From an uncultured Bacteroidales bacterium (GTDB lineage Bacteria > Bacteroidota > Bacteroidia > Bacteroidales > F082): a DNA stretch of 55,543 bases. The position numbers and the translations under genes were made by a program. Shown here in pieces: positions 1 to 55,543 of the stretch. The notes beneath the pieces were generated by a model, which was not told the DNA's origin, did not search any database, and saw nothing but the letters and a program-made list of their open reading frames with translations. Position 1 is the first letter of the stretch. The number at the start of each line of letters is the position of its first letter. The DNA lies in contig ONFF01000022.1 in assembly GCA_900317055.1 (NCBI GenBank), positions 1 through 55,543 of the forward strand. Direction: 5' to 3'.

Positions 1-188
1 CTCCCCAGCGGCGCATCCGGTGTTATCCGGCGTTTCCACCGGCTATCCCGGTGAGGGGGGTTGGTTGCATACGCGTTACGCACCCGTCCGCCACTCTCAT
101 GCCCCCGAAGGGGCATTTACCGTTCGACTTGCATGTATTAGGCCTGCCGCTAGCGTTCATCCTGAGCCAGGATCAAACTCTTCGTTGT
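1..188 (-). rRNA. rrs: 16S ribosomal RNA, 5' end (partial)
   Basis: The reverse complement carries the universal 16S start AGAGTTTGATCCTGGCTCAG (complement at 162-181), followed by the V1 region typical of Bacteroidales. The mature 5' end is placed about 7 nt upstream of that motif by analogy with E. coli numbering, so the boundary is good to a few bases. The rest of the rrn operon lies before the window. Plus-strand reading frames here are artefacts of the rRNA complement. Confidence 0.97.
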
Positions 189-381
189 AGTATTGTTGTA
201 CTCAAATTTTATTCTGAATCTCGGGTTCCGCCTTCGTTCTCTTGTGTTCCTTTTCCCGTGTCCGCCTCCCGTCTGCACGACGGATGCGGACCGTTTTCTT
301 GTGCTGGCCTCAAGCTTTCAAAGAACTGTGCGCTTCCCTTTTCCCTTCAAATCAACCCCTCTTTTTTGTGGAAGCGGATTG

Positions 382-389
382 CAAAGGTA
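382..389 (-). promoter_or_regulatory. rRNA operon promoter (-7 box TACCTTTG) and leader
   Basis: TACCTTTG on the minus strand matches the Bacteroidota sigma-ABfr -7 consensus TAnnTTTG. A TTTG lies about 23 nt upstream as a possible -33 element, and the DNA beyond is very AT-rich. Transcription would start near 376 and give a leader of about 187 nt. The leader includes GTTCTTTGA (around 318-326), which resembles the boxA antitermination motif of rrn leaders. Confidence 0.75.
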
Positions 390-522
390 CGACCTTTTTG
401 GAAACTGGCAATCAAAAAAATCAATTATTTTTGATAAAATATTATACTATTTTGAAAACCAATAAAATAAAATTTTAATTTTTTATAAAAAGACATAAAT
501 TAATGCATAAAATGGAGGTGTT

Positions 523-1176
523 TTAGTCGTTTTCTGAGGACTGATTGAGCCGAAAAATCGTGTTTTGACTGGTTTGGACGAGCTCAATGGTACCAACAAG
601 GATGAAATCGGCAAGGATGGCTTCGGCTCTCCTTTTATTAATATGTGCGATTTGTTGGAACTCCTGAAGCGTGATTTCCTCGTGTTCGGTGAGGTAGTGG
701 AGGAGCAGCGTCTCGGTCTCGGTGAACGAAATCTTCGCGGGTTTCGCGAACTTGTCGGATTTCCACACCTTAATTAATACACTGTCGGCAACCAAGTTCT
801 CGTCCTTCACGCGGACAAAGATTTTGTAATTACCTTGATTGTCGGGCGCTTTGTGCTTGTGATGCTTGTCTTTTGGAATGATGACCTCGAGCACGGTTTT
901 CCCGTTGATCTCCCATTCCTCAGTGGTGTATTCCACTTTGGGTTGACAATACATCTCGGCTGCGGCCTGTATCATGTGGATTTCTTCGTCGGAACGAACA
1001 CCAGCGATGGCACCATTGTCTTTGACGCCGACCAAGAGCCGCCCACCGTCAGTGTTGGCGAATGCGGCAAGTGAGCGGGCAATGCGTCGGCTGTCCGAAA
1101 TCTCGAACTTGAAGTCGAGCATCTGGTGCTCGCCCTCGAGGATGAGGTTTTGAATATGGTGTTCCTTCTTTCTCAC
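523..1176 (-). CDS. AlbA_2 (Schlafen AAA-4-like) DNA-binding domain protein
   Basis: The N-terminal ~130 residues form an AlbA_2/divergent AAA-4 domain, recognised by the motifs LEGEHQMLDFKFEISD, AFANTDGGRLLVGVKD and VLEVIIPKDKHHKH. The C-terminal ~70 residues look like a winged helix (LLHYLTEHEEITLQEFQQIA). Proteins of this size are widespread in Bacteroidota and presumed nucleic-acid-binding regulators; no substrate is known. The start is uncertain. An in-frame TTG nine bases upstream lies inside the -7 promoter box, so it cannot be on the transcript. The GTG chosen here sits 6 nt after the box and would give a nearly leaderless mRNA. The next ATG (1122) would remove conserved residues. The gene reads toward the rRNA operon. 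Confidence 0.8.
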   Translation of the reverse strand: MRKKEHHIQNLILEGEHQMLDFKFEISDSRRIARSLAAFANTDGGRLLVGVKDNGAIAGVRSDEEIHMIQAAAEMYCQPKVEYTTEEWEINGKTVLEVIIPKDKHHKHKAPDNQGNYKIFVRVKDENLVADSVLIKVWKSDKFAKPAKISFTETETLLLHYLTEHEEITLQEFQQIAHINKRRAEAILADFILVGTIELVQTSQNTIFRLNQSSEND

Positions 1177-1182
1177 GGCGGG

Positions 1183-1190
1183 CAAAGATA
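1183..1190 (-). promoter_or_regulatory. -7 promoter box TATCTTTG for the AlbA_2 gene
   Basis: An exact Bacteroidota -7 box lies directly before the coding region, with only six bases between it and the GTG codon. A clear -33 element is not visible. The position implies a leaderless or near-leaderless transcript. Confidence 0.6.
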
Positions 1191-1802
1191 GCGTATTTTT
1201 CGATACGGGAAGTACACTATATAAATAAGGTGTAAGTCGACAGGTAAAAAAAGAGCATAGGGTAGAGACGACTGAAGGACGAAAAAGTGGAGTGGGGAAG
1301 AAATTTGGAAAAACGAAAAAGGCGTTTTTAGGCCCTTTGAGCGCGTTTGCTTTTTGGACGATTCAGAAGGTCAACCGAAGCCGAAAAACGCAAAATTCGA
1401 GACATTTGCTTTTGCTTTTCTAACGAACTCAGAAGATTTACATAAATAAACTAAATAAATGTAAAACATTGAAAATAAAATAATTACAATATATTTACAT
1501 AAATAAATCCTAATAATATACAAGTGTAAATAGTTTATATTGACACAATTAAGGAATAATCGTCATAGATTTTAAATAAACGACAAAAATTCAGTAATTT
1601 AAATATAATCATTTAAAGTTTTATATGAATATTTTGTTGATTTTATGCGACTTTTTTCTATTCGAAATCGTTTTATTTTAATATATTGATAAATAATATA
1701 ATAAAGCACTATATTTGCAATATTAGTTCAAGTATTTAGGTATTTTTTTTGTGTTTACAAAAATAAATTTCTTGAATTTGTATTTTGTAACAAGGAATTA
1801 TT
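1191..1802. other. Gene-free AT-rich intergenic region
   Basis: About 610 bp with no credible coding sequence. The first 230 bp have ordinary composition. From about 1430 the DNA becomes extremely AT-rich with short runs such as ACATAAATAAA repeated loosely. I see no DnaA-box cluster, no tRNA and no strong hairpin. It probably holds the diverging upstream regions of the AlbA_2 and XRE-like genes. Confidence 0.6.
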
Positions 1803-1810
1803 TACTTTTG
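1803..1810 (+). promoter_or_regulatory. -7 promoter box TACTTTTG for the XRE-like regulator
   Basis: TACTTTTG matches TAnnTTTG, with TTTG at 1784-1787 as a possible -33 element (15-nt spacer, slightly short). Transcription would start near 1816, giving a leader of about 42 nt that carries a GGAGG ribosome-binding site at 1845-1849. Confidence 0.6.
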
Positions 1811-1857
1811 TGAACTAAAATAAGAGTGAAAACCGAATTTTTTTGGAGGATACAGTC

Positions 1858-2298
1858 ATGGAAAATTCAGAAATGAAAGACAGAATTGCCCACATCATTC
1901 GGGCGAAGAATTTGACCGCTGCCGAATTTGCCCTTCGGCTGGGCATCCAACCTTCGAACATTTCCCACCTCTTGTCGGGACGCAACAACCCGAGTTTGGA
2001 CTTCGTCAAAAAGCTCAAAGAGACCTTCCCGGAATACAGCTTGGAGTGGATTATTTTTGGCCGAGGTCCAATTACGGTTTCAGAACCCTTTCCTTCCATC
2101 ACCCCTATTGAGCCTGTTCCTTCAGATTCTGCAATTCCTCAAAACAAAGAAGAAACGGCAATCGAGGAAACGCTTTTTGATCAACCAAAGGAAGAAGAAC
2201 CCCAGTTTGAGATGCCTTCCCCTTCCCGTTCGGCGACTTTGAAGCAGATCATTTTGGTCTATTCCGACAACACTTTCGAGCAAGTAACGCCCCGTTGA
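1858..2298 (+). CDS. XRE-family helix-turn-helix regulator
   Basis: A 146-residue protein. Residues ~5-65 form an XRE/Cro-type helix-turn-helix: MKDRIAHIIRAKNLTAAEFA is followed by LGIQPSNISHLLSGRNNPSL, then a dimerisation-like helix and EWIIFGRGPI. The remainder is acidic, low-complexity and probably disordered, ending in a short conserved-looking tail (LKQIILVYSDNTFEQVTPR). This layout (HTH plus WLLFGxGxM-like element plus disordered tail) is common in Bacteroidota; targets are unknown. The ATG was chosen because GGAGG lies 8 nt upstream, unusual in this genome; an upstream in-frame TTG is internal to that ribosome-binding site. It stands alone, 69 bp before the phosphoesterase gene. Confidence 0.85.
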   Translation: MENSEMKDRIAHIIRAKNLTAAEFALRLGIQPSNISHLLSGRNNPSLDFVKKLKETFPEYSLEWIIFGRGPITVSEPFPSITPIEPVPSDSAIPQNKEETAIEETLFDQPKEEEPQFEMPSPSRSATLKQIILVYSDNTFEQVTPR

Positions 2299-2341
2299 TG
2301 GGTTTCTAATAATTAATTAGGTGTAAATCCAATAAAAGTTG

Positions 2342-2349
2342 TACCTTTG
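2342..2349 (+). promoter_or_regulatory. -7 promoter box TACCTTTG for nrnA-FKBP operon
   Basis: This TAnnTTTG box ends 18 nt before the ATG of the phosphoesterase. Its TTG would be an apparent in-frame start codon, so the box decides the start at the downstream ATG. Confidence 0.65.
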
Positions 2350-2367
2350 CAAGCTTTTACTGAAGTT

Positions 2368-3390
2368 ATGCAAGTAGAACAGTTTTTTGAGCGCTTTGAC
2401 GCTGTAATTCAGTCACATAAACGCATAGTTCTGGCGTGCCATGTCAATCCTGATGGCGATGCCATCGGTTCGGTTTTGGCTATGTCGGAGTTCCTGAGAG
2501 GTTTCGGGAACAAAGTGAATATGGTGGTCGCCAACGATTTCCCGGAGTTTTTGCACTGGATGCCTGGCTCGGAATCCATTCTGGTTTTTGAGCAACAACC
2601 TGAGGCTTGCAAGGCTGCCATTGCCGAGGCTGAATACATTATCATGTTGGATTTCAATAGTTTGTCACGCAGTGGCATCTTGCATAACGAAATTGGTAAG
2701 ACGCGTTGTCCCCGTATCTTGATCGACCATCACAGAGACCCTGAAGAAAGCATGTTTTATTGCTTGTACTCAAGCACTTGCGTTTCGAGTACCTGCGAGA
2801 TTGTGACGGAGATCATCCTGCATTACGGCAAAGAATATTTGACGGACAGCATTTCCACCAACCTCTTGGTGGGCATCATGACGGATACGGGCTCGTTTGC
2901 GCATTCCATCTACCATCCCCGTACATTCGATTTGGTCAGTGTTTTGGTGGAGAAAGCGATGCCCTATAGCTATATCCATGAGATGGTTTATGACACAATG
3001 TCGGAGAATCGGCTTCGACTGTTGGGCTTCGCCATCAACAACAGGATGGAGGTGCTCGACGACTACGCCACAGCCATTATAGCATTGAATAAGAGTGATT
3101 TGGATAGTTTTAACTATCAAGTCGGCGACACGGAAGGTGTGGTCAATTTTCCGCTTTCGATGAGCAAAATCAAGATGGCGGTGTTGGTGACTGAGCGTCA
3201 GGACCAGATTAGGCTGTCGTTCAGGTCGAAAGGCTCTTTCTCGGTTCATGAGTTGGCCAACAAGTACTTCAAAGGCGGTGGCCATACCAACGCAGCGGGT
3301 GGCACGCTGACATGTTCGTTTGAGGAAGCAGTGGAACAGTTGAAATCGGTTCTGCCAGAATACAAGGAAATGTTGAATCAAGCGGAATGA
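2368..3390 (+). CDS. nrnA: DHH/DHHA1 phosphoesterase, NrnA-type (oligoribonuclease / pAp phosphatase)
   Basis: A 340-residue cytosolic DHH-family phosphoesterase. The DHH domain shows HVNPDGDAIGS, the aspartate-bearing MLDFN strand and the family signature LIDHHRDP. The C-terminal DHHA1 domain ends with the substrate-binding loop GGGHTNAAGG. NrnA proteins degrade 2-5-mer RNAs to mononucleotides and dephosphorylate 3'-phosphoadenosine 5'-phosphate, using Mn2+; length and motifs fit. The stop codon overlaps the ATG of the next gene (ATGA), so it is translationally coupled to a FKBP lipoprotein. A pairing of DHH phosphoesterase with a GldI-like isomerase also occurs in other Bacteroidota. Confidence 0.93.
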   Translation: MQVEQFFERFDAVIQSHKRIVLACHVNPDGDAIGSVLAMSEFLRGFGNKVNMVVANDFPEFLHWMPGSESILVFEQQPEACKAAIAEAEYIIMLDFNSLSRSGILHNEIGKTRCPRILIDHHRDPEESMFYCLYSSTCVSSTCEIVTEIILHYGKEYLTDSISTNLLVGIMTDTGSFAHSIYHPRTFDLVSVLVEKAMPYSYIHEMVYDTMSENRLRLLGFAINNRMEVLDDYATAIIALNKSDLDSFNYQVGDTEGVVNFPLSMSKIKMAVLVTERQDQIRLSFRSKGSFSVHELANKYFKGGGHTNAAGGTLTCSFEEAVEQLKSVLPEYKEMLNQAE

Positions 3391-3914
3391 AAAAGTATTG
3401 TAAATATCTGATAATGTTGCTTTTGTTTTCGGTTTTTTCCTGTGAAGAGAAGCCTCAGCATCAACCTGCACCAATCTCGAAAAACGAGATGAAGAACAGC
3501 ATGGAAACCGCCAACCGCTATTTGCTGAACGAAGAAGAGGAGGACATCGCGAACTACATCAAGCGACATGGATTGGAGGTGACTTCCACGGGGACGGGTT
3601 TACGCTATCAGATTCTGAAGCAAGGTTCGGAAAAGCGGATTGAGAAAGGGGAGAAGGTGACCTTGGAATATGAGCTCGGCTCTATCGCGGGAGATTTGTT
3701 TTATTCGTCTGAAAAAGATGGTGTTAAGTCGTTCGTTGTGGGCGAAGGTGGTGTGGAGTCAGGCCTTGATGAGGCCATGACTTATCTGCATTGGGGCGAT
3801 CAAGCCAAGCTGATTATTCCCTTCCATTTGGCTTACGGCCTGCATGGCGACGACAATCGCATCCCTGAATATGCAACTTTGGTTTATACGATTAAAGTAA
3901 TAGATAATCAATAA
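3387..3914 (+). CDS. FKBP-type peptidyl-prolyl isomerase lipoprotein, GldI-like
   Basis: A 175-residue protein with a lipoprotein signal (hydrophobic h-region then LFSVFSCEE, Cys ~19). A single FKBP domain occupies the C-terminal ~100 residues (LRYQILKQGS, FVVGEGGVESGLDEAMTYL, LIIPFHLAYG, ATLVYTIKVID). FKBPs catalyse cis-trans isomerisation of X-Pro bonds; as a lipoprotein it acts in the periplasm or at the outer membrane. Size and neighbourhood resemble GldI, the gliding/T9SS-associated isomerase of flavobacteria, but that assignment is inferred. Some canonical pocket residues are replaced (the FDSS-like element is FYSS). It begins inside the stop codon of nrnA and is followed 3 bp later by the next FKBP gene. 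Confidence 0.85.
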   Translation: MKKYCKYLIMLLLFSVFSCEEKPQHQPAPISKNEMKNSMETANRYLLNEEEEDIANYIKRHGLEVTSTGTGLRYQILKQGSEKRIEKGEKVTLEYELGSIAGDLFYSSEKDGVKSFVVGEGGVESGLDEAMTYLHWGDQAKLIIPFHLAYGLHGDDNRIPEYATLVYTIKVIDNQ

Positions 3915-3917
3915 GTT

Positions 3918-5225
3918 ATGAAGAGAAATTGTTTGTTATTCTCAATGGTTTGCCTCTCGGCAATGATGCTGTTTACTGCTTGTACGCAGAAGTTTCCGGG
4001 CTACAAAAAGACGCCTAACGGCTTGTACTATAAGTTCTTCAGCCAGAACACTTCGGCCACACAGCCCCAACTGTCTGATTTCATGAAGGTGGACATGGCC
4101 TGCTATCTAAACGATTCCCTGTATTATGATTGGCAGGGCACTCAGCATGATGTGTACACCCAGTTGCAAGACCCGATTTTCATGGGTGACTTACAGGAGG
4201 CCTACGCCATGATGCATGTTGGCGACTCGGCTTCGTTCTATGTGAAGGCAGATTCGGTGGCTGCATTGTATTATCAGCAGGATCCCAATGCGGTCGGACT
4301 GAAGACTGAAGACTATTTCCGTTATGAGGTGAAGCTGGTGGAGGTGAAGACTGAGGAGGAGTTTATGGCCGAAATTGAAGTGATGAAAGAGGCGATGAAG
4401 GAAGCTTCGCATAAGGCTTTGGCTGATTACATCAAAGCAAATGGTATTAGCGTAACGCCTGAACCTTCAGGTGTTTACATTATTCCGATGGAAAAAGGCA
4501 AAGGCCGTTATCCAGTGAAAGGTGAGAAGGTGGAGCTTGACTTTTCGGCCACTTTGTTGGATGGACAGTCGGTGGGTAGCACCTTCGACAGCCCCAATAA
4601 GTTATCCTTTGTCTTGGGTGAAGGCAGTACCATCAAAGGTTGGGAAGAGATTGTGCCGAAGATGCGCCTCGGTGACCGCGTGAAGGCCATCATCCCGTTC
4701 GAATTGGCCTACGGTGAGCGTTCTGTCGGATCGATTCCCGCATACGCCAATTTGGTGTACGATGTCAAGTTGTTGAAAATCACTACGGCAGCCGAACTGA
4801 AAGCTGAAAACGAAAGAGCCATGCAAGCCTTAAGGGCTGATTCGGAAAAGGCTTTCTTCGATTACCTGAAGACCAACAACATTACTGATTATACGGCTTC
4901 TGGACTGTTTTTCAACAAGTCGGTGACTACCGAGGGCGCACAACCGCAAGAGGGACAGATTGCACGAATCAAATTTGCAGCCACCTATCTCGACGGTACT
5001 CCTTTGGGTGACTCCGAGCAGTTGGGCGACCATTACGATGTCGTGATTGGTGAAGGAAAGGTGCTGAAAGGCCTTGAGGAAGCTGTTGCTATGCTGCGGG
5101 TAGGAGAGAAGGCCCGTTTCGTGCTGCCTTACACCTTGGCCTACGGCACAAATGCTTTCGGTAGCATTCCAGCCTATTCCAACCTCGTCTTCGATGTGGA
5201 GCTTTTGGATGTTTTAAATAAGTAA
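3918..5225 (+). CDS. Triple-domain FKBP-type isomerase lipoprotein
   Basis: A 435-residue lipoprotein (LFTACTQKFPG, Cys ~22) built from three FKBP-like modules. The first (~30-145) has the fold signature (NGLYYKFFSQN, MMHVGDSASFYV) but lacks the canonical active-site set. The second (~175-295) and third (~325-432) keep the scaffold, with VLGEGSTIKGWEEIVPKM, AIIPFELAYGE and VLPYTLAYG. Even these have a partly altered DGTxFDSS loop, so activity may be weak and the protein may act mainly as a periplasmic holdase or T9SS folding factor (inference). It is a close paralogue of the neighbours and part of one operon. Confidence 0.85.
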   Translation: MKRNCLLFSMVCLSAMMLFTACTQKFPGYKKTPNGLYYKFFSQNTSATQPQLSDFMKVDMACYLNDSLYYDWQGTQHDVYTQLQDPIFMGDLQEAYAMMHVGDSASFYVKADSVAALYYQQDPNAVGLKTEDYFRYEVKLVEVKTEEEFMAEIEVMKEAMKEASHKALADYIKANGISVTPEPSGVYIIPMEKGKGRYPVKGEKVELDFSATLLDGQSVGSTFDSPNKLSFVLGEGSTIKGWEEIVPKMRLGDRVKAIIPFELAYGERSVGSIPAYANLVYDVKLLKITTAAELKAENERAMQALRADSEKAFFDYLKTNNITDYTASGLFFNKSVTTEGAQPQEGQIARIKFAATYLDGTPLGDSEQLGDHYDVVIGEGKVLKGLEEAVAMLRVGEKARFVLPYTLAYGTNAFGSIPAYSNLVFDVELLDVLNK

Positions 5226-5258
5226 ATAATTATAAATCAATAATTTAAATCAATTAAA

Positions 5259-6170
5259 ATGAAAAAAAGTATCTTTTCAATGGCTATCTTGGCCATTATG
5301 CTGATGGGCACCATGAGTGCTTGCACTGACAACTCTCCGTATCCAGGTTACCAGAAATCCGCCACGGGTCTGTATTACCAATTCTTCAAGCAGAACGCAG
5401 GCGAACAGCCTCAAGTGGGCGATTTGATGGATTTGATGATTGGCTGCACGGTAAACGACACCACCATCATCGTTCCCTTGGGACCCAACACCCTGCCTTT
5501 GGAGGCTCCTTTGTTCGCAGGCGACTTCTATGAGGGCATGGCCATGATGCACAAAGGCGACTCAGCCTCGTTCATCGTGAACATTGACTCTACCTTCATC
5601 AAATGGTTCCATCAACCCAGCCTTCCTGCTGAGTTCAAGTCGACCGATGTGATGCGTTTCGAAGTCCGTTTGGACGACTTCTATCCCGAAAGCGAATATG
5701 CCGTTCGTTTGGGTGCCAAGATCAAGAAGGATGCCGAAGCCAGAATCGAAAAGATGAAGGCCGACCATCCCGAGGAAACCGCCACAGCTGCTCAGCAACT
5801 GACTGAGTATCTGGCCAAAAACAAGATTACGGTTGAGCCTACTGCCTCTGGTCTTTACTATGTGATGACTCAGGAAGGCAATGGCGAGAAGCCTGAAGTC
5901 GGACAGATGGTGCAAGTGCACTACACTGGCAAATTGCTTGACGGTACCGTGTTCGATTCGTCCGTCGAGAGAGGCGAGCCTATCAGCATCCCGATCGGTG
6001 TCGGTCAGGTCATTCCTGGTTGGGACGAGGGCATTCAGATGATGTCGAAAGGCGAAAAGGGCGTGCTTTATATTCCTTATTATCTGGCTTATGGCGACAG
6101 ACAGGCTGGCGATAAGATCACTCCTTTCTCCAACTTGATGTTTGAAGTAGAACTTGTTGACTTCCAATAA
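5259..6170 (+). CDS. Two-domain FKBP-type isomerase lipoprotein with a canonical active site
   Basis: A 303-residue lipoprotein (MGTMSACTDNS). The N-terminal module (~30-150) is a degenerate FKBP-like domain similar to the first domain of the preceding protein. A helical linker (~150-185) follows, then a C-terminal FKBP domain (~190-302) with the complete canonical pattern: VQVHYTGKLLDGTVFDSS, GVGQVIPGWDEGIQMM, YIPYYLAYGDR and FEVELVDF. This is the member of the array most likely to be a fully active prolyl isomerase. It lies 33 bp after the previous gene and its stop is one base before the start of the next, so the array is probably one transcript. Confidence 0.9.
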   Translation: MKKSIFSMAILAIMLMGTMSACTDNSPYPGYQKSATGLYYQFFKQNAGEQPQVGDLMDLMIGCTVNDTTIIVPLGPNTLPLEAPLFAGDFYEGMAMMHKGDSASFIVNIDSTFIKWFHQPSLPAEFKSTDVMRFEVRLDDFYPESEYAVRLGAKIKKDAEARIEKMKADHPEETATAAQQLTEYLAKNKITVEPTASGLYYVMTQEGNGEKPEVGQMVQVHYTGKLLDGTVFDSSVERGEPISIPIGVGQVIPGWDEGIQMMSKGEKGVLYIPYYLAYGDRQAGDKITPFSNLMFEVELVDFQ

Positions 6171-6171
6171 A

Positions 6172-7485
6172 ATGAAAAGAATTCTGAACACCATTGCCAC
6201 TCTTTTGTTGCTCCTGACGGTGGCCTCCTGTGGCGAGGATTCCATCTCTTCGGGCTTCAAGAAAATGGAGAACGGCGCCTACATGAAATTCTACAGCAAG
6301 GGCGACTCGGAGGTAATGCCCCGTTTGAAGGACGAGGCCACGATTCAGATGGCTCAGTACTTCAATGACTCTCTGCTGTTTACCACTGCTGGCGACGAAC
6401 CCATGAGGATTGTGTTGACCGAATCCGACTTTGTGGGCGATGTGATGGACGGCTTGCTGATGATGCATGTTGGCGATTCTGCCCGTCTTATGGTGCCTGC
6501 CGATTCGGTGCTGGCTATCTCCATGGGAATGGAAGAGATCCCTGAAGAGTATGCAGGCAAGGCCATCTATTATGACTTGAAGCTCCTTTCCATAAAGCCT
6601 TTCGAGACTAGGGATGCCGAGCGTAAAGCCTTGTTGGACAGCCTTAAAGGGGTAGAGGAGACATTCTTGGCTTCTATGCACGAAGATGCAAACAATACGG
6701 TGACTGAGTCGGGCCTTATCGTCATGGAAAAGACGGGCAAAGGCAAGGTGGCCAAAATGGGCGAGTATGTCAATTTTGACTTCACCTTGTGCAGCCATGA
6801 AGGCGATACCATCTTGAACTCCTTCGGTGTGGAACCCCTCGAAATCCAATATGGCGAGGATTTCATCGGCAGGGGCTTCAACGAGGCTTTGGGCATGGTG
6901 CCTGAAGGCGGCGAAATGCGTTTTGTGATTCCTTCCTCTTTGGCTTTCGATAGCATTGGCTACCAGCAGTTTATCTTACCTTACACGCCTTTGGTTGCGC
7001 GACTGAAGATGAACTCCGTGATGGACAAGGCGACCTACGACAAGCGTCAGATGGAAAAGGCAGCTAAGATGGAGGCCGAGAAGAACCGTCGAATGGCTTT
7101 GGAAGAGAAGGTCATTTCCGATTACATCAAGGCCAATGGTATCACGGAAACTCCAACGGAGTCAGGTCTTTACATCCTCAACCAGGTTGAAGGCCAAGGC
7201 AATGTAGCCCAATGGGGCGATGAAGTGGCTGTGCATTATGTGCTGAAGAACTTGAAGGGCGAGCAGCTGGAGTCGAGCTACGACTATGAGCGGCCGATGT
7301 ACTTCAAGATTGGTGGCGGCGAGATGATCCCTGCCATCGAGGAAGCCTTGATGACCATGGCTCCTGGTGCAAAGGCAACCTTGATTACCCCTTCGAGCTT
7401 GGCCTTTGGCGAAGTTGACTTGGGCGAGACCCTGCCGGCTTATTCACCGCTGCTCATCGAATTGGAGCTGGTGGAAATCAAGTGA
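6172..7485 (+). CDS. Triple-domain FKBP-type lipoprotein, last of the array
   Basis: A 437-residue lipoprotein (LLTVASCGEDS). It has three FKBP-like modules: a degenerate first (~25-140), a second (~165-285) with VNFDFTL and FVIPSSLAF, and a third (~325-436) with VAVHYVLKNLKGE, IGGGEMIPAIEEALMTM and LITPSSLAFGE. All three depart from the catalytic consensus, so a scaffold or chaperone role is more likely than strong catalysis. The ATG is one base after the stop of the upstream gene; an earlier in-frame start would lie inside that gene. Transcription ends at the hairpin downstream. Confidence 0.85.
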   Translation: MKRILNTIATLLLLLTVASCGEDSISSGFKKMENGAYMKFYSKGDSEVMPRLKDEATIQMAQYFNDSLLFTTAGDEPMRIVLTESDFVGDVMDGLLMMHVGDSARLMVPADSVLAISMGMEEIPEEYAGKAIYYDLKLLSIKPFETRDAERKALLDSLKGVEETFLASMHEDANNTVTESGLIVMEKTGKGKVAKMGEYVNFDFTLCSHEGDTILNSFGVEPLEIQYGEDFIGRGFNEALGMVPEGGEMRFVIPSSLAFDSIGYQQFILPYTPLVARLKMNSVMDKATYDKRQMEKAAKMEAEKNRRMALEEKVISDYIKANGITETPTESGLYILNQVEGQGNVAQWGDEVAVHYVLKNLKGEQLESSYDYERPMYFKIGGGEMIPAIEEALMTMAPGAKATLITPSSLAFGEVDLGETLPAYSPLLIELELVEIK

Positions 7486-7601
7486 GGTTTGTTTTTGGAA
7501 GCAAATCTTACACAAATGCTCTGATTGGCTGCGCCGAAATGCTCTGCATTCGATGAAATCAATCTTCGATTTCAGCGAAGCTAAATCTTTTGTAAATAAT
7601 A

Positions 7602-7631
7602 GAGTGCCGCCAAGTTCATTTGGCGGCACTC
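7602..7631. terminator. Bidirectional terminator between convergent genes
   Basis: A perfect 12-bp stem (GAGTGCCGCCAA / TTGGCGGCACTC) with a 6-nt loop. The following sequence is T-rich in the plus direction (CTTATTTCTT) and moderately so in the minus direction. It lies between the last FKBP gene and the convergent peptidase gene. Confidence 0.75.
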
Positions 7632-7660
7632 CTTATTTCTTAGTATGGGGTAGCTGTTTC

Positions 7661-9619
7661 TTATTGTTTTATGATTCTTTTTGAGATGGATTTGCCAAAT
7701 TGGGTGGCTTTGATGAAATACACACCTGATGGCAAAGTGGAGATATCAAGGTTACCATCATTGAAATCGTGGAATTCCATGACTTTGATTCCCATAAGAT
7801 TGTAAACACCCAAGAGGTAAGGATCGGACAAATCGGTATGGATTTCGACCTGAGAGACCGTTGGATTGGGACAGATTTCAAATGAAGTGAACAATTCATA
7901 GTTGGTTTCGGGTAGGCTCACGCTTGAAAAATCTATTGTCAGGTTATCGATTCCGTAAAGATAATATATGGATGAAACCTTTTTTTCAAGGTCGTAATTC
8001 TCCACATCTTCTATGAGGATTCTTAGCTGGACAAAAGGTTCGCCTATATAGTCATTTAAGGAATACTCAACATGTTTCCAGTTTCTGGAATAAATTGCAT
8101 CCAACAAATGCCAGTGAACTCGATCGGTTGAAACCTGTATGTTGAAACGACCATACATCTTATCGAAGTTATAATTAAAGGTTGCTATGGCAAAAAAGTC
8201 AAAACTTAAGGTGACATTAGAGACTTCTGAAGGAATAGAAAACCAATCTGTTTCTGCCACGGATATAAAACCATTGGTATCTTTATTATGCGATGCTCTT
8301 GTCCCCCAATAGTAGTCGTCTTCGTCTTCGGTTTTTTGTAAGTGTTGCCAGTTGTCGCCTAAAAGCCTAATTCCTCGTGTATTATCATTAAAGTCATTGT
8401 TGAAAGGTAGTGGTAATGCAGGTGAAACCATCATCTTCTCGTGATTGGATTCGTTGTTTTCCGTTCCGTCGGTTTTTACTGCGACAACATAATAGTCATG
8501 CATTTGGCCATCATAAGCCTCATTGTCTTCAAAAGCGGTATCGGTCAATTCAGCAATTAAAACATCATCTCTGAACAAGCGGTAATGACTCGTGTTTTCA
8601 GCCTCATCCCATCTCAAATAGATAGTTGTCGAGTCGCAGGTAGCGGCAAAATGTTGGGGAGGCAAATCTCCATTCGCCAATTCTGCTGTTGCCGCTATAG
8701 TAGCTTTAACAAATGCTTCGGCGAGTTTGAAGTTGTTTACTCCACTTCCAATAGTGTCGCAAGGCTTGTGATAACAGGGGTGCTGAGAAATGTACTCAAC
8801 ATCACCAAGATAGATGGCAGGATATTCATAAGTGCAGAATCTTATGTGGTCTCCTCTGCCTGCTTCGCCGCCAGTCAACCAAAGTGTCGGTGTTTCGGGA
8901 AGATACAGATTGGCAACGGACGAATAGTATTCATATAGGTTTCTTGAGAGATGATAGCAAGCGGTGTACATTTTTATGGTGTCAAGTTCTGGTGGGTACC
9001 AACCAATCATGTCGAGATTGAAATTGCCGAGGATATTCATATCCTGACGGGCGCAGTCTTTGGCATATCCCATACTTCCATAAAGTCCATTCTCTTCTGC
9101 ATTGAAATTGATGTAGATGATGGAACGCTTAAATGTGTATTGGCTTAAGATGCGTGCCGCCTCAAGTACGCCAGCGGTTCCAGAGGCATTGTCATCGGCT
9201 CCAGGGCCACTATTATGGTCATAATGCGAGGAAACGATGATATATTCATCGGGATATAGAGTGCCGGGTTGGATAGCTATGACATTGCCGGCATCAAGCG
9301 TGTCATTATGTCTGTCAATAAAGTAATGTATTGATGGTTCCAACCCCAATTCTTCATAACGTTCAATCAGCCAGTTCTGAGTGAGCATTGCCTCTGGTGA
9401 ATAGGCTTCTCGTATGAACTGTTGCATCCAAGCGATGCTGTTGTAGATGTTAGCGGTATCTACTTGGTTCATCATTGCTTGTATTTCAGGGTTGGGTTCA
9501 GTGACTTTAGGATAAGTCTGTGTCCGATTGCCTTGGTGATCGATGGGTTCCCAATGAAATTGTGCTTTCATCGTTGAGGCTGCAATCAAGAAGAGTGCAA
9601 ATAGTATGGTCTTTTTCAT
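7661..9619 (-). CDS. Secreted M28 metallopeptidase with T9SS sorting tail
   Basis: A 652-residue protein with a signal peptide (~1-20). The peptidase domain (~50-310) shows M28 zinc ligands: His132 in SHYDH, Asp142 in GADDNASG (bridging), Glu175-Glu176 in NFNAEENGLYGS, Asp203 in NLDMIGW and a distal His in SQHPCYHKPCDT. M28 enzymes are di-zinc aminopeptidases or carboxypeptidases. A fibronectin-III-like domain (~318-390) and a beta-sandwich (~400-570) follow, then a type A T9SS C-terminal domain (~580-652: ICPNPTVSQVEIHT, LPSGVYFIKA, SKRIIKQ). The tail directs export through the Por/Spr translocon and cell-surface attachment. It probably digests host or dietary peptides. It lies 43 bp after another T9SS cargo gene on the same strand. 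Confidence 0.93.
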   Translation of the reverse strand: MKKTILFALFLIAASTMKAQFHWEPIDHQGNRTQTYPKVTEPNPEIQAMMNQVDTANIYNSIAWMQQFIREAYSPEAMLTQNWLIERYEELGLEPSIHYFIDRHNDTLDAGNVIAIQPGTLYPDEYIIVSSHYDHNSGPGADDNASGTAGVLEAARILSQYTFKRSIIYINFNAEENGLYGSMGYAKDCARQDMNILGNFNLDMIGWYPPELDTIKMYTACYHLSRNLYEYYSSVANLYLPETPTLWLTGGEAGRGDHIRFCTYEYPAIYLGDVEYISQHPCYHKPCDTIGSGVNNFKLAEAFVKATIAATAELANGDLPPQHFAATCDSTTIYLRWDEAENTSHYRLFRDDVLIAELTDTAFEDNEAYDGQMHDYYVVAVKTDGTENNESNHEKMMVSPALPLPFNNDFNDNTRGIRLLGDNWQHLQKTEDEDDYYWGTRASHNKDTNGFISVAETDWFSIPSEVSNVTLSFDFFAIATFNYNFDKMYGRFNIQVSTDRVHWHLLDAIYSRNWKHVEYSLNDYIGEPFVQLRILIEDVENYDLEKKVSSIYYLYGIDNLTIDFSSVSLPETNYELFTSFEICPNPTVSQVEIHTDLSDPYLLGVYNLMGIKVMEFHDFNDGNLDISTLPSGVYFIKATQFGKSISKRIIKQ

Positions 9620-9662
9620 AGAAATAGGTATTAATTGAAAAACAATTAGTTGAGGAACAAGT

Positions 9663-11183
9663 TTATTCCTTCACCACCTTGTCAGTAAACGTCTTTCCGT
9701 CTTTCATCGTGACTTTTATCAGGTACTGCCCCGCTGCAAGGCCATTCAGGTTGAGACATTCGAAACTCTGATTTTGTGTATGCATCAGGCGGCCTTGCAA
9801 ATCGTAAAGGTCGATTCGGGCAGGCTGCACGTCGGGAGAATAATGCAAGTGAAGTTCGTTATGCGAGGGATTGGGATAGAAGTCATAAGGGCGAATATGG
9901 ATGCCCAATTCTTCAAGGTTGTCATAATTGTCCTTTATGACTACCACAGAAATACTATTAGGCGAAGCAAATGCATCGTATGAACTCACAGCAATGCTTC
10001 CGTCATCCAATACCTTCATGTTGATGGCATGATGGAATGTGTCTTCTGATAGGAAATGACGCTCCCATTGAACATTCAAGTCTCCATCCAAACGGAGCAA
10101 AACCAAGTGATTGGGCGCGACAACATTCGTCATATAAGAAAGGTAGATTGTGTTGCCGTCTATCGCTATTGCGCGAATGGCTTCAGGTTGATATAAAGAT
10201 CTGCCAAAAAGTGCTGATGCTTGTCTCACATGTTGCCTGTTGCGTTTTTCCAAAAGTACTGAGCTATAGGTGTAATAGGTTTGGGAATCAAACTGTTCGT
10301 ATCTGTTAACTATAAGATAGTGCTGGTCGTCAACGGGCAAGAACTGATCGTTCCAATTATGAGTATACCAATGACTCCCCTGGTAGAAATAAAAACATTT
10401 CTCCTCTACCACATTGAAAAGACTGTCCAATACATATAGACGGAAGGGCGGACTGTCGTGAGTATCGCTAGTATGGTTGCTTCCCCAATAGCAGTATTGT
10501 ACTGGGGATTCGTTGAACATCCCCGTATGTTTCTCCATCAGCATGTCGAAATACCTTATTTGAGGAACTTCCGTCCTGCTTTTCAATGTGCCGTCAAAGC
10601 CGATTCGCAAGAAATAGGTCATGAATGTCTCATTGGGATCGTCTTTGATGCTGTAGGAAGCGATAATGTCACCATTTGGTTCAGAGAATAAGTCGTATGA
10701 GTAATAGGGAAACAGCGCTGTAGAATGGCCGATTTCAAAGATAGTGTCACCGATATAGTTAAGGTACATATCAATGGTTCTCATCCGGAAGTAGAGTGTA
10801 TCATCAATTACTAGGAAATTGGCATAGACAAAATGGTCGTGATGTTCTGGATCAATTTCGAAAAATTCCGCTACGCTATGGTCATCATATACGCTATCAT
10901 ATTCAAAGAGTAATGAGTCTCTCACGATTCCATCAGCAGAGAACTTGTAGAACATCTTGCCAATGGGAGATACTGTACCAGGCGCATATTCAGGAGCCAA
11001 CCAACTCTCAACAACCACGCATTTGTCAGTGGTTTCCACAAAGTTGAGATTGACTCCAGTGAGGTATTGACCGTTTGAATGCGAGAACTCTGTCACAATC
11101 TCTTGGCCTTTCGCTAAGCTTAATGTCATAATGCCCAGAAAGAGCAGCGTTTTTTTCATTAGATGTAGTAAGGCTGTTTTCAT
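9663..11183 (-). CDS. T9SS-exported protein of unknown function, propeller-like
   Basis: A 506-residue protein with signal peptide and a type A sorting tail (~430-506: YDFYPNPSHNELHLHYS, LNGLAAGQYLIKV, FTDKVVKE). The central ~400 residues are rich in short beta strands and DG/GD turns with repeated phrases such as FSADGIVRDS and RLDGDLNVQWERHFL, which suggests a beta-propeller; no catalytic motif is visible. It is a distant paralogue of the T9SS protein at 17.1-18.6 kb. Two starts are possible: this ATG, in an A-rich context, or an ATG 24 bases downstream that gives a tighter signal peptide. A -7 box lies about 70 bp upstream. Confidence 0.82.
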   Translation of the reverse strand: MKTALLHLMKKTLLFLGIMTLSLAKGQEIVTEFSHSNGQYLTGVNLNFVETTDKCVVVESWLAPEYAPGTVSPIGKMFYKFSADGIVRDSLLFEYDSVYDDHSVAEFFEIDPEHHDHFVYANFLVIDDTLYFRMRTIDMYLNYIGDTIFEIGHSTALFPYYSYDLFSEPNGDIIASYSIKDDPNETFMTYFLRIGFDGTLKSRTEVPQIRYFDMLMEKHTGMFNESPVQYCYWGSNHTSDTHDSPPFRLYVLDSLFNVVEEKCFYFYQGSHWYTHNWNDQFLPVDDQHYLIVNRYEQFDSQTYYTYSSVLLEKRNRQHVRQASALFGRSLYQPEAIRAIAIDGNTIYLSYMTNVVAPNHLVLLRLDGDLNVQWERHFLSEDTFHHAINMKVLDDGSIAVSSYDAFASPNSISVVVIKDNYDNLEELGIHIRPYDFYPNPSHNELHLHYSPDVQPARIDLYDLQGRLMHTQNQSFECLNLNGLAAGQYLIKVTMKDGKTFTDKVVKE

Positions 11184-11251
11184 TTGTATGGGTTTTAAAG
11201 TTTACAAATGCAAAACTAATCAAAGTGACAACTTTTATCATACGGTTTGGG

Positions 11252-11259
11252 CAAAAGTA
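11252..11259 (-). promoter_or_regulatory. -7 promoter box TACTTTTG for T9SS cargo genes
   Basis: TACTTTTG on the minus strand, about 69 bp before the propeller-like gene, matches TAnnTTTG. It likely drives that gene and the M28 peptidase downstream. A 15-nt palindrome (TATTGAT-A-ATCAATA, 11291-11305) lies between it and the preceding TPR gene and could be an operator or part of a terminator. Confidence 0.5.
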
Positions 11260-11335
11260 CGGTTTTTTTGCAATAGATAAAACAATACAATATTGATAAT
11301 CAATACTTTAAAAAACTAAAAAGTACGGGTTTTTG

Positions 11336-13000
11336 TTATCCAATTAATTGGGAGATGGCATCCGAACCAGCCTTTTTCCTGATATTCGTACGGTATTTCT
11401 CCACCGTATTAAGACTCAAATGCAGGATTTCGGCCTCTTCTTTTGTCCTGAACCCAAGGAAGGTCAGTATGACAATGTTGCGCTCTGATTCGGTTAGGTC
11501 AGGATAAGTGGTTTTTATTCTCTCTTTTGCCAAGGGATAGGAAGCCTCGAATTCGGACATAATGTGTGCCAGCCTGTCATTCGTTCCTGTTTTGTAGAGT
11601 TCCATCACACGCTGCTGAAGTGTCTGCAACGATTGTCGCGAAACCGCCTCGAACTCGGATTCCAGTTTCCGATAGGCTTCCTCTTGAAGCAAAGCTTCTA
11701 TTTCCTTGTTTTTGCGGTATCGATTACTGAGCCATAGCACCACCGTAAGCGACAGTAATACCAAGGCCAAAAACAAATAGAGCAGATAGCGTTTCACCTG
11801 CTGTTCGTGCTGCAACTGCATCAATGCCAGTTTCTTATCAAATTCGCTTTTCACCTGCTCGACGGCTTTCGGCTGGCTTTCAATGGTTTGCAGCATCTCA
11901 AAATAACGGTCGGCATATTCCAAAGACTTTGCTTTATTGCCTAAAGCTTCATAAGACTTGTACAAACGTTGGAAAATGTCCGCATTTTCGGGATTTGGTA
12001 CAATCTCAAAACGCATAGTGTTCATGAAATCCAACTGTTTTTCAGCATAATAAACGCATGAATCATATTGTTCATACTGAAAGTGGATTTTGCTCAAATT
12101 GCAATAGAGCCCATCCTTATATCTAAACATTGGCTCCTCGTAAAGTGCCAAGCCTCGATGACATTCTCTGATGGCTTTCTGCAATAGTTGTTGCCCTTCT
12201 TGCTCATCTTTATAATATTGGTTTTCAAATTGATGCCTGTAAAGCTGCGACATAGAATAATGATAATAGGCTATGTTTTCCACCTGACCAAGTTTTTGTG
12301 CCGCCTCCAATCCATTTTCAAAACACAGTCGGCAGCTGTCGTATTCTTCGAGAGCAAGATAGGCATCTCCCAACATAAAAGCGGAGTTAAACCAACCACT
12401 ATACTTCTGTTTTTCAGAAAAATATGCATTAACTGGTTTCAGATAGTGGAGGCCTTCATTATAATAGCCATTATACACATAACACATACCAAGCCGCAAT
12501 TGTATTTTGTATCGATAATTGTCAATCCACTCTTGTTCACTTTCCACATTTTTAAAATAATAGAGGAAACGTTTGTCGATATGTCTGCACTGCTCAATGC
12601 TTTGAAAAGCCTTCAATAACCAGTCGAGTTTTATTTGTTCACCTTTGCCCTCTTTAAAAGCAATGCGTGAAAGAGCCTCGCAGGTTTGTGCCTCAAACCA
12701 CTTGTCATTGCCACCGACATAAAAATCTTCAGCCACTTTCAACAGGGAATCTGTGATGCTGTCGTAAAGGAATAAAAGGTCTCGAGCCCGAACTTTCAGC
12801 AGGCAATAATGAGCATATTCTTTTTCTGAGAGTGTTCCAAGGTTCAATGTATCAAGGATTTGAAGAGCACTGTCGGGCTTTTGCGAAAAGAAGCTTTCCA
12901 CCTGATAAAGAATACTCTCTTGTGGAGGTGGCGTGGTGGTTTTGTTGGCACAAGCTGCTATAGTGAATAACAACCCGAAAATAAAAAGCTTTGCTTTCAT
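11336..13000 (-). CDS. TPR lipoprotein regulator with LuxR-type HTH (first copy)
   Basis: A 554-residue membrane regulator. The N-terminus has a lipoprotein-like signal (FTIAACANK). Residues ~40-395 are TPR-like helical repeats, a transmembrane helix lies at ~403-425 (YLLYLFLALVLLSLTVVLWL), then a coiled coil, and a LuxR/GerE HTH at ~495-554 (LTESERNIVILTFLGFRTKEEAEILHLSLNTVEKYR). This TPR-TM-coil-LuxR layout is frequent in Bacteroidales. It implies that a periplasmic or surface cue is coupled to DNA binding, although how the HTH reaches DNA from a membrane protein is unresolved. The ATG lies only 5 nt after its -7 box. Upstream is a fused RHS/polymerase relic, not an intact gene. Confidence 0.85.
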   Translation of the reverse strand: MKAKLFIFGLLFTIAACANKTTTPPPQESILYQVESFFSQKPDSALQILDTLNLGTLSEKEYAHYCLLKVRARDLLFLYDSITDSLLKVAEDFYVGGNDKWFEAQTCEALSRIAFKEGKGEQIKLDWLLKAFQSIEQCRHIDKRFLYYFKNVESEQEWIDNYRYKIQLRLGMCYVYNGYYNEGLHYLKPVNAYFSEKQKYSGWFNSAFMLGDAYLALEEYDSCRLCFENGLEAAQKLGQVENIAYYHYSMSQLYRHQFENQYYKDEQEGQQLLQKAIRECHRGLALYEEPMFRYKDGLYCNLSKIHFQYEQYDSCVYYAEKQLDFMNTMRFEIVPNPENADIFQRLYKSYEALGNKAKSLEYADRYFEMLQTIESQPKAVEQVKSEFDKKLALMQLQHEQQVKRYLLYLFLALVLLSLTVVLWLSNRYRKNKEIEALLQEEAYRKLESEFEAVSRQSLQTLQQRVMELYKTGTNDRLAHIMSEFEASYPLAKERIKTTYPDLTESERNIVILTFLGFRTKEEAEILHLSLNTVEKYRTNIRKKAGSDAISQLIG

Positions 13001-13005
13001 GCGGG

Positions 13006-13013
13006 CAAAGATA
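13006..13013 (-). promoter_or_regulatory. -7 promoter box TATCTTTG, 5 nt from the ATG
   Basis: An exact TATCTTTG with CCCGC between it and the start codon. In Bacteroidota transcription begins a few bases after this box, so the mRNA should start at or next to the ATG. A box with the same spacing precedes the second TPR regulator gene. Confidence 0.65.
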
Positions 13014-13024
13014 GGGAAAAAACG

Positions 13025-13085
13025 AATTATTCCCCAACGAATTCTTCCTTGTCCGCGTAGAACACGTCAATGGCGGCTATCAGGG
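13025..13085 (-). repeat. 61-bp direct repeat, copy 1 (3' end of the Wzy gene)
   Basis: Identical over 61 bases to 22198-22258, which is the intact 3' end of the O-antigen polymerase gene. Here it is orphaned. It ends abruptly at 13085/13086, where the sequence switches to RHS homology. A near-match continues on the other side through the -7 box of the adjacent TPR gene. Confidence 0.95.
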
Positions 13086-13312
13086 TCATGCGTCCGTAGG
13101 CATCATAGTCCATCCAGCCCGTCCTGTTGTTACCAAGCCAAATCTCCGTCAGTCGGTTGAGGTGGTCGTATGTGAAGCGTTCTTCCAAGTTGCGATTGTT
13201 GTCGGTTCGTGAGGCTAAATTACTAAATCCGTCGTAATAGATAGGTGAGTTTTTCAGAATATTTTTGCCTCTTGTGGTTCAAATGTTTCTAACAGTTCGT
13301 TTTTCAGAATGA
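13025..13312 (-). pseudogene. RHS core fragment fused in frame to the Wzy C-terminus
   Basis: 13086-13312 (minus strand) is about 90% similar at DNA level, over its best part, to 16519-16740 of the RHS gene. It encodes matching RHS peptides such as DGFSNLASRTDN and LEERFTYDHLNRLT. At 13085 it joins, without frameshift, the last residues of the polymerase (LIAAIDVFYADKEEFVGE, then stop). Upstream the homology continues but with a frameshift and stop near 13280-13290, and no start codon is evident. I therefore call it a relic: a displaced RHS cassette fragment whose end was replaced by a copy of the wzy 3' end. Confidence 0.85.
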
Positions 13313-13322
13313 ATGTGTTATA

Positions 13323-13742
13323 TTATTTTGGTGGCCTCCCAAAAATTATATCAATAATAAACATACCAAACAAGGAAAATACGCAAAACACGATGCAGAA
13401 GAACGACCGCCAATGACGGGTTCTTTTTTCTTCGTTCGCGAACATGGCTTTTATTCGCTTGTATCGTTTTTTGCTGAAAAACAAAACATAGTTTATAATG
13501 AGAACTACAATACCGAAGGCGATAGGAAAATCAAAGTTTATTATTGGTGATGCTATAATATGCATAAAGATATCGTCTATTATAAACGCATCAGCCATTA
13601 AAACGAAAGTTAGTGGTAGAATTGCCAACGCAGTAGCAAAGGCATCCGTTTCGCGACCTCCATAAGGATTTGGTTTATACATTCGAAAGAAGAAAAAAAA
13701 CAGACGATAATATGCGTTTTTCAGAAAATTGAAGACTTTCAT
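13323..13742 (-). CDS. Small membrane protein next to RHS locus, candidate immunity protein
   Basis: A 139-residue protein not recognised by family. Three to four hydrophobic segments are visible (~37-55 ATALAILPLTFVLMADAF, ~58-75, ~78-92 AFGIVVLIINYVLFF, ~112-134 FFCIVFCVFSLFGMFIIDII), with basic stretches between, so it is an inner-membrane protein. It is the third gene of an apparent unit (RHS, secreted TonB-C-like protein, this gene) with 15-bp spacing, and it directly precedes the RHS relic. Small membrane proteins in this position of polymorphic-toxin loci are often immunity proteins, which is the only basis for that suggestion. Confidence 0.65.
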   Translation of the reverse strand: MKVFNFLKNAYYRLFFFFFRMYKPNPYGGRETDAFATALAILPLTFVLMADAFIIDDIFMHIIASPIINFDFPIAFGIVVLIINYVLFFSKKRYKRIKAMFANEEKRTRHWRSFFCIVFCVFSLFGMFIIDIIFGRPPK

Positions 13743-13757
13743 AGATTATTTAGCAAT

Positions 13758-14990
13758 TTAATCTTTCTTCAGTATCCATTTATCGTCATTACACGAATAT
13801 TCGTATTGATAAAGCTTGCCACTTTCAGCCCAAACCATCATTTGCTTTCTTCTTTTTCGAGGCCTTCTCACTTCATATGTTGAAATAAAAACATCTATCT
13901 TATTGCCACAGAGCTTAGTATTCACCCTAATAGCTTTGGTAAAATGCCTAAGTTTTTTCTTTACATATGTTGGATTCTCTTCCATCCATTGGTATGAAAA
14001 AACACCCAACGGAATACTGTCGAAAGCAATGTCGTTCGGTAACCCATCGATGCAAATGAATTGAATTGTATCATAATGAATTCTTTTAGCATGTTCATTG
14101 TAATCTTTCGTATAGTTTACAACACTATTTAATATGATTTGGTTTAAGATGTTTTGGGTCTGATTTATTGTGTCATTTCGATAGGTTTCAAAAGAATAAG
14201 TTTCATAGTTAATACCATACTTTTTTGCTTCTTCAAAATCAAAGCAATACTCGTATTTGTGAGGAATATATTTACCACAGACAAATGAGCGAGAAAAAGA
14301 TGGAATAGATTTTAAAACTCTGACAACTTCTTCATCGAACTCATTATATCCAGAAGAATTATAGACATGTGTTTCCTCTATCATTGCTACGCTGTCGATT
14401 TCGAACCAAACACAAGTTTTTTTGTCTGGTAAAAAAAGCTCCTTGTTTAGGTTGCCCCATTGAATATTTGAATAAACATATTCATAGAATAACTGTAAAT
14501 TGTATGTATAAGGAGAGGCAGTACTTTTATTCTTGTTGTCCTTAACCCAATGAACTACTCCTTTTTGGAATACGAGTGTCATCTCATTCTCATAAACTGG
14601 CGTCCAAAAGGCTTCGTCCCAGAACGATTTCCCATACCCAAGAAACAGGGTATCTGAATAATTGAACAGAAATTTTCCACTTCGACTCCCAAAGACAGAC
14701 ATAGTTACGTCATTGTGTTTTGCATCCCATACAGAAACTAAAAACAATGAATCATTAGTTATTTCGAAACCCAAACTATAACCTCTAGGGTTGCTTGTTG
14801 GCGGGTTTAAAGTTTTTATTTTCTTCATATTCTCAAATTCTGTCGCATCAAATACCTCATTGATGTCGATAAAAGGGAATATATAATACTTATTTCCTTT
14901 CCAAAGTAGTACATCTCTTGCTTGTGGAGTGGCAAAAACGGATAGACTGAATGCGAAAAAGAGAAGTAAAGTTGAAACAAGGGGTTTCAT
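13758..14990 (-). CDS. Secreted protein with TonB-C-like segment, next to RHS
   Basis: A 410-residue protein with a clear signal peptide (ending near SVFATPQA). No family is recognised for most of it. Residues ~205-255 (VYNSSGYNEFDEEVVRVLKS followed by IPSFSRSFVCGK and YEYCFDF) resemble the C-terminal TonB fold (usual pattern SSG-x-x-x-LD-x-EA-x-RV...P-x-x-x-PG...GK). No transmembrane anchor or proline-rich linker accompanies it, so it is not a standard TonB energy transducer. It starts 19 bp after the RHS gene and is probably cotranscribed; it may be a periplasmic partner or immunity factor (inference). Base composition is lower in GC than surrounding genes. Confidence 0.6.
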   Translation of the reverse strand: MKPLVSTLLLFFAFSLSVFATPQARDVLLWKGNKYYIFPFIDINEVFDATEFENMKKIKTLNPPTSNPRGYSLGFEITNDSLFLVSVWDAKHNDVTMSVFGSRSGKFLFNYSDTLFLGYGKSFWDEAFWTPVYENEMTLVFQKGVVHWVKDNKNKSTASPYTYNLQLFYEYVYSNIQWGNLNKELFLPDKKTCVWFEIDSVAMIEETHVYNSSGYNEFDEEVVRVLKSIPSFSRSFVCGKYIPHKYEYCFDFEEAKKYGINYETYSFETYRNDTINQTQNILNQIILNSVVNYTKDYNEHAKRIHYDTIQFICIDGLPNDIAFDSIPLGVFSYQWMEENPTYVKKKLRHFTKAIRVNTKLCGNKIDVFISTYEVRRPRKRRKQMMVWAESGKLYQYEYSCNDDKWILKKD

Positions 14991-15009
14991 AATTGAAATA
15001 ATTAGTGTT

Positions 15010-16800
15010 TTAGTATTTTATTAACCGAATAATGGAATGTGGTTTTTGTAATGTTGAATTCCAATAATTTTTATTGCCATAATTATTTGTTTTGTTCCAA
15101 TTAGAATAAAACTGCGCACATACATAATAACCCAATAAGAATGAAGGTGTATCAACAGTGCTGGATGTTGGAATCCTAATATCAAATCCATCAGGACAAA
15201 GAAAAGCCATCGCATATTTAAAGCTATCATTACCAACAGTATTAAGCGCACCATTTGTAATTTGATAATGCATGAATTCTTTTAATACTTTTGCTTCAAA
15301 TTCATAATTAAAATCAAATTTCGGATTATACAATCTATTATTTTCAGACAATTGAAATGCATGAATTAGCTCTTCGCTATAAACAAGAAACTGTGAAAGT
15401 TGAAACTCATTGATAAAGGTAATGGAGTTATCGTCAGGATTATATTGACCTGGAACATCGTCTGTAGTTTCTCCAATTAATATTTTATATATAACGGGTG
15501 AATCATTTAAAATATCATATAGTTTATTGAAAAGGGTGCTTTTTTCGGTTGAAAATTTTACAGAACTATTAAATGCTTCTTGTTGAGAAGGTGTTAATTC
15601 GGACAAATCGATAATAGGCTCTTCATAACCATCATTACCTCCATGTATTTCACTTCCCTCCATCCAAACTTCAGTTGAAACACCCGTTGACCATAGCATT
15701 TGTTTAACCTCCACCGAGGTATATGCCTTCTCCGCAAAGTTCACCCCCCAGTTCTCATGGAAAGGATTGCTCGGTGTCATGCCGCCCTGCATTACCCATC
15801 CGCTCGGGTCGGTATACTTCAGCGGATTGTTGAGGCAATAGGCATAGCGGTTGAAACTTTGCGAGTTGTCGGGGCTTTGCACGTAGGCGTCCACCGAGAG
15901 GAACGACGACATCTGCGGGTCGTACATACGGCCGTTCATGTTGATCAAACCGAAGGCATAGAGGTGCTCATGCCCAGTGAAGCCTCGGTCGAACATCGGG
16001 GCGGCCAACTGACTAGATGATTGCCAGGTCTCAGGATTGCGGCGGGTGCCCCAGGCATCGAAACTCAATTCCTGCTCCACGTTGCCATGGCTGTCGGTTA
16101 TCGTTGTCCAACTGTCCAGATGGTCTTTCAGGATGTAATGAAGCGTGTCTTCGTTTCCACTGGTCTCCACAACGGCAAACACACCCATAGGACCCGTAAG
16201 GTAAGTAAGCACTTTCTCGGTCGTGGTGTTGTTTTCGGTCTCGGTCACAAATTCGCAGTTGCCCACATAGCGTTTGGTGCGTTCCACACCGTTGGCGTGC
16301 TCTTCCATAAAGACGCGCTGTCGGTCGTAGCCGTAGGTGTATTCCAGCGTGTTGTTGCCTTGGGTGATGGTCTTCACCTTGTCGAAACAGGTATAGGTGA
16401 CTGCTTGTTCGGAAAAAGAACCCGCATCAACATCGGCATAATCGATGGCATGAGGCTTCGCCGTTGCGTCATATTCGGCATTGGCAAAAACAACGATGTT
16501 GTCGATGGTTTTCCCTGCCATGCGTCCGTATGCATCATAGTCCATCCAGCCCGTCCTGTTGTTGCCGAGCCAAATTCCCGTCAGTCGGTTGAGATGGTCG
16601 TATGTGAAGCGTTCTTCCAAGTTGCGTGTGTTGTCGGTTCGCGAGGCTAAATTACTAAATCCATCATATTCGTACGACAAATCTTGCAGAATATTTTCGC
16701 CTTTGGCGGTATGTATCCTCGTAAGCAATTGCTTTTCAGGATGATATTCCCTGTTGCAGACTATGCCTTCACCCAAGAGGAAGCTTTCTATCTGCCCCAT
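15010..16800 (-). CDS. RHS repeat protein with core domain and variable C-terminal tip
   Basis: 596 residues from the first ATG. RHS/YD repeats fill ~30-280 (YEYDGFSNLASRTDN, FTYDHLNRLTGI, MDYDAYGRM). The RHS-associated core lies at ~283-335 (GLINMNGRMYDP, FLSVDAYVQSPDN, FNRYAYCLNNPLKYTDPSGW). The remaining ~260 residues are an unrelated tip, as in polymorphic toxins. The tip contains SEELIHAFQ (~475-483) and a downstream FNYEFEAK (~497-504), a pattern like E-x-x-H zincin metallopeptidases lacking the first histidine of HExxH. Full-length RHS proteins are usually over 1000 residues; here most of the N-terminal cage repeats are missing. The frame is open upstream to ~16985, but a secretion signal is out of frame (see the 5' fragment). 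Confidence 0.82.
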   Translation of the reverse strand: MGQIESFLLGEGIVCNREYHPEKQLLTRIHTAKGENILQDLSYEYDGFSNLASRTDNTRNLEERFTYDHLNRLTGIWLGNNRTGWMDYDAYGRMAGKTIDNIVVFANAEYDATAKPHAIDYADVDAGSFSEQAVTYTCFDKVKTITQGNNTLEYTYGYDRQRVFMEEHANGVERTKRYVGNCEFVTETENNTTTEKVLTYLTGPMGVFAVVETSGNEDTLHYILKDHLDSWTTITDSHGNVEQELSFDAWGTRRNPETWQSSSQLAAPMFDRGFTGHEHLYAFGLINMNGRMYDPQMSSFLSVDAYVQSPDNSQSFNRYAYCLNNPLKYTDPSGWVMQGGMTPSNPFHENWGVNFAEKAYTSVEVKQMLWSTGVSTEVWMEGSEIHGGNDGYEEPIIDLSELTPSQQEAFNSSVKFSTEKSTLFNKLYDILNDSPVIYKILIGETTDDVPGQYNPDDNSITFINEFQLSQFLVYSEELIHAFQLSENNRLYNPKFDFNYEFEAKVLKEFMHYQITNGALNTVGNDSFKYAMAFLCPDGFDIRIPTSSTVDTPSFLLGYYVCAQFYSNWNKTNNYGNKNYWNSTLQKPHSIIRLIKY

Positions 16801-17059
16801 AGGGGTCGTTTTTTTGGTACGGTACAGTTCATTTCCGTCGTTGTCGATGATATTTTTCAGATAACCTATAGTGTTGTACCTGTAGTATGCCCTGAAACCC
16901 GACGGATACCGGATGCACTCTTTCCGCGAGGCGGAATCATAGTTGTGTATTGTTCTCTCCGATGTTGAGTTTGGTGCCTTCTACGACAGTGTTTTGTGCC
17001 ATGCCCACAAGACCTAGCAGGCAGGCGACCAGCGTAATTGCAAATTTTGTTTGTTTCAT
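16801..17059 (-). pseudogene. Frameshifted 5' part of the RHS gene (signal peptide in another frame)
   Basis: An ATG at 17059 opens a 40-codon frame with a typical signal peptide (MKQTKFAITLVACLLGLVGM, then AQN) that stops at TGA near 16937-16939. From about 16985 downward another frame is open and continues without interruption into the RHS protein (HNYDSASRKECIRYPSGFRA, then YLKNIIDNDGNELY). One indel near 16940-16960 would join signal peptide and RHS repeats. Either the gene is inactivated, the assembly carries an error, or the junction marks the deletion that removed most RHS repeats. Confidence 0.7.
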
Positions 17060-17082
17060 TGTCTTGTTTGTTTAGTTTGTTT

Positions 17083-18645
17083 TCAATCCTTCACAAATTT
17101 TCCTTCGGCCACCATGCGGCTTCCGGCGACGATGCGATACAGATACAGACCCGAGGCAAGGTTGCCCGTATCTAGCCTAATCAGGTTGCCCTCCTGGCCG
17201 ACGACACTGTCGAGGCATTTCACACCTACCGCGTCGAACAGCAGGATGCGGGCGTTGTCGGCAACGGCTTCCGGAAGCGGGATGTTGATAATGCCTGTGG
17301 TGGGGTTGGGATAGGGCGAAAGTGGTGGTGTTGCGCTGTTTTCCTCCACCACGTCCCAGGTGATCTCGATGTCCTCCCTTCGGAACTTCATCAGCATCCC
17401 CTGAAACTCCAGGGCACCAGGCTCATTCGTCCCTCTCCGCGTGAGCATCGGCACAAGGCACCCGCCGTCGTTGAAAGCCGCGGGCTGCCCTGGGCGGAAC
17501 AGGAACTCGTCATCCCTGAATGCCTTACGTCCCAAAAGGTTGAGATGCTTGTCCACAAGGATCACATTGGCCTGATAGATGTCTGCATATAACCATTCGG
17601 CACAATAGGTGATGGCAAAGATGGTGGAGTCGTCGATGTAGGCCGTGCTTGTTCCCCATGGCATCCATGCAGTCGAGTCGTAGGGTGGCAGTCGCAACTC
17701 GTCGTACACGTTCAATGCCGAATCGATGACGTATAGGGAAGAGTAATAGAAAGTAGTCCGTCGATTAAGCTGGATTTTATTGGCGTGAAGTATCAAACGG
17801 TCATCGTCTATCCAATTGCCGTCGGTGGAGATTTCATAAATGGGATCCACTTCGTATCCATATCCGCCTTGCACCTTATTCAGGTTTTTCCTTGATACGA
17901 CTTCAAAACCCATGTCGACCACATATATCCCCGGCACGCCCGTGGAGCTCAGGAAATCACCTCCTTCCACAGCCATCAACAAGTTGTCGGAATGTGGCTC
18001 GTATGTGATTTCCTCGATGGAACTGGCATAATAGGTCGGGAGCGACTTCTTGACAAGTATGTTGAGTTCTTCGTCCAATTCGTATAGCTGCAAGGCACGG
18101 CGGTAATACCCATACTCCTCAACTTGATAGGCAGGAGCGGCGGCAAGGATAACAGTACCCGAAGGGGAAAGGATGGAATTCAGCAGCATCCCTGTAATGA
18201 CATAAAAGCAATCGAAAGCTTCGTCCTCAACACTGAAAGTTCTCGAATTTATCGGCTCCAATTCGCTGTCAAAGACATCCACGCGGATATATCTTTGGTA
18301 GTATGGATCACACAGGCTGTCGTCGCACACGCCGAATACCATGTAGTTTCCATTGTTGAGCTCCACGGCGCTGAAATAGTTGAGTATCATGCCCTGCGGG
18401 TGTACAAGCCTGTCGATGTGCTCGCCGTCCTTGTTGATTTTCACCAACAGCCCGTGTTTGTTGGATGTACAGCCCATGCAAAGTGCCGACTCGCCATTGT
18501 CAACCGATATGACATCGTTGAGAGCCCATGTGTTTCCCGTTTCTATCTGGACCGTCCACTCTTGGGAGAAGAGACTGTGGCACAAGGCCAACAGGAATAT
18601 GATTAATATGGCTTTTTTCATGTTTGGGAAAAGGCTTGTCGTCAT
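17083..18645 (-). CDS. T9SS-exported protein of unknown function, propeller-like
   Basis: A 520-residue protein with a signal peptide around MKKAILIIFLLALCHSLFSQ and a type A T9SS tail (~445-520: SPYPNPTTGIINIPLPEA, NLASGLYLYRIVAG, AEGKFVKD). The middle is beta-strand-rich (WTVQIETGNTWALND, INKDGEHIDRLVHPQG) and resembles the propeller-like protein at 9.7-11.2 kb, so the two are probably paralogous cargo. The start overlaps the stop of the upstream lipoprotein gene by four bases (ATGA), which argues for translational coupling and for this start over an ATG 24 bases further in. It lies 23 bp before the RHS signal-peptide ATG. Confidence 0.83.
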   Translation of the reverse strand: MTTSLFPNMKKAILIIFLLALCHSLFSQEWTVQIETGNTWALNDVISVDNGESALCMGCTSNKHGLLVKINKDGEHIDRLVHPQGMILNYFSAVELNNGNYMVFGVCDDSLCDPYYQRYIRVDVFDSELEPINSRTFSVEDEAFDCFYVITGMLLNSILSPSGTVILAAAPAYQVEEYGYYRRALQLYELDEELNILVKKSLPTYYASSIEEITYEPHSDNLLMAVEGGDFLSSTGVPGIYVVDMGFEVVSRKNLNKVQGGYGYEVDPIYEISTDGNWIDDDRLILHANKIQLNRRTTFYYSSLYVIDSALNVYDELRLPPYDSTAWMPWGTSTAYIDDSTIFAITYCAEWLYADIYQANVILVDKHLNLLGRKAFRDDEFLFRPGQPAAFNDGGCLVPMLTRRGTNEPGALEFQGMLMKFRREDIEITWDVVEENSATPPLSPYPNPTTGIINIPLPEAVADNARILLFDAVGVKCLDSVVGQEGNLIRLDTGNLASGLYLYRIVAGSRMVAEGKFVKD

Positions 18646-19679
18646 TGGAAAATCTCTTTGTGAATACTATCTTGGGAAGCTAAAAGCGGAATCCCGTAAA
18701 AAGCTGTGGTAAAATGTCCTATCGACGTGTCATTTTTTCCATCATTTACAACAACTCGGAACAAACAATGGTCAGTTGGTACAGGAAGAGTGCCACTGTT
18801 GGGCAGGATGTTCAACACAAGGTGGCGCTCTCCCAAATAATAGTAGTTCATCTGATCCGAATTCAGCCAGTAGTCCTGCGCTGTGGGATTTTCCTTGAAG
18901 AACTCGCAGTAGCGTGGGCTGACATTGGGGTATCCTGACGTCGGATTTGAATGGTTCTCGCCCAATACCGTAAATTTGTTCATAACCCCTATATAGACAT
19001 ATTCATAACCCTCTGGAGCTATAGATACCAAATTTGCATTCAGCATCCCCGTCAACGTGTCCGCCGCATCAGCTGGAAAGCCATTACTGTTCACGTGGTC
19101 TTCCCCATAGAACCATAGTATATCATCATCCATAAAAGGCCTCCACGGATGCGGCTGGTCGGGATCGGGCTGATCACCCTTCATGCTTCCCTGAAGAGTG
19201 TGTATCTCAATGGCTAGGAGATTGCCATTGCGCTCGCCCGCCTCCACATCAAGGATGATGAACTGCTTGTTGTCCAACAAAGCAGCTTGGTATAGCATTA
19301 GTACAGCATCGTACATCTGGCCGTTGAAAACATACAGGTCGGCAAGTGACACAGAGTCATTGGTGCATACTGGCATGTATAGCGTGGTGTCGGAGCATAC
19401 CGTCTGCCCGTAGGAATAGCCAGGATAGGCATAGGTGTAGTTGAACAGGGCCTCGATGTTCCACACGGCATCGGGGATACTCATGTAGGAGACTGTCTTC
19501 TCATTAGGGTTCAACCCAACCTCCTCCAGTTGACGCTTGAAGTCCAAAATCTGAACAAGAGTGGTTTTACTTTGATTGCGTGTGTCGGGAACTTGTTCCT
19601 TCTTGCACGACACGACAGTCACCGCCGTAGCAATAATTGCCAAACCGATGATGGCTATAATTGAATTAAATCTTTTCAT
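18642..19679 (-). CDS. Lipoprotein of unknown function
   Basis: A 345-residue protein with a lipoprotein signal (IIATAVTVVSCKKEQ, Cys ~25). I do not recognise a family. The sequence is mixed alpha/beta with an acidic, proline-rich stretch (GDQPDPDQPHPWRPFMDDDI) and no catalytic motif. It is translationally coupled to the downstream T9SS protein (ATGA overlap) and follows a DUF3244-like gene after 43 bp. The three genes probably make one secreted or surface module. Confidence 0.75.
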   Translation of the reverse strand: MKRFNSIIAIIGLAIIATAVTVVSCKKEQVPDTRNQSKTTLVQILDFKRQLEEVGLNPNEKTVSYMSIPDAVWNIEALFNYTYAYPGYSYGQTVCSDTTLYMPVCTNDSVSLADLYVFNGQMYDAVLMLYQAALLDNKQFIILDVEAGERNGNLLAIEIHTLQGSMKGDQPDPDQPHPWRPFMDDDILWFYGEDHVNSNGFPADAADTLTGMLNANLVSIAPEGYEYVYIGVMNKFTVLGENHSNPTSGYPNVSPRYCEFFKENPTAQDYWLNSDQMNYYYLGERHLVLNILPNSGTLPVPTDHCLFRVVVNDGKNDTSIGHFTTAFYGIPLLASQDSIHKEIFQ

Positions 19680-19722
19680 GATGATTTGAATTTAATTTGT
19701 TAGTAATAAAGTGAATTAAAGA

Positions 19723-20130
19723 TTAATTTTTGTCGAAATCGCCATCGGCGTAACCGTTGGCGTTGCTGAGTTCAACGATGTAAGAGCCGCTTGCGGCAGA
19801 AGTGAAGGGGATAATGATTACCTGCTGCACATCGGTGTTTACCACGGTGTTGTAAACAAGGCCGCCCATACCGTTGTAGATGGAGATGTTCACATTGCCG
19901 AAGCTTTGGTTGAAGCCGATGTAGACGGCATTGTCGTTGGCACCGGCTACGATGGCGTTAGGACCAATGTTATACATTAACTCGCCATGCAAGTTGATTA
20001 CATCATATTCAGTTGGGACATTGATTTCCATAAAACACTTAATTGTTGTTTCTGGATTTCCTGCTTGGACTTTCCAAGCACCAAGACTAATAGCACAAAG
20101 GCTGACAAGTAGAAGTAGTTTGGTTTTCAT
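19723..20130 (-). CDS. DUF3244-like small secreted protein
   Basis: A 135-residue protein with a signal peptide (MKTKLLLLVSLCAISLGAWK, cleavage after VQA). The mature part is a short beta-sandwich with the DUF3244-like pattern (VYIGFNQSFGNVNISIYN, GLVYNTVVNTD, SGSYIVELSNANGY). DUF3244 proteins are small periplasmic or surface proteins of Bacteroidales with no known function. It heads a three-gene run with the lipoprotein and the T9SS protein. The assignment is moderate because the family is short and divergent. Confidence 0.65.
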   Translation of the reverse strand: MKTKLLLLVSLCAISLGAWKVQAGNPETTIKCFMEINVPTEYDVINLHGELMYNIGPNAIVAGANDNAVYIGFNQSFGNVNISIYNGMGGLVYNTVVNTDVQQVIIIPFTSAASGSYIVELSNANGYADGDFDKN

Positions 20131-20173
20131 AGCATAATGAATTTTTTTTTGTTTAACATTTTAAGTTTTCTAT

Positions 20174-20186
20174 GACACAATGTGTC
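20174..20186. promoter_or_regulatory. 13-bp palindrome GACACAATGTGTC (possible operator)
   Basis: A perfect palindrome with one central base, 44 bp upstream of the DUF3244-like gene in an otherwise AT-rich 254-bp gap after the TPR regulator. Symmetry and position fit a transcription-factor site, possibly for the adjacent regulator. No second copy was noticed. Confidence 0.3.
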
Positions 20187-20384
20187 CACAAATAATACAC
20201 TTTGCAAAATTGGGGATTTCATTCGTGCATACGAACCCCATTACGAACTATTTAGGGGTTAGAAAAATATTAAAATGCTGTAAATATGAAACTTAAGATT
20301 GTCCTTATTACGAACTTTTTCTCATAATATTACGAAAACTATAGGAATTATGGGCCAAACATATTAGGAAAAAGATTTGTTTTT

Positions 20385-22175
20385 CTAGGCCTTTTTAGTC
20401 TTTTCCGTTGTTGTGTTTTTCATTTTTCGTCTTACGGAATTGCGAACCTTGTCGACCATATGCACACTTTTCTTAAACATTACAGCTTCTTCATCCCTTG
20501 AAATGTTGAAAAATGACAATATAAAATCTTCTTGCTCCATCTCTGTCAATTCAGGATGTTGCAATGCCAAATTCCTTCTGACATCAGGATATAAGATATC
20601 AAATACCTCCATAAGAGCATTCCAGGGGGTATTTTTGCCAAAAGCAGCTTCTTTCAAGTCCGCCAAATATGCTGCCTCACCTTTATTATCCAAATAAATG
20701 CTAAGTTTCCTTATTATGAGTGCAATCCTATCCAATGCATTTGAATATTGTTGGGCATAGTCATCTTTAGCAGTTTCTAATTCTATGATTTTTTGCATCA
20801 GCTCTTGGTAAGCCTTCTTGCTGGCTTCATGTGCCAACGATAGATTTGACAAAGCTTTTTCACTGTTTTCTTGCTTCAGGGATAGTTCTTTGTTTTGCTG
20901 TATAAAATGAAAGAGTTTAGCCTTTGCTTCGGCCTCTTGCTTTCGCATTCTCGCCAACCGGATTTGGGTGAAGGCAAGCACGGCCAATCCAATCAAGGCT
21001 AAAACCCCTACAATGGCTATGATTCGTTGGCGCAGGATAAGTCTTCGATTCATCTCATTCTGGAGGCTTTCATAGTCGTATTGCTGCTGGATGCGATATA
21101 CAGATTTTTTTTCTATGTTTGCTAAAATAGCTGACACTATGTTTTGGCGCTTTTTAAGGTATTGGAAAGCTGATGCTGTATCACCTTGTATTTCTGCCAT
21201 ACGAGATAGTGTTTCGTATGATGAGGCCTTGGTTTCATCTTTTACTTGGTCTGTGGGCAAAAGCTCTTCCAAGTGATGAACATAAACGGCAGCGGAATCA
21301 AATTCATCTTGAGCCAAGAACGATTTCACAAAATTCAAAAATAGCATAGTTTTTTCTGAATCATTCAAGTTAAAGACCTCATCGGCTTTTTTGAGTTTTG
21401 CTATGGCCTCATCATTTTTTCCTTCCAAGCGACGCAACACGGCATAGTTATTCAGGACTTTTATCTTAATTTTATTGGCCAGTCCTAATTCAGCATAATC
21501 AAGGCTTTTTTCTAAACTCTTTTCCGCTTCATCAAATTGTTTTAGGACAATGTAAACTATTGCTTCCAAATTATTCACATAAGCTCTTTCTGTGTTACGC
21601 AACCCAAAATGGGCATCAGACTTCTTCAATATGGAAAGAGCTTCTTCGTGCTTATAATCATCATACAGCATTTTCCCCATCCAATACTCCGCCTGTGCCA
21701 CGGTGAGGCTGTCAATAGCAAGCTTGCCGTATTGCTCCGCTTCCTTGAACGAGCGCATGGCGGATTCCTTTTCGTCGTAGTGTTGCTGCACGAAGCCGCT
21801 GTAGAGGGCGGCTTGGGCGGCCTTGGGGTATTGCTTTTTACCGGCATAGTAGGCTGCGGCACGTTCCAATTCGGGGCTGGTGGAGAGGTTGGCGTGCTCG
21901 TCGAAGAAATCGTCGTCCATCACAGGCGAAATTTCCTGTCCATGGTCACCAAACAAGGCCTCGGCCTGCAGCAAGGCCATGTCCATGCGCTCCCGCTCGC
22001 TAAAGCTCGCGGGCATGCGCAGCACGCTGTCAATCAGACGGGCTGTGCTGTCGGGCAAGGTGTCGGCCAACTGCTCGGCACGCTTCACCATGCGCCGCGC
22101 CTCGCGCGTGGTGGTATCGCAAGCCGACAAGGCCAGCAAAAAAAACAACAATCCTATCCAAGCGTAGTGTTTCAT
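20385..22175 (-). CDS. TPR lipoprotein regulator with LuxR-like C-terminus (second copy)
   Basis: A 596-residue protein of the same class as the regulator at 11.3-13 kb but highly diverged. It has a lipoprotein signal (FLLALSACDTTTREA), TPR-like helices (~75-350), a transmembrane helix (~385-407, IIAIVGVLALIGLAVLAF), a long coiled coil (~410-480) and a C-terminal domain (~525-596) with only a weak LuxR-like pattern (LTEMEQEDFILSFFNIS, VHMVDKVRNSVRRKM). DNA binding is therefore less certain than for the first copy. It begins 24 bp after the O-antigen polymerase gene and 5 nt after its own -7 box, and may sense envelope or polysaccharide status (inference). Confidence 0.8.
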   Translation of the reverse strand: MKHYAWIGLLFFLLALSACDTTTREARRMVKRAEQLADTLPDSTARLIDSVLRMPASFSERERMDMALLQAEALFGDHGQEISPVMDDDFFDEHANLSTSPELERAAAYYAGKKQYPKAAQAALYSGFVQQHYDEKESAMRSFKEAEQYGKLAIDSLTVAQAEYWMGKMLYDDYKHEEALSILKKSDAHFGLRNTERAYVNNLEAIVYIVLKQFDEAEKSLEKSLDYAELGLANKIKIKVLNNYAVLRRLEGKNDEAIAKLKKADEVFNLNDSEKTMLFLNFVKSFLAQDEFDSAAVYVHHLEELLPTDQVKDETKASSYETLSRMAEIQGDTASAFQYLKKRQNIVSAILANIEKKSVYRIQQQYDYESLQNEMNRRLILRQRIIAIVGVLALIGLAVLAFTQIRLARMRKQEAEAKAKLFHFIQQNKELSLKQENSEKALSNLSLAHEASKKAYQELMQKIIELETAKDDYAQQYSNALDRIALIIRKLSIYLDNKGEAAYLADLKEAAFGKNTPWNALMEVFDILYPDVRRNLALQHPELTEMEQEDFILSFFNISRDEEAVMFKKSVHMVDKVRNSVRRKMKNTTTEKTKKA

Positions 22176-22180
22176 GGATG

Positions 22181-22188
22181 CAAAGATA
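22181..22188 (-). promoter_or_regulatory. -7 promoter box TATCTTTG, 5 nt from the ATG
   Basis: An exact -7 box followed by CATCC and then ATG. Spacing is identical to that of the other TPR regulator, suggesting a leaderless transcript. The box belongs to the sequence block shared with the region upstream of the first TPR gene. Confidence 0.65.
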
Positions 22189-22197
22189 GAAAAAACA

Positions 22198-22258
22198 AAT
22201 TATTCCCCAACGAATTCTTCCTTGTCCGCGTAGAACACGTCAATGGCGGCTATCAGGG
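22198..22258 (-). repeat. 61-bp direct repeat, copy 2 (native 3' end of Wzy gene)
   Basis: Identical to 13025-13085 in the same orientation. This copy is the native one because it is continuous with the intact polymerase gene. The two copies enclose about 9.1 kb. Confidence 0.95.
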
Positions 22259-23636
22259 CAGCGAGGCTCCACACGGGGATGGCCAGCTTGTCGGTGTCCA
22301 AGAAGTTGTTGAGGAAGCCGTGGATGAAATAGCTGATGAAGGCGAGGGTGGCACCCAAGACCAAGACTTTGGCCTTTTTGTTCTTGCAACGGCCGTAAGT
22401 CTTCAGGCCGCAATACACCGTCACGATGACCAAGACTAGCACGAGGAGCGACCCCACAACGCCTTGCTCAGCCAAAGGACCGAAATACTCGGAGTGGGCA
22501 TTGCCGCCATCGCCGGCGTTGGTGCTGATGATGGTCTTCTCCTTCGACATCTGATAAGGCGCATACACGAATTGGTAGGTGCCTGGTCCCCAACCAAACA
22601 CCGGACGTTCATTGAACAGACGGAAAGCCGACTGCCAGCGGTTGATGCGCTCGAGGTTGGAGGCATCGGTGGAGATGTTGGTGATGGATTGGATGTTTTC
22701 CACAAGGTCGCCCGAAGCATCCTGGTTGTTCTTCTCCAAGGCATCGATGATTTGGTTTTGGAAGGCGAAGAACAAGCCGACCAGAATCACGACGGCGGCG
22801 GCAATCCAGCGGAACTTGATCTTCAACAGTACGCAAATCAAGACGGCTAAGGCGGCAATGATGCTGAGCCATGCCGCACGGCAGTTGGAGAGCGTGAGGG
22901 CTACGCTGAGCAGCACAACCACGCCGATGATAATGAGCCTGCGGCTTTTCTTCACACCAGGCAGGAAGACATAGGCGAGGGCGAGGATGAGATAGATGGC
23001 CAAGGCTGCACCGTAGGCCGTATGGTCGTTGTAGAAAGGCGTCATCACCCAATGGGCCGAGTCGCCATCGAAACCGAACTGGGCATGGTGGATGATGGTG
23101 TAGACGCACACGATGCACAAGGCAGCGATGTAGAGCCAAATGAACTTATGGATGTTTTTCGGATTCTTGAAAAGGATGGTGCAGAGGAAGAAGGCAGGGA
23201 TGACAAACCACAGCCTCGACAGCAAGAATTTGATGGACACTACGGGCATCTCGCTCGTGATGGTGGTGACGAGCATCCAGGCAAACATGCAGTAGATGAC
23301 GATGGCGATGGGATGCCGCGAGATGCGCCGGTCGAACTTGCCGTCGTAGAGCATTTTGGCCACGAACAAAATCAAGATGCCCATCAGCAGAGGCTCGGCG
23401 GGCAGCGAGATGGCCAAGCCCGATTCAAGCACTTTCAGGTTGACGGAGAGCGGCACCGTGAAGGCTGTGAGCAACAGCACTTTGTCCAAGGAGAAGATGT
23501 AAAGCAAAAGCACGCCCAGCACGACGGGAAGGGCAAAGAAGAGATAGGTGTTCTTCTTCACCACAAGAAACAGCCCCACGGCCACGAATAGTGCCGCGAT
23601 GACATAGAGCCAGGCTATTTTCGCTTTCTTCTCCAC
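22200..23636 (-). CDS. O-antigen polymerase/ligase family protein (Wzy_C)
   Basis: A 478-residue inner-membrane protein with about ten to twelve transmembrane segments. A Wzy_C/O-antigen ligase signature lies around 335-405: INRWQSAFRLFNERPVFGWG, then GNAHSEYFGPLAEQGVVG. Such proteins polymerise undecaprenyl-linked repeat units or ligate polysaccharide to lipid A-core at the periplasmic face; sequence alone does not decide between them. It lies 3 bp after the second Wzz gene in the polysaccharide operon, which favours polymerase. Its last 18 codons are duplicated at 13 kb. Confidence 0.88.
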   Translation of the reverse strand: MEKKAKIAWLYVIAALFVAVGLFLVVKKNTYLFFALPVVLGVLLLYIFSLDKVLLLTAFTVPLSVNLKVLESGLAISLPAEPLLMGILILFVAKMLYDGKFDRRISRHPIAIVIYCMFAWMLVTTITSEMPVVSIKFLLSRLWFVIPAFFLCTILFKNPKNIHKFIWLYIAALCIVCVYTIIHHAQFGFDGDSAHWVMTPFYNDHTAYGAALAIYLILALAYVFLPGVKKSRRLIIIGVVVLLSVALTLSNCRAAWLSIIAALAVLICVLLKIKFRWIAAAVVILVGLFFAFQNQIIDALEKNNQDASGDLVENIQSITNISTDASNLERINRWQSAFRLFNERPVFGWGPGTYQFVYAPYQMSKEKTIISTNAGDGGNAHSEYFGPLAEQGVVGSLLVLVLVIVTVYCGLKTYGRCKNKKAKVLVLGATLAFISYFIHGFLNNFLDTDKLAIPVWSLAALIAAIDVFYADKEEFVGE

Positions 23637-23639
23637 GGT

Positions 23640-24575
23640 TTATTTCTTTTCGCCTACGAAACGCTTGCGGTTCTCGATGATGAAGATGACCACGATGGAG
23701 AGCAGGAAGGCTCCCAGTGCACTCAAAGCGACCACCACCCAACGCACGGGGAAGGCTTTCTTGTCGGCAGGGAAGGGCTCGGTAACGATGTTGGAGTATG
23801 TGAGGTCGGAATAGTAGAAACGCAGGTTCTGCTCATAGTCGACCTTGGTGGATACATAGGTGTTGGCCTCGGCTTCTATTTTGGTGCGGAGGTCGACGGC
23901 TTCGGCACCGTATGTCTCAAGGTTGTTTTTCAACTCTGTGGCTTTGGCAGAGCCGGCGAGGTAGCCTCGGGTCACCTCACGCGCTTGGCTGCTGTAGTCG
24001 GTCACGCCAAATTCGGTGCTGATGGTGGTGAGGCGGTCTTTCAACGAGTCGATGTTGCGTTGCTTTTCGTTCAACTGCCTTTCATACATGGCCACCACTT
24101 CACCCACTTTCTGGGTGTGCAGGTCGTGCACCTTCTGGTCGTAGAAGTTGAGGATGTCCTTGGCGATGTCGCAGGCCACAAAGGGGTCTTTGTCCATCAC
24201 GCTGATGCTTACGGCCTCGTTGGGGGTCTTTCCGATCTTGACCTTGCTGCGGTATTCGTTGATCATATAGGTCTTGGCAAACTGGTCGGCCTTGTTGATT
24301 TTGTAGTCCGTCCATAAGTCGTACTTTTCGACGATGGAGTCCATGATGGAGGTCGAATTGATGATTTCGAGCATTTGCTCGGTCTCACTTTCGTCGGAGT
24401 AGGGACTGATGTTGGCGGGATAGGCCACGGCCACCGACTTGTAGAGTGGCGTGATGAACATGGAGCTTGAGAAAATGGCACCGCAGAGGGCGGCCACCAC
24501 GGTGATGATGATGATGTGCCATTTCCATTTCAGCACGAGTTGAACCAGTGAAAGATTGTTGAAATTGTTATCCAT
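23640..24575 (-). CDS. Wzz/GumC-type polysaccharide chain-length protein (second copy)
   Basis: A 311-residue protein with the PCP/Wzz architecture: short cytoplasmic N-terminus, TM1 (~17-38, IIIITVVAALCGAIFSSSMF), a long helical periplasmic domain with coiled coil (~150-215, YERQLNEKQRNIDSLKDRL), a proline-containing element before TM2 (FPADKKAFPVRWVVVALSAL) and TM2 (~277-300). It has no C-terminal tyrosine kinase. It controls polysaccharide chain length by acting on the polymerase, and is a paralogue of the protein just upstream. Confidence 0.88.
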   Translation of the reverse strand: MDNNFNNLSLVQLVLKWKWHIIIITVVAALCGAIFSSSMFITPLYKSVAVAYPANISPYSDESETEQMLEIINSTSIMDSIVEKYDLWTDYKINKADQFAKTYMINEYRSKVKIGKTPNEAVSISVMDKDPFVACDIAKDILNFYDQKVHDLHTQKVGEVVAMYERQLNEKQRNIDSLKDRLTTISTEFGVTDYSSQAREVTRGYLAGSAKATELKNNLETYGAEAVDLRTKIEAEANTYVSTKVDYEQNLRFYYSDLTYSNIVTEPFPADKKAFPVRWVVVALSALGAFLLSIVVIFIIENRKRFVGEKK

Positions 24576-24630
24576 GATTTGATTTGTTGTTTTCGGAGTA
24601 GTTGGTACTATATTAGGTGCAGGTTTCGGC

Positions 24631-25701
24631 TCATTCTTTTCCGGGATGATGCCTTTTTTCCTTGGTGGCCGCCTCTTTTTCGGCCTCGGAACGAAAAAAG
24701 CCTTTCGAGCGGTCGTAGAAGACGATGCAGAAGAGGAGCAGCAGGAAGGTGCTCAGCACGGTGACCACCACGATGATCCAGCGGATGGGATAGGTCTTAC
24801 GCTCGGCCTGGAAGGCTGAGGTGACAACGAACTTGTGCGGGATGAACTCAGTGGCATCCACCTTGGCCTCTTCGTATTTCGACTTGACCAAAGAGAGTTG
24901 CAGGCGGTCGTTGTCCAAACGCTCGTTGATGGCGTAGGAGGCACCGCCGTATTCGGCCAAAACATCCAATTGTTCCTGTATGTTATTGACTCCCTGTCTG
25001 TTGCCTTTGCCCAACTCAACGGCTAATTGTTGGCTGAGCATCTCCACTTGCGACTCGTAGTCGAACACGCCGAGCTTGCGCAAGGTATTCAAGGAGTCTT
25101 CGAGCATGTTCATCTCGGCAACGAGGGTGTTGTATTCTTGTTCCACGATGCGGAAGGCCTCGATGGCGACCTCTTTCTGCATCTGGTTCATGGTGCTGTC
25201 GAAAATCTCGGCAATCTCGTTGGCGATGCGGGCCGAAAGGGCGGCATCTGAATCCAAAACGGTGATTTTCACGGCGTTGTATTCCGTCCTGCGGAACTTG
25301 ATGCGGGCATCATAGAGCTTGTTCAGCTTGGTGATGGGGTATTTGCTGTTGGCCTTGATGTTGTAGTGTTCCATCAGGTTGAAACGGCTAATCACCTTGT
25401 CGCGTACGCGGTTCGAGTTCAAAACTTGCAGCATCTGTTCGGTCTGCTCATCCTCGCCGAAGTTCATGATGTCCTTTTCCGACTGGTAGGTCGTGCTGAT
25501 CAATACTTTCGAGATGGAATTGCTGGAGGTGGGGTAGATGACCGTCGTGGACTTATACAGCGGGGTAATGAAAAACGGAGCGCTGAAAAGGATGGCACAG
25601 AGGGCGGCCACCGCCAAAATGATGAGTATGGGCTTCCTATATTCCACCAATAGTCTGCATAAGTATTTGGAACTGTAGGTGTTATGTGTCTGTTCGTCCA
25701 T
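24631..25701 (-). CDS. Wzz/GumC-type polysaccharide chain-length protein (first copy)
   Basis: A 356-residue PCP/Wzz family protein: TM1 (~23-44, ILIILAVAALCAILFSAPFF), periplasmic helical domain with coiled coil (~165-255), the element FQAERKTYPIRWIIVVVTVL before TM2 (~305-328) and a basic cytoplasmic tail. The start is the ATG reading MDEQTHNTYSS; a longer in-frame start would overlap the -7 box at 25724-25731, so it cannot be on the transcript. The two Wzz paralogues share architecture and local motifs (PLYKS near TM1) but are clearly diverged, suggesting distinct partners or hetero-oligomers. Confidence 0.88.
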   Translation of the reverse strand: MDEQTHNTYSSKYLCRLLVEYRKPILIILAVAALCAILFSAPFFITPLYKSTTVIYPTSSNSISKVLISTTYQSEKDIMNFGEDEQTEQMLQVLNSNRVRDKVISRFNLMEHYNIKANSKYPITKLNKLYDARIKFRRTEYNAVKITVLDSDAALSARIANEIAEIFDSTMNQMQKEVAIEAFRIVEQEYNTLVAEMNMLEDSLNTLRKLGVFDYESQVEMLSQQLAVELGKGNRQGVNNIQEQLDVLAEYGGASYAINERLDNDRLQLSLVKSKYEEAKVDATEFIPHKFVVTSAFQAERKTYPIRWIIVVVTVLSTFLLLLFCIVFYDRSKGFFRSEAEKEAATKEKRHHPGKE

Positions 25702-25723
25702 ATTTGTGTGTAGAATAAGTTGC

Positions 25724-25731
25724 CAAAAATA
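25724..25731 (-). promoter_or_regulatory. -7 promoter box TATTTTTG before the first Wzz gene
   Basis: TATTTTTG on the minus strand, 22 nt before the chosen ATG, between the flippase and Wzz genes. It suggests that the Wzz-Wzz-Wzy part can be transcribed independently of the flippase. Confidence 0.55.
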
Positions 25732-25767
25732 GGGAATTCCCATGAATTGGCAATGAAAAAAGACAAA

Positions 25768-27258
25768 TTAAGCCTTTTTTTCCTTGGGGAGGACGAGGCT
25801 GACAATCTCTTTGAGGCTGAGCAGTCGGGTGAAGAAAATGGCGCCGCAGTTGATGGCAAAAGCGATGACGAAACCTAATATCCAGTTGAGGTTCAGCTGC
25901 TTGACGAGGAAAGTAACCACAACCACGGTAATCATGAACAAGGCGATATGGAACCAATAGCGGCCACCCATCTCGAACTTGAGGATGCGCTTGGCAATGA
26001 CATATTGCAGGAAAGCCGTGACGGATTGCACGCAGAGGCTGGTGCAGGCGGCACCCACTGCGTAGAAGCGTGGAATGACGATGAGGTTGAGTAGGATATT
26101 GATGATGACGCCGGCGGCGGCTACGAGGTTGAGTTGCTTGAGGCTGCCATTGGCGGTAAGCAATGTTCCGAAGATGTAAGTTGTTGACAAACAGAAGAAA
26201 CTACCCATCAATAAAGGAAATACATTGGCATATTGCCCGATGCGCATGAGGTAGGCGGTTTCGGTTTCTGCTTCTTCGGGACGGTACATCAAATGCATGA
26301 TTTCCTGACGGTAGAAGACGCACATAATCATGACGATACCCGCCATGGCCACGATGACATTGAACGAGGTCTTGACCAAGTTGTTCAGTTCCAACTTGTT
26401 CTTCAGCGTGGCGGCAAACATGGGCAGAAGCATGATAGCGAACAGGTTGGAGATGTTGTTGCCCGCATCGAAAAGACGGTAGGCTCGGCTGTAGATGCCG
26501 GCTTGCACACCTTTGTCGTCCAGCAGGCGCTCAAGCAGGACGGGCTCGATGCGGCTGTAGACGCTCATCAGCAGGACAAGCAAGGCGAAGGGCAGACTTT
26601 GACGCAGTATCTCATTGAAAAACTTAAAGTTGAGCTTGAAGCTGAGATGTTCGGCGTGGCGCAGGACGATGGTCAAAGCAAACACGAGGGTGGCAATGTA
26701 GGCGACCGTCTGGGCTTGCAGGTACCAGATGATGTTGAACTTTTCCTTGGGGAACCAACCGCTCCACAGGATGAGGCACATGATGACAATGGCCAACACG
26801 CGGTCGAAGACGGAGAGGATGCTGTCCTGCTTGAACAGCAATAGACCTTGTATGTTCGACCTGAGGAAAAGGATGAAGGAGAGCAGCACTTGGTTGAGCC
26901 CGCACCAGAACAACAGCTTGAGTTTCAGGCCTTCGTTGTAGCCGCAGAAGTAACCGACCACGAAGATGACGGCAGCATAGAGCAGACCCAATAGGAGCTT
27001 GATTTCGGTGAGGCCGCCAAAGTGCTTCGAGAGGTTTTTCGGGTCTTGCGCCACAGCACGGCTGTTGAAGTTGGTGATGCCGAGGTCGAGCAAGATATAG
27101 AAGAGGTAGGAAAAGTTAAAAAGGGCTTGGTAGGTGCCGTAAGAAGCATCGCCGAGGAGGTTTTGCACCTCACGGTCGATGCCAAGAATCCAGAACGGCT
27201 TCACCAACAGGTTGAGAAACAGCAGGAAAATGATATTTTTGATGAAGCGGTTCTGCAT
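25768..27258 (-). CDS. Polysaccharide flippase (Wzx/MATE-like)
   Basis: A 496-residue integral membrane protein with 12-14 predicted transmembrane helices. It belongs to the MVF/MATE polysaccharide transporter class (N-terminal FLNLLVKPFWILGIDREVQN, then LGDASYGTYQALFNFSYLFY). It would flip undecaprenyl-pyrophosphate-linked oligosaccharides to the periplasm for the Wzy/Wzz proteins encoded downstream. Family membership is clear; the sugar substrate is not. No glycosyltransferase genes are present here, so sugar assembly must be encoded elsewhere. The gene is divergent from clpS. Confidence 0.88.
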   Translation of the reverse strand: MQNRFIKNIIFLLFLNLLVKPFWILGIDREVQNLLGDASYGTYQALFNFSYLFYILLDLGITNFNSRAVAQDPKNLSKHFGGLTEIKLLLGLLYAAVIFVVGYFCGYNEGLKLKLLFWCGLNQVLLSFILFLRSNIQGLLLFKQDSILSVFDRVLAIVIMCLILWSGWFPKEKFNIIWYLQAQTVAYIATLVFALTIVLRHAEHLSFKLNFKFFNEILRQSLPFALLVLLMSVYSRIEPVLLERLLDDKGVQAGIYSRAYRLFDAGNNISNLFAIMLLPMFAATLKNKLELNNLVKTSFNVIVAMAGIVMIMCVFYRQEIMHLMYRPEEAETETAYLMRIGQYANVFPLLMGSFFCLSTTYIFGTLLTANGSLKQLNLVAAAGVIINILLNLIVIPRFYAVGAACTSLCVQSVTAFLQYVIAKRILKFEMGGRYWFHIALFMITVVVVTFLVKQLNLNWILGFVIAFAINCGAIFFTRLLSLKEIVSLVLPKEKKA

Positions 27259-27281
27259 GGATGCGTCGTTGTTTCGGAGGG

Positions 27282-27289
27282 CAAAAGTA
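27282..27289 (-). promoter_or_regulatory. -7 promoter box TACTTTTG for the polysaccharide operon
   Basis: TACTTTTG lies 23 nt upstream of the flippase ATG on the minus strand, inside the 132-bp divergent gap shared with clpS. Confidence 0.6.
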
Positions 27290-27390
27290 GGAAAAAAAGT
27301 ACTTTGAGGCTTTTTTCAGCCTTCATTTTGGAAAATATATGTAATTTTACACCCCGAATTCCGTTTTACAGGAGAAAAAGACTTTGAGTA

Positions 27391-27666
27391 ATGAACAAGG
27401 AACAGGAAAATGTTGATGTGCTGGAAGAGGAATTGGTTGAGAACGAGAAGAGTCTGCTGCTCATCAACGACGATGTGAATACCTTTGAATATGTCATCGA
27501 CACCTTGATGAAGGTGTGCCATCATACGCGTGAGCAGGCCGAGACCTGCGCTTGGATTACGCACTACAAGGGCAAATGCGCCGTCATGCATGGTAGCTTC
27601 GAGGAACTGAAACCGTATTACGACATCCTGCTCGCTCATCAGCTCACAGTTAAAATAACTGATTAA
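27391..27666 (+). CDS. clpS: ClpS, Clp protease adaptor
   Basis: A 91-residue protein with the complete ClpS core: LLINDDVNTFEYVIDTLMKV, the hydrophobic N-degron pocket region and KGKCAVMHGSFEELKPYYDI. ClpS binds the N-domain of ClpA/ClpC-type ATPases and delivers N-degron substrates to ClpP. The acidic N-terminal extension (~20 residues) is the usual unstructured ClpC-engaging tail. The stop is one base before the start of the Rel-family gene, so the two are probably cotranscribed. Confidence 0.93.
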   Translation: MNKEQENVDVLEEELVENEKSLLLINDDVNTFEYVIDTLMKVCHHTREQAETCAWITHYKGKCAVMHGSFEELKPYYDILLAHQLTVKITD

Positions 27667-27667
27667 C

Positions 27668-29884
27668 ATGGCAGGTTACTCATCATTGGAAATATTGGCT
27701 ATTCAGCAGGCCTACGAATCGATGCTGAAGGACATTCAGCCTTTCATCAATGCACCCAACCAATTGGAGTTGATTGACAAGGCGTATCGTTATTGCATGG
27801 ATGAATATGACGGCCGATACCTCTTGTCGGGCAAGGCTTATATGATGCACCTTATTGAGATGGGGCGTATTGCCGTGCTCGAAGTGGGTTTGGGCTATAT
27901 CTCTGTGGTGGCCGCTTTCCTTCATGGCATTGACTACAAGAAGGGTGTAAGTGGCAAGGAATTGAAGGAGCAATTTGGCAAGACGGTGGCCATCATCCTT
28001 GAGGACTTCAGCCAGATTTCGCAGCTGGACACGGAAAAGGTCGCCTATAACTCGGATAACTTCCAGGTGCTGTTCCTTTCGATGATTGATGATATGCGCT
28101 CGGTGCTGCTGAAAGTGGTACACCGTGTGTATGATGTTCGTAATCAGCAAGATGTTGATGCTGACCGTTTGTCGAAATATTTCCACGAGATCAAGTATAT
28201 CTACATTCCTATCGTGCATCGGTTGGGCTTGTACAAGTTGAAAGCCGAACTGGAGGAAAAACTGATGCTGTTCGAGAATCCGGAATTGTTTCACGAGATT
28301 GAAAGCAAGATTCAAGCCTCACAAGAAGCCCAGAAGCAGACAGCGGAGAAGTTTGTCGCCAGGATTTCAGAAAGCATTGATGCTGAACTCGAAAGGACGA
28401 AGAAGAACGGGAAATATAAATACAGTTATACGGTCAAGTGGAGGCTGAAGTCGATACCTTCCATCTATGCCAAGATGAAGGCGCAGAATGTGCCTTTTGA
28501 GGAGGTCTACGACCTGATGGCGGCGCGCGTCATCATCCATTGTGCCTTGAAAGATGAGCAGGAATGCTGTTGGAGCGTGTATTCGGCCATCACCAATATC
28601 TATGACCCTATGCCGGAACGCCTTCGTGACTGGATTACCAAGCCGAAGGCTTCGGGTTATGAGTCGCTGCACACCACGGTGAAATATGACGACAAACTGT
28701 GGTTTGAGGTGCAGATTCGCACCACACGCATGGATGAGATTGCGGAAACGGGTCAGGCGGCACACTATCTTTATAAAGGAGAGAAGGAGACTTCTGAGGA
28801 ATGGTTGCTCAATGTGCGCCAAGTGCTGGAAAATCCCAGTATGGTTTCTTTCGAGAACTCTTACAAGAAGGTTCACAAATCCGATAAGATATTCATTTTC
28901 ACTCCAGAAGGCGACTTAAAACAGCTTCCGGTGGGCTCCACGGTGCTTGATTTTGCCTACGAGGTGCATACCCGAGTGGGCGAGACTTGCAATGGAGCGC
29001 GTGTCAATGGACGCATGGTGCCTATCCGTCACGAGCTGACCAATGGCGACAAGGTGGAAATCATCACGAGCAAGAAACAGTCGCCGCGTGCCGACTGGCT
29101 CAATGTGGTAGTCACGGAAAAGGCCAAGAACAAAATCCGTCGTTACCTCAAGGAAGAGGAGCTGAAAGAATCGGAGATGGGCAAGGGCATGTTGCAGCGC
29201 AGGTTGAAAAACTGGAAACTGCCGTTCTCGGAGACCGTGGTCGACATGTTGGTGAAAGAGTTTAAATTGGAGAATTCCTTGCAACTCTATCACAGGATTT
29301 CCACGGAAAAAATCGACATCGCCGATGTGAAGCGTTTCCTGACCGCTAAGTTCGGTGAGAATACCGATAAAGGTGAAAAGCCTATCCCTGAGACAATTGG
29401 GACATCGAAGAAGGAACAGGGTGCAGAAGTGGAGGAATCGCTCTCCATTGGAGAGGACATCAGCAATGTGACCTATAAGTTGGCCAAGTGCTGCAATCCT
29501 ATTCCTGGTGACCGTGTGTTTGGCTTTGTCACCAACGAAGGTACCATCAGTATCCATCGCACCAACTGTCCGAATGCCAAGGGCTTGCAGGAGCGTTACG
29601 GCTATCGCATCATCAAGGTGAAGTGGAACGGTGTGGAAGCAGACGGTTCGCAGGCCACTATCCGCATCTATGGTCGCGATGTCATGGGTTTGTTGGGCAA
29701 AATCACCAAGGTCATTTCCGAGGATCTGGAGGTCAATATGAAGAACATCGTGTTCAACTCCGACAAGGAAGGCTTCTTCGAAGGGAGAATCGTGTTGCAA
29801 ATCACCGATGTGGAGGCCTTGGAGCAGCTGATCAATAAGATAAAAGGCATTGAAGGTATTGTAGATGTAAATAGAATCGATTGA
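27668..29884 (+). CDS. RelA/SpoT-family (p)ppGpp synthetase with decayed hydrolase domain
   Basis: A 738-residue long Rel protein. The HD region (~50-160) is degenerate: the hydrolase HDxxED motif reads HGIDYK (~86) and the usual RLHNMRT is RVYDVRN. The synthetase domain (~250-370) is intact with RLKSIPSIYAKM, YDLMAARVII, DWITKPKASGYESLHTTV and FEVQIRT. TGS (~406-468, IFIFTPEGDLKQLPVGSTVL), a zinc-finger-like helical part (KLAKCCNPIPGDRVFGFVT) and a C-terminal ACT domain (~665-738) follow. It should synthesise but not hydrolyse the alarmone. Bacteroidota often encode a second, bifunctional Rel, expected elsewhere in the genome. It follows clpS by one base. Confidence 0.93.
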   Translation: MAGYSSLEILAIQQAYESMLKDIQPFINAPNQLELIDKAYRYCMDEYDGRYLLSGKAYMMHLIEMGRIAVLEVGLGYISVVAAFLHGIDYKKGVSGKELKEQFGKTVAIILEDFSQISQLDTEKVAYNSDNFQVLFLSMIDDMRSVLLKVVHRVYDVRNQQDVDADRLSKYFHEIKYIYIPIVHRLGLYKLKAELEEKLMLFENPELFHEIESKIQASQEAQKQTAEKFVARISESIDAELERTKKNGKYKYSYTVKWRLKSIPSIYAKMKAQNVPFEEVYDLMAARVIIHCALKDEQECCWSVYSAITNIYDPMPERLRDWITKPKASGYESLHTTVKYDDKLWFEVQIRTTRMDEIAETGQAAHYLYKGEKETSEEWLLNVRQVLENPSMVSFENSYKKVHKSDKIFIFTPEGDLKQLPVGSTVLDFAYEVHTRVGETCNGARVNGRMVPIRHELTNGDKVEIITSKKQSPRADWLNVVVTEKAKNKIRRYLKEEELKESEMGKGMLQRRLKNWKLPFSETVVDMLVKEFKLENSLQLYHRISTEKIDIADVKRFLTAKFGENTDKGEKPIPETIGTSKKEQGAEVEESLSIGEDISNVTYKLAKCCNPIPGDRVFGFVTNEGTISIHRTNCPNAKGLQERYGYRIIKVKWNGVEADGSQATIRIYGRDVMGLLGKITKVISEDLEVNMKNIVFNSDKEGFFEGRIVLQITDVEALEQLINKIKGIEGIVDVNRID

Positions 29885-29965
29885 ATGATGAATGCGGAAT
29901 GCTGAATGTGGAATGCTGAATGTGGAATGAGAATTTTTGAATTTTGAATTTTTGAATCTTTGAAT
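29885..29965 (+). repeat. Low-complexity GAATG/TTTGAAT repeats
   Basis: The 81-bp gap between the Rel gene and the CotH-like gene consists of short degenerate repeats: GAATGCTGAATGTG in about two copies, followed by several TTTTTGAAT copies. No hairpin terminator is visible. The last TCTTTGAAT may double as a weak -7 element. Confidence 0.7.
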
Positions 29966-31600
29966 ATGAAGAAGTTCTTTTTGATAATAAGTCTATTATT
30001 AGTGACATGCAGTATAAAAGCTCAGGTAATAGGGAAGTCGTTTGGTGTTGACCATGAGAAGAAAATCATAGTAGCCACGGGACGACTGCCTGAGGGCATG
30101 AAGCCGTATAAGGAAACGATGGAGGTGAAGGGAGAAACCTATACCTATTATCAAAGCGAAATGCCGCTCATCACCATCACTACCGATGGCCCGATTGTCA
30201 ACTCGCCTGCTGTGCATGGCCTCATCAATGTGGCTGATGCCGATGGCAATGTCATCACGATGCACGCTGGATTCAAGATTAGGGGTACTTCCTCGCAGCA
30301 ATATGATAAGAAGTCGTATCGTGTGGAGTTGTGGGCCGATGAGACGGGCACCGAGATGGCCGACACGACCTTCCTTGGTTTGCGCAGCGATGATGACTGG
30401 AATCTTGAGGCGATGTGGGCACAGCCGTTGCGTCTCCGCGACAAGGTAGCCAATGAACTGTGGATGGAGATGTACAAGTTGCCTTACGCCGAAAGCGAAC
30501 CTGATGCCTTGCCTGGCATTCGCATGGTTTATGCCGACTTGTTCATCAATGATGAATACTTGGGCGTTTACACCTTAACCGAGCGCATGGATCGCAAGCA
30601 ACTTGGATTGCGTAAATACAATGGTGATATCCGTGGCGTGCTCTACAAGGGCAATGGCCCTGGCGCCCCGACCTTTGACAGTTTGCCAATGTATGACAAC
30701 ACGCTTGACACTTGGGACAACTATGAGTGGGTCTATCCCAACGAGAGTGACACCGCCATCAATTGGAATCATCTCTACAGCTTCACCAACTTCGTGATGA
30801 ACGCCTCTGACAATGTGTTCTATTCACAGTATGCCGCCCAATTCGACAAGGACAATGCCGTCGACTATTACTTGTTTATCAACAGTTTAATGGCTATGGA
30901 CAACATGGGTCGCAACCTGTTTTTGGCGCGTTACAAGAAATCGAGCACCTATATGTATCTGCCTTGGGACTTGGATGCCATTTGGGGTTTGGATACAGAC
31001 GGCCACAAGACTTACAATGCAGCTGGCCTAAAGAGCAATGGCTTCTTCGACCGCCTAACACAGGACTGTAATGATTATGGTTTCGTGGTCTCTGCACAAA
31101 CCCGTTACAATGAACTGCGTGATACCCTTTTGAACCGCGAGCATATCATGGAATTGGTTCAGAACCAATACGATGAATTGGTTGAAAGCGGTGTTTACGA
31201 GCGGGAACATGAGGCATGGCCAGAGTTTACTGTGGATGAGAGCCAGTTGACCTACCTGAGCGACTGGTTGGACGACCGTTTCAATTATTTGGATGGTGAA
31301 ATCAATGCGGCTTGTGGAACTTGGGGCGTTAAGGTCCCTGAGCCTGTCGAAGGAGTCGAAGGGCCGACTCGAATTGTGGAAGTTTTTCCCAATCCAGCCA
31401 AGGACAGAATCAACATCCGCTTTGTGGAAAATGGTGAAGCTTCTGTCAGATTATACGATATGACTGGCCGCTTGGTGTATTCTGATGCTTCAAACACACA
31501 AGCTTTTGTCATTTCCACACGAGGTTTGAACCAAGGTGTTTACACATTGGTAACCCTTACTGCTGGAAAGCAGCAAGTGGATAGGGTGGTGGTGGAGTGA
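29966..31600 (+). CDS. CotH-kinase-like T9SS-exported protein
   Basis: A 544-residue protein with a signal peptide (FFLIISLLLVTCSIKA). The central CotH-like domain (~70-340) shows MHAGFKIRGTSSQQYDKKSY, LLGLRSDDDW-like FLGLRSDDDWNLEAMW, VYADLFINDEYLGVYTLTER and MYLPWDLDAIWG; the last two blocks hold the acidic residues used by CotH-family atypical protein kinases. A T9SS tail (~470-544, VEVFPNPAKDRINIRF, LNQGVYTLVTL) follows. Between them, the peptide KVPEPVEGVEGPTR is encoded by a palindromic repeat inserted in frame. It is convergent with the next gene, only 2 bp between stops. Surface-exposed; substrate unknown. Confidence 0.88.
   Translation: MKKFFLIISLLLVTCSIKAQVIGKSFGVDHEKKIIVATGRLPEGMKPYKETMEVKGETYTYYQSEMPLITITTDGPIVNSPAVHGLINVADADGNVITMHAGFKIRGTSSQQYDKKSYRVELWADETGTEMADTTFLGLRSDDDWNLEAMWAQPLRLRDKVANELWMEMYKLPYAESEPDALPGIRMVYADLFINDEYLGVYTLTERMDRKQLGLRKYNGDIRGVLYKGNGPGAPTFDSLPMYDNTLDTWDNYEWVYPNESDTAINWNHLYSFTNFVMNASDNVFYSQYAAQFDKDNAVDYYLFINSLMAMDNMGRNLFLARYKKSSTYMYLPWDLDAIWGLDTDGHKTYNAAGLKSNGFFDRLTQDCNDYGFVVSAQTRYNELRDTLLNREHIMELVQNQYDELVESGVYEREHEAWPEFTVDESQLTYLSDWLDDRFNYLDGEINAACGTWGVKVPEPVEGVEGPTRIVEVFPNPAKDRINIRFVENGEASVRLYDMTGRLVYSDASNTQAFVISTRGLNQGVYTLVTLTAGKQQVDRVVVE
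31331..31371 (+). repeat. Intragenic palindromic repeat (CCCTGAGCCTGTCGAAGG type)
   Basis: A copy of the CCCTGAGCCTGTCGAAGG element, with a shortened second arm (AGTCGAAGGGCCGACTCG). It encodes KVPEPVEGVEG just before the T9SS tail of the CotH-like protein. A longer copy lies in the next gene. Confidence 0.75.
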
Positions 31601-31602
31601 TT

Positions 31603-33810
31603 TTACAGTTTCCAAATGGCTTCCACCTTCAAATCCGTCTTGTGATTTCCTTGAATCAAGGTTAATCCGCTGCCGATTTCCTCACGGTCGCTGTAGATGG
31701 TGCGACCGATGCGGGCATATAGCGTCAAGGCGTTGAATAGCTTAACCTTTCCTAAAAGATACACCCTCATGCCTTTGCCGTAAAGTGCGGGAACGCTGAA
31801 GGAATAGAGCACATCATTCTCGTAGGCGTAGATGCGGGCGTTGTAGTCCTTGGCGTCGAAGATGGCGTAACGGAAAGCAAGACTATAGGGCTTGTCTTCG
31901 GGCTTGTAGGCGATGTCCTGACAGAGGAAAAAGCCGTGTTCATTGCTGCCATCATCATTGCGATAGTGAGCATATTCGGCCTTGTTGCTGCAATGCAAAT
32001 CCCAACCAATCTGATAGTTGATGTTGAAACGCACGGCATTCTTGGTGTAGAAAATGGGGTAGTGACTGAAGACAAATGCATCGGTGGAATTCTTCATCTT
32101 GGTCTTTGAGCGGAACTGCAGGTAGGCTTGCGTGCGACGGTTGAAGCTGTGGCTGATACGCAAATAGTAGTCGTGGCCACGGCTGGGCGCATTGACTTGT
32201 GAGGTCAGCCAGGTGTATTGGAACTGGTCGACATAGGCAAGGATGTTCCAATAAGGTGCGGGAGCGGCTTCCACTCCAAGATAGATGCCGCGTTGCCCTT
32301 GGTTGCGGCTGCCTTCACCGAAGGCGTTGCTCATGAGGTTTTGGTAGGCCTTGCCATAGTCACGATAGAGGATAGTGAAGTTTAAATAACCGGCAGGTTT
32401 TATGGTCAAGCCGACCAAACCAGCAAAGCCAAGGGTCGTTGAGCTTGTCGAAACGCCCGATTGTATTGAGGTCGGCCCTTCGACGGGCTCAGGGACCTTG
32501 GCTCCATGATTATAACTCATCGCCATTTCTCCAAAAACCGCATATTTCCCTTTAACATACTTGAAGTCAATACCTTGGTTGGTGAGTTTTTGCCCTTGGA
32601 AGTAGAATTGGTTGTAATGGCTGGGCTTGAGTTCGAGTGGTACGCTGAGCCATGTATGGTGGGCGGTGTAACCGACCTCGAAATGAGCAATGGAATATGC
32701 TAGATGCCCTCCAATCACTTGTTGCCGTATGGCATGACGGTCTTGCAGTTCGCCAATAGTGCGGTGATACCCCGTCTCTTGCAGGCTGCTGACAAACTCG
32801 GCTTCGCTTTCCAAGGTGTCAGCCACGCTGACATTGGCATCGACCCAACGATTGGAATAGAATAATGTCCCGCTAAAAGGCCCGCTGCCAAGGGTGACGG
32901 CAGCACCGCGCATGAAAGCATACTCGCTGGCCGACCCTTTGGGTGTAATGCCGCGTCCTTGTTTCATCACACTGCCGCCTGCGCCTGCTTTTCCGAAACT
33001 CATTCCCGACCATAGCGTCAAGCCTTGGCCAAAGGCGAGCTGGTAGTCGCCCAAAACAGCCGCTTTAACAATGCCCAAGTCCTTGGCATAGAGGTGGAAG
33101 CCGACAAAGTCGAAGCCACGATGGTATTGGTTACCCAAGAGTTTCTGGATGGTGTCGCTGACCTTGTCGGTGAAGAATAGCTCGCCAGCGTCTTTCTCCA
33201 AAACAAAGCCTGCGCGGATTTTGTTCCTATAGTTATAGGTGTATTTCAGCTGGTATTTTTGTGGACTGCCGATGTAGCGCGAGTTGGGCTTGGCCAAGAG
33301 GGCGGAGTCATCGATGGGCATGTAACCTTGTTGTCGTTCAAGGATTTGTTCATAACGGCCCACCAGTTGATGCTTGCCGTAGCGTGCCAATTTGTTGAAA
33401 GTCAGCTTGTCCTTGTTTTGGCCTCGGCTTATGCATACTAAAGGTCTGATGATGGCTAGCGTTTGCTCATCGAAGCCCTCCACCATCTCCAACTCTTCCA
33501 AAAAGAGGAAATCGCCGTAATAGCGGCGGTATTGCTGCAATTCCTCAAATTGGAACATACTGAGCAGGCGCAACTCGACTAAGCGCATAGTCTCCTCGCT
33601 GTTGAGGTTGACAGGATTCTCGCTGAGGAAGATGTAGTTTTCCAAAATGTCCTCAAAATCGGTGTCTTCATCGCTATCTTCTGCTAGTCGTTCCACCTGT
33701 TCGATGAGTAGCTGGTTCAAAGCCTCGGTGCTGAGCGTGTCGATGGCAATCTGCGCCTTCGCAAACAAGGTGGATGTTAGGGATAATATGATGAAAACCA
33801 GTCGTTTCAT
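31603..33810 (-). CDS. Helix-hairpin-helix and outer-membrane beta-barrel protein
   Basis: A 735-residue protein with a signal peptide (FIILSLTSTLFAKA). Residues ~65-135 contain ComEA-like helix-hairpin-helix segments (NLNSEETMRLVELRLLSMFQ, then FLFLEELEMVEGFDEQTLAI). The remainder (~170-735) alternates short amphipathic strands with aromatic ends, as in an outer-membrane barrel. This combination is conserved in Bacteroidota; its role is unknown. The start is the ATG one base after the stop of the upstream OmpA/PorV-like gene, so it is translationally coupled. A palindromic repeat is inserted in frame (~residues 438-459). Confidence 0.8.
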   Translation of the reverse strand: MKRLVFIILSLTSTLFAKAQIAIDTLSTEALNQLLIEQVERLAEDSDEDTDFEDILENYIFLSENPVNLNSEETMRLVELRLLSMFQFEELQQYRRYYGDFLFLEELEMVEGFDEQTLAIIRPLVCISRGQNKDKLTFNKLARYGKHQLVGRYEQILERQQGYMPIDDSALLAKPNSRYIGSPQKYQLKYTYNYRNKIRAGFVLEKDAGELFFTDKVSDTIQKLLGNQYHRGFDFVGFHLYAKDLGIVKAAVLGDYQLAFGQGLTLWSGMSFGKAGAGGSVMKQGRGITPKGSASEYAFMRGAAVTLGSGPFSGTLFYSNRWVDANVSVADTLESEAEFVSSLQETGYHRTIGELQDRHAIRQQVIGGHLAYSIAHFEVGYTAHHTWLSVPLELKPSHYNQFYFQGQKLTNQGIDFKYVKGKYAVFGEMAMSYNHGAKVPEPVEGPTSIQSGVSTSSTTLGFAGLVGLTIKPAGYLNFTILYRDYGKAYQNLMSNAFGEGSRNQGQRGIYLGVEAAPAPYWNILAYVDQFQYTWLTSQVNAPSRGHDYYLRISHSFNRRTQAYLQFRSKTKMKNSTDAFVFSHYPIFYTKNAVRFNINYQIGWDLHCSNKAEYAHYRNDDGSNEHGFFLCQDIAYKPEDKPYSLAFRYAIFDAKDYNARIYAYENDVLYSFSVPALYGKGMRVYLLGKVKLFNALTLYARIGRTIYSDREEIGSGLTLIQGNHKTDLKVEAIWKL
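32433..32498. repeat. Intragenic palindromic repeat, full-length copy
   Basis: 66 bp bounded by inverted arms: GGTCGTTGAGCTTGTCGAA on the left and TTCGACGGGCTCAGGGACC on the right. The right arm is the complement of the repeat in the CotH-like gene. Being 22 codons long, it keeps the reading frame and adds a peptide beginning KVPEPVEG to the barrel protein. Confidence 0.8.
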
Positions 33811-33811
33811 G

Positions 33812-34636
33812 TCATTTTCCAATGCTGAATATCATACCGATTTGAATCGATGTCCCTAATTCGTTGTGCAGTTGTGCCGCCACATTGACTTGTGCGAAAC
33901 GAATGGCATAGCCGAGGCCGAAACTCAGGATGCCTGGGTTGGTGTGTACACCTGCGCGGATATATAGATTCTTAACAGCTTCATACTCCAATCCGCCGCG
34001 TAAGCTGACACCATTGCGTTCGGTGTTTTTCTCGATTTCGCATTGGCAGATGAAGTCCTTGGTGAATTGGTAGGCCATACCAAAACGCATCACAATGGGA
34101 ATCTTTTCATGGTTCAGGGTCTGCTCGAAGCTGAAATTGACGGGGTTGAAGATGTAGGTGCCTAAGGTCAGCTTATCGGTGACATGCGACTGGATGCCCA
34201 ACTCAAAAGTGACCGCGTTAAATTTGCCGTAGTCGTTGCCGATTTTGAGTAGGAGATAATCGAGTTGCAGACCGATTTGCAGGTAGCGACCGAAGTCTTT
34301 GGCGTAGGCCAGCCCGAACTTGTTCTCGTTGTATTTCGATGAACCGAATTGGTTGAAACTTACTCCCAATGTGCCGAACTTGGTGGGCAAGGCGAAGGCG
34401 CCGCATTTATAAGCCGTTTCGGGCAGCATCCAACGGTTTTCGTAGTAGAGGCCGAGGCTGATTTTGTCCAAGTTGGCCATACCTGCAGGGTTGTTCTGCA
34501 TGGCCCACAGCCCTTGCGAGGCCACCGATGAGCCTCCCATGGCCGCGGCACGACCTCCGATGGGATGGATGATGTCGTAGGCGAAAATATTTGATGCTGT
34601 GAGGATTAGCGATATTAGGAGTAGAAGTCTTTTCAT
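33812..34636 (-). CDS. PorV/PorQ-like outer-membrane barrel protein
   Basis: A 274-residue protein with a signal peptide (LLLISLILTASNIFA). It opens with the PorV/UPF0164-type motif PIGGRAAAMGGSSVA and NNPAGMANL, followed by alternating strands to a C-terminal Ile-Gly-Lys barrel end (IQIGMIFSIGK). PorV and PorQ are FadL-like barrels that work with the T9SS translocon; this could be such a shuttle or a generic paralogue. It is coupled to the downstream barrel protein (TGA-C-ATG). A -7 box TACATTTG lies at 34657-34664. Confidence 0.75.
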   Translation of the reverse strand: MKRLLLLISLILTASNIFAYDIIHPIGGRAAAMGGSSVASQGLWAMQNNPAGMANLDKISLGLYYENRWMLPETAYKCGAFALPTKFGTLGVSFNQFGSSKYNENKFGLAYAKDFGRYLQIGLQLDYLLLKIGNDYGKFNAVTFELGIQSHVTDKLTLGTYIFNPVNFSFEQTLNHEKIPIVMRFGMAYQFTKDFICQCEIEKNTERNGVSLRGGLEYEAVKNLYIRAGVHTNPGILSFGLGYAIRFAQVNVAAQLHNELGTSIQIGMIFSIGK

Positions 34637-34656
34637 GCAATTGGAGTTTTATGCCG

Positions 34657-34664
34657 CAAATGTA
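34657..34664 (-). promoter_or_regulatory. -7 promoter box TACATTTG for the two barrel genes
   Basis: TACATTTG on the minus strand, 20 nt before the ATG of the PorV-like gene, in the divergent gap shared with the DUF456 gene. A TATTTTCG at 34746-34753 may serve the plus-strand operon. Confidence 0.55.
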
Positions 34665-34772
34665 AGGCTGATTTCACAAAAATCAAAATAATTGAGTGAA
34701 AATGCACATTTTGCCTAGAGTAGTGGCTTATTCATGTTTTTTTCGTATTTTCGCCTTCTAAAACATGATCAA

Positions 34773-35276
34773 ATGAATGTCGTTCTCATTGCGGCGGCCA
34801 TCTGTCTGGCCATTGTCGGCATCGTGGGTGCTATTGTACCGGGCATTGCCGGACCGCCTTTCAGTTATTTGAGTGTGTTGGCCGTTTCATTTGTCGAAGG
34901 GGTCGAGCACTCGGTCACTTTCCTTGTCGTCATGGGCGTCATCGCAGCGGTGATTTTCACTCTGGATTATATCGTGCCCGTTTGGGGAACCAAGAAATTC
35001 GGTGGTTCCAAGGCAGGCATGTGGGGGAGTACCATCGGACTTTTGGTGGGTTTGACGCTTACCTTGTTCTTCAACGCAGCCTTCCCTGTCATCTTGGCGG
35101 GCCCGTTTTTTGGCGCATATTTCGGTGAAAGAATCGCGAAAACACCTAATAAACAAGCCTGGAAAGCGGCTTTTGGTTCATTTGTCGGTTTTTTGGTGGG
35201 CACGCTGCTGAAACTGGTTTACGCATTCGTTTGTTTAGTATTCATTGTCAAGGACTTAATTGGTTTATTGGTATGA
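34773..35276 (+). CDS. DUF456 membrane protein
   Basis: A 167-residue inner-membrane protein matching DUF456: GIVGAIVPGIAGPPFSYLSV, then DYIVPVWGTKKFGGSKAGMW and a glycine-rich GPFFGAYFGERI. Four to five transmembrane helices are visible; the function of the family is unknown. The ATG chosen gives the usual family N-terminus, and a longer frame upstream would start within the promoter region. It overlaps the transketolase gene by four bases (ATGA), so the two are coupled. Confidence 0.85.
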   Translation: MNVVLIAAAICLAIVGIVGAIVPGIAGPPFSYLSVLAVSFVEGVEHSVTFLVVMGVIAAVIFTLDYIVPVWGTKKFGGSKAGMWGSTIGLLVGLTLTLFFNAAFPVILAGPFFGAYFGERIAKTPNKQAWKAAFGSFVGFLVGTLLKLVYAFVCLVFIVKDLIGLLV

Positions 35277-36079
35277 CTTCATTGGAAGAGAAAGCGAAAC
35301 ATATTCGTCAGCTTATCTTGACCGCTTTGGCTGAAGCTGGCTCGGGACATACGGGCGGCTCTCTCGATTTGGTCGATATTTTCACTGTATTGTATTTCAA
35401 TCATTTGCGTCACGACCCGCAACATCCCGAATGGGAGGATCGCGACAAGGTGGTGCTTTCCATCGGGCATACGGCTCCTGTGTTGTACGCGACCTTGGCG
35501 GCGGTGGGCTATTTTCCTGAAGAAGAGATGCTTACATTGCGCAAATTAGGCAGCCGTCTGCAAGGGCATCCGAGCTACGAGTTCCGCTTGCCTGGCTTGG
35601 AGACCTGCTCTGGCTCGTTGGGACAAGGTCTAGGTGTGGCATTGGGTATGGCTCTGGCTGCTAAGATGGATAGCAAACCGAACCGTGTGTTCTGCATTAT
35701 GGGCGACGGCGAGCAGCAGGAGGGAAGTGTTTGGGAGTCGGCCATGGCTGCGGCGCATCATCAGGTGGACAACCTCTGCGCCATCATCGACCGCAACCGC
35801 CTGCAAATTGATGGCGGCACGGAGAAGGTGATGGCCATCGACCCTTTGCGCGACAAATGGGCAGCTTTCGGCTGGCATACCATCGAGATTGACGGGCACG
35901 ACATGAGCCAAATTAAGATGGCGCTGGACTTGGCTGACCAAGAGAAAGGCAGGCCGACCGTCATCATCGCTGATACCATCATGGGCAAGGGCGTGAAGAG
36001 CATCGAGGACAACAACCAATGGCACGGCAAGGTGCCGAGCAAGGAACAATTACCTGGTTTTATAAACGAATTGTCGTAG
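35273..36079 (+). CDS. Transketolase, N-terminal subunit
   Basis: A 268-residue protein equal to the thiamine-pyrophosphate-binding half of transketolase. Visible motifs: SGHTGGSLDLVDI, DRDKVVLSIGHTAPVLYA, SCSGSLGQGLGVALGMAL-like CSGSLGQGLGVALGMALA, and the TPP/Mg2+ motif GDGEQQEGSVWESAMAAAHH ending at IIDRNRLQID. Split transketolases work as a heterotetramer with the C-terminal subunit encoded next. The enzyme exchanges two-carbon units among pentose-phosphate sugars. It is coupled to DUF456 upstream and separated from its partner by a 77-bp gap containing a palindromic repeat. Confidence 0.93.
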   Translation: MTSLEEKAKHIRQLILTALAEAGSGHTGGSLDLVDIFTVLYFNHLRHDPQHPEWEDRDKVVLSIGHTAPVLYATLAAVGYFPEEEMLTLRKLGSRLQGHPSYEFRLPGLETCSGSLGQGLGVALGMALAAKMDSKPNRVFCIMGDGEQQEGSVWESAMAAAHHQVDNLCAIIDRNRLQIDGGTEKVMAIDPLRDKWAAFGWHTIEIDGHDMSQIKMALDLADQEKGRPTVIIADTIMGKGVKSIEDNNQWHGKVPSKEQLPGFINELS

Positions 36080-36145
36080 AGACGCAATGATTGTGTCTCC
36101 TGAAAAATGGAATTAATTTGAGACGCAATCATTGCGTCTCTACAA
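36077..36145. repeat. Palindromic repeat pair (GTAGAGACGCAATGATTG type)
   Basis: Two inverted 24-bp arms, GTAGAGACGCAATGATTGtGTCTC and its complement, separated by about 20 bp. Each arm also folds on itself (GAGACGCAAT / ATTGCGTCTC). It fills the gap between the transketolase subunits and starts at the stop codon of the first. The type resembles dispersed MITE/REP-like elements of Bacteroidota; on RNA it would form a strong structure between the two cistrons. Confidence 0.85.
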
Positions 36146-36156
36146 AACGAAACGTC

Positions 36157-38037
36157 ATGAATTACAAAAATAAAGGCAACAAGGCCACAAAGGCTGGTTT
36201 CGGCGAGGGTGTCCTTGCTGCTGCACAACAAGATAAAAGGGTGGTCGGATTGGGAGCCGACATTACCAATTCTGTCGGGATGAACCTTTTTGCAGAGGCC
36301 TTTCCCGAGAGGTTTCTCTCCATGGGTATCGCTGAACAAGATGCCGTGGCAACGGCTGCTGGATTGGCTCTAGGTGGTAAGATTCCCGTCTTTAGCACCT
36401 ACGGCGTGTTTGCGGCGCACCGTGCCAACGACCAGATTCGTATCTCGGTGTGTTATAACAATGTGCATGTCATCATTGGTGGTGCTCATGCAGGTGTTTC
36501 AGTAGGCCCCGACGGTGCCACGCACCAAGCTTTGGAGGACATCGCAGTCATGCGTGTGTTGCCTAACATGACCGTCATTTCGCCTTGCGATGCCACCCAA
36601 GCCAAAATCGCCACGGAGAAAGCCATCCTTGAATGTAAAGGACCGGTCTATGTGCGTTTCGGGCGCGAGGCAGTGCCTGACTTTACTGCTGAAGATCAGG
36701 AGTTTGAAATCGGAAAAGCTCAGCTGATGCAGGATGGTAGTGATGTCACGCTTGTTGCCACGGGACATGAGGTGTGGGAAGCCTTGGAAGCCGCTCACAT
36801 GCTTCAACAAGTTGGTATCTCAGCTCGTGTCATCAATATGCATACCATCAAGCCGTTGGATGGCGAGATGCTCAACAAAGCTGCTGATGAAACCCGTATG
36901 ATCTTCACCATTGAAGAGCATCAGGTTGCAGGCGGTTTAGGTGGTGCCGTAACAGAGTTTTTGGCCGAAAACCATCCTATCCGTGTTGTTCGTATTGGCA
37001 TGAACGACCGTTTCGGTGAGTCGGGACAGGCTTCAGCTTTGATGCATAAGTATGGCCTTGATGCCGCAGGCATCGTTAATCGGGTGCTAGAAATGGTCGC
37101 CAATGATGACCTCAGCATCTATATTCGCAAGATGGGCATGCCTTTCAACACTTATCCCAAGAAGCTGTATAATAGCAAGATACTATATGAAGGCTACGAC
37201 TATCATGATGAGTCGACTTTTGCAACCTGTCACGATACACAGGTCTATAAGCATTATATTGACCAAGGCAAACGGGGACACGAGGTGCGCGAGACCTTAG
37301 CCCGTGCCCTTCACGACCATTTCATCACGCATGAGCTGTACAAAATGCTCGACCTTTATGATGAGAAAGATGTCATTGGCATTATGGGAGGCCATGCCAA
37401 AAGGCGTGATGACCCACAATACCGCCAAATCGTGTTTTTGAGCAAGAAACTGACCGAAATGGGTCGCTTGATGGTCACAGGCGGTGGTCCAGGTGCCATG
37501 GAGGCCACACATCTCGGCGCTTGGATGGCGGGTAGGAGCGAGGCCGAGACCGACGAAGCAGTTGATATGCTAATGCCTTCGCCGACCTACAAGGATGAAG
37601 GCTGGCTTTGCCGTTCTTTCGAGGTAATGGAGCGTTTTCCTCTGCAAACGGACTACCGCAGCCTTGCCATCCCGACCTATTATTACGGTCATGAGCCAAC
37701 GGCGCCATTTGCTACCGACATTGCCAAATACTTCGACAACAGCGTGCGTGAGGATGGTATAGTCACCATTGCCAAGGGCGGCATCATCTACACGTCTGGC
37801 AGTGCGGGCACGATGCAAGAAATCTTCCAAGACGCAGGCCAAAACCACTACGAGAGTGAAGGCTACGCCAGCCCGATGATCTTCATGGGCAAGGACTATT
37901 ACACGAATTGTATGCCCGCCTATTCATTGCTGAAAGATCTGAGCGACAGAGGCTTGTTTAAGAATATGATACTCACCATTTCTGATGACAACGATGAGAT
38001 TATTGAGGCGATAGTGAGGTTTAGGGAGGGGAAGTGA
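36157..38037 (+). CDS. Transketolase C-terminal subunit fused to a LOG/PpnN-like domain
   Basis: A 626-residue protein. Residues ~1-312 are the pyrimidine-binding and C-terminal transketolase domains: FLSMGIAEQDAVATAAGLAL holds the catalytic glutamate, then DGATHQALEDIAVMRVLPN, GPVYVRFGRE and VAGGLGGAVTEFLAE. Residues ~313-626 are a LOG-family Rossmann domain related to nucleotide 5'-monophosphate nucleosidase PpnN: MVTGGGPGAMEATHLGAW and YTSGSAGTMQEIFQDAG (LOG motif GG-x-GT-x-x-E). The frame is continuous with no stop between them. PpnN-type enzymes release ribose 5-phosphate, a transketolase substrate, so the fusion makes metabolic sense (inference). The LOG half is larger than minimal cytokinin-activating LOG proteins. 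The ATG follows the palindromic repeat; an earlier in-frame start would be inside it. Confidence 0.9.
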   Translation: MNYKNKGNKATKAGFGEGVLAAAQQDKRVVGLGADITNSVGMNLFAEAFPERFLSMGIAEQDAVATAAGLALGGKIPVFSTYGVFAAHRANDQIRISVCYNNVHVIIGGAHAGVSVGPDGATHQALEDIAVMRVLPNMTVISPCDATQAKIATEKAILECKGPVYVRFGREAVPDFTAEDQEFEIGKAQLMQDGSDVTLVATGHEVWEALEAAHMLQQVGISARVINMHTIKPLDGEMLNKAADETRMIFTIEEHQVAGGLGGAVTEFLAENHPIRVVRIGMNDRFGESGQASALMHKYGLDAAGIVNRVLEMVANDDLSIYIRKMGMPFNTYPKKLYNSKILYEGYDYHDESTFATCHDTQVYKHYIDQGKRGHEVRETLARALHDHFITHELYKMLDLYDEKDVIGIMGGHAKRRDDPQYRQIVFLSKKLTEMGRLMVTGGGPGAMEATHLGAWMAGRSEAETDEAVDMLMPSPTYKDEGWLCRSFEVMERFPLQTDYRSLAIPTYYYGHEPTAPFATDIAKYFDNSVREDGIVTIAKGGIIYTSGSAGTMQEIFQDAGQNHYESEGYASPMIFMGKDYYTNCMPAYSLLKDLSDRGLFKNMILTISDDNDEIIEAIVRFREGK

Positions 38038-38067
38038 GTCGTTCCAAATTGTGTGTTTTGATTGTAC

Positions 38068-41000
38068 TTAGTTTTTCACAAATGTTTTTGAAACGCATTC
38101 TTGATCCGTTACGATTCGGATGAAATACACACCCGTTTTTAGGCTACTCACATTCAATATGACTAAATCTTGTTGTTCCACTTCATGGTCCTCCACCAAT
38201 TGTCCAAGCGAGTTATAGATAGTGATACATTTGATGTCATTGCCTTTGATGCAGAGATTGTCGCTTGCTGGATTGGGGAAAAGCTCGACCGCTTCACATT
38301 TTTCGTCAATGCCGTCAACATGTAAGAAGTGGGCAATGAGGTGGCGCGAGTGAGCAACGATAAATGTATAAGTAGCTGATTCTGATACAATCGTGTTGCC
38401 TTCGGTCCAATTTTGGAAGAGGTAGCTGTCATTGGGAACTGCACTAAGTGTGGCTGTTCCGCTAGCAGGATAAGTTCCCGCTCCAATGATGATGCCGCCA
38501 ATCTCAGGGTCGGCTTCGGCAGTTATTTCGTAAGACAAGGGAATGAAATGGGCGACGAGGTCGCGGTTATTCGTTACGATAAAACTGTAGTCAGGCTGAT
38601 CCGAGACTTGAGTGCCATTCTCCGTCCATTTGATGAAGGCAAAGCCTATGTTGGATGAGGCATGAATTGTGCAAGTTTGTCCGTAGTTGAATGTTCCACC
38701 ACCGCTGGCATTTCCACCTTCTGTGGGGCTGGCGGCAACATTTATGGTGTAGTCAACCATGGTGAAGTGCGCAACAAAGGTGGCCGATTCGGTGACGGTG
38801 AAGGAGTAGGAGGGGTTGGTAGAAACCTGTGTCCCATTCTTGGTCCACCTATGGAAGACAAACCCTGTATTGGCTGTGGCAGAAAGGGTACAGTTATCAC
38901 CGTAGTTGTAACCTCCTGATCCAGAAATGGTACCACCTTCTGCTGGATTGGCCATGGCAGTGATGATGTAGTTTTGTGTAGTGAAGTTGGCCACTAGATT
39001 TCTGTCAGAAGTGATGGTAAAGGTGTAGGATGGCTGGTTGGAAACAGGATTTCCGTTTTCCGTCCAATTGATGAAATTGAAACCGTAGTTGGTTGTTGCT
39101 GTTACCGTACAGTTGTCCCCATAATGGTAGGCACCACCGCCTGAGACCGTGCCGCCATTGGAGGGACTGGAGGAGATGCTGATGACATAGTTGTTTAACT
39201 GGAAATGTGCCACAAAACTAGCCGATTCCATCACGGTGAAAGAATAACTGGAGTTGGTTGATACTTGAGTTCCGTCCTTCGTCCAGCGTAGGAAAGTATA
39301 CCCGGGATTTGGCGTTGCAGTCAAAGTACAGGTTTGTCCATAATTGTATGTTCCGTTTCCAGAGATTGTACCGCTGTTATTAGGACTGGCTGTGGCATTG
39401 ATAGTGAAGCTTCTTAGCTGGAAATGGGCTACGTAGCTTGCGGCCTCCGTCACAGTGAAAGAATAGCTGGAGTTGGTGGAGACCTGTGTTCCATTCTTGG
39501 TCCATTTGATGAAATCATAGCCTGTGGCAGGTGTTGCCGTCAAGGTGCATATGCTGCCATAATTGTGCATACCGCCACCGTTGATAGTTCCGCCATTGCT
39601 CGGATTGGCCGTGGCAGTAATGTTAAAGCTTTGCAATTGGAAGTGCGCCACATAGGATGCTGCTTCTGTCACTATGAAGGAATAGATGGGGTCGGTCGAG
39701 ACCTGCGTTCCGTTCTTGGTCCATTTGATGAAGTCGTAGCCCGTAATCGGTGTTGCCGTCAAGGTGCAAGTGCTACTGTAGGTGTAAGTTCCGTTACCGT
39801 TGACTGTACCGCCATTGCTCGGGTTGGCCGTGGCAGTAATGTTAAAGCTTTGCAGTTGGAAGTGAGCCACATAGGCGGACGCTTCTTCCGTCACAGTGAA
39901 GGTATAGTCGGCATTGGTCGATACCTGTGTTCCGTTTTTGGTCCATTTAATGAAATCGTAACCTGTTGAAGGGCTGGCTAACAAGGTACAAGTGCTACCG
40001 TAGTTGTAAGTGCCGTCTCCGCTGATGGTTCCGCTATTGCTTGGATTGGCAGTTGCGGACACCGTGCAAGGAGGATTCCCGACCCGTATGCGGATTGTGT
40101 TCGAGGGGTCGGATTCTCCGTTGAAATAGTTAGTGGTAAGATGGTAATTATAAAAACCAACAGGTACGTTGCTGTTTGTATATGTGCAGCCGCTTATGTC
40201 GGTGGCTATAGCATTGCCGTCACGATAGAGTCTATAGGTGTATGTGCCATCGGTAATGTATGTTTTGATAAGCCATGACCGATCAGTAGTGACTTCCCAT
40301 AGTTGTCCAGTCTGTGAATACAATGAGGCATCTTCAACACCAGTGCTTGAATAAGGACAATAAGAAGCAGGATTACTTGTCTCGGAATAGAAAACGACCC
40401 AAAGGTCTTTGGTGTAGTCAATGACGATAGGTGTAGGAAATACGACATCCTGCCAGCTTCCAGCGGTAGCATTATAGCTTTGCTGATGCACCAACTCGGT
40501 GGGATGGGCGATGTCGCCTTTATAGATGGATATAGTATAGCTGCCTGCGTTACAGGAATAAAATGCAATTTTCTCAATAGCCATTCCTGCATAACTACTC
40601 AATGTCGTTGTAGGGTAGCGGTGTGCCCAATAGGTTCCTCCTTCATATCCAAAATTGTATATTGCATTTCCAGTGCCATATTGTAAAATTGCGTTTTCAG
40701 GGGTTGGAACTTGCCATGATAGGCTGACATTGTCCCCATTCACCGAAGCTTCGAGGCTGTCTGGACTTGGACCTGGAAAATGGACATCTGCGACCACGGT
40801 ACTGGATTTTAAGGACATGGTGCCATCTGATTTCACGCTTTTCACATAATAGGAATGAATGCCGTATGTGACATTGCTGTCAGTATAGCTTGTGGTGTGC
40901 AAGTTGTTGGCAATCAAGTCGCCATCTCGATAGAGTTTATAATAGGCAGCATCGCTAACGCTACTCCAAGTGGTGGTGACATTTCTCTCGCTTACCACGG

Positions 41001-42204
41001 AGTTGATTTCAGCGGGAGGATTGATATTGGGTGTTTGGGGATAGCAATTGAATATGGCACCGTTGTTTCTGTCATATGCCCTGTGGTTTGAGTTTTCCAT
41101 GCAGTTTCTTTGTGGGTTCAAAGCCCCAATCAAAAAGTATCCGTCACTTTTTCCCGCCCAGCCCCAATTGAAGTGGAAGTAATCGTTTTCGTCGTACCCA
41201 TCGCAAACAAATGCATGCCCGATGTTTTCCGTTTCTCTAAGACCTCTATATAGGATGGGGCGTTCAAGATCCAGTTCTTGCTTAAGCATTTCAATCCAAA
41301 GAGAATCAGAATAATAAATCGTGGTGTCAATGGACTTTCTTCTGTATACTATATTTGAGGAGTAATTAAAGTAGTGGGACAATGCGTATACGGAAGACTG
41401 GAGTTTGCCAGCACTCCCGGAGGAGGCATAGTCAGTATTTACGGACACGCCACAATGATACATCAATGTGGCTACAGCCAAAGCCTCTGCATCAGTGTAT
41501 CCTCTTGAATAATAGTTTTTCATGTTGTCCCAATCGTATGTGGTATTGCCAAAATCGACATACTGGCTGCCATATTGAGGATGGTGGTAGGGCGTATACG
41601 AATGCGTCCCATTGCCCTTGATGGGGTATTCCCAATAGTTCATGACTTGAGCCATTGCTGTGGCAACGCAACCCGAATAGCAATGACCGTCTGGTCCTGT
41701 TGGGGCGGCTGGACAAAGATTGTTGAAAGGTGCGTTTTGATACCACTTTGTTCTAATGAGCGGATTGACACTGTTTCTGGATTTAGTAGGTAAACCAATG
41801 CCGTTCAACAGGTTGTTCCATTCTGAATAGATTTCATCATCAGCTTCCAGTCTGCTTTCCGTCACAAATGCAACTTCTTCGTCGTATGCCTTCAACCATT
41901 CGTATATGTTTCCGAGCATTGTTTCCGTTCCAAATCCTCCCTCGGTTGAATAACCCAAAACGGGATGCACGGCATTGTCAGCAGCGATGATGACGAAACA
42001 ATGCTCGTTGCCAAAAATGTATATGTTTGGAAAAGATTCCTTTTCAGCAAAGTCAACAAGATGGATATCCATGTTACTATGCCGTTTGGAATTCAAAAAT
42101 GTCTCGGCAGCCCGCTGTGCTGTTTGCACAGTCACATTCTCAGCGAAGGCTGATAAGACCATGGCTAAAAGAAGGGTCAAAATAAGGATGCTTTTTCTTG
42201 CCAT
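38068..42204 (-). CDS. C10 (streptopain-like) cysteine peptidase with eight InlB-type repeats and T9SS tail
   Basis: A 1378-residue secreted protein. After the signal peptide (~1-21) comes a Spi/prodomain-like region (~22-140), then the C10 peptidase (~150-375). Catalytic Cys179 lies in YSGCVATAMAQVMNYW and His330 in ENIGHAFVCDGYD. A fibronectin-III domain (~395-470), a jelly-roll (~475-625) and another Fn3-like domain follow. Eight ~72-residue InlB_B_2-type repeats (~708-1295) end in a linker and a type A T9SS tail (~1305-1378, ELFPNPASDNLCIKG, LKTGVYFIRIV). C10 relatives include SpeB and PrtT. Repeats 1-4 are most alike (TGYDFIKWTKNGTQVST), so expansion there is recent. A -7 box lies 80 bp upstream. 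Confidence 0.93.
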   Translation of the reverse strand: MARKSILILTLLLAMVLSAFAENVTVQTAQRAAETFLNSKRHSNMDIHLVDFAEKESFPNIYIFGNEHCFVIIAADNAVHPVLGYSTEGGFGTETMLGNIYEWLKAYDEEVAFVTESRLEADDEIYSEWNNLLNGIGLPTKSRNSVNPLIRTKWYQNAPFNNLCPAAPTGPDGHCYSGCVATAMAQVMNYWEYPIKGNGTHSYTPYHHPQYGSQYVDFGNTTYDWDNMKNYYSRGYTDAEALAVATLMYHCGVSVNTDYASSGSAGKLQSSVYALSHYFNYSSNIVYRRKSIDTTIYYSDSLWIEMLKQELDLERPILYRGLRETENIGHAFVCDGYDENDYFHFNWGWAGKSDGYFLIGALNPQRNCMENSNHRAYDRNNGAIFNCYPQTPNINPPAEINSVVSERNVTTTWSSVSDAAYYKLYRDGDLIANNLHTTSYTDSNVTYGIHSYYVKSVKSDGTMSLKSSTVVADVHFPGPSPDSLEASVNGDNVSLSWQVPTPENAILQYGTGNAIYNFGYEGGTYWAHRYPTTTLSSYAGMAIEKIAFYSCNAGSYTISIYKGDIAHPTELVHQQSYNATAGSWQDVVFPTPIVIDYTKDLWVVFYSETSNPASYCPYSSTGVEDASLYSQTGQLWEVTTDRSWLIKTYITDGTYTYRLYRDGNAIATDISGCTYTNSNVPVGFYNYHLTTNYFNGESDPSNTIRIRVGNPPCTVSATANPSNSGTISGDGTYNYGSTCTLLASPSTGYDFIKWTKNGTQVSTNADYTFTVTEEASAYVAHFQLQSFNITATANPSNGGTVNGNGTYTYSSTCTLTATPITGYDFIKWTKNGTQVSTDPIYSFIVTEAASYVAHFQLQSFNITATANPSNGGTINGGGMHNYGSICTLTATPATGYDFIKWTKNGTQVSTNSSYSFTVTEAASYVAHFQLRSFTINATASPNNSGTISGNGTYNYGQTCTLTATPNPGYTFLRWTKDGTQVSTNSSYSFTVMESASFVAHFQLNNYVISISSSPSNGGTVSGGGAYHYGDNCTVTATTNYGFNFINWTENGNPVSNQPSYTFTITSDRNLVANFTTQNYIITAMANPAEGGTISGSGGYNYGDNCTLSATANTGFVFHRWTKNGTQVSTNPSYSFTVTESATFVAHFTMVDYTINVAASPTEGGNASGGGTFNYGQTCTIHASSNIGFAFIKWTENGTQVSDQPDYSFIVTNNRDLVAHFIPLSYEITAEADPEIGGIIIGAGTYPASGTATLSAVPNDSYLFQNWTEGNTIVSESATYTFIVAHSRHLIAHFLHVDGIDEKCEAVELFPNPASDNLCIKGNDIKCITIYNSLGQLVEDHEVEQQDLVILNVSSLKTGVYFIRIVTDQECVSKTFVKN
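38320..40080 (-). repeat. Eight tandem ~216-bp repeats coding InlB_B_2-type domains
   Basis: Eight in-frame units, each coding the pattern [YF]-x-I-x-A-x-[AS]-x-P-x-x-[GS]-G ... C-T-[LV]-x-A ... W-T-[KE]-[ND]-G ... Y-[ST]-F-x-V ... VAHF. The amino-terminal four are nearly homogenised at DNA level, which favours slippage or gene conversion; the eighth is the most diverged and lacks the Cys. Confidence 0.9.
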
Positions 42205-42285
42205 AGTTAGTCGATTTTGGTCGTTTTCAAAGCTTTAAGGCCTTTTATATGCGATTGTTCCAAACTAGAAACTCATAATTTGAGG

Positions 42286-42293
42286 CAAAGATA
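42286..42293 (-). promoter_or_regulatory. -7 promoter box TATCTTTG for the C10 peptidase gene
   Basis: An exact TATCTTTG about 80 nt upstream of the peptidase ATG and 11 bp beyond the stop codon of the RyR operon. It separates the two transcription units. Confidence 0.65.
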
Positions 42294-42304
42294 TGTTTTT
42301 TTAA

Positions 42305-42916
42305 TCACTTGTTATATTTCTTATTGTTATTCTTACTCACCCCTGCTTCTTCTACAATGAACTTTGATGTGCTCTGGATAAGGCTTCGCATAACTGAATT
42401 GCCTTCCTGCTTGTAAATGCTGATGAAGTAGTCCTTCATTTTCTTGCCTCTCTTCATCCATTTCAAGTAGCGATAGTCCCTTTTCCAGTCTTCTATCATC
42501 TTGTCTGAGATAGTGCACTTTTCAACCATTTTGAGTTTAACATTGAATTCCCCAGTTCCCCAATGGCTCTTTCCTCCTGGAAGGGGCATATAGGATCGGG
42601 GTACAATGAAACAATCGCCTGCAAAAGTTAACGGGTGCATCCCTTCCATGTCTTTTTTGTACACAAAGACGCTGTCTGTAAGGCTTTCCTTGGTGATGGG
42701 TATCTGAATACTGAAAACGCCTAAATCCACATCTTTTGCCAATATGATGGCTTCGTTGTACCATGAGGAAGAGATGGCGAAACTGAGGCTGAGGGTCAGG
42801 TTGTCACGGTCATTGAACGAAAAACGAATGTCGCGGTCGTAATCCTTTCCTACTTCAGGGAAAATCTGGTTAGCCGACATATTGGGTAAATGGCAGCGGT
42901 ATGGTTTCTTGGTCAT
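42305..42916 (-). CDS. Orphan protein, last gene of the TIR/MscS/RyR operon
   Basis: A 203-residue protein that I do not recognise. It has no signal peptide or transmembrane helix. The first ~120 residues look beta-rich (IRFSFNDRDNLTLSLSFAIS, VDLGVFSIQIPITKESLTDS) and may form a sandwich or ligand-binding fold. The last ~70 are highly basic and helical (KRDYRYLKWMKRGKKMKDYF), ending in a lysine/asparagine tail. The ATG is embedded in the stop codon of the Rossmann-RyR gene (ATGA), so the product is translationally coupled and probably acts with it. A longer frame upstream would only overlap that gene. Confidence 0.75.
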   Translation of the reverse strand: MTKKPYRCHLPNMSANQIFPEVGKDYDRDIRFSFNDRDNLTLSLSFAISSSWYNEAIILAKDVDLGVFSIQIPITKESLTDSVFVYKKDMEGMHPLTFAGDCFIVPRSYMPLPGGKSHWGTGEFNVKLKMVEKCTISDKMIEDWKRDYRYLKWMKRGKKMKDYFISIYKQEGNSVMRSLIQSTSKFIVEEAGVSKNNNKKYNK

Positions 42917-44469
42917 GGCTGGGCTTCTTTGAAAGACTGGGCAATCAACGGAATGCATGCAGTAAGGTCGTAGTCATAGAGTTGGACGTTTTGTCCGGTC
43001 TTGTCCTCGCGCAGTTCGCGGTAGGAGCAAAGGTCGTAATGGATTTTTTTCTTCTTGTAGATGTTCTTCAGGTCTTGTTCAGGTGCAGTGGTCCCTGTTT
43101 TTTTGGCTGTAATGAACGCTTCGATATTCTCGCGGATTTCCTCGCGTTCCATGTCGGTGGGAGGGCGGAAGCCTAAAATCAGCCGCTCCACACTCCAACG
43201 ATTGTGCTCCACTGCCGAAAGCGTTTCGATTTCATCTTGTGTTAGGGCATAGAACTTGTCCCAGTCCTTTTCTTCATGACCTAATGAACGCATTTTCGTG
43301 GCCAAGGTCATCACATTGTAGATGTTGGAGTAGCGCATACTAAAGGTTTGCACTTTGCGCCATGTGGCCTCGACTTTTTCGACAGGCATGTCGGTAGGGG
43401 TGCCTTCCTGGCCGTAACTGCATGTGTAGAAGTAGTTAAGCCGTTTGGCCATTTGTAAGAGAGGCAGGCGGATGTCGTAGCCACAATTGTCCATGCCGAT
43501 AGGGTAAAGGTTGCGGTAACCATCGGTTTTGCGAACTTTCTCCAACATGGTTGAGCTTTCCGTTGCGACCAGTACGGTTATTTCGTTCTGATAGAAGTTT
43601 TTGGGCAGGGCAAAGGCTCGGTCGAAGTTACTGCTGTGGTCGGTATCGCATAAAGCGAGGGTCAGAAGCTGTTCTTTGTTGTCAGCCCAAAGCTGTAGTT
43701 TCTGTTGAAGCAATGGATCGTAAAAGTCGCCGTCCACGAATTCCCATTCCACATCCACGAAGTCTTCTCGCGAGGAATGATAGAGTGGCTCGTGGTATAG
43801 TGTCATGCTGTGTTGTTTCAGGTCGATGTTGCGGTAGTAAGAGTGTTCGAAAAGGTTGGAGTAGCGTTGGATGAAGGCGTCTTTTTTTTCCGTCATTGCT
43901 TTGTCGACAATGGTAATGCGGGTGCGGAGAGTTTGGTTGCGCACATAGTTGGGGAAGTGGGCAATGAGGGCGGCATGGAGAGCCATGCTTTCGCCAAGGT
44001 CGCTAAAGCCTGCGATGACCAGATGCACGGTCTTGTTCGATGCTGTGTCGATCTTTTCCCTATCCAAAGGCGGATAGACAGCTCTTTTGCCAAGTCCGCA
44101 AAGCACGTTCTTTGCCCATTGGTCTTCCATCGTAAAGGCATACAGCTCAAACTTCTTGTGGATTTCGGGATAGAGGTCGAGGGTTTGCAGCAGCCAAAGC
44201 GTCACCTTGTCGTGTAGCAGCAGGTGACACAAGGGCTTGGATTGGCCTTCTGGAGCCTCGGGATAGTCCATGGCAAATGTTTCCAAGGCTTGTAAGACCT
44301 CGTGGTCGGCAGTTTCCTTTTGTGGCAAGATGCAAAGCTCGTTATAGTCTTTGCATTGTGCCTTTTCTATAGTGTCAGCCATCTCAATGCCGCAGCCCAA
44401 GGCTTCGTATTGCTTGACGATGCTTTTGCGGATGGGGTGGGAACCGATTATAAGTGCTTTGTTGTTCAT
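42913..44469 (-). CDS. Rossmann (TrkA-N-like) protein with C-terminal RyR domain
   Basis: A 518-residue soluble protein. The N-terminus (~4-70) begins like a Rossmann fold (ALIIGSHPIRKSIVKQYEAL). A second nucleotide-binding-like unit (~145-310) opens with VHLVIAGFSDLGESMALHAA and resembles TrkA-N/RCK modules. Residues ~405-505 form a RyR-type domain (ALTQDEIETLSAVEHNRWSV, LILGFRPP, HYDLCSYRELRE, LTACIPLI). RyR domains occur in ryanodine receptors and in bacteria with RCK-like domains. Bacterial roles are unproven but proposed to be nucleotide or ligand sensing. It lies 18 bp after a second RyR gene and 4-bp overlaps the orphan. Confidence 0.82.
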   Translation of the reverse strand: MNNKALIIGSHPIRKSIVKQYEALGCGIEMADTIEKAQCKDYNELCILPQKETADHEVLQALETFAMDYPEAPEGQSKPLCHLLLHDKVTLWLLQTLDLYPEIHKKFELYAFTMEDQWAKNVLCGLGKRAVYPPLDREKIDTASNKTVHLVIAGFSDLGESMALHAALIAHFPNYVRNQTLRTRITIVDKAMTEKKDAFIQRYSNLFEHSYYRNIDLKQHSMTLYHEPLYHSSREDFVDVEWEFVDGDFYDPLLQQKLQLWADNKEQLLTLALCDTDHSSNFDRAFALPKNFYQNEITVLVATESSTMLEKVRKTDGYRNLYPIGMDNCGYDIRLPLLQMAKRLNYFYTCSYGQEGTPTDMPVEKVEATWRKVQTFSMRYSNIYNVMTLATKMRSLGHEEKDWDKFYALTQDEIETLSAVEHNRWSVERLILGFRPPTDMEREEIRENIEAFITAKKTGTTAPEQDLKNIYKKKKIHYDLCSYRELREDKTGQNVQLYDYDLTACIPLIAQSFKEAQP

Positions 44470-44487
44470 TGGGTTGGCTCTTGTTCT

Positions 44488-45651
44488 TTAAATAGCGTGC
44501 CTAACCCTTTCCAATATCTTGGGAATGGCCAGCATCAAGAAACTATCGTATTTCAAATCATCAGGACTGATACGGCGTAAGTCATGATAAGAACATAAGT
44601 CGACATGGGCAGGATCCGAAGCGTTGTTTTTCAGCTTTTTGCGGAAGGCCTTGCGCTCTTCTCCAAAAAGGCTTTCATATTGAAAACGCTCTTGGTCACT
44701 ATAAGGCCGATAGCCCATGATGAGTTTCTCTACCACCCAACGTTCATGCTCGCTTCTCGAAAGGGCGTCATTGAATTTTTCCCACACATCTTCAATTGTC
44801 TTGTTTTTCTTGTCTCTCTCATTTGCTTTTTTCTTTTGCTCTTTTGCCTGCCATCTTTCGATTCCCTTGTTTCTCGATTCGAAACAATCAGCACAGAAAA
44901 GATTCGACAGGCTCTCCTTGACCATGGTCAAGTTGCCCTTCCATTTTTCATCGTCAATCAATGGGGTTATTTTCTTTGACATTTGGACATGTTGGTATTT
45001 GCCCAATGCCTGAGTGTACCGTTTCGCACAATGGATATCTTCGGCCGGTAGGTTGCCGATAACATCGCCAAGATTGTACATTCTGCTGGCAAAGACAGCG
45101 CTTCGTGTGTCAATCTCATATAGATTGTTCTCTTTTTTAGATTGGATGAAAGCCTGTACATCTTCTTCGGTCATCAGTACTGTGTTTGGCATATCGTTCT
45201 TCGACAATACTTTTACAATCTGCAATTCGATGTCAATATACGAATCCTTGTTTTCTTCCATCCCGTTGACCGAATACTTGCAGTAGTCCAGCAGATTGCA
45301 TAGATACTCCTCCTTCTTCAATTCACTTGCAATGTTTTCGTTTTGGCTCACTAAAGTGATGACAGTGCGGTTGGTGCAGACGAGTTTCCCGTAAACATCG
45401 TATTCTACATAATTGACATAATGAGCTGACAATGCCACCTGTCGTACCACTGCTAGCATCAAGGGACTATCATCAGTCACCACCACATGCAGATGCCCAT
45501 AGTCGTTTGGCGCAAAAACAAAGTTTTTGAGCTTATCCAAAACATAGGCACGAGCGATATACCAATGGTTGATGGTTTCGCGTGAAAATGCTTTACCATC
45601 CTTATGCGTCAGATATTCAAACGGTGTTTCTTTTTTTATCTCTTTTGTCAT
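44488..45651 (-). CDS. RyR-domain protein coupled to the MscS-like channel
   Basis: A 387-residue soluble protein. The N-terminal ~190 residues look like a degenerate Rossmann/TrkA-N region (LHVVVTDDSPLMLAVVRQVA, NRTVITLVSQNENIASELKK) with missing glycine motif. A charged helical linker (~265-295, AKEQKKKANERDKKNKTIED) leads to a C-terminal RyR domain (~300-385, ALSRSEHERWVVEKLIMGYR, HVDLCSYHDLRRISPDD, FLMLAIPKIL). It is a shorter paralogue of the next protein. Its ATG overlaps the stop of the channel gene (ATGA), so the two are made in step and probably interact. Confidence 0.8.
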   Translation of the reverse strand: MTKEIKKETPFEYLTHKDGKAFSRETINHWYIARAYVLDKLKNFVFAPNDYGHLHVVVTDDSPLMLAVVRQVALSAHYVNYVEYDVYGKLVCTNRTVITLVSQNENIASELKKEEYLCNLLDYCKYSVNGMEENKDSYIDIELQIVKVLSKNDMPNTVLMTEEDVQAFIQSKKENNLYEIDTRSAVFASRMYNLGDVIGNLPAEDIHCAKRYTQALGKYQHVQMSKKITPLIDDEKWKGNLTMVKESLSNLFCADCFESRNKGIERWQAKEQKKKANERDKKNKTIEDVWEKFNDALSRSEHERWVVEKLIMGYRPYSDQERFQYESLFGEERKAFRKKLKNNASDPAHVDLCSYHDLRRISPDDLKYDSFLMLAIPKILERVRHAI

Positions 45652-46796
45652 TGCTCAGCTTCTTTTCTGTAGTTCGCAGGTTTGTCGGACATGAACACAT
45701 TGCAGTTTCCGGCATCGTAGGCGGATGGACTCTGATACAATCTTAGACCAAACCAGTCGAGTGACTCTATGATATGTTCGATAATCTGAGACTGTTGCCA
45801 CTCAAAGGAGGAAAGGTTGCTGTCGATGAGGAAGGCATAAACTTGCAAGGGCATACCGCTTTCCACTTGTTCCAACCATCTCACTACAAGGCGCGGTTGT
45901 TGGGAAATGTGCGGATGGTTCATTAGCCAATGGTATAGGTACATCCGGTAAAGATGAGCGTTGAGGGCACCTTCGTGTATTTCTGTCTCAGGCAAATAGG
46001 CATGGGTCCCGTCTCCATCAAACTGCTTGTTCAACTGTTCAGCCTCATCTTTGGAAAGAGCATGGAACCAGCCCGTGTCCAAAATGAAAGACTTGAACAT
46101 CCTCCGTCCGTAGGTTTTCCCTTCCATCATGTTTTGGAGGTTGATAAAATGGTCCGAATGCAATGCACTGATGGGAATGGTGGAGGTCGTTGTGTCCCAG
46201 TTATAGATAGTTACGGTGGTCAGCGATACCCTTTTCACTTCACCGTCAACATTGTATTTGGGTACCTGAATCCAATCGTCGATATTGAGCAGATGGTGTA
46301 AACGAAGGTGCAAAAAAGCAATCGCCCCTTTGACTTTGTCCTGGAATATCCAAGCCAGTAGCGCGCCAACAATACCAAACACAGTAGCGCTCTTGTCGCT
46401 CTTTGGAATGTCGAAGATCCAAATGAATCCAATAATCCAGAGGCCGATGCCAAGAAGAATGAATATTTGGCACCAAGTGATGCCGTTTTCATTTTTGCGT
46501 AGCGTGTAAATGTTGGTCAAAGTGTTGCATACCCCAAAAACAAGTGATGCGGAAATAGTCAGAAAGATAATCTTATACCACTTGCTTCTGATAGCCATTG
46601 CTATGAAGTCATGTATGCGGATCAGATGCGACTCTGAATTGAGGCATTTTTGCCAATTATAGAGCGATAGTAGTGACAATGCTGCCATAACAAAAAAAAG
46701 TAATGTCACCAGCCACCACCATTTGTAGATCATCGCCCCCATAATCCGAGTAATGCCTCGTTCGGAGGACATCCATTTTTCGCTTAGTTTTTTCAT
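45648..46796 (-). CDS. MscS-family mechanosensitive channel, YbdG-like
   Basis: A 382-residue inner-membrane protein. Hydrophobic segments lie at ~28-48 (WWWLVTLLFFVMAALSLLSL), ~72-94, ~108-130 and ~135-165. The last is the MscS pore helix region (ATVFGIVGALLAWIFQDKVK, GAIAFLHLRL), followed by the beta domain with the YbdG-type signature DDWIQVPKYNVDGEVKRVSL and VTIYNWDTTTSTIPISAL. A cytoplasmic cage domain of ~170 residues ends the protein. YbdG-type MscS proteins often act as osmotic sensors with low conductance. The start is the ATG; an upstream in-frame TTG adds two residues. Confidence 0.87.
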   Translation of the reverse strand: MKKLSEKWMSSERGITRIMGAMIYKWWWLVTLLFFVMAALSLLSLYNWQKCLNSESHLIRIHDFIAMAIRSKWYKIIFLTISASLVFGVCNTLTNIYTLRKNENGITWCQIFILLGIGLWIIGFIWIFDIPKSDKSATVFGIVGALLAWIFQDKVKGAIAFLHLRLHHLLNIDDWIQVPKYNVDGEVKRVSLTTVTIYNWDTTTSTIPISALHSDHFINLQNMMEGKTYGRRMFKSFILDTGWFHALSKDEAEQLNKQFDGDGTHAYLPETEIHEGALNAHLYRMYLYHWLMNHPHISQQPRLVVRWLEQVESGMPLQVYAFLIDSNLSSFEWQQSQIIEHIIESLDWFGLRLYQSPSAYDAGNCNVFMSDKPANYRKEAEQ

Positions 46797-46874
46797 TTCC
46801 AAATCGATTAGATACTGGATTGGAATCCACTCGTCGTTAATCTCCAGGAGTTGATAATTCTATCAACTTGTTTT

Positions 46875-47195
46875 CTATTCCAGCAATCTCCTCATCGCCC
46901 TCACCATCTGCTCCTCCATCATAGTGCACTTCTCATCAGCTTCGATGACGGCGCAGAGATCTGCCAAGAGGTCGATGCGGTCACCCTCGGTGGCAGCGTA
47001 TAAAGGCTTGTTCTCGCGGATGCAGGCAATGACTTCGGCATCGCTCATCTTGGAGAAAAGCTTTTCCGTTTTTTCAACGGCATCGAATCCGCTCCTTTCG
47101 AGCATTACTTTCACTTCTTCCGATTTGATGTTACCATCGATGTTGGCGGCATAAAGCATCACCATCGTCTTGAATTCTTCTTTGTTGAGTGTCAT
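46875..47195 (-). CDS. TerB-like (tellurite-resistance family) protein
   Basis: A 106-residue all-helical protein. The pattern (VMLYAANIDGNIKSEEVKVM, then LYAATEGDRIDLLADLCAVI-EADEK) fits a TerB-like fold, with acidic ADEK/DGN positions as in the metal-binding helices of that family. TerB proteins associate with membranes and with Ter-type stress systems. Here it sits between the TIR-FGE-WD40 gene (36 bp upstream) and the channel gene, so a tethering or sensor role is plausible. The match is by pattern only and should be checked by a profile search. Confidence 0.72.
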   Translation of the reverse strand: MTLNKEEFKTMVMLYAANIDGNIKSEEVKVMLERSGFDAVEKTEKLFSKMSDAEVIACIRENKPLYAATEGDRIDLLADLCAVIEADEKCTMMEEQMVRAMRRLLE

Positions 47196-47231
47196 GGTAT
47201 GTTGATTGTTTAATTGTTTATTAATGAGGTT

Positions 47232-49256
47232 TTAATAATTCTTTTCCCAAATTATAATGGTATGGTCGTCAGAGGCAGACACTATTTGCTTGTCATTAGG
47301 GCTAAAAAAGGCAGAGTTGACGAAATTGTTATGTCCTTTCAATATCTGAATACAATTACCTGTTAGTGCATCCCATACACGGATAGTATTGTCATCTGAT
47401 GCCGAAACAATATATTTTCCATCAGAGCTGAAAGATGCTGAGTTCACGTCGTCATCATGACCTTCTAACACTTTTATACAATTGCCATTCTTTGCATCCC
47501 AGATGCGAATTGTACAATCTGCAGAGGCAGATACTATGTGCTTTCCGTCTAGGCTATATTTTGCATGCCAAACGCCATCATTATGTCCGTACAAGACTTG
47601 CATGCAAGATCCAAGATTGCTATCCCAGATGCGTATTGTTCCGTCTTCTGACGCAGATACGATACTTTGACCGTCAGGGCTGAAACAAGCATGATTCACA
47701 TCTCTTACATGACCATACAACGTTTTTATGCAATTGCCAGTAGTTAAATTCCAAATGCGTATTGTATTATCAACGGAGGCGGAAACAATGATCTTGCCGT
47801 CAGGGCTAAAAGAGGCTGACCAAATGCTGTCTTCATGCCCAATAAGTATCTGCAAACAAGAGCCAGACTTCACGTCCCATGTCCGAATCGTTCCGTCGTC
47901 GGAAGCGGATACAATACAGTTGCCATCAGAATTAAACGCAACACATGTGACGAAATCATTATGCCCTTTTAATCTAGTAAGATGATTTCCGTTTTCAGCG
48001 TCCCAAATACACAACGTGTTATCGTCCGAAGCAGAAGCGATTAGCTTGCCATTAGGGCTGAAAAGGGCTGATTCTACAGAATCTTTATGCAAGAGAGTTA
48101 ACTTGCAATGATAGTTGTTGAGCCCGACATCATCCTTTGTTAATGCAAGTCTTAATCCTAATCCACCATGGCTTTTGAAGTTTGGAGGCCCTGCTTTACG
48201 TGCGGTTGGTTTGCAATTTTCTGTTTCACACCAGCAACCTCCTTTATAGATACGGAACATCCTAGGGATTTGTCCTGCCAATAGTTGGCTCATGTCGACG
48301 AATTCTTCTATTTCATCTTCGCACCATTCCCATACATTCCCACTCATATCATACAACCCAAGTTCATTTGCTTTTTTTTGTTTTACAGGATGTGTGGTGT
48401 TCTCGCTGTTTTCAAGATTCCAAGCTACTTCATCGAGAATATTGCTACCGCTATACAGGAAATTACGACTTTGTGAACCTCCTAGGGCAGCATATTCCCA
48501 TTCATCTTCTGTGGGAAGCCTGAAGTGCATTTTTGTCAAGTTGTTAACTCGGTTGATAAAGAGTTGACAGTCATTCCATGATACACTGTCTACGGGATGG
48601 CTTTCTCCCTTGAAGCGCGATGGGTTGTCTTGCATAATCGCACACCACAACAACTGGGTTACAGGAGTTTCACCCAAAAAGGTCCTGTCTGTAACTTTTA
48701 TCATCGAAAAAGGGACACCCAAGACAGTGTAATCCAGGTGTGTATTTTTATCATCATTATTTTGGGATAGACGAACACTACTTTGCGGAGTCGTGTGAGG
48801 AGAAGGGCCTTTCCCTTCATTTACTCTCTTTATGGTTTGCCCCTCCTTGATTTTTAACCAATGTGAGAGGTCTCTTATCAGTTTCTCTATTTCGGATTCG
48901 GTTTTTGCTCTTACTTGTTGCTTTTGAGGAAACATGAAAATGAACCAATTGGATAACGGGATATCGTCAATGTTTATAAAAACAATGCGTTTTTTCCTCT
49001 CCTGAGCATAATTCAATTCCCTTATAGTCCAATCGGTGGCATAATTGTCTATGATTGTATGGGCTTTTGAGTACATGAAAAGGAATACGCTCGCTTCGTC
49101 TATGGCATTTATTATTACGCTTGCGAATTGAGCATCGCTTTCGATCTCATCGATGTCCATCCAACATGTCTCATTCAAATCATTTTGGATCCTGTCAACA
49201 ATAAGAAAGACTTTTTCTTTGTCAACTCTTTTATATGAAATGAAGATTTTTGCCAT
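47232..49256 (-). CDS. TIR-FGE-WD40 multidomain protein
   Basis: A 674-residue cytosolic protein. Residues 1-~135 are a TIR domain (KIFISYKRVDKEKV; WMDIDEIESDAQFASVI; DWTIRELNYAQERKKRIVFI), with Glu80 in the place of the NADase glutamate. Residues ~175-372 are a formylglycine-generating-enzyme-like (FGE/sulfatase-modifying factor) domain: HFRLPTEDEWEYAALGG, GLYDMSGNVWEWCED, and GGCWC in place of the usual GGSW. Residues ~388-674 are seven WD40 repeats, enough for one closed propeller; each has a GH...D/S-G-K-x-I-V-S-A-S-x-D-x-T-I-R-I-W pattern. Such combinations occur in bacterial conflict systems. It starts 29 bp after the DUF4301 gene and heads the operon. Confidence 0.92.
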   Translation of the reverse strand: MAKIFISYKRVDKEKVFLIVDRIQNDLNETCWMDIDEIESDAQFASVIINAIDEASVFLFMYSKAHTIIDNYATDWTIRELNYAQERKKRIVFINIDDIPLSNWFIFMFPQKQQVRAKTESEIEKLIRDLSHWLKIKEGQTIKRVNEGKGPSPHTTPQSSVRLSQNNDDKNTHLDYTVLGVPFSMIKVTDRTFLGETPVTQLLWCAIMQDNPSRFKGESHPVDSVSWNDCQLFINRVNNLTKMHFRLPTEDEWEYAALGGSQSRNFLYSGSNILDEVAWNLENSENTTHPVKQKKANELGLYDMSGNVWEWCEDEIEEFVDMSQLLAGQIPRMFRIYKGGCWCETENCKPTARKAGPPNFKSHGGLGLRLALTKDDVGLNNYHCKLTLLHKDSVESALFSPNGKLIASASDDNTLCIWDAENGNHLTRLKGHNDFVTCVAFNSDGNCIVSASDDGTIRTWDVKSGSCLQILIGHEDSIWSASFSPDGKIIVSASVDNTIRIWNLTTGNCIKTLYGHVRDVNHACFSPDGQSIVSASEDGTIRIWDSNLGSCMQVLYGHNDGVWHAKYSLDGKHIVSASADCTIRIWDAKNGNCIKVLEGHDDDVNSASFSSDGKYIVSASDDNTIRVWDALTGNCIQILKGHNNFVNSAFFSPNDKQIVSASDDHTIIIWEKNY

Positions 49257-49285
49257 TTACAAATCAAAGAATTTCGAATGTGACA

Positions 49286-50797
49286 TTAACTATGCATCGG
49301 CTTCAGCAAATCGTTCACGGTCTTCACGGGGTTGAAGGTCTCGATGGGCACTTCGACAAAGATGGTGATCCAGTCGGCCATGGCGCCGTTCCAGAGACCG
49401 GGCAGCTCCAAGGCTTTCAACTCACGGCCGTCCTTCGACTTGTTGGAGATGAAGCCTGTGTTGGCATCCACATAGTCGGTCAGGCAGAAGGCCTCGCCTT
49501 TGTAATTCCAGCAGCCGCACACGAGGTCGACGGGGTTGAAGTGTGTCGAGCCTTGGAAGATGGCTTCTTGAGCCTCGTCTTTGTGGTTGATTTGCGAGGA
49601 TTCAATGATTTGCAGCGACACCTCATCGTCCATGTTTTTCACCCAGAAGGGACCGCCTCCTGGCTCGCCTTCGTTCTTCACCATGCCACAGATGCGCATC
49701 GGGCGGTTGAGCTTGTTGTATAGGTAGTCGATCTTCTCAATATCGTTGTAGTCGTTTACGAAGTCTGGGATGTCCATCATCAGTTGCTCTTTGGCGAAAC
49801 GGATGGCTTCGTTCAGTTCGTCGGTAGAGACCGCACCCTGGTCGAGCATTTCCAAATACTCGAACGAGCGTTGCTGGAGGTGGAGTAGGAGACCTGCCAA
49901 CACCTTCTTATATACGATGGTGGTCTGCGCCTTGGTCTCGGGCACGATGTTGTCGATGTTCTTGATGAAGACGATTTCCTCGCCGAGGTCGTTCAAGTTT
50001 TCGATGAGGGCACCGTGGCCTCCCGGACGGAACAGAATCTTGCCGTTGGCCTCGCGGAACAACTCACCGCTGGCATCGATGGCTACCGTGTCGGTGGAAG
50101 GTTTTTGGCAGGAATAGGTGATGTTGTAGCGCACACCGTATTTCTTCTCATAGTCGGCTTTCAGCGCGCTGACGGTCTTCTTGAACGGCTCTTCATGTTC
50201 AGGTGAGACGGTGAAATGCAATTTGGCAACACCTTCGTTGTCGGTGGCATAACGGGCCGCTTCCACCAGATGTTCTTCCAAAGCTAGACGGTTGAAACCA
50301 TCATAATGATGGAATTTCAACAGGGCCTTTGGCAATTTGCCGTAGTTGAGGCCGTCTTCCAAAAGAAGGGCTTTTACAATATCAACTTTACGGCCTTCCT
50401 TTAATAAGGTGTCGATGTTGTTGCTATAGAGGCGTTTGACGGCAGCGTTGAGGTCATCAAAGAAAGCGAAGCTATGTATGTGGGCGAAAAAGATGTCGGT
50501 AAACTTGGTCTCTTCGGCGGTCTCGATGAAGGCGAAGAGATCTTTGAACATGCGCGAGGCAGCACCCGAGGCAGGGACAAACTTCGTGAACTGGTAGAAT
50601 TCCTTGTCGGCCTCAAAGCTGGCGGTCATTTGTCTAACTTGTTCTTCGTCAAGACGCAGGATGCCGTCGCCAAGGGTGGCAGGGCGCATCAGTTGAACAT
50701 ATTGTGTGCCGCGTTTGAGCTGCGCAACTTGCTGTATTACTTGATTTTCGTTGATGTTTCTTTCCGAAAGCTGTTGAAGGTCTTTTTCTGTAAGCAT
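49286..50797 (-). CDS. DUF4301 family protein
   Basis: A 503-residue protein matching the Bacteroidota family DUF4301 in length and sequence. It contains a nucleotidyltransferase-like region (FVPASGAASRMFKDL near ~74, glycine-rich RPGGHGALIENLNDLGEEIV near ~255, then MVKNEGEPGGGPFWV). Function is unproven; the SGAASRM motif resembles sugar-nucleotide pyrophosphorylases. It lies upstream of and on the same strand as the TIR gene, so some transcription may continue into that operon; only a weak -7-like ATTCTTTG is present in the 29-bp gap. Confidence 0.85.
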   Translation of the reverse strand: MLTEKDLQQLSERNINENQVIQQVAQLKRGTQYVQLMRPATLGDGILRLDEEQVRQMTASFEADKEFYQFTKFVPASGAASRMFKDLFAFIETAEETKFTDIFFAHIHSFAFFDDLNAAVKRLYSNNIDTLLKEGRKVDIVKALLLEDGLNYGKLPKALLKFHHYDGFNRLALEEHLVEAARYATDNEGVAKLHFTVSPEHEEPFKKTVSALKADYEKKYGVRYNITYSCQKPSTDTVAIDASGELFREANGKILFRPGGHGALIENLNDLGEEIVFIKNIDNIVPETKAQTTIVYKKVLAGLLLHLQQRSFEYLEMLDQGAVSTDELNEAIRFAKEQLMMDIPDFVNDYNDIEKIDYLYNKLNRPMRICGMVKNEGEPGGGPFWVKNMDDEVSLQIIESSQINHKDEAQEAIFQGSTHFNPVDLVCGCWNYKGEAFCLTDYVDANTGFISNKSKDGRELKALELPGLWNGAMADWITIFVEVPIETFNPVKTVNDLLKPMHS

Positions 50798-50899
50798 AAT
50801 GATAGGTTTTTAAACGCTTCAAAAATAAGAAATTAAGTAATGCGAAGAAAAAAAACTACAAAAAATTTCTTGAAACGGTTGCAGCATTGAAAAAAGTTG

Positions 50900-50907
50900 T
50901 ATCTTTG
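50900..50907 (+). promoter_or_regulatory. -7 promoter box TATCTTTG for the tRNA-Leu genes
   Basis: An exact -7 box 60 bp upstream of the first tRNA. A TTG about 19-21 nt earlier may be the -33 element. It should drive both tRNA-Leu genes. Confidence 0.7.
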
Positions 50908-50967
50908 CAGCCGAAATCGAAAGATTCAACGAAGTCACATGTGTAGCATATGACTGAGTTAATTCAA

Positions 50968-51051
50968 GCCCAGGTGGTGAAATTGGTAGACACGCCACTT
51001 TGAGGGGGTGGTGCCGATTACGGCATGCAAGTTCGACTCTTGTCCTGGGCA
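50968..51051 (+). tRNA. tRNA-Leu(GAG)
   Basis: An 84-nt class II tRNA. The acceptor stem GCCCAGG pairs with CCTGGGC, discriminator A. The D-arm reads TGGTGAAATTGGTAGACA, the anticodon loop TTGAGGG gives GAG (51002-51004), a variable arm is present, and the T-arm is GCAAGTTCGACTCTTGT. The CCA end is not encoded. Confidence 0.97.
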
Positions 51052-51061
51052 CTGATTCCAA

Positions 51062-51143
51062 GCCCCGATGGCGGAATTGGTAGACGCGTACGTTTCAGGT
51101 GCGTATATCGAGAGGTGTGCAGGTTCGACTCCTGTTCGGGGCA
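51062..51143 (+). tRNA. tRNA-Leu(CAG)
   Basis: An 82-nt class II tRNA 10 nt after the first. Acceptor GCCCCGA pairs with TCGGGGC, discriminator A. Anticodon loop TTCAGGT gives CAG (51096-51098). The T-arm is GCAGGTTCGACTCCTGT. Its 3' end is a typical target for site-specific integration in Bacteroidota. Confidence 0.97.
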
Positions 51144-51158
51144 CCCTAAACATAGATA

Positions 51159-51194
51159 CCCTAATTGATTATCAATCAGTTAGGGTTTTTCTTT
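51159..51194 (+). terminator. Rho-independent terminator of the tRNA-Leu transcript
   Basis: The hairpin CCCTAATTGAT / ATCAGTTAGGG (with minor mismatch, 51159-51185) is followed by TTTTTCTTTT, 16 nt after the second tRNA. It is nearly symmetric, so it may also work in the other direction. Confidence 0.75.
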
Positions 51195-51205
51195 TGCAAA
51201 ACTTT

Positions 51206-51226
51206 CCTACTTTTGTTCCTACTTTT
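51206..51226. repeat. Direct repeat CCTACTTTT x2
   Basis: Two 9-bp copies with 12-bp spacing, just after the tRNA terminator. Short direct repeats at this place resemble integrase arm-type sites or remains of an att region; no integrase gene is present in the window. Confidence 0.35.
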
Positions 51227-51235
51227 TCAAGGGTC

Positions 51236-51303
51236 AAAAAAGCACCTTCAAATCTGGCTGATTCAAAGGTGCAGTGACAATTCAATTTCCTATGGCGGAA
51301 ATC
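51236..51303 (-). ncRNA. Candidate small RNA with its own promoter and terminator
   Basis: On the minus strand an exact -7 box TATCTTTG (51309-51316) is followed after 6-7 nt by the hairpin ATTTCC-GCCATA-GGAAAT (51285-51302), then a short linker and a second hairpin with arms GCACCTT / AAGGTGC (51242-51272). That second hairpin runs into TTTTTT, a clear intrinsic terminator. The predicted transcript is about 67 nt and contains no credible coding sequence. It could also be the leader left over from a lost integrase gene. No expression data exist here. Confidence 0.4.
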
Positions 51304-51371
51304 TGCTGCAAAGATAACACTTTCTCAGATTCTTGCAATCATCATCCATTCTTTTTTGAGTTGGGCACCGC

Positions 51372-51640
51372 TTGACTGGCTGACGAAGGCTGCGGCCAGA
51401 AAGCTAATATAAAAAGGTGTGAGCCGACCCCGCAGCCTTTGGCAGATAGGCAACTCTCCGAATCTTTACAATTGCCAGAACAAAACGACAACGATAGAGC
51501 GGGGGAGTGCAACCCAGTATTTAGCCGAGGGCTGACAAAGGTTGCGGCTAATAAGCTTCCTAAAAGATGCGGAATCAGACCTCCGCAACCTTTGGCAGAC
51601 ATCGGATTAACAATAACACTACAACCGACAACGAGGGCGT
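51372..51640. other. Tandem pair of long hairpins with covarying stems
   Basis: Two related ~150-bp units. In the first, CTGACGAAGGCTGCGG (51380-51395) pairs with CCGCAGCCTTTGGCAG (51430-51445). In the second, CTGACAAAGGTTGCGG (51532-51547) pairs with CCGCAACCTTTGGCAG (51583-51598). Loops are 34 and 35 nt. One C-G pair of the first stem is T-A in the second, so pairing was kept through a double change. Flanking sequence (for example CGACAACGA) is also shared. Structure, RNA or DNA, is more likely than coding. Confidence 0.6.
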
Positions 51641-51664
51641 ATTTCGCGCCCTACGATAAAAAAA

Positions 51665-51688
51665 GAAGGCACCCATCAGGATGCCTTC
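51665..51688 (-). terminator. Intrinsic terminator of DUF6266 genes
   Basis: On the minus strand GAAGGCA-TCCTGATGGG-TGCCTTC is followed by seven T. It lies 31 bp after the stop of the last DUF6266 gene. Confidence 0.85.
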
Positions 51689-51719
51689 GTGATTGCTGCC
51701 GTTGTCTGTTCGTAGGGCG

Positions 51720-52406
51720 TTACGCCTTGTTGATTTTGCGACCGACCTTTTCGGCTCTTGTCTTGATGATGAACGAGCCGAAGCCACGGAGATAGACATT
51801 CTCACCCTTGGCGGCATAAGTGAGGTAGAAGCGAACGGCATCGCCGACTTCTGCCCAACTGCCAACGGGAACGGTCACACCCATGGAAGGGTCGGTTTCT
51901 TCGGTGTTGAAGATGCCGATTTTCTTCTGGGTGAGGTTGTAGGCCACGACGATGAAGTTGGCTTCGGCTGGTTTGCCGATCTGCTCTGCTGCGGAAGGCT
52001 CAGCGTAGAAGTCCTTCACATCGTTGGTGAGTGTGACCACGCTTTCGAGCATTGGTGAGTCGATGTGCTCACCGCTGCCGATGCCCTCCATCAGGGAGAG
52101 GTCAACCGTCTTGACATCATCCACAATGACGGCGGCAGCTGCCAATTGATGGACAAGCATGTTGCGACGGGTTCTGCCACTGGTGACGGATGGATAGAGC
52201 GAGGCAAGCTGCTCAGTGGTCAACTGCCCAGCAAGCCCCTGAATCTCTCTGAAGTAGTTACGCTGCGCCATCTGTGCAGCGGTCTTGGGGTCTTTCTGCG
52301 ATTGTGGAAGGCCTTTCATATAGGCGATGCCATTCCACGAGGCACCAATAACGGTACCAACTTTTCCTTTGAATCCGCCTAAGATTCCTTGCTTTATTTT
52401 GCCCAT
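51720..52406 (-). CDS. DUF6266 family protein with HU-like C-terminal tail
   Basis: A 228-residue protein. The N-terminus is the DUF6266 hallmark (MGKIKQGILGGFKGKVGTVI, GASWNGIAYMKGLPQSQKDP), followed by the helical TAAQMAQRNYFREI segment and a beta-rich middle. The last ~25 residues read VYLRGFGSFIIKTRAEK and then VGRKIN. They match the beginning of the DNA-binding arm of Bacteroidota HU proteins far better than the ends of the two sister proteins. DUF6266 is a Bacteroidota family of unknown function. The gene lies 24 bp after the second paralogue. Confidence 0.85.
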   Translation of the reverse strand: MGKIKQGILGGFKGKVGTVIGASWNGIAYMKGLPQSQKDPKTAAQMAQRNYFREIQGLAGQLTTEQLASLYPSVTSGRTRRNMLVHQLAAAAVIVDDVKTVDLSLMEGIGSGEHIDSPMLESVVTLTNDVKDFYAEPSAAEQIGKPAEANFIVVAYNLTQKKIGIFNTEETDPSMGVTVPVGSWAEVGDAVRFYLTYAAKGENVYLRGFGSFIIKTRAEKVGRKINKA

Positions 52407-52430
52407 GGTTATAGAGTATTAAGGTTAGTA

Positions 52431-53189
52431 TTACGGTTGCTTATTTTGTATAGTTGGTAGGGACTTGGTAGGGAGCGGGTCAGTACCTGATTCGGGCTGT
52501 TTCTCTACTCCCATGTCCTTTTTCTTTTTGGGTGGCCGTGCGGGTCGTTTGGTGACACCCAAGGTGCCGATACTGACACGCGAACGGTTTTGGCTGGTGA
52601 CAAACATGAAACCTGAGAACTCGTCGCGGGGATTGCCGTAAGGCTTCACATTGACTTCGAAGGATTGTTTGCCTGTGCTTTTCAGCGTCACTGGAGAAGT
52701 GACGAGAAACAGCCTCTGCTGCGTGATGTTGGCAACCAAGATGACGGGATAGTCGTCTGGGTGTTGGTCGCGGTAGTAGGTCACGGCCTCCCAAAAGATT
52801 TGGAGGTCGGAACGATTGGCATTGACCGAGACCGCCGGAAGGTCGGTCGTCGGGGAATTGCCGAGAGTGGTCAGGCTGTCGAGGTCGACGGTTCTGGTCT
52901 TGTCGATGACAGCCGCATAGGAAGCCAACTGCTGGACGAGCAGATTTCTGCGAGTCATGCCCTTGGGCTTCTTCGGATAGATGAATTCCAAATCCTCGTT
53001 GGAGAGGGACATCGAGAGAGTGACCAACTCCTTGAAATAGCCCTGCTGCATTTTCTGGTTGCCTGACCTGCTTTTCTTGTAGGACTGAGGCAAGCCTTTC
53101 ATGTAGAAGATGCCATTCCAGTAGGAGCCGACCACAGTGCCGACCTTGCCACTAAATCCACCAAGTATGCCCTGTTTTATTTTGCCCAT
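52431..53189 (-). CDS. DUF6266 family protein (middle paralogue)
   Basis: A 252-residue member with the same opening (MGKIKQGILGGFSGKVGTVV, SYWNGIFYMKGLPQ), conserved middle (MTRRNLLVQQLASYAAVIDK) and a usual DUF6266 end (FSGFMFVTSQNRSRVSIGTL, GVTKRPARPPKKKK). A further ~25-residue basic/proline tail is absent from its sisters. No enzymatic motif is visible. Genes two and one of the cluster are close enough to be cotranscribed. Confidence 0.85.
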   Translation of the reverse strand: MGKIKQGILGGFSGKVGTVVGSYWNGIFYMKGLPQSYKKSRSGNQKMQQGYFKELVTLSMSLSNEDLEFIYPKKPKGMTRRNLLVQQLASYAAVIDKTRTVDLDSLTTLGNSPTTDLPAVSVNANRSDLQIFWEAVTYYRDQHPDDYPVILVANITQQRLFLVTSPVTLKSTGKQSFEVNVKPYGNPRDEFSGFMFVTSQNRSRVSIGTLGVTKRPARPPKKKKDMGVEKQPESGTDPLPTKSLPTIQNKQP

Positions 53190-53212
53190 TGCGTTTCGAT
53201 TTTGGTGTTTTC

Positions 53213-53241
53213 AAAAAAAGCCGCCCGACTGGACGGCTTTT
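53213..53241 (-). terminator. Terminator-like hairpin between DUF6266 genes
   Basis: On the minus strand AAAAGCCGTCC-AGTC-GGGCGGCTTTTTTT forms a stem of about ten pairs including one G-T, ending in a T run. It separates the first paralogue from the next two, whose expression must then depend on read-through or a promoter inside the 30-bp gap. Confidence 0.7.
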
Positions 53242-53263
53242 CAACATTCAACCCGATAAGCGA

Positions 53264-53935
53264 TTAGTCGCGTTTCTTGGGTTTGGCAGGACGCTTAGTC
53301 ACGGACATCGTGCCGAAGCCGACGAGAGCGATCTTGGAGCCAGTGGCGAGCATGAAGCCCGAGAAGGTGTCTTCGGCTTCGCCGTAGGCGGCCAGACCGA
53401 CATTGAACGACTGGGTACCAGTCGTGCCGATGGTGGCGGTGGAAGGCACCAGATAGACTTTCTTCTTGGTGACATTGGCCACGAAGATGACGGGGTACTC
53501 CTCGCCGTGCTCAGCACGGAAGGCGTTGGCACCCTCCCAAGAGATGGTCAGGTTTTCGCCAGCTGCGGCGATGGTGACCTCTGGCAGGTCATCCGTCGGC
53601 GCGTTGCCAAGAGAGTTAATGTTGCCCAAGTCGACGCTCTTGGTGTCGCCATCGACGGTGGCGACAGCAGTGAGCTGCTTGACGAGGACGTTGTGACGGG
53701 TCATGCCGCTGATAGCCTCAGGGAACAAGAATTTCATCTGTTCGTCCGAGAACTGGGCGGCGATGTCCAGCACTTCCCTGAAGAAGCCGCGTTGCTTGGT
53801 CTGCGCTGCGGTCTTCGGGTTCTTGTGGGACTGGGCGAGGCCACGCATGTAGCTGATGCCGTTCCACGATGCACCGATGACGGTGCCGACCTTACCTCTG
53901 AATCCTCCGAGGATTCCTTGCTTAATCTTTCCCAT
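53264..53935 (-). CDS. DUF6266 family protein (first paralogue)
   Basis: A 223-residue member: MGKIKQGILGGFRGKVGTVI opening, NGISYMRGLAQSHKNP, MTRHNVLVKQLTAVATVDGD, and the end FSGFMLATGSKIALVGFGTM-SVTKRPAKPKKRD. It is most like the middle paralogue. It lies directly after its own promoter and is followed by a terminator, so it is likely the best expressed of the three. Confidence 0.87.
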   Translation of the reverse strand: MGKIKQGILGGFRGKVGTVIGASWNGISYMRGLAQSHKNPKTAAQTKQRGFFREVLDIAAQFSDEQMKFLFPEAISGMTRHNVLVKQLTAVATVDGDTKSVDLGNINSLGNAPTDDLPEVTIAAAGENLTISWEGANAFRAEHGEEYPVIFVANVTKKKVYLVPSTATIGTTGTQSFNVGLAAYGEAEDTFSGFMLATGSKIALVGFGTMSVTKRPAKPKKRD

Positions 53936-53984
53936 TGTTCTTATCTTTTTAGGGGTTAGTAATTTTGGTTAGTTATCTGTTTCG

Positions 53985-53992
53985 CAAATGTA
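53985..53992 (-). promoter_or_regulatory. -7 promoter box TACATTTG for the DUF6266 genes
   Basis: TACATTTG on the minus strand, about 50 nt before the first DUF6266 ATG. No clear -33 element is visible. Confidence 0.6.
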
Positions 53993-54131
53993 TAATCTTT
54001 TTATTTACAGCAGGTTATACTGGTATTGCTTGCATTCTTTTGCGCTGGTTTGCGTAGTTTGAAGCGAAAAAAACATTACTACACTCAAAAGAAATGAGAC
54101 GATTGCGCTTTGGGTAGAAAACGAGGTGGTT

Positions 54132-54208
54132 AAAAAAGCAAGTACCCTAACGGCAAACGGAGACCCGCATTTGTCGGGGCGTAGTTTATTTAGGGGCTTG
54201 GCTTTTTT
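54132..54208. repeat. Large imperfect inverted repeat with A-run and T-run ends
   Basis: The left arm AAAAAAGCAAGTACCCTAA and right arm TTTAGGGGCTTGGCTTTTTT pair over ~19 positions with few mismatches. Inside, CGGCAAA pairs with TTTGTCG, giving a nested second helix. The A/T ends make it look like an intrinsic terminator on either strand, but it is longer than needed. It fills part of the 320-bp gap between the lipoprotein and DUF6266 genes and could be a small non-autonomous element or structured RNA. Confidence 0.5.
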
Positions 54209-54254
54209 AAGCACCGTACCCAAGAAGGGATAATTAACGCTTCAGGAAATCCTA

Positions 54255-54290
54255 TAAAAAACTCCCCGTAAGCAGTTGCCCACGGAGAGT
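54255..54290 (-). terminator. Intrinsic terminator of the lipoprotein gene
   Basis: On the minus strand CTCTCCGT / ACGGGGAG with a 13-nt loop is followed by TTTTTT, 25 bp beyond the stop codon. Confidence 0.8.
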
Positions 54291-54315
54291 GTGTTATTTG
54301 GATAAAGAATCTGAC

Positions 54316-54939
54316 TTATTGAATCTCTTCGATTTTTTGCTGACCCTTTATGATTAAGTCTCTGAGTTCTTCAAGTTCTTTATCGGACATGGTAACCGTA
54401 GAGTTTTGTTTACGATAATCGACACTGAGTTCAATATTCCATTTCTTTCCTGGGTTAGCCGTAGAGAACAGTCTCATGTTATCTTTGGTGATATAGGCAT
54501 ATCGTTCTTCATGGTCAACCTCACGTGTTTTGTTTTCAATAATGACGTTCATGGCATCCAAAAAGTACGGACACTCTTCTGTTAATAGTCTGGCATCTTC
54601 CCATGAATAATAATACTCGCCTCCGCAATCTTTGCGGAAGTTTATGTATGTTAAGGAATGGTCAACTGAAGTGATTTTTTGAACGCTTACAGAGACGCTT
54701 TTTAGTTTACCTAGTTCGTACACATCCAAATGAACAAGTTGACCACTGTTCATTATGCTATCAAGCTCATGTAATGCAAGAGCTATAGAGTCTATTTGAG
54801 TTTCTGTCACTACAGGCTCTTCAGTAGTGGTCTCGTTCGTTGGTTGATTTTTGTTGACTGTAGTAGTACAACTGAACAAACCAAACAGAAGTGAAACTGA
54901 GCAAACAAGTAACAGTTTTAAACAAGTATTAGTTTTCAT
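54316..54939 (-). CDS. Lipoprotein of unknown function
   Basis: A 207-residue protein with a lipoprotein signal (LLFGLFSCTTT, Cys ~24) followed by a threonine/glutamate-rich linker (~30-45). The remaining ~160 residues are mixed alpha/beta (INFRKDCGGEYYYSWEDARL, DNMRLFSTANPGKKWNIELS) and end in a coiled-coil-like helix. I do not recognise a family. The gene is monocistronic, with its own terminator and a -7 box TATTTTTG near 54984-54991. Confidence 0.7.
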   Translation of the reverse strand: MKTNTCLKLLLVCSVSLLFGLFSCTTTVNKNQPTNETTTEEPVVTETQIDSIALALHELDSIMNSGQLVHLDVYELGKLKSVSVSVQKITSVDHSLTYINFRKDCGGEYYYSWEDARLLTEECPYFLDAMNVIIENKTREVDHEERYAYITKDNMRLFSTANPGKKWNIELSVDYRKQNSTVTMSDKELEELRDLIIKGQQKIEEIQ

Positions 54940-55043
54940 AATAATTCCCTATCTAAGTGTCGGGCACAACCTTTAGTTTACAAAGGCAAAAATACAAAAA
55001 AGAAATCAAACTCTCTTTGATAAATACAAAAGAGACGATTTTT

Positions 55044-55330
55044 GCGAAGCAACATTACTTCAATTCTCTATTTAGGGTGGTAGGTGGGGTAAGTGGTGGC
55101 ACTTAGGAGCGAAGCGACTGCCCTTCTTTCCGAATTGTCAAAATAGGGTGGTTGGAGGGGTACGAGGTGGTACAGGAGCGGAGTTTACGAAGCGACTGTG
55201 CTTTCCAAATGTTCTACTTAGGGTGGTTGGTGGGGTTTGATGGTGGTTGCCTGAGCGGAGCTTTAGCGGAGCGACCTGTTCCAAATTCTGGGGTGGTGGT
55301 CGGGGGTGACGGCGGCACGGATGTGCGTTG
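55044..55330. repeat. G-rich tandem repeats, ~72-bp unit, about 3.5 copies
   Basis: Units begin AGGGTGGTTGGTGGGGT (55074, 55145, 55220, and a diverged one at ~55290). Each contains GGAGCG...GAAGCGAC and then a C/T-rich run with CCAAATTGT-like sequence. The first is preceded by a partial unit tail. The units are diverged in the middle but keep the G-rich head and the AGCGAAGCGAC core. Head sequences have several G-runs on one strand (quadruplex potential). No protein frame is continuous across the units. Confidence 0.75.
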
Positions 55331-55543
55331 GCTCAGCAGGTAAGGGGGAAAAGCGCCTGCGGCTAAGGGGCGGTGACACTCACGCAAGAATGAGAAAACC
55401 GAGCCTAAACGACTATACGAGAGTGGGATACCCTGCGCCCCGTTCGCGCCAGCGCGGCCGACCCGCCCGACAGGAGTCCGCGCACGGTTTCAATCCGAAG
55501 CGGCGGCGGGCGTGCCTTTTGCGGCGGCGACCCCGAAGAGGCA
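55331..55543. other. High-GC end region, probable edge of a mobile element
   Basis: The last ~210 bp change to a markedly higher GC content than the rest of the window. A short open frame starts at an ATG at 55390 (plus) and runs off the window, rich in Arg/Pro; another frame is open on the minus strand. Neither can be assigned. GGGATACCCTGC (55425-55436) resembles MOB-P relaxase nick regions. Nothing else is recognisable. Confidence 0.35.

Follow-up and report, generated by a model that had tools for sequence, protein, structure and literature searches.

An MscS-type channel paired with an RCK/RyR-like protein near TIR genes: a candidate ligand-gated channel in bacteria

Background

Which functional unit is encoded where neighboring genes specify a TIR protein, a member of the MscS channel superfamily and two proteins with putative RyR-like domains? 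The question is raised by six open reading frames, all on the minus strand, at 42305..49256 of the window (the whole analyzed stretch of 55,543 nucleotides, from an uncultured Bacteroidales bacterium). A preliminary description of this locus, correct in its coordinates, strand and gene order, proposed that precisely these six genes make up a single dedicated system; this is unsupported, as only the pair formed by genes 3 and 4 is constant among related loci. Here we describe the locus, the evidence that links this pair with TIR genes, and the mechanism that it suggests.

The locus and its genes

The features of the locus and of its borders are as follows:

49286..50797, minus strand: DUF4301 gene (PF14134, 730.7 bits), the upstream border, also found in related loci
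47232..49256, minus strand: gene 1, TIR, FGE-sulfatase-like domain and seven WD40 repeats, 674 aa (Pfam profiles)
46875..47195, minus strand: gene 2, TerB-like protein, 106 aa (PF05099, sub-threshold)
45648..46802, minus strand: gene 3, MscS-superfamily channel, 384 aa (PF00924)
44488..45651, minus strand: gene 4, putative soluble sensor with Rossmann/RCK-like N-terminal part and RyR-like C-terminal domain (hhalign, residues)
42913..44469, minus strand: gene 5, predicted soluble RCK gating-ring-like protein with two Rossmann modules and RyR-like C-terminal domain (Foldseek, hhalign)
42305..42958, minus strand: gene 6, broken 3' half of a 406-aa protein (blastn boundaries, alignment to L027, L028 and L074)
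36091..38037, plus strand: C-terminal part of a transketolase with a SLOG-like stretch, the downstream border, also found in relatives

In the downstream flank PF02779 and PF02780 score above their cut-offs and PF18306 below. Genes 1 and 2 are separated by 36 bp, genes 2 and 3 by 72 bp, and genes 4 and 5 by 18 bp. Two ATGA overlaps had been reported; the one between genes 3 and 4 indeed measures 4 bp, but that between genes 5 and 6 extends over 46 bp and is not of the ATGA kind. Promoter and terminator scans of the locus gave scores at the level of shuffled sequence.

Profile searches uphold the earlier assignments of TIR, FGE, WD40 and MscS domains. The TIR domain of gene 1 (~48957-49247) scores 45.7 bits with PF13676 (cut-off 28), its FGE-sulfatase-like domain (~48144-48647) scores 112.6 bits with PF03781 (cut-off 23.3), and PF00400 matches seven stretches of its WD40 region (~47241-48089). 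A regular expression finds a WxxxE-type motif, W76-E80, in gene 1; among the TIR ORFs of gene-4 loci only 26 of 42 have the loose pattern W/YxxxE anywhere, which counts against the TIR-signal reading proposed below. The TerB assignment of gene 2 falls just short, 23.1 bits with PF05099 being a near miss of the cut-off of 24.4. Close TerB relatives (E < 1e-25; 18 in 149 family genomes, window included) have a gene-5-type match nearby in 11 of 18 cases (10 within 10 kb, one at 12.4 kb), in a search that used gene 5 and could therefore miss loci with gene 4 alone. TerB was accordingly rejected as an obligate partner, the other 7 having no such match near them.

For genes 4-6, scans with Pfam, PADLOC, NCBIfam and PHROGs gave nothing useful, and PADLOC made no confident model call for genes 2-6. 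Gene 6, previously taken for an orphan, is not an intact functional gene: it is a 3' piece, broken at its junction with gene 5. By blastn, similarity to gene-5 relatives stops at points that differ among these relatives, between 42,913 and 42,888, and the central part of the 406-aa protein becomes recognizable at 42,904 to 42,897; the remnant is fused to the gene-5 end at ~42904. The intact 406-aa form lies upstream of gene 5 in L027, L028 and L074. It is probably an exported protein, to judge from the N-terminal hydrophobic segment of L027_9.

The constant pairing of genes 3 and 4

Gene 3 matches PF00924 with 38.9 bits (cut-off 20.2) and has three hydrophobic segments; its length is counted from a TTG start, and the start codon is uncertain. 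Its nearest solved relative is YnaI (E 2.7e-8, family profile against PDB, positions 23-211), a type of channel that also resembles YbdG. Scoring 610.8 bits, against at most 183.1 bits for the other relatives listed, gene 3 can be assigned by sequence to a distinct MscS clade, which is paired with the gene-4 family. An MscS gene stands directly upstream of the gene-4 family member in all 40 loci with upstream sequence (43 loci in total), a linkage far beyond chance. The real unit of the locus is this pair of a channel and an RCK/RyR-like sensor, which is found in gut and rumen bacteria, with TIR, TerB, TPR, CHAT, trypsin-like and gene-5 genes as variable companions.

A widespread occurrence of the pair was considered and rejected: the gene-4 profile matches only 2 of 395 genomes of the class, one being the window's own and the other carrying a 756-aa frame of a channel-type protein. 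A phage origin is unsupported, because one scan of viral contigs found no gene-4 relative.

Genes 4 and 5: predicted folds and RyR-like C-termini

The product of gene 4 has no TM segment and yields a confident AF2 model (pLDDT 91.9). Foldseek finds nothing in PDB for this model at E 1e-3 or better, so that its fold is unconfirmed, and the gene-4 profile gives only chance-level matches with PDB sequences; the Rossmann/RCK part aligns to that of channel relatives at 95.9 percent over 96 columns (hhalign). Gene 5, likewise without a TM segment (pLDDT 72), is predicted from its model to contain paired Rossmann RCK modules. Its first Foldseek match is the LjCASTOR gating ring (prob 1.00, E 2.1e-3, TM score 0.36), and its matches include both CASTOR and BK gating rings, none at E 1e-3 or better. 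No RyR chain is present among the 50 Foldseek matches listed for either model.

Both proteins had been called RyR-domain proteins, a call supported only through their relatives and not by direct profile match. Pfam gives no match of PF02026 in gene 4 or gene 5, the 20 families listed for 36 members of the gene-4 family do not include RyR, and hhalign of the gene-4 and gene-5 C-termini directly against canonical RyR yields 0.3 to 3.4 percent, which is not significant. The C-terminus of the gene-4 family aligns to a set of TM-RCK-RyR channels at 99.1 percent, that of gene 5 to the channel C-termini at 99.7 percent, and the channel C-termini to canonical RyR at 95.6 percent, with the reversed control at 0.1 in each case. 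A profile of 21 such channels matches a RyR1 chimera (2.4e-7), DMI1 (2.9e-5), CASTOR (3.2e-5) and BK in PDB, where a single channel protein gives chance-level matches; with E up to 0.1 allowed, Pfam detects RyR in 6 of these 21. Direct matches to ryanodine receptor chains are obtained with stand-alone RyR proteins of bacteria whose genes neighbor gene 4 or a channel gene. This chain of relatives argues strongly for the RyR homology of genes 4 and 5.

A 2026 preprint (PMC13232231) describes RyDEP as a cADPR-binding phage protein with the ligand contacts H75, W78, H100 and D117, and reports 2'cADPR and 3'cADPR as ligands of phage proteins with RyR domains. In our alignment the corresponding H, W, H and D are conserved in 36, 36, 33 and 36 of 36 gene-4 family members, and in 21, 21, 21 and 20 of 21 TM-RCK-RyR channels. 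They are represented by H302, W305, H349 and D369 in gene 4 (domain at ~44491-44796) and by H422, W425, H477 and D499 in gene 5 (~42916-43257). The earlier suggestion that RyR domains sense TIR products fits this conservation.

Linkage to TIR genes

A neighborhood survey, the check proposed earlier, shows that genes for the channel, the RyR-type sensor and TIR proteins recurrently occur together. A TIR gene lies within ~10 kb of the gene-4 locus in 24 of 37 genomes, against 0.73 expected, in a count that left out 7 of the 43 loci (L064, L073, L075, L080, L094, L096 and L101; L073 shares its assembly with L074, to judge from the record name). A TIR-labelled ORF is present in L073, L096 and L101, and none in the fetched stretch of the other four. 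Relatives' loci also contain macro-TIR and SIR2-TIR proteins.

Pair and single-chain channel exchange for one another at the DUF4301-transketolase site, where L059, L060 and L066 carry MscS and gene 4, L047 and L055 carry a TM-RCK-RyR channel, and either precedes the same TPR and TIR-TM genes. In L127, one of the channel-profile loci with a RyR-like end in the class-wide comparison below, a TIR/beta-propeller gene is followed, 23 bp on, by the gene for a protein that scores above the cut-offs for both TrkA_N and RyR (RyR, 43.5 bits). As the channel and sensor pair so often stands beside TIR genes of the immune-signal type, bacteria may possess a hitherto undescribed type of signal-gated channel.

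A proposed mechanism and its alternatives

We hold with moderate confidence that the best explanation is a Thoeris-like one, in which genes 3 and 4 would form a two-gene ligand-gated channel answering a TIR-made signal. Gene 3 would provide the pore, of MscS/YnaI type, and gene 4 would be its constant cytosolic partner, contacting the channel and consisting of a Rossmann/RCK-like module with a divergent RyR domain at its end. Gene 5, which shares this RyR end, would supply a further gating-ring subunit, one of CASTOR/BK-like type. The TIR-FGE-WD40 protein would sense an insult, probably phage infection, via its WD40/FGE part, and its TIR domain would then make an NAD-derived messenger of cADPR type. 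Binding of this putative ligand by the RyR/RCK subunits would open rather than close the pore, ion gradients would collapse and growth would stop, giving the locus a role in defense. TPR, CHAT and trypsin-like genes accompany the pair in many relatives, and some of their products are probably exported, which would suit envelope stress as well. More tentatively, we propose that the RyR domains of bacterial channels, whether MscS-associated or TM-RCK, bind the cADPR-type messengers of neighboring TIRs and that the pore thereby opens when phages attack.

The pair could instead serve ion or osmotic homeostasis, as a channel that responds, in an RCK/KTN-like manner, to NAD(H), ATP or some other adenine nucleotide, with the TIRs as frequent passengers of the same variable sites; we think this unlikely. 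NAD or ions are the classical ligands of Rossmann/RCK folds, which counts in its favor. TIR was not found within ~10 kb at 13 of 37 gene-4 loci (L095, counted among them, has a Pfam TIR missed by the survey's own profile), and several genomes have the pair without TIR, in L070, L071, L075 and L087 between housekeeping genes. Adenine ligands are moreover bound by the R12 region of the animal receptor (PMC13232231). Against this reading, the TIR enrichment is far above chance and TIR is near 20 of 29 gene-4 loci outside the DUF4301 site. Across the class, too, it is the RyR-like end rather than the channel that linkage to TIR follows: a TIR neighbor occurs at 3 of 4 channel-profile loci with this end and at 0 of 17 without it, a contrast confirmed with Pfam TIR but fairer as 3 of 3 against 0 of 5, since 12 of the 17 RyR-less control genomes are without any Pfam TIR, and obtained with the matches in G330, G293 and G500 and a second place in G345 left out and with some control loci short (L136, 5.7 kb; L146, 11 kb; L139, 13 kb).

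It seems improbable that the RyR-like domains end or buffer the TIR signal by binding or hydrolyzing cADPR in the manner of RyDEP, protecting the host from its own TIR, with the channel closing again once the signal declines. Canonical RyR matches, present in 21 of 37 gene-4 genomes, do sit mostly in small frames (97-167 aa for 21 of 26 near-full-length matches) and often close to TIR (18 of the 26 within 10 kb of an over-cut-off TIR), but the channels and gene 5 carry the domain joined to gating modules, an architecture that fits a sensor better than a scavenger. Similarly, the catalytic dyad of RyDEP, H75 and D117, aligns with an invariant or nearly invariant H and D, whereas RyDEP cleaved the signals and eight homologues tested did not (PMC13232231).

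Finally, that the six window genes constitute one dedicated six-component system is highly improbable: they share a strand with short gaps, and no minus-strand terminator-like site is listed in 42000-51100 (in a scan itself at shuffle level), but gene 6 is broken, the window's gene set is absent from all mapped relative loci, TerB, TIR type and gene 5 each vary independently among relatives, and at the window's own DUF4301 site 4 of 8 counted pair loci have no TIR nearby.

Significance and relationship to known systems

NADase and other effectors are switched on by TIR-derived nucleotides; if the proposed two-gene channel is real, an ion channel gated by a TIR signal through a RyR domain would constitute a new effector class. 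It would also supply a host-side reason for the RyR-domain sponges and enzymes of phages, and would place the link between cADPR and RyR-domain channels, known from animal calcium signaling, inside bacterial immunity. The old question of the action of cADPR on the RyR domain of the ryanodine receptor would become testable in small bacterial proteins.

In a search of largely open-access literature, no listed title or abstract opening describes RyR-domain channels beside TIR genes. In their available parts, PMC13232231 does not mention bacterial RyR-domain channels, PMC7159879 mentions neither RyR nor MscS, and PMC7016017 has no prokaryotic RyR channel. In the six genes, searches with Pfam (for gene 1, the best 25 of 68 matches), PADLOC and NCBIfam detected no ThsA-type effector (SIR2-SLOG or macro-TM).

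The window resembles Thoeris in having a TIR protein (PF13676) beside a candidate nucleotide-sensing effector, but differs from it in that this candidate is an MscS pore with an RCK-RyR-like sensor and a putative ligand. With RyDEP and other phage RyR proteins (R12, PF02026) it shares, by alignment, the same four ligand residues; on the phage side RyDEP is a counter-defense glycosidase and others are sponges (PMC13232231), whereas the domain described here sits on putative gating subunits of host channels. The CASTOR/DMI1 and BK (Slo1) RCK channels are comparable in the RCK gating-ring region seen in gene 5 and the TM relatives, and unlike the present proteins in lacking their combination of an RyR-like C-terminus, soluble gating subunits and an MscS-type pore. 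YnaI-type MscS proteins share the pore domain of gene 3, whose clade differs in having a cytosolic RCK-RyR-like partner. The animal ryanodine receptor, in its R12 region, likewise places a RyR domain in the service of an ion channel, although its pore, size and gating apparatus are unrelated to those of the window's channel.

Organization of the locus

The six ORFs lie on the minus strand in a 3.5 Mb genome, between a DUF4301 gene and a C10-type peptidase gene:

49286-50797, DUF4301 gene
47232..49256, minus strand, gene 1, TIR-FGE-WD40 protein
46875..47195, minus strand, gene 2, TerB-like protein
45648..46802, minus strand, gene 3, MscS channel
44488..45651, minus strand, gene 4, predicted RCK-like/RyR-like sensor
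42913..44469, minus strand, gene 5, RCK gating-ring-like protein with a RyR-like end
42305..42958, minus strand, gene 6, gene remnant
38068-42204, C10-type peptidase gene

Profile searches recovered the TIR (PF13676, 45.7 bits), FGE-like and WD40 domains of gene 1 and the MscS channel of gene 3, so that much of the domain set claimed in the preliminary description stands; the TerB assignment of gene 2 is a near miss, and genes 4 and 5, claimed as RyR proteins, gave no RyR profile match. Family-profile scans found no useful family match of their own for genes 4, 5 and 6.

Gene 6, previously listed as an orphan gene, is instead a broken remnant of another gene. Reading along the minus strand, similarity to gene-5 relatives stops at the gene-5 stop or at most 25 bases beyond, and about 9 bases past that stop a match begins to a different protein of 406 codons, which it enters midway, near codon 190. 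In three relative loci (L027, L028 and L074) this 406/407-aa gene is whole and lies upstream of gene 5, so the window version has lost or rearranged material there; gene 5 is followed in these loci by a gene of the cluster that includes L023_10, which has a trypsin match (PF00089, 21.9 bits, cut-off 20.6).

As regards the flanks, the peptidase gene also encodes a Spi-type inhibitor propeptide, eight InlB-B-type repeats and a secretion-system sorting tail. The ORF at 36091-38037 carries a transketolase C-terminal half in-frame with a weak SLOG cluster 4 match (PF18306, 20.8 bits, below the 26.3 cut-off); a similarly long ORF is present in several relatives, and two others have a 315-aa ORF instead. 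Three tandem DUF6266-family paralogues occupy 51720-53935, the first with a Bac_DNA_binding match at its end, just below cut-off.

The MscS channel and its RyR-like partner

A pattern-based scan of a one-genome-per-species collection with the gene-4 alignment yielded 43 loci, with record titles mostly of Bacteroidales and many from ruminant samples; one scan of viral contigs found no gene-4 relatives. A gene-3 relative lies immediately upstream of gene 4 in all 40 loci with upstream sequence; in the remaining three the contig itself begins there. MscS proteins of this paired kind form a separate clade: the window protein scores 610.8 bits on the clade profile, against at most 183.1 for the other places listed in the 72 of 395 class genomes that match at E 1e-20 (the window's own among the 72). 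Elsewhere in the genome of the window, at C18:40503-41411, lies another MscS relative; it contains one in-frame stop, and the gene-4 profile finds nothing there. By their conserved adjacency, genes 3 and 4 form one unit.

Relatives of gene 5 bear on the nature of the partner. Those of 637-722 aa (21 aligned) combine an RCK region with a common C-terminal domain, with at least two N-terminal hydrophobic segments in each of four checked, and are predicted single-chain TM-RCK-RyR channels. Their profile retrieved from the PDB a RyR1 chimera (2.4e-7), DMI1 (2.9e-5), CASTOR (3.2e-5) and also BK channels, and Pfam, at E up to 0.1, detected a Slo-like RCK in 14 of the 21 and RyR in 6. For the predicted gene-5 model (pLDDT 72), Foldseek ranks the CASTOR gating ring first (probability 1.00, yet E 2.1e-3 and TM 0.36), with BK gating rings lower in the list; for gene 4, whose model is confident (pLDDT 91.9), it finds no significant neighbour in the PDB. 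In profile-profile comparisons the C-terminal domain of gene 4 matched the channel C-termini at 99.1 percent and that of gene 5 did so at 99.7 percent; the channels in turn matched canonical RyR (PF02026) at 95.6 percent, and reversed controls gave 0.1. Direct comparison of genes 4 and 5 with canonical RyR gave no match; the gap is bridged by a distant relative, L127, in which one protein carries TrkA_N (43.1 bits) and RyR (43.5 bits), both above cut-off.

The best evidence that the pair and the single-chain channel do the same job, as we propose from gene order, is their mutual replacement ahead of the same genes. Between DUF4301 and the transketolase-like gene, MscS and gene 4 are followed by TPR and TIR-TM genes at three loci (L059, L060, L066), and at two others (L047, L055) a single TM-RCK-RyR channel takes the place of the pair ahead of these genes. 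At this site the pair stands by itself in L070, L071, L075 and L087 and with a stand-alone RyR gene in L093. Fuller operons also hold TPR proteins, a CHAT protein (with an N-terminal hydrophobic segment in L027_8), a trypsin-like protein and a kinase-like protein. At L026:6209-14509 a four-gene block (clusters c49-c52) that includes a CHAT protein, identified as such in the first copy, is duplicated in tandem.

Linkage to TIR genes

The co-occurrence of MscS, RyR and TIR genes, for which a neighbourhood survey had been proposed, was borne out. A TIR ORF lies within about 10 kb of the pair in 24 of 37 genomes (36 loci and the window), against 0.73 expected from the same genomes' TIR numbers under uniform placement (maximum of 200,000 draws, 6), a test that assumes independence of genomes and of TIR genes, and uses rounded genome sizes and a custom TIR profile; at least one Pfam TIR, next to L095, escaped this profile. 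When the chromosomal site of the window is excluded, with the eight loci counted there, TIR is still found at 20 of 29. Among loci of the family that have a gene-5-type gene but no MscS pair, 17 of 24 have TIR in the stretch examined. The loci without TIR keep alive one main rival, that the pair is a TIR-independent homeostasis channel.

Class-wide, the channel profile matched in 25 of 395 genomes including the window's, and 21 loci were examined, in 21 of the other 24. TIR is near in 3 of the 4 loci, L126 to L129, whose channel ends in a RyR-like domain (in L128 this is supported by a weak C-terminal match, 24.7 bits, though a canonical RyR gene lies in the same stretch) and in 0 of the 17 without (one-sided Fisher p 0.003); a Pfam TIR search of these genomes agrees. 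By Pfam, the RyR-bearing locus holds 1/1, 2/2 and 1/3 of the TIR genes of G345, G371 and G212, G398 being without any. As 12 of the 17 control genomes lack a Pfam TIR and 5 have TIR on other contigs only, the fairer contrast is 3/3 versus 0/5 (p 1/56 by hand). Canonical RyR is itself rare, in 4 of 395 class genomes (3 above cut-off) and 0 of 14 control genomes, but occurs in 21 of 37 pair genomes, where 18 of the 26 near-full-length matches have a TIR above cut-off no more than 10 kb away.

Particular TIR neighbourhoods were noted:

L126:6138-12219, three neighbours on one strand: nSTAND1 NTPase, TIR-DUF4062 and TrkA_N protein with RyR-like end (another family)
L025:3568-4659, macro-TIR fusion protein (Pfam), adjoining the MscS/gene-4 pair
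L025:5072-6469, SIR2-TIR fusion protein (Pfam), adjoining the same pair

The TIR at L126 is the sole Pfam TIR of its genome, and an nSTAND1 NTPase beside a TIR gene is a setting typical of defence. Genes similar to the L025 fusions occur at L067 and L097 (custom profiles). All ten TIR matches of genome G152 lie on a single contig (53.6 to 76.8 kb), eight inside its MscS/gene-4 locus, L063.

Candidate ligand residues and proposed mechanism

According to a 2026 preprint (PMC13232231), RyR-domain proteins of phages bind both 2'cADPR and 3'cADPR; in one of these proteins, RyDEP, H75, W78, H100 and D117 contact the ligand, H75 and D117 being catalytic. By alignment position rather than structure superposition, the gene-4 counterparts H302, W305, H349 and D369 are kept in 36, 36, 33 and 36 of 36 family members, those of the channels (H617, W620, H658, D675) in 21, 21, 21 and 20 of 21, and all four in 7/7 members of the gene-5 family. 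Invariance is confined to 7 of the 88 positions of the channel C-terminus, and these 7 include three of the four counterparts. This conservation leads us to propose a nucleotide ligand.

In the most likely reading, gene 1 would sense a trigger through its FGE/WD40 regions and its TIR would produce an NAD-derived messenger, which genes 4 and 5 would bind through their RyR end and then open gene 3. The analysis shows the domains, the gene pairing and the linkage to TIR, from which we infer the ligand, the direction of gating, physical contact between the components and a role in phage defence. The other main rival is that the RyR end terminates the signal by RyDEP-like chemistry, using the conserved catalytic positions.

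Comparison with known systems

The literature searched yielded no description of RyR-domain channels adjoining TIR genes. The system falls outside the definition of Thoeris because a ThsA-type effector was not found among the six genes; taken as a system, it would amount to a Thoeris-like response whose effector is new.
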